Origin: a virus
IMG/VR virus record: IMGVR_UViG_3300025785_000080
Coordinates: 1 to 26,146 of that record
Reading direction: 5' to 3' (one strand)
Length of the DNA: 26,146 nt
Both the position numbers and the translations under genes were made by a program. The notes beneath the pieces were generated by a model that did not search any database, was not told the origin of the DNA, and worked only from the letters and a program-made list of their open reading frames with translations. Of the stretch, positions 1 to 26,146 are shown one piece after another; the stretch's first letter is position 1, and each line of letters begins with the position of its first letter.

Positions 1-1277
1 GAAGAACCATTTGAACCAGATGTACCTGAAGAACCATTACTACCACTAGTTCCCGATGTTCCAGAAGAACCATTTGAACCAGATGTTCCACTTGTTCCTG
101 AAGAACCATTTGACCCACTACTACCTGAAGTTCCTGAACTACCTGAAGTTCCTGAACTACCTGAAGTTCCTGAACTACCTGATGTACCTGAATTTCCACT
201 AGATCCATTACTACCTGATGTTCCCGAAGAACCATTCGATCCAGATGTACCTGAAGATCCATTTGAACCTGATGTGCCTGATGTTCCTGAAGAACCATTT
301 GAACCAGATGTACCTGAAGAACCATTACTACCACTTGTTCCTGAAGAACCATTTGAACCATTTGAACCAGATGTACCACTTGTCCCTGTACTACCTGAAG
401 TCCCCGAACTACCAGAAGTACCTGAACTACCTGAAGTTCCTGAACTACCTGATGAACCACTTGTTCCTGAACTTCCGTTAGAACCATTACTACCACTTGT
501 TCCTGATGTTCCTGAAGAACCATTTGAACCAGATGTACCACTTGTTCCACTACTACCTGAAGTTCCTGAAATACCGCTTGTTCCTGATGATCCATTAGAT
601 CCTGAAGAACCACTTGTTCCTGAAGAACCAGACGTACCACTTGTTCCTGTACTACCTGAAGTTCCTGAACTACCTGAAGTTCCTGAACTACCTGAGTTAC
701 CTGAACTACCACTTGAACCTGAGGTACCTGATGAACCTGAACTACCACTTGAACCTGAGGTACCTGATGAACCTGAAAAACCTGATGTTCCTGAGCTTCC
801 GCTACTACCATTAGAACCTGATGTGCCTGAGCTGCCAGACGTACCTGAATAACCTGAACTACCACTAGTACCCGATGTACCAGTACTACCACTAGATCCA
901 GATGTACCATTTACACCTGAAGTTCCTGAGCTACCTGAAGTTCCCGAACTACCTGATGAACCATCAGAACCACTTGTTCCACTAGTACCTGAGTTACCTG
1001 AACTACCACTTGAACCTGAGGTACCTGATGAACCTGAACTACCTGAAGTACCCGAACTACCTGATGTTCCTGAACTACCTGATGTTCCTGAACTACCTGA
1101 TGTTCCACTCAAACCTGAAGTACCACTTGTACCAGTTAATCCCGATGAACCACTAGTACCACTTGTTCCTGATGTTCCTGTAGAACCAGACGTTCCACTC
1201 GAGCCGCTTGTGCCTGAAGAACCTGAAGTCCCATTGATTCCTGAACTTCCTGAAGTACCACTAGTACCTGAAGTACC
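1..1277 (-). repeat. collagen-like Gly-X-Y array 2 (at least 142 triplets, continues off the edge)
   Basis: This is the same triplet pattern as array 1, in the same reading frame, after the internal globular domain. It is rich in short DNA-level repeats, for example an 18-nt unit encoding two GSS/GTS triplets several times around 124-180, and a 36-nt unit repeated at 709 and 745. The array is cut by the window edge. Confidence 0.9.
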
Positions 1278-4004
1278 TGAAGGTGCATTGAATGAAGTTA
1301 TAATATAAGAATAATTTGATGTTCCTTCGGTATAATATGTGAAAGTAATATCGGAATTATTGTGATTATTAGTGTAAAACTCAACATAAATTCTATCTGA
1401 TAAATCCAAATCTACTCCTGAGTAAAATGAATCAAAGAAATAAGAAAAAGGTAAAGATGTGTTATTTAAGATAACTACTCCTGAAGTGAATAATAAAGTG
1501 GATGTTCCTCCTGAAGTATATTTATAAATTTTTGCATAAACATCAATATCTGTCGCATTAGAATCATTACAAGTTATATTCAAATCAAAACTCCACACTC
1601 CTGCAGGAATGAAATCTGCGTCAGGAAAACCCGAATCAGTAGCATAACTTGCAAATAAAATATTATTAGTATTTCCACTAGCAGTAACAACAATACTTTG
1701 TTGTGAAGCTGTACTAGCAGTTGTAGACATTTCTTTGTATGTTGGGGTACCAAATGGAGAATTAGTATTTAATGATTGATTTAAATAATAAATCTGTCCT
1801 CCTGAAATACCGTCTCTACCGTTATTACCTGAAGTACCAGATGTACCACTTGTACCATTTGAACCAGATGTGCCACTAGTACCTGACGTACCATTACTTC
1901 CTGAACTTCCCGATGTTCCTGAAGAACCATCTGATCCTGAGGTGCCACTAGTACCTGATATTCCTGAAGAACCTGATGTACCACTTGTTCCACTAATACC
2001 TGAAGTACCTGATGAACCAGATGTGCCTGAAGAACCTGATGTACCTGAAGAACCTGATGAACCTGAAGAACCGGAATTTCCACTTGAACCACTTGAACCT
2101 GAGGAACCAGAAGTACCATTCGAACCTGAACTACCACTTGTTCCTGATATTCCTGAACTACCATCTGTTCCACTTGTACCCGATGTTCCGTCTATTCCAC
2201 TACTACCACTTGACCCTGATGTTCCTGAGGAACCAGAAGTGCCACTTGAACCTGAAGAACCACTACTACCACTTGACCCTGATGTTCCTGAGGAACCAGA
2301 AGTGCCACTTGAACCTGAAGTTCCGTCTATACCAGATGTTCCCGAAGAACCTGAATTTCCTGAAGTACCTGATGTTCCTGAAGAACCGCTATTACCTGAA
2401 CTACCATTAGAACCTGATGTACCAGAAGAACCTGAAGTACCGCTTGAACCTGAATCACCACTTGAACCTGAAGTTCCGTCTATACCAGATGAACCGCTAG
2501 TTCCTGATGAACCACTATCACCAGATGTACCGTCGGAACCCGAAGTACCATCTGTTCCTGATGAACCACTTGTTCCATTTGTCCCATTTAAACCAGATGT
2601 ACCTGAACTTCCGCTTGAACCTGAATTTCCTGAAGTACCAGATGAACCTGAACTTCCTGAAATACCTGAACTTCCTGAAGTTCCTGATGAACCCGACGTT
2701 CCTGAGGAACCAGATTCACCCGATGTTCCCGAAGAACCTGAAGTTCCATCTATACCCGAAGATCCAGATGTACCATCAACACCACTTATTCCTGAGCTTC
2801 CTGAACTTCCATCAGTACCTGAAGTACCTGATGTACCATCAGTACCAGAAGAACCCGAAGTACCATTTATACCACTTGTTCCTGAAGAACCTGAATTTCC
2901 TGAAGTGCCTGATGAACCAGAAGACCCTGAACTACCTGAAATACCAGAAGTACCACTTGAACCTGATGTTCCACTTGAACCTGAAGTACCACTTGAACCT
3001 GAAGTACCACTTGTACCTGATGATCCATTCAAACCAGATGAACCACTTGTTCCTGAAGAACCACTATCACCCGATGAACCATTTGTTCCTGAAGTACCGT
3101 CTGTTCCTGATGAACCACTTGTACCATTTGTTCCATCTAAACCACTTGTTCCTGAACTTCCTGATAAACCAGAACTTCCTGATGAACCAGAAGAACCTGA
3201 ACTTCCTGATGAACCAGACGTTCCACTCGAACCCGATGTTCCTGAGGATCCAAATGTTCCAGATGAACCTGAGCTACCTGAACTTCCGCTTGAACCTGAA
3301 CTTCCATCTGTTCCTGATGTTCCATCTATACCTGAAGTACCTGAAGAACCCGAAGTACCATCAATACCATTTATTCCTGATGTTCCTGAACTTCCATCGG
3401 TACCAGATGAACCATTCAAACCACTACTACCTGACGTACCACTAGTTCCTGATGTATTCGAATTTCCTGTTTGAAATATTCTCCAATTTGCATTGCTTCT
3501 TGTTATTCCACTTACTCCTTCAATTGTTGAACCAGACCAAGCAGAAAACAATGCGTGACCTGATGCTTTTTCAACTCCACCTACTCTATCTGATACGGTA
3601 TAACTTGTACTAGTTGATGTTATACATCCATCTGTTAATGCATTATTAAATAAGGTTTCATAATTATCAATTTGAAATTGGTAAACAGTTTGTGTTTCAT
3701 TAACATAAACTAACATACCAATTCTTCTTCTTCCAGAAGAAATTCCATCATTATTAAGTGTTAATCTATCTGTAAGTGCACCTGTAGGTCTAATATAAAG
3801 ACTAATCGGAATTGTATTTCCTGAATAATTTATATTTCCTGTTGCACCGTGTGTTGAAAAGTTTAAATCAGATAATAACCAAACTTCCATATAACCACCA
3901 ATGTTTAATACACTAAATGTATTACCATTTGTGTCTGTTGGGTTTACAGAATATGCGAATTGATTTATATTACCTGTTAATGGATTTTGATAATTAAAGC
4001 TCAT
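1..4004 (-). CDS. collagen-like tail fibre/adsorption protein (partial, C-terminus beyond window)
   Basis: One reading frame stays open from the ATG at 4004 to the window edge. I followed it codon by codon through 1263-1811 and 3423-3490 and spot-checked it elsewhere; it has at least 1334 codons and its stop lies outside. Layout: residues 1-179 are a non-repetitive head; about 180-735 are Gly-X-Y triplets, mostly G-T-S, G-S-S and G-S-N; about 736-909 are a globular, Asn/Ser/Thr/Tyr-rich domain that begins GGQIYYLNQS; from 910 to the edge there are more Gly-X-Y triplets. Proline is almost absent from the triplets. Collagen-like arrays are known in phage tail and side fibres, so an elongated trimeric virion fibre is the likely role (inference). 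The start is preceded by AT-rich sequence without a Shine-Dalgarno site. It is the last gene visible in the tail block, 42 nt after the preceding stop. The receptor-binding part may lie in the missing C-terminus. Confidence 0.85.
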   Translation of the reverse strand, partial: MSFNYQNPLTGNINQFAYSVNPTDTNGNTFSVLNIGGYMEVWLLSDLNFSTHGATGNINYSGNTIPISLYIRPTGALTDRLTLNNDGISSGRRRIGMLVYVNETQTVYQFQIDNYETLFNNALTDGCITSTSTSYTVSDRVGGVEKASGHALFSAWSGSTIEGVSGITRSNANWRIFQTGNSNTSGTSGTSGSSGLNGSSGTDGSSGTSGINGIDGTSGSSGTSGIDGTSGTDGSSGSSGSSGSSGSSGTFGSSGTSGSSGTSGSSGSSGSSGSSGSSGLSGSSGTSGLDGTNGTSGSSGTDGTSGTNGSSGDSGSSGTSGSSGLNGSSGTSGTSGSSGTSGSSGTSGSSGTSGISGSSGSSGSSGTSGNSGSSGTSGINGTSGSSGTDGTSGTSGTDGSSGSSGISGVDGTSGSSGIDGTSGSSGTSGESGSSGTSGSSGTSGSSGISGSSGSSGTSGNSGSSGSSGTSGLNGTNGTSGSSGTDGTSGSDGTSGDSGSSGTSGSSGIDGTSGSSGDSGSSGTSGSSGTSGSNGSSGNSGSSGTSGTSGNSGSSGTSGIDGTSGSSGTSGSSGTSGSSGSSGSSGSSGTSGSSGTSGSSGSSGIDGTSGTSGTDGSSGISGTSGSSGSNGTSGSSGSSGSSGNSGSSGSSGSSGTSGSSGTSGSSGTSGISGTSGTSGSSGISGTSGTSGSDGSSGTSGSSGSNGTSGTSGTSGSNGTSGTSGTSGNNGRDGISGGQIYYLNQSLNTNSPFGTPTYKEMSTTASTASQQSIVVTASGNTNNILFASYATDSGFPDADFIPAGVWSFDLNITCNDSNATDIDVYAKIYKYTSGGTSTLLFTSGVVILNNTSLPFSYFFDSFYSGVDLDLSDRIYVEFYTNNHNNSDITFTYYTEGTSNYSYIITSFNAPSGTSGTSGTSGSSGINGTSGSSGTSGSSGTSGSTGTSGTSGTSGSSGLTGTSGTSGLSGTSGSSGTSGSSGTSGSSGTSGSSGSSGTSGSSGSSGNSGTSGTSGSDGSSGSSGTSGSSGTSGVNGTSGSSGSTGTSGTSGSSGYSGTSGSSGTSGSNGSSGSSGTSGFSGSSGTSGSSGSSGSSGTSGSSGSSGNSGSSGTSGSSGTSGSTGTSGTSGSSGTSGSSGSNGSSGTSGISGTSGSSGTSGTSGSNGSSGTSGTSGSNGSNGSSGTSGSSGSSGTSGSSGTSGSSGTSGSTGTSGTSGSNGSNGSSGTSGSNGSSGTSGSNGSSGTSGTSGSNGSSGTSGSNGSSGTSGSNGSSGNSGTSGSSGTSGSSGTSGSSGTSGSSGSNGSSGTSGTSGSNGSSGTSGTSGSNGSSGTSGSNGS
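1800..3467 (-). repeat. collagen-like Gly-X-Y array 1 (about 185 triplets)
   Basis: The minus strand encodes a nearly unbroken 9-nt periodicity of Gly-X-Y codons, with Gly as GGT, GGA or GGC, X usually Thr, Ser, Leu or Ile, and Y usually Ser or Asn. The only break I noticed is near the start, where Asn replaces a Gly at about residue 183. Synonymous codons are shuffled, so most of the array is old, but 2197-2322 holds a recent 63-nt tandem duplication. Confidence 0.9.
2197..2322 (-). repeat. perfect 63-nt tandem duplication inside the collagen array
   Basis: The 63-nt block at 2197-2259 is followed directly by a copy at 2260-2322. Sixty-one of the bases match in order, and the copies diverge only at the last two positions. 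The unit is 21 codons, or seven Gly-X-Y triplets, so frame and triplet phase are kept. Confidence 0.85.
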
Positions 4005-4022
4005 TTAAATTTTATATTTTAC

Positions 4023-4037
4023 TTATATCATAAATAT
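4023..4037 (-). promoter_or_regulatory. AT-rich leader motif before the collagen-like gene
   Basis: The minus strand reads ATATTTATGATATAA here, 18 nt before the ATG at 4004. It differs by two bases from a 15-nt sequence found before the genes starting at 8968 and 19409. It could be a phage promoter element or an AU-rich translation enhancer; the sequence alone does not decide. The 4005-4046 gap contains no convincing hairpin. Confidence 0.25.
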
Positions 4038-4046
4038 TAATTTTTA

Positions 4047-7000
4047 TTAGAAACCATTGGCTCTAAAATAATAATCGTGATTACTTGGTGTATTTGGTAC
4101 CCCTGCATTCCAACCATTACCATTTGATTCAAGATACATTCTATAATGTCCATTTGTCCAGTTCGATCCCGTATAGTTAATATCAATTGCACTAATACCC
4201 GGATCAACTTGTGTTGTATTAAGTGCTGTTGGTAAACTTTGATAATTTATTCCAAACGTTTTATAAACTGTATTATTTGTCAATGATATTGGAACTAAAT
4301 AAGCAAAATTTACGATACCTTTAATTGTACCTTGTGGTACTTTAGTTGTTTCTACTAAATAAGTATTTATTGGGTTGCCATATGTATCAGTTCCACCATT
4401 TGCTTGTGGTACTACTTGTTGAATAGCATTTGTAACATTTGTTGTTCCTGTAACAAAACCTGGCCAATCCATCCAAATTGCCAAATCAGTAGCGTTAATT
4501 CCTAATAATCCTGATGCAGCAAGTCCATACCAACCATTAACAGAGTTTGCTAACATATATGAACCTATATCAGAATTATTTGGACCTGTAAATAATGAAT
4601 CATCATTAGATTCCATAAACAATATACCAGTACTTAAAGCTGGTGTTGAACTAGGTGTTACTGTAGGTGTCATAGTTGGAGTTATACTTGGTGTAGGACT
4701 TAACGTTGGTGTATTAGTAATCGTTATTGTAGGTGTAACTGTTGGTGTATTTGTAGGCGTAGTTGTAGGTGTTCCTGTATTCGTTAAGGTTGGGGTTACA
4801 CTTGGAGTATTTGTAAATGTCACACTCGGAGTAACCGTTGGTGTATTCGTCGGTGTAGTTGTAGGTGTATTAGTTGGGCTACCAGTTGGTGTGTTAGTTG
4901 GTGTATTAGTTGGTGTATTAGTCAATGTGATAGTAGGTGTAGGTGTAATAGTTGAAGTTACACTCGGTGTTGGTGTATGTGTTGGTGTTTTAGTTACAGT
5001 AACAGTTGGAGTCACTGTTGGAGTATTAGTTGGTGTTACTGTAGGTGTTGCAGTATTAGAAGGTGTTGGGGTTGGTGTTGTTGGAGTAGTATTAACCACT
5101 AAAGTACCTCCTGAAATAGTACAGAATGGTGGCAATATGCTTGATACTACTGATAATAAAAATTCGAAACTTTTTATTGTACAATCATTAGGACCATATT
5201 TGTATGATGTGAATTTAATTTTTTCTGTTCCATTTGTATCGGTATAAAAATTATATGACATTATAGGACTAATAGTTGTTGACCCACTTGTTTGTGGTAA
5301 ATAACCATTAAGTACTCCAACAGCATCTCTTGTATAACCTGAATGAGTGTTGATATAATTAACTGTATTTACTATGGCCGTTTTCCATAATTCTTTTATT
5401 ATATTTTCATTTTCACTATATGTGACATACGGTGGTTCAAATTCTGAAGTTTCATATAATTTTGTAGAACCTGTGACAAATGTTTGATTATTAATTATAG
5501 TTGTTCCTGTAATATTAGTGGCGCCACTAATCATAACACAACAAGTAGCATCTCCACTATAAACAATACCATTGATATCAAAATTTGGATAAAATTCGAT
5601 TGCTTTCAAATGGTCACAAGTTGGCACATCTGCTATTGAATTATTTATATCATCTTCAAAGGTTTGATCAGATGGATACACATCTTCTGTTAATGTTTCT
5701 GGTTGACAACCATACTGATATTGATATTTCGATCTTCTAATTATATTATTTTGTACTAAGTTACCGCCCGTCCACAATGTTGTGGCAGGAATAACTTGAT
5801 CTAAAACTTGCATCCAATAAGGACTCATTCGTGTAATAAAATCGCTCAAATCCGCAAGCTTATATGGCGTGAAACTTGTGTTGTTTATATATGAATGATA
5901 AACATCTTCTAATCTTATATAATTCTTTCTATATTTTATTGTATTAGAATTAATAATTTGTTCGCTCAAAACATTGTCAATAAATTGTGCAAATGTTAAA
6001 CCTGTCTGTGGTGTTAGTTGATTTTCGGAACCAAAATACAATAATAAATTTCTTGATTTGGTATAAACATCATACTCTACTCCTTGAGATGGTGATAAGT
6101 AAACACTTATATTTTTTCTTGGTAAAGTGAATGGTGATAATTCATTCAGAATTTCGTTTTGTTCGTTATTTATTTCACTTTCTAATTGATAACCAGTTTT
6201 TAAACCTGGTAATGTTCTATATATATCATAATAATCTTCACCATATGTATATGGTGCATTTTTTGTTATGATATATTTTGTATAACCTGTTAAAACTGAA
6301 TTATCAGTATCAATAACTAAAGGAGATCTATGTTCTGAAGTTAAATCATACCAACCTGAACCTTTTTGAAAGAATACATCGCTAGTAGGGTCAAACGCGC
6401 TTTGTGGAAAATAGTTATTATTTATATCCACAGGATATCCTGAATAATTGAAACTTGTATAACCAGTTGTACCTGAAATATTATAGATATAGTTAGTCGA
6501 ATCAAATATACCATTATTATGTACTAATGTTCCTGAAATGGCACCATAGATATCTTCTTCTAAATTGAATGATTTTGGGAATTTAGTAATTGTATAAATG
6601 TATTCATTAATATTAATTAATGGTTCAGGAGCACCTAAAAATCTTAAGAAAAATTCAATAGAATTTCTTGTTCCTTTTGATTTATATATGTAAGCTAAAT
6701 TTACTAATAGTCTTCTGTAAAATTCATATTCAGCTTCAATTAATGTTTTACCAACACTTGTTCCATCATACTGAGCTGCATTTCTTGAATATAAAGTTTT
6801 ATCAAGTGTTTTCTCATCAAATAAATTAACCGTATCTAAACCCAAATTAGATGATAAATTTTTTAACAATACATCAGGTAAATTATTAATTCCATCATAA
6901 CTTATGTTTCTCATATAAGCTATGTTATCAATATATTTTTTTACTTCGTCAAAACTTTGACCATAGATTTGTAAAATAGATTGAAATTTTTGGTCAGGTG

Positions 7001-8048
7001 TATCATATTCAATTAAAGAATTTGAAGTTAAAAAATTAATAATTAAATTTGATTTATAATCATCAATAATATTAGCAGTATTGCTCAGATTATTTGTATA
7101 TATGTTATAATCAATTCCTATAATTTGAATATTCCAACCGTCCTTTGCTACGGGCCAAGTATGTTGAATAGGTTGTAAAGTTTCTGCTGAACCATCATAA
7201 CTTGGTAATGGAACTTGAAACGTTGCAGTATAAATAGGAGTTGTATGTCTATTTAATAAACAACTTTGTAAATCATCTAAACCATTATAAAATGTTTCAA
7301 CTAAACTATCATTTGGTCTAATTAAAAAACCATCGTTAAATGTTGTATTTCCACTGAATGGGTTACCGGCCACATTAACAGTAATCACATTCTGAAAATT
7401 CGGTTCAACATAACCAATAACATTGTAAGTGTCACCACTTATATCAAGAACATAATTTAAATAAGCTGAGTAAAAATTAGCTATTGGATTATTAGTTTCA
7501 GGTATTATTTGACTACCGGGTGAACTTATAACAATATCCAAAGGATTATAGAATTTAGCTGCTTCTATATTAAGTGTAGTAAATTTTAAATTACTATTAT
7601 AACTTATGTTAAAAGCCGTATATGTGTTTGTACCTTTATTAGAAGATGGGTCAACATATAATGCTGCAGGAAAACTATCAATAATTTGTTTTATATCTAA
7701 AGAAATTCTACTTGCTAAAGAACCAAATAATGAATTAGCACCAGCATCTGCTTTTGAATTATTAAAGACAATTTGTTGGTCGATCTGTTCTTGTGTTTGT
7801 GTTGTAACACCGCTCACTTGAACATTTAAATTATCAAAATTAAAGAATTTAGAAAACGCACCCGTTTTGAATGTTTTGTTGTCTTTTTGAACCACAACAT
7901 TATCCAATGCAAAATTAGTATTCGTTAATTGTGATGTACCGTTTGTGATTTGAACACCAACTAACTGGTCAGCGAAGGTATCAGCTCCGCTTGCCGCTAA
8001 TCTTGGGTCGATTACTCTTGCTGTGTATGTATTTCCTGTTGTTCCCAT
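4047..8048 (-). CDS. large tail/baseplate protein with tail-protein-I-like motif and Thr-Pro linker
   Basis: This is a 1333-residue virion protein (inferred from context). Residues 1-440 are not recognisable. Around 440-485 there is a segment with [18 protein letters not shown], which resembles a motif of the tail protein I / baseplate wedge family that usually follows the gp6/J gene. That link is my inference, and the homologue would normally sit directly after gp6, whereas here five genes intervene. Residues about 985-1135 are a low-complexity Thr-Pro linker ([10 protein letters not shown]-like units), and 1136-1333 form a separate Gly/Asn/Thr-rich C-terminal domain. A flexible spacer carrying a distal domain fits a fibre attachment or adsorption role. 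The start overlaps the previous stop by one base (TAATG), which points to translational coupling. No signal peptide or membrane segment was seen. Confidence 0.75.
4645..5095 (-). repeat. Thr-Pro low-complexity linker coding repeat
   Basis: About 450 nt encode alternating Thr-Pro with Val, Asn, Ser and Ile at the variable places. Short direct repeats are visible, such as a 12-nt unit encoding NTPT in a row at about 4890-4920. The antisense frame at 4891-5247 is open only because of this repeat. The region joins two folded parts of the 1333-residue protein. Confidence 0.85.
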
Positions 8049-8968
8049 TATTGTGATGTAATACTATTGAAACTTAATGTTTGATCGATTTGAGTTTTTA
8101 GTTCTCTAATTTCAAATAACGTATCGCCATAAGTGTCATTAATTTCGTATAGATTGTATTGTTTATAAATGTTATTATTACTGTCATAGATTGTATAAAC
8201 ACCTTCAGCTACTGCTTTACTTTGATTTCCGTAAAGAGCATAAGCTAATGTTGATGTGTCATATTCAACCATTTCTATTTCAATAGTTGTAGGGTTTACA
8301 AACGTATTTGTTAAAATAATTTTTTGATTTGGTACACCAATATTTGGGACCGTATTAGGTTTACTCGACGGAGCCGAAGATGGTGTTATTGTTAAAAACA
8401 TCAAATTAGTTGGCGCGTCGCTATATTGATAACGTATTACTTTTTGTGTTGTACTAGAAACGTTCGACGTTACAGGTTGACAATAAAAAGAAGACGTAAC
8501 AATGGTATAAAAATTCGGTATCTTTTTACTCGTATTCGTATCCAAATATTCTATTCTATATCCAATTAATCCTTGTGGTGTAAATTTAGCGACATCTGTT
8601 GCTGAAATGTTACTTAAATCAATAACCAAACCTCTAACTGAAGGTAAAGAAGCTAAAATACCACAATCGGTAATCAAAGTTCTTATTTGTTTTGGTCTGA
8701 TATGGATTGTATAATAACCAAATTCACTAAAATCTGAAGATTGTAGTTGTAAATTATATAAACCACCTAAAATTTCTACTCCAGGAGCTACAGTATCCGT
8801 AGTTGTTTGAGAGTTATGATATACAGGAGTTAATATCGTCGCAGGTGACAATGCTTTTAATGTCACGGGTGCGGTTGTGGTTAAACCACTAACATAATAG
8901 TAAAAAATATCAACGTCTTCTGGTGATACATCACTTGGTCTTATTACTCCGTAAGTTCCTATTGCCAT
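8048..8968 (-). CDS. unknown virion-associated protein (306 aa)
   Basis: I do not recognise this protein. It has 306 residues, begins [20 protein letters not shown], and is rich in Thr, Ser, Val and Ile, as expected of a mostly beta-strand structural protein. It has no signal peptide, no membrane segment and no catalytic motif that I can see. Residues about 55-160 look like the best-folded block, followed by a Ser/Pro-rich stretch near 205-215 that may be a hinge. The gene sits between other tail genes: 24 nt after the 309-residue gene, and with its TAA overlapping the next ATG by one base. By position it is likely a baseplate or fibre-connector protein (inference only). The start is preceded by GTGT and an AT-rich motif, with no Shine-Dalgarno site. 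Confidence 0.7.
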
Positions 8969-8972
8969 ACAC

Positions 8973-8987
8973 TTTTATTATAAATAT
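8973..8987 (-). promoter_or_regulatory. AT-rich leader motif before the 306-residue gene
   Basis: The minus strand reads ATATTTATAATAAAA, 4 nt before the ATG at 8968. The same 15 bases occur before the thioredoxin start (19418-19432). It includes a TATAAT-like core that could serve as a promoter -10 element, but the short distance to the ATG would leave almost no leader, so an AU-rich translation element is an equal possibility. Confidence 0.25.
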
Positions 8988-8992
8988 AATTT

Positions 8993-9922
8993 TTATTGTT
9001 TTTGAATATTATAATATCCATTTCCATAGATTTCTAATAAACCATTATTATCAATTTCACTTAACCTGAGGGTTGTTTCTAAAACACTTTGTTGTCCTCT
9101 TTTGATGAAAACATCAGAATATATAACTGGATCATCTATAAAACCTATAAAATGTTCGTTTCTAGTAATCATATCGTTAAAAACAGTCTCCATATAAAAA
9201 TCTGAAGTGCTTCCCGTGATTTGAGTAATACCATCAGGATAATCAAAATAATGTAGATTGTCAATCGTATATGCGGTATATATAGTTGTTCCACCATCAG
9301 TTGAACCAGTAGTTGTTCCTGAATAACCGCCTCCATAAAGTTGAAATTGATTCACCCTACTTCTACCGAATGCCATAAAATTGAATGTAGTATAACCTGT
9401 GTTATTTGTATAATTCAAATCATTTAAATAATCTTGAGTTTGTCCTGTAATATGTGTATATGGAATCGTAAAACCACTAAATGTTCCTAACGGATTTATT
9501 GGATTATATACTTCAGCAGGAATTGGTAATGCTATCTTTTTTTCAACTACCTGATTTGACCACGGAGAATTCAAACTAATTGATACTGTATAAATTCCTG
9601 AACCTGTATAGGTATGAGTTGCTGATGATAATAAATTACTATCAGTAACAGGTAAATCACTTGAGGAACCGTCGCCCCAATTTAAAGTAAAAACAGCCTC
9701 TGTTATCGATCTCAAAGCTGTCGCATCTGCTGTATTAAAAACTGTTAAAATTGTATTACCGGTATTTGCTGAATATGTGAAATCACATAAATGATTTTCA
9801 ATACCAACATTACCATCAAAACCAACCATAACACCCATTTCGTCGATGGTGTTATCTAACCAAACAGGAATATTGTAAGTCGAACCTGAAATATGTAATA
9901 TTTTATAATAATTTTTATCCAT
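8993..9922 (-). CDS. unknown virion-associated protein with PKD-like domain (309 aa)
   Basis: A PKD-type beta sandwich is visible at about residues 74-120: the WGDGS signature at 82-86 and the closing HTYTGSGIYTVSI strand at 103-115 are both classic for this fold. PKD and other Ig-like domains are frequent in phage tail and capsid decoration proteins and often mediate binding to surface sugars (family knowledge). The rest of the protein is not recognisable; it is rich in Tyr, Thr and Gly. The gene overlaps the preceding gene by one base (TAATG), so it is probably translated by coupling in the tail operon. A role at the baseplate periphery is inferred. Confidence 0.75.
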   Translation of the reverse strand: MDKNYYKILHISGSTYNIPVWLDNTIDEMGVMVGFDGNVGIENHLCDFTYSANTGNTILTVFNTADATALRSITEAVFTLNWGDGSSSDLPVTDSNLLSSATHTYTGSGIYTVSISLNSPWSNQVVEKKIALPIPAEVYNPINPLGTFSGFTIPYTHITGQTQDYLNDLNYTNNTGYTTFNFMAFGRSRVNQFQLYGGGYSGTTTGSTDGGTTIYTAYTIDNLHYFDYPDGITQITGSTSDFYMETVFNDMITRNEHFIGFIDDPVIYSDVFIKRGQQSVLETTLRLSEIDNNGLLEIYGNGYYNIQKQ

Positions 9923-10722
9923 TATGATCGTTGTTGAAAAAAGGTTATAGGGTTATTTGTTTGTCCAACTCTATTCAATTGATTCACACCATCATAACCA
10001 TATGTTATATAAGAAAAATCATTTCTGTTTATTATAACTTTATAATACATATCCGAACTTTCAATCAATTGTTGTCCTTGGGTTAAACCTGATGTAGTGA
10101 AATTATCGACTGAACCATCTTCAGCATTAAAAAATCTTGCAGTCATAAAAAATGTGTCTCCTGTGTAAGCTGTTCCCTTTAATGCTTCATCATCGTGAAA
10201 CCAGAAAAAATACATATTTTCTTTATTTTCATAATTTGAACCTTTGAAAACAGGAAGAAATATATATTGATTTAATGGACCATATAAATATTTTTCACCT
10301 GTTGGTAATGAAAGATTCTTAGCAAAAACTAATTTTCTATTGCTTCTATTTGGTGCAACGTTATTTGGTGTTTTGTAAAATTCTAATCTAAAAAAACTTT
10401 TTGTTGCGTCATCCAACATCAATGCGTTATCTTTTGGAGTAATACCAACCAAACTATAATCAAATCCATTAGTATATCCTCCTGAATTATCTAAAAATTG
10501 AAATGTAAACCATATGTCAGTTTGATAAACTCCTGTATTAGCTGTGTAAGGTTCGTGTACATATCTTACAGTTTCATAATTTATAATTGGGTTAATAATT
10601 TGTTGTATGGTCTCATCTTCAAATTGTTGGAAATTTTCTTGCCACCCCAAATCTGTTCTAAATTCAGTAGATTGCGGTATAGTAATTTGATAATTTACAC
10701 CATCAGTTTTTAATATTTCCAT
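9922..10722 (-). CDS. unknown virion-associated protein (266 aa)
   Basis: I do not recognise this gene. The 266-residue product begins MEILKTDGVNYQITIPQSTE and is rich in Phe, Tyr and Asn, with no membrane segment, signal peptide or enzyme motif. The aromatic-rich, beta-like composition is shared with its neighbours at 593 and 309 residues. It lies one base after the stop of the 593-residue gene and its TAA overlaps the ATG of the 309-residue gene, so it belongs to the same translationally linked block. A structural role in the baseplate or tail tip is inferred from position only. Confidence 0.7.
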   Translation of the reverse strand: MEILKTDGVNYQITIPQSTEFRTDLGWQENFQQFEDETIQQIINPIINYETVRYVHEPYTANTGVYQTDIWFTFQFLDNSGGYTNGFDYSLVGITPKDNALMLDDATKSFFRLEFYKTPNNVAPNRSNRKLVFAKNLSLPTGEKYLYGPLNQYIFLPVFKGSNYENKENMYFFWFHDDEALKGTAYTGDTFFMTARFFNAEDGSVDNFTTSGLTQGQQLIESSDMYYKVIINRNDFSYITYGYDGVNQLNRVGQTNNPITFFQQRS

Positions 10723-10723
10723 T

Positions 10724-12505
10724 TTAACAATTTATTTTAACGTTATTGAAATTTCGAATTCCATTTACTTTATTATTGTAAGAAGCTTCATTTCTCAAAT
10801 AAAAATTAATATCTGAATGAACATAATGTGTTCCATTTATAAATGGAAAATTTGTTCCATAACCATCTGGGTCAATATAACCTTGATCATATAAATCTCG
10901 CCATTCCCATAATCCTGTCGATTCTACATATCTACAATTTTCAGGTAAATTATAAATGTCATTAGTTGATGAAGTTTCAACATAAGGTGATAATTGTCTC
11001 ACCATATTTCTATAAAAGGGTTGGTAAAATAAACCAAATGGATTTTCTGCTGTTGCCCCGCTAAACATAAAACCATTATATGTCATACTATGGCCTGTTT
11101 GACCATACCAAAATATATTTGGTGGATTATAAAATTTATGAAATGCTTCACTAATAATTGTTTCTGCAAAATCTTTATCATTATATTCAACAAATGCACC
11201 TGTTAAAACTGTTCCGATAGATAATGTATTTCCACTTTTAAATGTAATACCACTATGAATGAAATTAGTATATGTCATTCCCGTTTCTAATGAAGTTGTT
11301 CCTGAAAAATAATTATCTATCCAAGTATCGTGGAAATTAAATTTGTAACCAACTTTAACAGGATAGTCAAAATAACCATTTCCATTTCTAAAAATTACAC
11401 TTACGTATAATTCTGTAGGTGTGTATCCCATATTATTGGTAATACCGCTCAACGCAAAAGGTTCTTTTATATCAAAAACAACAGATTCCATTCTGTTTCT
11501 TTCAACTAAAAAATCATAAATTCCCTGACTATTTTGATATAACATTTTCTTCTCTTCCATCCATATAGGAGATTCGAAACCTACTTTATCTAAGATATAA
11601 TCATTAACATCTGTCAATGTTTTCATTTTATGAACATAATATGTAGATGTTGTACCGGTAATGTTTTTTATGTCGATACATCTTTTTCCAATAATAACTT
11701 CATTAAATGTAATACCTGTTGGAAATTGATTCATCAAAACATTTACAACATATTTTTCTGAATTATGTGTAGCATTACCCAAACCATCTATAGTAAAAGT
11801 TGTACCTGTTAAATTAGTTGGACTTACTGGTACGCCTGATATTGAAAATCCTGTTATTACAATATATTCACCAAGTGACATATTATGGGGAACCATAGAT
11901 GTAAAATTATAATAGGTCCCATCATTGGTTACTTCAAAAGGTATTCCATCACCAGATAAAAACGGAAAATAAGTTCCACCCGAAGTTGTGTAACCCATAG
12001 GGTAATTTGAATCCTGATCATACACATAGCTTAGATAAAAATTCCAATTCTGATATGGTGCAGTTATTGGAGTAATAGTAGTATGACTTGTATCACCACT
12101 TAAAACTATGTTTTGAGTAAATGTACCTAAAGTATCACCACTCATAGGCATATTAACTTCTCTCAAAACATCATTTCTTAAAAATGCAAATTCGTTGTAT
12201 GGTAAGTAACCTGTAAAATTATCATTAGAACCATCACCTACTAAATATAAATTTTGATTTAATGGTTCGTAACTTTCAGTATCACCGCTGTACATATTTC
12301 TGAAAATCATTTTCAATTTACCATAAATTTTATAATCAATTGATTGATTTCTTTCAGCATCAAAAAGTTGTAAAACGTCTAGTGATATATCCATATCACC
12401 TTCTCTTAGTTGTACATCACTATTATCAAGTTTAATTGTTAAATTTAAATCTTGATTAGGTGCACCTTGATATCTAGCTGATGGTAATACAATTTTCTTT
12501 TTCAT
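10724..12505 (-). CDS. unknown virion-associated protein (593 aa)
   Basis: The product has 593 residues and begins MKKKIVLPSARYQGAPNQDL. It is rich in Asn, Thr, Tyr and Gly, with many short GxT/SGxT turns typical of beta-structured virion proteins. No catalytic motif, coiled coil or membrane segment was seen. Its ATG overlaps the stop of the 1392-residue gene by one base (TAATG), and one base separates its own stop from the next ATG. The size and place after gp25-gp6 would fit a baseplate wedge or fibre-linker protein such as the T4 gp8-gp10 group, but I see no residue-level support for any of these. Confidence 0.7.
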   Translation of the reverse strand: MKKKIVLPSARYQGAPNQDLNLTIKLDNSDVQLREGDMDISLDVLQLFDAERNQSIDYKIYGKLKMIFRNMYSGDTESYEPLNQNLYLVGDGSNDNFTGYLPYNEFAFLRNDVLREVNMPMSGDTLGTFTQNIVLSGDTSHTTITPITAPYQNWNFYLSYVYDQDSNYPMGYTTSGGTYFPFLSGDGIPFEVTNDGTYYNFTSMVPHNMSLGEYIVITGFSISGVPVSPTNLTGTTFTIDGLGNATHNSEKYVVNVLMNQFPTGITFNEVIIGKRCIDIKNITGTTSTYYVHKMKTLTDVNDYILDKVGFESPIWMEEKKMLYQNSQGIYDFLVERNRMESVVFDIKEPFALSGITNNMGYTPTELYVSVIFRNGNGYFDYPVKVGYKFNFHDTWIDNYFSGTTSLETGMTYTNFIHSGITFKSGNTLSIGTVLTGAFVEYNDKDFAETIISEAFHKFYNPPNIFWYGQTGHSMTYNGFMFSGATAENPFGLFYQPFYRNMVRQLSPYVETSSTNDIYNLPENCRYVESTGLWEWRDLYDQGYIDPDGYGTNFPFINGTHYVHSDINFYLRNEASYNNKVNGIRNFNNVKINC

Positions 12506-15500
12506 TAGTTAACTGTCGTGAAGCCTGATATAGGGCCGAATCTTTCTATCAATTTATCAATCGCAGTATTACCTGGTCTTAAACCAAAATAATACAAGAA
12601 TGGAGTTGATAAAATTTGTTTATGTGATGTGTATGGATCAACTGTAGGCCATACACTATATGCTAATTGTGGTGTCCAAGGTATAGCTGCACCTGATGTA
12701 TATGGATTCCATTGTCCATTCAATCTTATGTATAAATTACCTGATAATGGGTCAGTTATAGTTCCACTTGTTGCAATCAAAATTTTAAATTGATTGAATG
12801 CTGTATCAACATATTCACTTAAAGTGTCCGCATCTGAAATATATGTTGGGTCACTTGTTAAAACTACAACATCAAATTCTTCTGCAAACGATGTTTCACC
12901 TGTTACAGTATAACCAGAATAATTATAACTCATCGGTGGTAATAAATAAGGGTCTGATGTTATATGATTTGGTACACCGAAATTAACTGCAGGTGTTCCT
13001 TGTAAAGGAGCAACGTGCACATTTGCATAATCCCAAGATTGTGAACTTGGTGAAGTATAAGAACCGAAACCTGTACCCTTTTTATCCCATAAAAAATATG
13101 GAACAGATTGAGCTGTTTCTCCTAAATGTTGATTCAAACATTCTCGGGTTTTTGGTCCGAAAGATGAATTTCTTTTATCATCATATTGCATTGTGATAGG
13201 TACGGGACCATATGAGCCAGTTCCATTTTGGAAAACAAAATATTCATCAACAGGATCTAACTGACCTATATTATATGAAATATAATTTGCACTTGTCATA
13301 TCGAATGCATCTATACCTGCTTCGCTATTGATTGATAATAATTGAACAATATCACCATCAAAAATATTCAATCCACCAAAAACTCCTTCAGCATTATTCT
13401 CACTGAAATAGTCTTCTACTTGTTGAGTATCATTTGTTGTATCTTGTCTGTAATTTATTGCAAATGCAACAAGTTCACTAAATTGTTTCCAAGATGTCGG
13501 TCCTATTGATCGTGCAACAGAACAATTTGGGTCTAATGTTGAATCGGTACAAATTTCACCGATAAAAACATCTCTTGGTCCTAAATCAACAAATGTAGTT
13601 GGATGTCCCAAAGTAACATAATTGGTACCCACGGAACCTCCTTCATAACCCCAAGTACCACCTGTGAATGGATAATAGTTTGTAGTTGGTGGAGTGTAAA
13701 CTGTTGACCTATAATAAAAAGTATTTTGTGATGGCGAATAATGTGCAATTGTGTTACAAAATTTAGCAAATGCACCTTTTAATTTCATTTTAAATTGATA
13801 AAAATATAATGAACCTGATAACCAGTTATCAATAAATGAATAATTCACTATACCTCCACAAAAAGCAATACCAACTCGTTTTCTTCTGTACCATTCTCTA
13901 ATTGCATTTATGTTGTATATTGATACACCATCTATGGAAGGTACTATTGAAAAAACACCTCCTCTAAATTCAGAAAATCCTGTTTTTGTTTGTCTGTTAT
14001 ATGTTATTTTACCTAACCTATCCCAATTTATTGCTTGGGGTAATCTATGTTGATTATTAATATACCAACATTCACCACCAATTATCCAATCAACACCACC
14101 ATTAGGTAATCTACTTTTATCTGCTAAAATATTATTGGTGTTAGTAATTGTAAGTTCCACAATACCTGGTGAATTTGTATTATTCAATAATTGAGTTGAA
14201 TTCGTAATTTCAGAATAGTTAACAGGTGTTGTAGGTAAACCATAAGGGGTTTCGCCTTCCAACCAAATAACTTCTTTTGGTATACTTTTATTGTAAACTC
14301 TATTATACATTGCACAACCCTCTTCAAGAGTCACACCTGTATAAATGGTTGCACCACTGTGAGTATGAGCCAAATCATAAAGAGCTGCATAGGTTGTATA
14401 ACCTGAAATTTGTTTATAACTAGATTCAATTGGACCATTAACTTGTATTGAAGGATATTGTGTTATATCACTTATACCAAGATAATTTTGTAAATCAGAA
14501 TAAGGTATCAATATAACATACCCTGCAGGTAAGTTTGTACCACCCCATCCATTAAGATATTGAATTTGATAATTACCATTTCCGCTTGTCCCTGAAATTC
14601 CAAACTCAGCACTATTCAACCAAGAATTATTGTACCCACCAAAAACCATTTCAATTTCCGGTATTATATTCCCATATAAATCTGTTGTTGTTAATGAATT
14701 CATATTAGTGTATGTTCCACCTGTGAATCCATTATAAGAATTTAAACATCCTGCATCACTGTCTCTAGCAGGTTGTCCTGGATTTTCAAAACTATCTCCT
14801 GCAGTGTTACCAGTAATGTAAAACAGAGCGTAATTAGCAAATTCATCCCCATTAAATTCATTTTTTACTCCATAAATAACGTTGAATGATAATTCACCTA
14901 TTTTACAATAATTGTTTACATTGATGCCGTGTGTTAAACTTGTATCGTCATTTGTACATAGTTCACAATCATCATAAATAACTAAGGGGAGTGTAAATTG
15001 ACCAGCCGCTGCAATTGAATAAGCACCTGATTTAAATTGTTCGCCAATTCTTCCAAATGGTCTCCAATTAAAAGGCCAACCAAAATAAATATTATATAAA
15101 GCTTGGCCTACAGTATATAAAAAAGAACCGAAGAATTCGAATATCGTTAATTTAATTAATGAAAAAATAAATTGAATAAACGTTACAACATCAGCAATTA
15201 TAACAGGAAAATTCAATCCTGTATTTTTTGATGCGAAATTTATTGGAGGTGTAACGACACTATTCAAACAATCTTTATCCTCGGGTGGGTGTATTTCTTT
15301 GATTCCTAAAAATCTATTGGAACCTAAGAAACTCCCGTGTATTAATGTACTTTGGAATGATGATACTGTGTAAACTTTAGCATAATGGAATCTGAAGAAA
15401 TAATCTTGTGGATAGAAGAATCCATTTTCACCATATAAAATTAGATCTTGAGCGTCTGTAGGATATCCACTATATTCAGTTGTCCAAGCGTAAGATTTTT

Positions 15501-16683
15501 CTTGTTCTGTTCCATCAATTGATTGAAATTCTCTAATATTCGGCACCAAATAAGATGCTCTTACTCTTACTCTTTCTAACCCTTCATCTTTCATCGTGAA
15601 TTTGAAACGATAACAAGCAGAGGTTGGAATACCTTTATTTGGATTATTAGTGTATTCCATCTCACCAAATTCATTAGTGTACAAATAATCCATATTCATA
15701 GGAACACTAAACACAAAACTTCCATCCTCAGGAATGTCTTCGTGTAAGTCATATTCTTCAATTATTGGTCTATTGTATTCATCAAATTGAGATGTGAATC
15801 TTAATGCTTCTATCTTACCTTTATGTGACGCTAAGGTACATTTAGAACCCATATTTTTAGTTGGAATACAGTTTTTATCAATTGCGTTTTTTCCAGTGTC
15901 GGTGAATATTCCACCAATAACCATCGCTTTGGGTTCAATTTTAACACCTGCAGATGATAAATCAAAATCACTCCTTGAAATTCCAATTTGACAAAAATCC
16001 GTATTGCCCCAAAAAGGATAAACTTGTATTGTTTTGTTGAATGTAACAATCTGAGGTAAACTGTTTAAATCTTCAGACGCTTTAAAAGTGTAACTATTTT
16101 TAAATTTATCTACCCCTGCGCCTTGTCTCGAGAAATCGTCAGGTCTTAAAGAAAAACAACCTATATCGGAAGTATCAACATCAATGTGTAAAGTTTGTTG
16201 TCCTGTTGGAACACCCCAAATCATAAAGTCACCTGATATGTTTGTTTTAACTGTGAACTTATAATATTTTTCAAAAACTTCTAAAATTTCCTCTCTGTTC
16301 AGTATATCTGATTGATCTGGAAAAGTTCCTGTTGGTGTATGACCTCCGTGTTGTTGTCTCGAAGGTAATAAGTTATATCTATAATTGTTTTGATCTAAAT
16401 CATCTATTTGAGTATAAGGATATAAAGCTGAAATAACAGGGTCATTTGCATCTACATCACTTAGTGGTATAAAAATAGAAACTTTAGCATTTGGTATCCC
16501 GAATCCATTATTCGCGGTAACTCTACCTACCACTACACCATAATCTGAACAAAATGAAGTATATGCGTTTGTTTGGGTGAACTTAAGTGAAAGAATTTCT
16601 AAAATATCGTATTCTTGGTTAAGTTCAACTGTGATAAGTTTATCTACCCCTATATCCGTTGAAATTCTGTATTTTTGTGCCAT
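12505..16683 (-). CDS. very large baseplate-associated protein (1392 aa) with beta-sandwich N-terminus and hydrophobic segment
   Basis: This is the largest complete gene in the window. Near residues 48-75 there is a segment with VVGRVTANNGFGIPNAKVSI that looks like the start of a carboxypeptidase-regulatory/CnaB-like beta-sandwich, a fold often found in phage structural proteins (inference). Residues about 490-535 are strikingly hydrophobic (VIIADVVTFIQFIFSLIKL followed by further Phe/Ile/Leu-rich sequence), then WPFNWRPFG. This looks like one or two membrane-type helices, which is odd for a soluble baseplate protein. A CELC pair follows at about residues 566-569. The rest is Tyr/Asn/Gly/Thr-rich. 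Directly after gp6 one would expect a gp7-like wedge protein, and the large size agrees, but I cannot show homology. The 54-nt gap upstream holds a weak hairpin and an AT-rich motif. Confidence 0.75.
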   Translation of the reverse strand: MAQKYRISTDIGVDKLITVELNQEYDILEILSLKFTQTNAYTSFCSDYGVVVGRVTANNGFGIPNAKVSIFIPLSDVDANDPVISALYPYTQIDDLDQNNYRYNLLPSRQQHGGHTPTGTFPDQSDILNREEILEVFEKYYKFTVKTNISGDFMIWGVPTGQQTLHIDVDTSDIGCFSLRPDDFSRQGAGVDKFKNSYTFKASEDLNSLPQIVTFNKTIQVYPFWGNTDFCQIGISRSDFDLSSAGVKIEPKAMVIGGIFTDTGKNAIDKNCIPTKNMGSKCTLASHKGKIEALRFTSQFDEYNRPIIEEYDLHEDIPEDGSFVFSVPMNMDYLYTNEFGEMEYTNNPNKGIPTSACYRFKFTMKDEGLERVRVRASYLVPNIREFQSIDGTEQEKSYAWTTEYSGYPTDAQDLILYGENGFFYPQDYFFRFHYAKVYTVSSFQSTLIHGSFLGSNRFLGIKEIHPPEDKDCLNSVVTPPINFASKNTGLNFPVIIADVVTFIQFIFSLIKLTIFEFFGSFLYTVGQALYNIYFGWPFNWRPFGRIGEQFKSGAYSIAAAGQFTLPLVIYDDCELCTNDDTSLTHGINVNNYCKIGELSFNVIYGVKNEFNGDEFANYALFYITGNTAGDSFENPGQPARDSDAGCLNSYNGFTGGTYTNMNSLTTTDLYGNIIPEIEMVFGGYNNSWLNSAEFGISGTSGNGNYQIQYLNGWGGTNLPAGYVILIPYSDLQNYLGISDITQYPSIQVNGPIESSYKQISGYTTYAALYDLAHTHSGATIYTGVTLEEGCAMYNRVYNKSIPKEVIWLEGETPYGLPTTPVNYSEITNSTQLLNNTNSPGIVELTITNTNNILADKSRLPNGGVDWIIGGECWYINNQHRLPQAINWDRLGKITYNRQTKTGFSEFRGGVFSIVPSIDGVSIYNINAIREWYRRKRVGIAFCGGIVNYSFIDNWLSGSLYFYQFKMKLKGAFAKFCNTIAHYSPSQNTFYYRSTVYTPPTTNYYPFTGGTWGYEGGSVGTNYVTLGHPTTFVDLGPRDVFIGEICTDSTLDPNCSVARSIGPTSWKQFSELVAFAINYRQDTTNDTQQVEDYFSENNAEGVFGGLNIFDGDIVQLLSINSEAGIDAFDMTSANYISYNIGQLDPVDEYFVFQNGTGSYGPVPITMQYDDKRNSSFGPKTRECLNQHLGETAQSVPYFLWDKKGTGFGSYTSPSSQSWDYANVHVAPLQGTPAVNFGVPNHITSDPYLLPPMSYNYSGYTVTGETSFAEEFDVVVLTSDPTYISDADTLSEYVDTAFNQFKILIATSGTITDPLSGNLYIRLNGQWNPYTSGAAIPWTPQLAYSVWPTVDPYTSHKQILSTPFLYYFGLRPGNTAIDKLIERFGPISGFTTVN

Positions 16684-16689
16684 TCTTTA

Positions 16690-16717
16690 TATAAATAGAA
16701 AAATCTTAATTTTCTAT
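16690..16717 (-). promoter_or_regulatory. AT-rich leader with weak hairpin between gp6 and the 1392-residue gene
   Basis: The minus strand carries TATTTATA at 16697-16690, six bases before the ATG at 16683, matching the core of the motif seen at 8979-8986 and 19424-19431. Just upstream is an 8-bp inverted repeat (16695-16702 with 16710-16717, seven-base loop). The stem is almost all A-T, so it would be weak and lacks a good T tract. It may mark an internal promoter or processing site. Confidence 0.2.
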
Positions 16718-16737
16718 CAATATAAAGAAAATTGTTT

Positions 16738-18570
16738 TTAATATGTAGTCGAACCTAAGGTTTTAACTCTCACCAAAATATCTTTATTTGGGAATCTACA
16801 TTGGTGAATTTGATTAGATTGCATATATATAATTTGGTCTTGTTGTTGTATTTCTAACGTTGTGTTGTCAACATATGGTTGAGACACTTGTGCAGACGAA
16901 TATGGACTACCAACTTTATTATAGACTCTTATATCGACTACATTCACAACACCGTTTAATTGGTTTATAATCTGTGTTAATTCACCAACAAATAACGGGT
17001 CACCCATTTTTCTTTTATCAACAGAAAGATATGTCGTTGCATTTGAAATAATACTGCTTATAACATCCGTTTGATTTATATTTTTATCAATTACAACATC
17101 AATTTGAAATCCTAAGTCTATCACTTGAGCAGCTACAACTGCTAAATAATCATTAACCATTCTATATTGTGACAAATACTCTAAAATATTTTTTTGAAGT
17201 GTTGTTGAAACAGTATCACTCAAATTACCTAAATCATCGTAGGATAATAAATTTATTTGTATTTTATTATTAACTTCCATAACACCAACCTTAGCAGGTG
17301 CACCATATGTTGCTGGCATTTTTTGTATAAGTGACATATAATCGTGAAGAGTTACTGCTCTATTTTGTGCAGAAAAATTATATGAAACCATATTTCTAAT
17401 TTCATCAATTGAAGGTTGATCCGCACCACCTACGGCCGGTATTGGATTTGTAATACTTAATGATTGAATAACCTGATTATTAATTGAAGTATTGGGGCCT
17501 TGAACCACGAAATTAACATTATCGACACTTGTAATAGTGTTAACACCTAAATTTGAAGCTTTACCTCCACCAACTCGATATTGTACAAATAATGTTGAAT
17601 TAACAGGAGGTATTCCACCCATTGACATATTATTCAAATATGTAGCAAGATTAACTTGTAATGTACCGTTGATATAGTTATCTAAATTTGAAAGTGGATC
17701 CACATTTCCTGAACCAAATGTTATAGAAAAATAACCTTCAGGTGTATATTCAGTAACGAATTTATTATTAACAGTTAAGTAAGTACCCGCTTTAAAATTA
17801 CTTTGGTCGGATACCGATGTTGGGTCAGGTACGAATACACTATTTTGTACTAAAGAATCTACCTCATACCATTTATTAGGACTTGTAGCAAATTCAGCTG
17901 TTGTTGGATTTGAACTATAATTAGTACCGTCTTTGTGTATGATAGAAGTTATACCTAAAACGTTTTGTTCAGGTAAATAAAGTTTTAAAAATGGTACCTG
18001 ATCGGTATTTGTAATTACTCTTCTATAAACGTTTGTTACACCATTTACCACAGGTTCTCTTTTGGTTATTGTATATGAAACTAATCTATTATTACTATCA
18101 AAATTCGGTATCTTTAATCGGTTAGGAGTACCATCAATAGTAAAAGGATTTGAGAAATCGATATCGTTAATTGTTTCGAAAGTTTGTCCACCACCTGAAA
18201 CTTGTGCTCCTGCTTTTAAGACACCTTCATATCTCATATCATCTTTATCACCATTTATTGGAACCTTAATTGAAAAATCAACTAATGTAACTGAAGGTCT
18301 TGTATTTGGTATTTTTAAACCATAAGTTTTTGCAATAAAAAATAATGATTGTCTTTGTTGTGCATAGTCCAACATTGTTTCTTGCCAAACTCTATCTATG
18401 TGGAAATGTAAGTTATCCGATATCGCTGCGTTTAAATCAAGCAATACTGAATATATCGACGCATCGTTAAAATTTTGAATAAGATTTGGATAATAGTTTT
18501 GTGTAAAGTTTACTAGTTCCTGTCTTAATCCCGCGAAATCCCTTACCGCGTATGATATTTGTTTTCCCAT
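16738..18570 (-). CDS. 6: baseplate wedge protein gp6 (baseplate J-like)
   Basis: The 610-residue product matches the T4 gp6 / P2 J family, which forms the iris ring of wedges around the baseplate hub. Support: the N-terminal pattern with DFAGLRQEL, followed by the Asn/Asp-rich segment and a long helix with HFHIDRVWQETMLDYAQQR; and, in the second half (about residues 378-425), the family hallmark GGADQPSIDEIR ... NRAVTLHDYMSLI. The size is close to that of T4 gp6 (about 660). It lies one base after the stop of gp25, its usual partner in the wedge, so the two are probably co-translated. No unusual truncation or insertion was seen. Confidence 0.9.
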   Translation of the reverse strand: MGKQISYAVRDFAGLRQELVNFTQNYYPNLIQNFNDASIYSVLLDLNAAISDNLHFHIDRVWQETMLDYAQQRQSLFFIAKTYGLKIPNTRPSVTLVDFSIKVPINGDKDDMRYEGVLKAGAQVSGGGQTFETINDIDFSNPFTIDGTPNRLKIPNFDSNNRLVSYTITKREPVVNGVTNVYRRVITNTDQVPFLKLYLPEQNVLGITSIIHKDGTNYSSNPTTAEFATSPNKWYEVDSLVQNSVFVPDPTSVSDQSNFKAGTYLTVNNKFVTEYTPEGYFSITFGSGNVDPLSNLDNYINGTLQVNLATYLNNMSMGGIPPVNSTLFVQYRVGGGKASNLGVNTITSVDNVNFVVQGPNTSINNQVIQSLSITNPIPAVGGADQPSIDEIRNMVSYNFSAQNRAVTLHDYMSLIQKMPATYGAPAKVGVMEVNNKIQINLLSYDDLGNLSDTVSTTLQKNILEYLSQYRMVNDYLAVVAAQVIDLGFQIDVVIDKNINQTDVISSIISNATTYLSVDKRKMGDPLFVGELTQIINQLNGVVNVVDIRVYNKVGSPYSSAQVSQPYVDNTTLEIQQQDQIIYMQSNQIHQCRFPNKDILVRVKTLGSTTY

Positions 18571-18571
18571 A

Positions 18572-19039
18572 TTATATGTTTATTATTACAAAATCTGAGG
18601 ATGTAAATGCCCCATTATTTACTGTATAATTTATTTTTACTGTTGCAGTGTATGGCGCATCTGATAATGAACCTACTCTAAATAATCTTGCATCTTCGTT
18701 TGTTCCTGAAGTTTGTATATTATAAGTTGGATCATTCTCCGCATTTTGAATATCAATTGATTGTATATCCAAGTTAGGTAAATAAGTTTTAACAGCATTT
18801 CTTATATCGGACTCAATTAAATCAAAACTAACAGCATCATTTTGTTCAAAAACATATGTGTATATTCTTGTACCGAAATCAGGTAAAAAATATCTACTAC
18901 CTTTTTCAGTTAAAATTAAATGTAATAAATTCGCTCTAATTTCTTCAGCTGAAGAAGTTGTCATTGCAAGATATTGTCCTGTACTACTATCTTGAAATGG
19001 GAAATTAATACCATATGTGGATGTTAAATCGACTGCCAT
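18572..19039 (-). CDS. 25: baseplate wedge protein gp25
   Basis: The 155-residue product belongs to the gp25/W (GPW_gp25) family, small baseplate wedge proteins with a lysozyme-like name but a structural role in joining gp6 and the sheath. The family signature is visible as a helix and turn with EEIRANLLHLILTEKGSRYF followed by LPDFGTRI (about residues 33-60), then a helix with SFDLIESDIRNAVKTYLPNL. It is the first gene after the terminator at 19094-19123 and therefore likely opens the tail operon. The start is preceded by AT-rich sequence with a TATTTATT variant of the recurrent leader motif, four bases before the ATG, and no Shine-Dalgarno site. Confidence 0.92.
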   Translation of the reverse strand: MAVDLTSTYGINFPFQDSSTGQYLAMTTSSAEEIRANLLHLILTEKGSRYFLPDFGTRIYTYVFEQNDAVSFDLIESDIRNAVKTYLPNLDIQSIDIQNAENDPTYNIQTSGTNEDARLFRVGSLSDAPYTATVKINYTVNNGAFTSSDFVIINI

Positions 19040-19086
19040 ATCAAATAAATATAGAGAATATAAAAATGATTATGTACCTTTTGTAT

Positions 19087-19123
19087 ATATAAAAAAAGGT
19101 TAGAACGTTAATTCTAACCTTTT
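19087..19123 (-). terminator. intrinsic terminator after the thioredoxin gene
   Basis: There is a perfect 12-bp inverted repeat (19094-19105 with 19112-19123) with a six-base loop. On the minus strand the right arm is followed by a run of seven T in total, then ATATATA. This is a textbook intrinsic terminator for minus-strand transcription, 20 nt past the thioredoxin stop. On the plus strand the T run is only four, so the element mainly serves the minus strand. It separates the replication module from the tail module. Confidence 0.85.
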
Positions 19124-19142
19124 GAATACAATATATTATTTT

Positions 19143-19409
19143 TTAGTTATTAATACCCTCGTTAATCACTTTAATATAAGTTGATTTAGGAGAAAGACCC
19201 GAAAGTCTTTGTATTTCTTTACCATCTTTTAATAATACTACCGTAGGTACTGTTCTAACTCCAAAATTAGTCGCTAATTCATAATCCGAATCAACATCGT
19301 GCTCACTGAATAATACATTAGGAAATTGAGATTTTACATCATTTATTATAGGGGCCAAAGCTTTACAAGGGCCACACCAACTTGCTGAAAATTTTTTTAC
19401 TTCTAACAT
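19143..19409 (-). CDS. thioredoxin
   Basis: A small thioredoxin of 88 residues, using the internal ATG at 19409. The active site WCGPC is at residues 11-15 and the cis-proline motif TVPT at 53-56 (Pro55), followed by the usual beta strands. It is shorter than bacterial thioredoxins (about 105) because the first strand and helix are missing or reduced. A longer start at 19451 would add 14 unlike residues and overlap nrdA by 20 bases; the 19409 start leaves a 22-nt gap with an A-rich leader, so I prefer it. Placed directly after nrdB and nrdA, it most likely reduces the C-terminal cysteines of NrdA. The terminator at 19094-19123 follows it. Confidence 0.88.
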   Translation of the reverse strand: MLEVKKFSASWCGPCKALAPIINDVKSQFPNVLFSEHDVDSDYELATNFGVRTVPTVVLLKDGKEIQRLSGLSPKSTYIKVINEGINN

Positions 19410-19417
19410 TTTTTCGT

Positions 19418-19432
19418 TTTTATTATAAATAT
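19418..19432 (-). promoter_or_regulatory. AT-rich leader motif before the thioredoxin gene
   Basis: The minus strand reads ATATTTATAATAAAA, identical over 15 bases to the sequence before the gene at 8968. Its first base is also the last base of the nrdA stop codon, and it lies eight bases before the thioredoxin ATG. It may be a promoter or an AU-rich translation element. Confidence 0.25.
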
Positions 19433-21210
19433 TATGCTTCACAGCTAACACAATCCGGATTCATAGCTTGTGCTGCAATATCACCTCTTAATACCGATTC
19501 GGTTCTCATATAATAAAGTGTTTTAACACCTTGTTTCCAAGCTTCCAAGTGAACTTGATTAATCCATTTAGGGTCTGCTATAGCAGGGAACGCCAAATTT
19601 AATGAAACCGCTTGGTCAATATACTGTTGTCTAATACCTGCTTGTCTAACTAAATCTAATTGATTAATTTCTTTAAATGTTTTGAATACATCTTTGATAG
19701 AAACAATTTTTAATTTATTGTCTTCAGATACTTCTTTGATTTCAACAACTTTAGAATCTATGAAACACCATTCATCTAAAAAATCTAATCCCAATACTGA
19801 ACCACCGTCTGCTAAAATTTGATCCCAAACTTCTTTAGTGTTTTTACCAATCTTACGTAATACTCTTTCTAATTCAGGGTTTTTACGGATAAAGGTACCT
19901 TTTGCTGTTTGTTCTGTGAACACATTAGCAGCCCAAGGTTCGATACCACTACTAACATTACCACTCAATTTAGAATTTGATACTGTAGGTGCCACAGCTC
20001 TTAAGTGTGTATTTCTCATACCAAAATCTTTACACCATAATGGTTCACCATATTCTTTAGCCATATCTCTACTCGCTCTTTCAGATTCAATCTTAATTTG
20101 AGAGAAGATTTTACGAGTTTCAAATTGAGCAGGTAAACCTTCAAATGGTATTCCTTTTTGTTGTAAGTATGTATGCCAACCTAAAACACCTAAACCTAAT
20201 GCACGACCTCTCTCTGCAGAACGTACCGCATTTTCAAATCCTCTCATATTTTTAGCTCTTTGAATGAACTCCTCTAATACACCATCTAAAAACATTGTTG
20301 ATGTGTACACTAAATCGGTATCTTTCCATTCATCGTATTTTGCTAAATTTAAAGAACTTAAACAACAAACAAATGAATGTTGCTCATCTGTATGTAAAAC
20401 AATTTCTGAACAGATATTAGTCATATGAACTTTCAAGCCATTCTTTTTGTACATATCAGGATTATGTTTGTTAACATTTCCTTTGTACATAATATAAGGT
20501 TCACCTGTTGCTTTTCTTTTTTGTAATAACTTACTCCATTTTCTTCTCGCTTCAGAATCGCCTTCCTCTAATTTTTTCATAAATTTATCACTAACTACAA
20601 CACATTGATGTAAGTTTAATGATTGACGATTCACATCGCCTTTTGGTTCTCTGATTTCCAAGAAATCTTCAAAATCTTTGTGCTCAATTTTGATATTGAC
20701 TGAAGCAGCACCTCTACGAACTGATCCCTGATTTGTTGCAAGAATAGTTGAATCATAAATTTTGATAAATGGTACTACACCGTCAGATGTTCCATTACCA
20801 GTTATTTTTGAACCTGCAGGTCTAATCATATTGATACCAACTCCAACTCCACCGCCGTGTTTAGCCAATAACATTAATTCTAAATTCTTGTTTCCGATTT
20901 CGAAGATACTATCTCCTACATCGATACCAAAACAACTAATTGGTAAACCTCTATCAGTTCCTGTATTTGATAATACAGGGGTTGCCAAACATAACCATCC
21001 CTTCCAAATGTAATCGAAGAATTTAGTTGCTAATGCAGGTTTACCTAATCTTTTAGCAACCGCTGTTGCCACTCTCCAATACGCATCTTTAGGTTTTTCA
21101 CCATCTTGTAAATAACCTTTTGAAATGGTTTTAACATATATTTCAGTGTTAGCCCATTCAGGGTAGTCGACACCTATTTCCCAACCGAGTTCTTCTCCGT
21201 AGTATTTCAT
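19432..21210 (-). CDS. nrdA: class I ribonucleoside-diphosphate reductase, alpha subunit
   Basis: The 592-residue catalytic subunit converts ribonucleotides to deoxyribonucleotides. Visible catalytic residues: Cys93 (in SCFGID), the NICSE motif with Asn265, Cys267 and Glu269, Cys283 (partner of Cys93), the radical-relay pair Tyr566-Tyr567 in LYYMRTES, and a C-terminal CVSC (Cys587/Cys590) that passes electrons from thioredoxin. The protein begins directly with the core barrel and has no N-terminal ATP-cone, so it should lack dATP feedback through the activity site (family knowledge). Residues about 479-505 look like an extra segment of roughly 25 residues between LDFL and DVFKTFKEINQ compared with other NrdA proteins I know. 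It lies 20 nt after nrdB and just before the thioredoxin gene. Confidence 0.95.
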   Translation of the reverse strand: MKYYGEELGWEIGVDYPEWANTEIYVKTISKGYLQDGEKPKDAYWRVATAVAKRLGKPALATKFFDYIWKGWLCLATPVLSNTGTDRGLPISCFGIDVGDSIFEIGNKNLELMLLAKHGGGVGVGINMIRPAGSKITGNGTSDGVVPFIKIYDSTILATNQGSVRRGAASVNIKIEHKDFEDFLEIREPKGDVNRQSLNLHQCVVVSDKFMKKLEEGDSEARRKWSKLLQKRKATGEPYIMYKGNVNKHNPDMYKKNGLKVHMTNICSEIVLHTDEQHSFVCCLSSLNLAKYDEWKDTDLVYTSTMFLDGVLEEFIQRAKNMRGFENAVRSAERGRALGLGVLGWHTYLQQKGIPFEGLPAQFETRKIFSQIKIESERASRDMAKEYGEPLWCKDFGMRNTHLRAVAPTVSNSKLSGNVSSGIEPWAANVFTEQTAKGTFIRKNPELERVLRKIGKNTKEVWDQILADGGSVLGLDFLDEWCFIDSKVVEIKEVSEDNKLKIVSIKDVFKTFKEINQLDLVRQAGIRQQYIDQAVSLNLAFPAIADPKWINQVHLEAWKQGVKTLYYMRTESVLRGDIAAQAMNPDCVSCEA

Positions 21211-21230
21211 AATTTATATAAATTTTTTTT

Positions 21231-22226
21231 TTAAAAAATATCGTCCCAATTTTCTCCTTCACCTGCCTTACTGTAATCAGTAGGTCTCATAGCAAAGAAA
21301 TCTGTGTGAGTTAATCCTCCTGTTAAATGGTAAAACCATTCTAACTGTTCAGCTTTCTTTTTATTGAATTCAAAAGCACTTTCATAACCTAATTCATTCA
21401 ATTTTTCATTGATTCTTTGTGAAATAAAATGTTTCAGATCTTCTTTTTTAAGATTTTCTAAATCACCCATTTCAAACATTTTATCGATATAATCAAATTC
21501 TAATTGTTGAATTAATTTTGCTGCTTCTAAAATATCATTTTTTGCATCATTCAATAAATCAGGAAATTCTTGACACATATGTCTGAATAATTGACATCCC
21601 ATTTTGGAATGTAATGATTCATCGCGTACGCTCCATTTCATTTGTTGTCCAACACCTTTCAAAAAATTTCTCATTTGAAAAGAATATAAAACCGCGAATG
21701 ATGAGTATAATGATACACCTTCAGCGAATGCTGAAAATATTGCCAAACTTTTACCAACTTCTTTTCTTGCCTGTGATTTAGTATCTAAATCTTTTGGAGT
21801 CCAATCTGCACTTGTTTCAGTTAACAATTCAAATCTTGCTTTAGTTGCAGGTTCGTGTAAAAATCCAGCAAAATCATCTAAACCTAATGTTTCATTAAGA
21901 TATGAATATGCTATTGAATGTATAGTTTCTTGTGAACCAAACGCCATAGCCATTTGTCTTATTTCGTGTTTTGGGAACCATTTAGTAACCATACCTGTCC
22001 AATAATCTGATACGGCGCATTCTGTTTGTGCAAAACCTAATAAGATATTTCCGACTAAATGTTTTTCTGATTCGTTCAAATTTTCATTCCAATCTTTAAC
22101 ATCTCCCTGCATTGGAATTTCAGTGTGTAACCAAAATGCTTGCATTTGTTTTAACCAACCTTCATTGTAATAATCGGGATATTCAAACGGTTTAAAAGGT
22201 ATTCTTTCTGTAAATAATTTACTCAT
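21231..22226 (-). CDS. nrdB: class I ribonucleoside-diphosphate reductase, beta subunit
   Basis: The 331-residue radical-generating subunit. The metal ligands can be placed by spacing against E. coli NrdB: Glu69, Glu100, His103, Glu169, Glu203 and His206, with the radical Tyr at 107 (ETIHSIAY). All spacings (31, 3, 34, 3 residues) agree with the E. coli enzyme. The first ligand is Glu instead of the usual Asp, while the Tyr is kept; see findings. The C-terminal tail ending NWDDIF is the expected NrdA-docking peptide. It lies 16 nt after the helicase and 20 nt before nrdA, so it is cotranscribed with replication genes. The start is preceded by a run of A, without Shine-Dalgarno. Confidence 0.95.
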   Translation of the reverse strand: MSKLFTERIPFKPFEYPDYYNEGWLKQMQAFWLHTEIPMQGDVKDWNENLNESEKHLVGNILLGFAQTECAVSDYWTGMVTKWFPKHEIRQMAMAFGSQETIHSIAYSYLNETLGLDDFAGFLHEPATKARFELLTETSADWTPKDLDTKSQARKEVGKSLAIFSAFAEGVSLYSSFAVLYSFQMRNFLKGVGQQMKWSVRDESLHSKMGCQLFRHMCQEFPDLLNDAKNDILEAAKLIQQLEFDYIDKMFEMGDLENLKKEDLKHFISQRINEKLNELGYESAFEFNKKKAEQLEWFYHLTGGLTHTDFFAMRPTDYSKAGEGENWDDIF

Positions 22227-22242
22227 TTTTTTTGTTTTAATT

Positions 22243-23622
22243 TTAGTTTGCTCCTTCTCTTACTCTTCTTGTTCTTTGTAAAGCCTCAGCTGCTCTTGCT
22301 ACATTATTTTGTGTTCTTTGTTCTTCGTGCCCTAATAGTGTACTTTGTGAATCGGTATCAATTAATAAGAATTCGTTATTAAACTTACAATTTGCCCAAA
22401 CAATACCATCTCTACCTATTCTTGATTTAATCAAAGTTAAAGTTGCTAAGTTATGTTCTTTTTGTTCTAAAGTTTTGGCAATAGATAATATTACGTGTGC
22501 AATTTGTGCTTTTTTAATTGAACCACCCATTTGGTCACCTGTTACAATTTCAGAAGAAATTGAACCACGATTACCTTGTGTTGCTGTCCACAAAGCAATA
22601 TCAAATTCGCCAGTCATAACCTCTAAAGATCGCATAATTGAACCTTCACCTTTCCATTCTTCATCAAACCCATTTTTTTCTGGTGCAATACAATCAACAT
22701 AATCAATAAGCAATAAATCAATTTTATAACCTTCGTTAGTTAATTTTCTTAACTTATTTTTGATTTCAGACACTGTTACATCACCGCTTGGTAATTTAAT
22801 CAATTTTAAGAAACCTTTATTATCCTTTTGCATTTCGTTCACCTTAGCAATAACTTCCTCTTTGTGTTCAGGTTGTTGATCGGGTGCGATTTCTGACCAA
22901 ATAGTATAATGTTTTCTTTTGATGTCATTCGGATTATCTTCAAAGAAAATTTGTACTACACCTAAACCGTGATTATAGGCTGTATTTGCAAATTTAGTCA
23001 TTAAAGTTGTTTTTCCTGTACCAGTTGGAGCCAAAACAACACCTAATTGTCCACGTCCTAAACCACCGTTTAATAAGTTATCTAAACCTACAACTCCTGT
23101 TGGTATTGGATTTCTTACATCCTTTTCTAAAGCCTCTTCAATATTGTGGAAAACATCTGTAACATCATCATTCATTACACCTATTTGTAATGCCTTTTGA
23201 ATGATTTCTTCAATTTTATTGTAAGATTCAAAAGCACCATTTTCAATAATGGAATGAACGTTTTTTAACTCTTTCTTTAAATGTTGTTGTCTACAAAAAT
23301 TCAAAGCGGTTTCTTTAGGAAAATCAGATTGTTGTTCGTTATTCTTAATCTCATTCAAAGTATCTAAATGAGTTTTAGCCATTACTGAATTTTCATTTTC
23401 AGCTTTGATTTTTTGTTCTAATGAGGTATAATCGGGGATTTTTTTATATGTTTGATTTAGTTCTTTAATATTTTCCATAATAAATCTGAAAGACATATTA
23501 TCAAAATATTTGCTATCTAAAACATCAATTATTGTTTCGCCGTACTTTTTATCTTCAATAATTGCTTTAATCAACGATTGTTGAAATGAAAAACCTAATT
23601 TTCCAAAATTCTTTTCTTCCAT
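22243..23622 (-). CDS. replicative DNA helicase (DnaB/gp41-like)
   Basis: A 459-residue hexameric 5'-3' fork helicase. The N-terminal helical part (about 1-150) begins with LGFSFQQSLIKAII, as in DnaB-like N-domains. The RecA-type motor follows: Walker A APTGTGKTT at 198-206 and Walker B LLLIDYVD at 303-310, with the catalytic Glu227 in FFEDNP after the second strand. Near residue 350 WTATQGNRG fits the H3/sensor region. The C-terminus (ALQRTRRVREGAN) is basic and probably disordered. Context with uvsX, the flap exonuclease and RNR supports the T4 gp41 role; whether a primase is present cannot be judged here. It starts 10 nt after the preceding stop, with an A-tract leader. Confidence 0.9.
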   Translation of the reverse strand: MEEKNFGKLGFSFQQSLIKAIIEDKKYGETIIDVLDSKYFDNMSFRFIMENIKELNQTYKKIPDYTSLEQKIKAENENSVMAKTHLDTLNEIKNNEQQSDFPKETALNFCRQQHLKKELKNVHSIIENGAFESYNKIEEIIQKALQIGVMNDDVTDVFHNIEEALEKDVRNPIPTGVVGLDNLLNGGLGRGQLGVVLAPTGTGKTTLMTKFANTAYNHGLGVVQIFFEDNPNDIKRKHYTIWSEIAPDQQPEHKEEVIAKVNEMQKDNKGFLKLIKLPSGDVTVSEIKNKLRKLTNEGYKIDLLLIDYVDCIAPEKNGFDEEWKGEGSIMRSLEVMTGEFDIALWTATQGNRGSISSEIVTGDQMGGSIKKAQIAHVILSIAKTLEQKEHNLATLTLIKSRIGRDGIVWANCKFNNEFLLIDTDSQSTLLGHEEQRTQNNVARAAEALQRTRRVREGAN

Positions 23623-23632
23623 AGTTTTTTTT

Positions 23633-24076
23633 TTATAATTCGTATCCTAAATAGGAGGTTTCCAAATCCTCAGATGATAAAATGTCAGTTAAATCTGCCA
23701 ATATTCTCTTAAGTTTTGGACGAATATCTACCGTATATCTAACCTTTGGATGGTAGTAATATGCGGGGAATATTCTTTGAATAAATACATCATCGTCAAG
23801 CTTAATTTCCAATAAAAAATGTTCTTTTTCACCGGTATTTGATTCTTCCACATTGTCTGAATTTAGGAAAAAATTTAGATTTTCGCATAGAAAATCGGAA
23901 CTTTTTATTTTCAAATCATGTGAAATATCTTCACAAATATTTTGAACATAATAATGTAAATCCATCGAACATCTTGCTTGTTCGTTATGTTCCCTAACGT
24001 TGAAAAATCTTTGACAAATAATATGTCCTTCTAATGACAACAGAAACTCAAACTTTGTAAACTCTTGGTTACTCAT
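23633..24076 (-). CDS. unknown protein with internal duplication (147 aa)
   Basis: I do not recognise this 147-residue acidic protein. Its two halves are related: residues 11-56 and 87-134 align. From QR22-23 and QR100-101 onward the alignment needs no gap, with identical residues at a fixed offset of 78 (Gln22/100, Arg23/101, Phe25/103, Arg35/113, Asp39/117, Ile47/125, Asp50/128). The pattern is a hydrophobic strand, QR.F, a loop, then R...D and an amphipathic helix. A polar linker (about 57-84) joins the halves. The gene overlaps the exonuclease end by eight bases and lies 10 nt before the helicase, so it is surely coexpressed with replication proteins. A role as an accessory DNA-replication or nuclease-regulating factor is possible, but nothing in the sequence shows it. 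Confidence 0.75.
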   Translation of the reverse strand: MSNQEFTKFEFLLSLEGHIICQRFFNVREHNEQARCSMDLHYYVQNICEDISHDLKIKSSDFLCENLNFFLNSDNVEESNTGEKEHFLLEIKLDDDVFIQRIFPAYYYHPKVRYTVDIRPKLKRILADLTDILSSEDLETSYLGYEL

Positions 24077-25088
24077 AATCTTTAATTTTTATAATTTTTT
24101 TATTTTTTTCTTTTCTTGTTAAACGAAGGAAAGGGTTTAAAAAGTTTATCCACGCGTCATCTGATTTTGGTAAAACGCTGAATAATCCATCCTCCACCAT
24201 CATTTTCATAGTATTTTTGTATGAACGACCTTCTGGATCCAATGGCTCGTTAACTAAAAGAAGTATATTTTCTTTCGCCTCGTCAGTTAGAAATGGATTG
24301 TCTAAATTCACGATTTGATTGTTAATATCGAAAAATTCATTACCAAACACACCATATTTGGTTACACCTGTTAATAAATTAGCTAATAATTTATTGTATT
24401 TGTCTTGTTCAAAAAGCAAATTACCTTTTTCTTGGATTTCCGCAACCGAAAGTTTTTGTGTTTTGATTTCAGGAAATAGAGAAATAAGTCTTTTAACTCC
24501 CATACCCTTAATTCCTGCAATAGAATCTGAATTATCACCACATAACATTTTGATAATTCTAACATTTTCAATTAGAACTTCTTCGTGTTCATAAACAATC
24601 ATTTCGTTTTGTTTATAAAGTTTTCTGTGGGATGGATTGTAAATTTGGGTATTGTCTGAAACTAACTGTGTTAAATCACCGTCTGAAGAATAGATTATCT
24701 TTTTCTCATTTGGTGAGTTTTGTGTATAATAAGCAATGCAATCATCTGTTTCGCAAAATGGATATTCTCCTTGTCTTACGTAAATTTCTTCAAGATATTG
24801 CTTTACTCTTTGTCTTTGGTATCTATATGAGTTTAATTCTTCTTCACTTCTAACCCTTTCACGCCTATTTTCCTTGTAGTGGACATATAACTTCTTTCTA
24901 GTTTGTGAACTTTCTTCACCATCCCAAAATACTACTATTTTATCTAATTGATATGCATCAAACGATCTCCTAAGAGTATTAATAAAATGATAGATTCCTC
25001 CAAAATGTGTGCCTTTATAAAAGTAATTTTTTGCACCATAAAAACCAATCGTAAGTAAATTATCTCCATCTACAAGTAAAACTGACAT
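24069..25088 (-). CDS. 5'-3' exonuclease / flap endonuclease (T4 RNase H-like)
   Basis: The 339-residue product has the FEN-type PIN domain and the helix-3-turn-helix DNA-binding motif. Acidic metal-binding residues are visible: Asp7 and Asp9 (VDGDN), Asp56 (FWDGE), Asp115-Asp116 (ETDDC), Asp136 and Asp138 (SSDGDL), and Asp185/Asp188 (GDNSD). The H3TH motif follows at about 191-206 (AGIKGMGVKRLISLFP). Such enzymes remove RNA primers and 5' flaps during lagging-strand synthesis, matching the neighbouring helicase. Length and order agree with the T4 Rnh (305) and DNA polymerase I exonuclease families; I do not distinguish between them. The C-terminus is very basic (RLTRKEKNKKIIKIKDYE). It lies 17 nt after uvsX. 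Confidence 0.88.
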   Translation of the reverse strand: MSVLLVDGDNLLTIGFYGAKNYFYKGTHFGGIYHFINTLRRSFDAYQLDKIVVFWDGEESSQTRKKLYVHYKENRRERVRSEEELNSYRYQRQRVKQYLEEIYVRQGEYPFCETDDCIAYYTQNSPNEKKIIYSSDGDLTQLVSDNTQIYNPSHRKLYKQNEMIVYEHEEVLIENVRIIKMLCGDNSDSIAGIKGMGVKRLISLFPEIKTQKLSVAEIQEKGNLLFEQDKYNKLLANLLTGVTKYGVFGNEFFDINNQIVNLDNPFLTDEAKENILLLVNEPLDPEGRSYKNTMKMMVEDGLFSVLPKSDDAWINFLNPFLRLTRKEKNKKIIKIKDYE

Positions 25089-25105
25089 TAAAAACCATTA
25101 TTGGG

Positions 25106-26083
25106 TTATTGTTCTTCTTCTGTTACAACTTCTAAATCAACTGCGTCTGCAACATTAACGCCTAACATTTTACTAATATAATCACCACAATCCTTTTTGT
25201 AAAGCTCAATTGATTTTTTTTCTTCAGTATCATCTTTGCCTGACATAAAACCGTGTGATGTTACCAAGATACGTCCATCTTCATATCCTAAACCATTTAC
25301 GTGGTTTTTCATAATTGAGATTTTGGTTCTTGTTGCAATCTTTACTTTTCTCTTATCTTTTGTGATAGAAATTTTAGTAGTTCCTGCACCTTTTTGATTA
25401 CCAAATAAGAATACTAAAGTTGAATTTAACCAAATGGCTTCTCCACCTTTTGCTTTGATTTTTGGTTGTCCAAATGGATTGTCAGGTAATTCTACCCAAG
25501 GTTGATTAACGATGATTAAAGTATTGGTATACTTTTTATCATCTCTCCTCGAACCTGATATACGTTGGTTGATACCCATACCGATCTTATCAGCTAAAAC
25601 TGATGCATTGTGTTGTTTACCACCTTTACCATCGTAAGTCATTTTACAAGGAACTGAACCTACTGAATCCCACATAAACAATAAATCGTGAGGTAAATCA
25701 CCTTTATCTTGTGCATCTAATAATTCATTAATATAATCCGTAATTTGTTCAATGTATTCAAAATCACTATTGAAAAGATAGTCTCCACTTTTATCGAATC
25801 CCATCAATTCAGCGTGTTCCCAACTCCATTTTTGTTCAGTAATTAAGAAAACAGGAATGATTCCTTTCTTCTGAGCATCAACAGCTGCTTTTACAAGTGC
25901 GGTTGTTTTACCTGTATCCGAGTGACCTAAATACATATTGATATGACCAATTGCAGGTCCAGGTATTCCTGTTGCATCTAAAAAAGCATCACCTAAATCT
26001 AAGAATCTATCTGGTTTGTAGGTAGCTTCTTTAGAGAATTTTGCCTTTATTGATTCGAAACTATTTTTCTTTATTCCTGCCAT
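25106..26083 (-). CDS. uvsX: UvsX-like RecA-family recombinase
   Basis: The 325-residue ATP-dependent strand-exchange protein of T4-like phages. Walker A is GHSDTGKTT at 53-61, with a Glu at 83 (ITEQ) in the place of the RecA catalytic Glu, and Walker B LLFMWDS at 134-140. Downstream, NQRISGS and the NQPWVELP segment fit the RecA L1/L2 regions, followed by ISIMKNHVNGLG. It is somewhat shorter than T4 UvsX (about 390), with a short N-terminal part before the Walker A strand. It is the first complete gene of the replication module in the window; the leader is AAACAAAATT with no Shine-Dalgarno site. Confidence 0.92.
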   Translation of the reverse strand: MAGIKKNSFESIKAKFSKEATYKPDRFLDLGDAFLDATGIPGPAIGHINMYLGHSDTGKTTALVKAAVDAQKKGIIPVFLITEQKWSWEHAELMGFDKSGDYLFNSDFEYIEQITDYINELLDAQDKGDLPHDLLFMWDSVGSVPCKMTYDGKGGKQHNASVLADKIGMGINQRISGSRRDDKKYTNTLIIVNQPWVELPDNPFGQPKIKAKGGEAIWLNSTLVFLFGNQKGAGTTKISITKDKRKVKIATRTKISIMKNHVNGLGYEDGRILVTSHGFMSGKDDTEEKKSIELYKKDCGDYISKMLGVNVADAVDLEVVTEEEQ

Positions 26084-26095
26084 AATTTTGTTTTT

Positions 26096-26146
26096 TTAAA
26101 AAATGGGGTTTCTGACGTTATCTCCACCCCTCCATTGATAATTAGA
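26096..26146 (-). CDS. possible C-terminal end of an upstream gene (partial)
   Basis: The minus strand is open from the window edge to a TAA at 26098-26096. The last 16 residues would be SNYQWRGGDNVRNPIF, a plausible protein end, 12 nt before the uvsX ATG. It is far too short to identify. The same stretch can also form a five-pair GGGGT/ACCCC hairpin (26105-26109 with 26126-26130, 16-base loop) followed by six T on the minus strand, so a terminator reading is an alternative or may coexist. Confidence 0.3.
   Translation of the reverse strand, partial: SNYQWRGGDNVRNPIF

Follow-up and report, generated by a model that had tools for sequence, protein, structure and literature searches.

The window, the 26,146-nucleotide stretch of IMG/VR virus record IMGVR_UViG_3300025785_000080 analysed here, begins inside a gene for a collagen-like protein in which a conserved head is followed by two unbroken Gly-X-Y arrays with a folded knob between them (Table 1). 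We propose, as the probable reading, that it is a modular and probably homotrimeric fibre, mounted on the tail or baseplate of a T4-like phage that has a contractile tail and belongs to an uncultured group, and that its stalk is a proline-free relative of the collagen type. It is a new and widespread variant among phage collagen-like fibres, and within its own family its length is not exceptional.

Table 1. Features of the fibre gene and its surroundings in the window.
Feature	Coordinates	Strand	Details
Fibre gene	3..4004	(-)	ATG at 4004; 1334 codons; no stop up to contig end; 3' part missing
Head, N-terminal, conserved	3450..4004	(-)	Residues 1-185
Array 1	1794..3449	(-)	Residues 186-737; 184 Gly-X-Y triplets, without Pro
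Knob	1278..1793	(-)	Residues 738-909 (172 residues); predicted beta jelly-roll
Array 2	1..1277	(-)	Residue 910 onward; at least 142 Gly-X-Y triplets, cut by contig end
Neighbouring gene, 1333 aa	4047..8048	(-)	Thr-Pro-rich repeat stretch, about 4620-5087
Baseplate wedge protein, gp6/Baseplate_J-like	16738..18570	(-)	PHROG 219, 6; PF04865; Flavobacterium phage immuto 27%
Baseplate wedge protein, gp25-like	18572..19039	(-)	PHROG 261; PF04965

Architecture of the fibre gene

An earlier note on this DNA described a long collagen-like phage fibre with a knob between two arrays, and this layout is borne out. The blocks it put at about 185 and at least 142 triplets measure 184 and at least 142, both unbroken; the folded region and the head are likewise present, at 172 residues rather than 174 and at 185 rather than 179, respectively. 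Array 1 finishes with a GGQ triplet that runs into the beginning of the knob. The reading frame leaves the contig at base 1, and the protein's own C-terminus is missing.

Chance origin, or a frameshifted non-gene, is ruled out by shuffling, by the other open reading frames and by the glycine codons. When the whole protein was shuffled 2,000 times, the longest run of glycine at every third residue was 12; in the other ORFs of the window (15 checked) it is 3. Within the arrays, the first two positions of the glycine codon are GG in 326 of 326 cases, and the third is off consensus in 37%; as the run is itself defined by glycine, the informative part is this free third position, and its variation indicates that the DNA drifts beneath a conserved protein pattern. 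The Pfam Collagen family (PF01391) scores 444.5 bits on the whole protein against a gathering cut-off of 27.2, but the low complexity of the sequence makes that score weak as proof. The NCBIfam Scl2 model (NF038329) also passes its cut-off, a match probably driven by composition, and in the 25 PHROG matches listed the best stretches fall entirely or for the most part within the arrays, with phrog_8745 spanning 101-283.

Residue rules of the arrays

The glycine register is not missed once across the window arrays (0/326; 184 + 142 triplets), which comprise 977 residues in the window alone. The near absence of proline reported earlier is confirmed, with none at 326 X and 325 Y positions (0/651) and 45 at about 33,000 X/Y positions pooled over 66 proteins. 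The accompanying description of X and Y as almost only Thr, Ser, Asn, Leu and Ile holds in part, as Asp (22) outnumbers Leu (7); charge is otherwise almost absent. Thr occupies X 133 times and Y 5 times, Ile, Leu and Val together 26 and 0 times, and Asp 3 and 19 times. These position rules hold across the 66 proteins: Thr is commoner in X than in Y in every one (66/66), and the pooled counts are 8815 X to 605 Y for Thr and 58 X to 1602 Y for Asp. This placement of Thr and Asp is the reverse of that in known collagens.

The same rules bear on an unlikely alternative, in which the fibre is as we propose but its arrays are disordered Gly/Ser/Thr tethers, that is, leashes between heads, knobs and tips that widen the search volume, and not rods. 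The arrays are 33% Gly, the rest is almost all Ser and Thr, and Pro is lacking, a composition that resembles engineered flexible linkers; a helix of this kind should be weak by the known rules of stability, and array length varies among close relatives. A leash, however, requires no glycine register, yet none is missed here and runs extend to 639 triplets in one relative (L115). Moreover, X and Y are not interchangeable in the pooled counts, and the array slot in remote knob relatives is occupied by ordinary collagen repeats. Very unlikely is a second arrangement, in which each array folds as a single-chain polyproline-II or polyglycine-II bundle like phage S16 gp38 or the snow flea antifreeze protein. 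Gly-rich PPII bundles are known in phage adhesins, but the same source takes GGX as the mark of bundles and GXX as that of the triple helix (PMC13243192), and GG pairs number 1 in the 552 residues of array 1 and 0 in the 425 of array 2. Likewise, stretches of 184 or more triplets show no turn-like break, which leaves the chain no obvious site to fold back.

The knob and its relatives

The knob is confidently modelled as a jelly-roll (pLDDT 92.6, pTM 0.89). Its predicted fold is that of the C-terminal jelly-roll of CocE / X-prolyl dipeptidyl aminopeptidase (Z 15.1, rmsd 2.5, 159 aligned, 15% identity for the CocE domain; unrelated rows 9.3 and below), while the enzyme domain of CocE/PepX is absent from the fibre protein. 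A TNF-like trimer fold is a less likely candidate for the knob, as its matches are weaker (TMq about 0.3-0.4). The window knob matches 0 Pfam families, and its profile 0 PDB sequences, at E up to 1. The earlier suggestion of a capping domain thus finds little footing in the knob, as a CocE/PepX-type jelly-roll is no known trimerisation domain.

A single-sequence search with the knob gave no confirmed relative, and a two-sequence profile search found relatives in 162 stretches; by phmmer, L026 reaches E 9.6e-19 with filters off, and none is reported at default. Among the 80 knob loci kept, many of them near-copies, 67 have arrays on both sides and 8 are without an array. The best BFVD matches of the knob come from uncultured phages and bear the name 'Collagen triple helix repeat'. 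For example, A0A6J5SWS4, A0A6J5NH96 and A0A6J5N627 of uncultured Caudovirales (UniProt/BFVD) share the knob fold at E 6e-17 to 2e-15, with TMq 0.86-0.87 and 22-32% identity, 'collagen' being the database name.

Against named phages, the window knob and that of L127 have no match, and the knob of L115 has one, in the uncultured huge phage LR756502 (642 kb), where the same knob, 29% identical to the L115 one, also lies between Gly-X-Y arrays. Unlike those of the window, the LR756502 arrays are GATGSQGIQG-type on both sides and place Thr and Gln in Y (for Thr, X 1 / Y 67), and the N-terminus differs, by eye, from the window head. The array slots of remote knob relatives hold conventional phage collagen repeats; L127, for instance, carries four triplets, GPTGPPGMDGIV, before its knob and GPIGPTGATG after it. 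The knobs possibly bind glycans.

The head, the tips and the length of the arrays

The head was found in 50 IMG/VR loci, 40 of them with such arrays, and is 43-66% identical to that of the window in the 34 of 50 relatives aligned. Weak PHROG matches link 27 of 35 members to unknown family 23630 and 8 of 35 to 'virion structural protein' 24134 (best E 1.5e-4), and the head is the probable virion anchor. Its model is poor (pLDDT 68), and we claim no fold for it because all matches to PDB structures are at Z 3.5 or below; its one strong viral structure match is a homologue, A0A6J5L6I5, at 47% identity. The best E of its profile against PDB sequences is 0.056, and against named phages it has no match. 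A search of genome contigs returned 1 relative only, on a contig of 3.2 kb assigned to the bin of an archaeal MAG, which we do not take as the host.

Five complete relatives (L004, L030, L033, L036 and L050) carry other content behind the same head. L050 has SHAEG repeats, with a YadA head match of 16.5 bits that is below the cut-off, and L030 ends in a Peptidase_S74 chaperone. In ten relatives whose tails were scanned, S74 occurs in L071, L100 and L112 and C1q in L104, above cut-off, and the remaining six have no Pfam match above cut-off. Both S74 and C1q domains form trimers.

Among relatives, protein length rises to about 3,700 residues and the number of triplets to 1,015. The length that the earlier note thought exceptional is therefore not so: the 326 or more triplets of the window rank 19th of 66 proteins, many of them truncated as the window protein is, and two rods with a knob have a precedent in EPclB (PMC3368898). 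Contigs end inside the fibre gene in 32 of the 50 relatives (a count that leaves out L045, whose frame is open only at the end of the sequence examined), 5 of these 32 without a run of at least 8 triplets before the end; assemblies thus tend to break here, and the exact number of triplets is uncertain.

Array length differs between close relatives. The indel comparison covers 21 aligned pairs of 54 similar ones, 9 of them without an internal gap. Among 10 near-identical pairs with gaps, every gap is a multiple of 9 nt in 7 (4 of these share L121) but not in the other 3, which have 1-nt gaps (L106/L112 and L043/L040) or a 114-nt gap (L075/L076). Multiples of 9 also make up 60 of 71 gaps in L105/L130 and 5 of 7 in L012/L016, more divergent pairs that were left out because such repeats can be aligned in more than one way, with a bias towards the repeat period. 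The 9-nt steps were dropped as proof of selection because recombination between 9-nt-periodic repeats yields them anyway, and they lend our preferred reading weak support. Least probable of all is that assembly or repeat expansion has inflated an ordinary short fibre, for although contigs often stop within the gene and two near-identical pairs show 1-nt frameshifts, such arrays recur in dozens of contigs and the L115 group agrees on 661 triplets after the knob (7/7 contigs) and 353-354 before it (6/7; L118 is cut off).

Genomic context

The fibre gene lies on the same strand as the gp6-like and gp25-like baseplate wedge genes, and a Thr-Pro-rich gene is directly upstream of the fibre gene in 51 of 51 loci (50/50 relatives). 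The nearest named baseplate relatives are in Flavobacterium phage immuto and Microcystis phage Mel-JY01 (27%), and a 1392-aa neighbour has no match to named phages. Between the fibre gene and the gp6-like gene are 12.7 kb and six genes without an informative family match, a separation that would suit a protein other than a tail fibre, either one that decorates the capsid or one that the phage expresses for the surface of its host; bacterial surfaces also bear collagen-like proteins (PMC8968730). We regard this as highly improbable given the shared strand, the constant upstream gene, the single head relative in genome contigs and the fibre-type C-termini of some relatives. Likewise, the LPxTG anchor of Scl2/SclB (NF038329) is absent from all 131 fibre-family proteins (0/131), many of them truncated and the window protein lacking its C-terminus.

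Comparison with known collagen-like fibres

The closest precedents in layout are EPclA and EPclB, prophage side tail fibres of E. coli O157:H7 with Gly-X-Y stalks between folded domains, as here. As described in PMC3368898, EPclB has three globular domains and two stalks, and EPclA was shown to be a trimer; the collagen region of EPclA is about 111 residues long, with Pro in nearly half of the X positions, many charges and Thr or Gln in Y, whereas the 977 array residues of the window have no Pro, almost no charge except Asp, and Thr in X. Bacterial collagens of the Scl2/BclA type also have Gly-X-Y arrays mostly without hydroxyproline, but unlike the window they use Pro in X, together with Thr in Y or charged residues (PMC8968730). 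'Triple collagen repeats' are mentioned in structural genes of the myophages studied in PMC7029224. In a non-exhaustive search of open-access literature, titles and abstract openings, we found no description of a proline-free or Gly-Thr-Ser phage collagen.

How the stalk may hold together

The premise that known collagens rely on proline in Y does not apply to bacterial and viral collagens, where Pro is found chiefly in X, with Thr or Gln in Y (PMC3368898). In host-guest peptides, each guest site at which Pro or Hyp is replaced lowers stability by 2-15 or up to 21 deg C (PMC7824840), and by known stability rules a stretch without imino acids or charge pairs should be very unstable. Glycosylation of Thr, previously offered as a stabiliser, fits poorly, as Thr is in X in 66 of 66 proteins and not in Y as in bacterial collagens, where it makes up 48.3% of Y in Gram-positive and 31.6% in all bacterial sequences (PMC8968730). 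The window arrays contain 0 occurrences of the Bacteroidetes O-glycosylation motif, and the host of this phage may not belong to the Bacteroidetes. That motif is D-S/T-hydrophobic. Glycosylation of another kind may nevertheless be present.

Under our preferred reading of a modular fibre, the N-terminal head would dock to the virion and the arrays would build the long stalk, most likely as a collagen-type triple helix without proline. Folded domains at the stalk ends and between the arrays would keep the helix in register, the jelly-roll knobs would be side lobes along it, and the C-terminal tip, lost here, would trimerise the chains and contact the host; virion location, trimer, triple helix and receptor binding are what we infer. 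At 0.29 nm per residue, array 1 would span about 160 nm and array 2 at least 124 nm, and the 1,015 triplets of L115, if triple-helical, up to about 0.9 micrometre. To our knowledge, such triple helices, if real, would be among the longest virion fibres known.

Implications

More tentatively, and with some doubt, we suggest that widespread environmental phage fibres with a G-(T/S/I/L/V)-(S/D/N) code, lacking proline, hydroxyproline and charge pairs and with Thr and Asp reversed, may fold as collagen-type triple helices hundreds of nm long. If true, new chemistry would stabilise the collagen fold. Most of what underlies the rules for the triple helix comes from sequences that contain Pro/Hyp or charge pairs; in these arrays a strict glycine register and strong X/Y preferences are kept over up to about 1,000 triplets without either. 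The question raised is how a proline-free rod with glycine at every third residue holds together. If the arrays are not triple helices, the Pfam and NCBIfam collagen label on such environmental phage proteins is misleading; if they are, the present rules do not cover every case, and the result is a collagen code that is simple and all-natural.

A widespread, proline-free collagen-like fibre gene

The fibre gene is real, widespread, collagen-like and proline-free (see table). Within the complete 26,146-base virus record it encodes two unbroken Gly-X-Y runs, against a longest every-third-glycine run of 12 in 2,000 whole-protein shuffles and 3 across the 15 other window ORFs. This bears out the collagen-like repeats described in an earlier note, as well as the globular domain that it placed between two arrays, now delimited as the knob. 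The near-absence of proline also held, with none in the 326 X and 325 Y positions (0 of 651). The 15 other ORFs average 4.5% proline (6.6% in the adjacent one), so the lack of proline is not a general trait of the phage. Within the runs, glycine codon positions 1 and 2 are invariant and position 3 is off consensus in 37% of 326. Internal indels separate 10 pairs of near-identical contigs and in 7 are all multiples of 9 nt, a count given little weight here. Charged residues number 21 Asp, 1 Glu, 0 Lys and 1 Arg in array 1 and a single Asp in array 2, which is free of Glu, Lys and Arg. A proline-rich 534-aa open frame on the opposite strand (1870-3474, +) mirrors the array codons and is probably no gene.

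Features of the fibre gene and its upstream neighbour
Feature	Position	Strand	Description
Fibre ORF	4004-3	-	Open to contig end
Head	residues 1-185	-	From ORF reading
Array 1	residues 186-737	-	184 Gly-X-Y triplets; from ORF reading
Knob	residues 738-909	-	From ORF reading
Array 2	residue 910-end	-	At least 142 Gly-X-Y triplets; from ORF reading, cut by contig end
Thr-Pro-rich neighbour gene	4047-8048	-	PTxTPT repeat at about 4620-5087; counterparts upstream in related loci L002-L051

Among related contigs from IMG/VR, the head matches 50 loci, 40 of which carry a run of at least 8 triplets. The ten array-less loci comprise four cut off before residue 300, a truncated near-copy (L035) of L033, and five complete ones (L004, L030, L033, L036 and L050). 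Because the contig ends inside the fibre gene in 32 of the 50 loci, a count that leaves out L045, whose frame stopped only at the limit of the fetched sequence, it is most likely that the assembly broke within the repeat at the end of the window too. Fibre proteins of relatives extend to 2,733 aa (L026), and the open frame behind L045 to 3,748 aa. Comparison of the head with the phages collection gave no match to a named phage, and its one match in bacterial and archaeal genomes lies on a 3.2-kb contig. One phage carries two head genes (L040; contig G004, 242 kb), with frames of 2004 and 1370 aa.

Knob and tips

A knob profile built with L026 as second sequence (E 9.6e-19, filters off) returned 162 stretches, from which 80 loci were kept, many near-copies among them. 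Arrays flank the knob on both sides in 67 of these and on one side in five, four of which (L075, L122, L123 and L125) lie on contigs that stop at or just past the knob; eight have no array. These eight (L068, L070, L072, L103, L114 and L060-L062) have an ordinary non-collagen segment before the knob and a shared LTCDTLSGC-like or LTCETLSGC-like segment after it, placing the knob in another context too.

The AlphaFold2 model of the knob (55-sequence input) reached a pLDDT of 92.6. Among solved structures it most resembles the jelly-roll that forms the C-terminal domain in cocaine esterase and related hydrolases (3puh_A: Z 15.1, rmsd 2.5, 159 aligned; Foldseek E 1e-6), and its three top matches among viral models all come from phages and bear the name "Collagen triple helix repeat". 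Separate from tailed phages, the fold also occurs in a Solivirus sp. protein (A0A3G5AFS0; Foldseek BFVD, 28% identity). The knob is a putative glycan-binding side lobe; sharing a fold says nothing on function.

The tips of relatives argue for a probable trimer, since S74 and C1q are trimeric domains. Peptidase_S74 ends the array-less L030, which shares the head, and a Pfam scan of ten relatives' tails placed S74 in L071, L100 and L112 and C1q in L104 above cut-off, with S74 below cut-off in L054. The same scan returned nothing for L011, L077 and L128 and chance-level matches only for L026 and L040. A PHROG scan of seven tails gave two strong matches of unassigned function in L026, two weak ones in L104, and no match in the other five.

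A distinct X/Y pattern

After 49 near-copies were removed from 131 collected proteins, the 66 with at least 20 triplets were analysed; they are related and hence not 66 independent cases. Thr favours X in all 66 (8,815 X, 605 Y); Asp favours Y in 53, X in 3 and neither in 10; Ile, Leu and Val together favour X in 60, Y in 1 and neither in 5; and Pro is below 1% in 58. Over 20,000 random X/Y swaps of the window, the observed Thr, Asp and Ile/Leu/Val biases were reached 0, 8 and 0 times, in a test that assumes independent triplets, which repeats violate.

The bacterial collagens described in PMC8968730 place Pro at X and Thr at Y, whereas window-type arrays have Thr in X; in the viral collagens treated in PMC3368898, Y holds Gln and Thr and charged residues are present. 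The arrays of a remote relative in LR756502, a 642-kb huge phage, follow the published placement (Thr X 1, Y 67) around a knob 29% identical to that of L115, the relative with the longest arrays. A single scaffold thus bears two array kinds, Ser/Thr and published-type, which is the best evidence here that the Ser/Thr arrays act as a collagen stalk and form a distinct variety. The NCBIfam equivalog NF038329 (streptococcal LPXTG adhesin Scl2/SclB) scores 397.3 on the fibre protein against a cut-off of 325, an annotation trap.

The main rival, which we consider unlikely, is that the arrays are flexible tethers rather than rods. It follows from host-guest peptides, in which PMC7824840 reports 2-15 °C lost per Pro replaced and up to 21 °C per Hyp, with charge pairs able to offset the loss; under these rules a free triple helix of the arrays, which have Asp but scarcely any Lys or Arg, should be weak. 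A triple helix could still gain from folded end clamps, great length, cold water or some modification. Polyglycine-II bundles are less likely, because those described in PMC13243192 are built from GGX and the window arrays hold one GG. At a triple-helix rise of 0.29 nm per residue (PMC3368898), array 1 of the window would measure 160 nm, array 2 at least 124 nm, and the 1,015 triplets of L115 would stretch to 883 nm. These lengths presuppose a triple helix and depend on assembled repeat numbers.

Neighbourhood and virion assignment

All 51 loci have a Thr-Pro-rich stretch (at least 12 Pro in 60 residues) in the gene immediately upstream of the head, which lies -1 to 46 nt from the fibre gene. 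A proline-rich repeat gene and a usually proline-free fibre gene therefore co-occur; a proline-rich stalk would adjoin a proline-free one. Six genes (12.7 kb) without an informative family match separate the fibre gene from the gp6-like baseplate wedge gene, which weakens a firm tail assignment. Immediately beside the gp25/gp6-like genes, 19143-26083 (-) encodes a thioredoxin-like protein (by eye), ribonucleotide reductase alpha and beta, and DnaB-like helicase, 5'-3' exonuclease-like and RecA-like proteins, the last three below NCBIfam cut-offs.

Overall, the arrangement of parts suits a modular fibre linked to the baseplate, and we infer from sequence that its Gly-X-Y stalk may be a triple helix stabilised without proline. 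The triple-helix and stabilisation claims are cheaply testable, and the pairing with the Thr-Pro-rich neighbour merits separate study.
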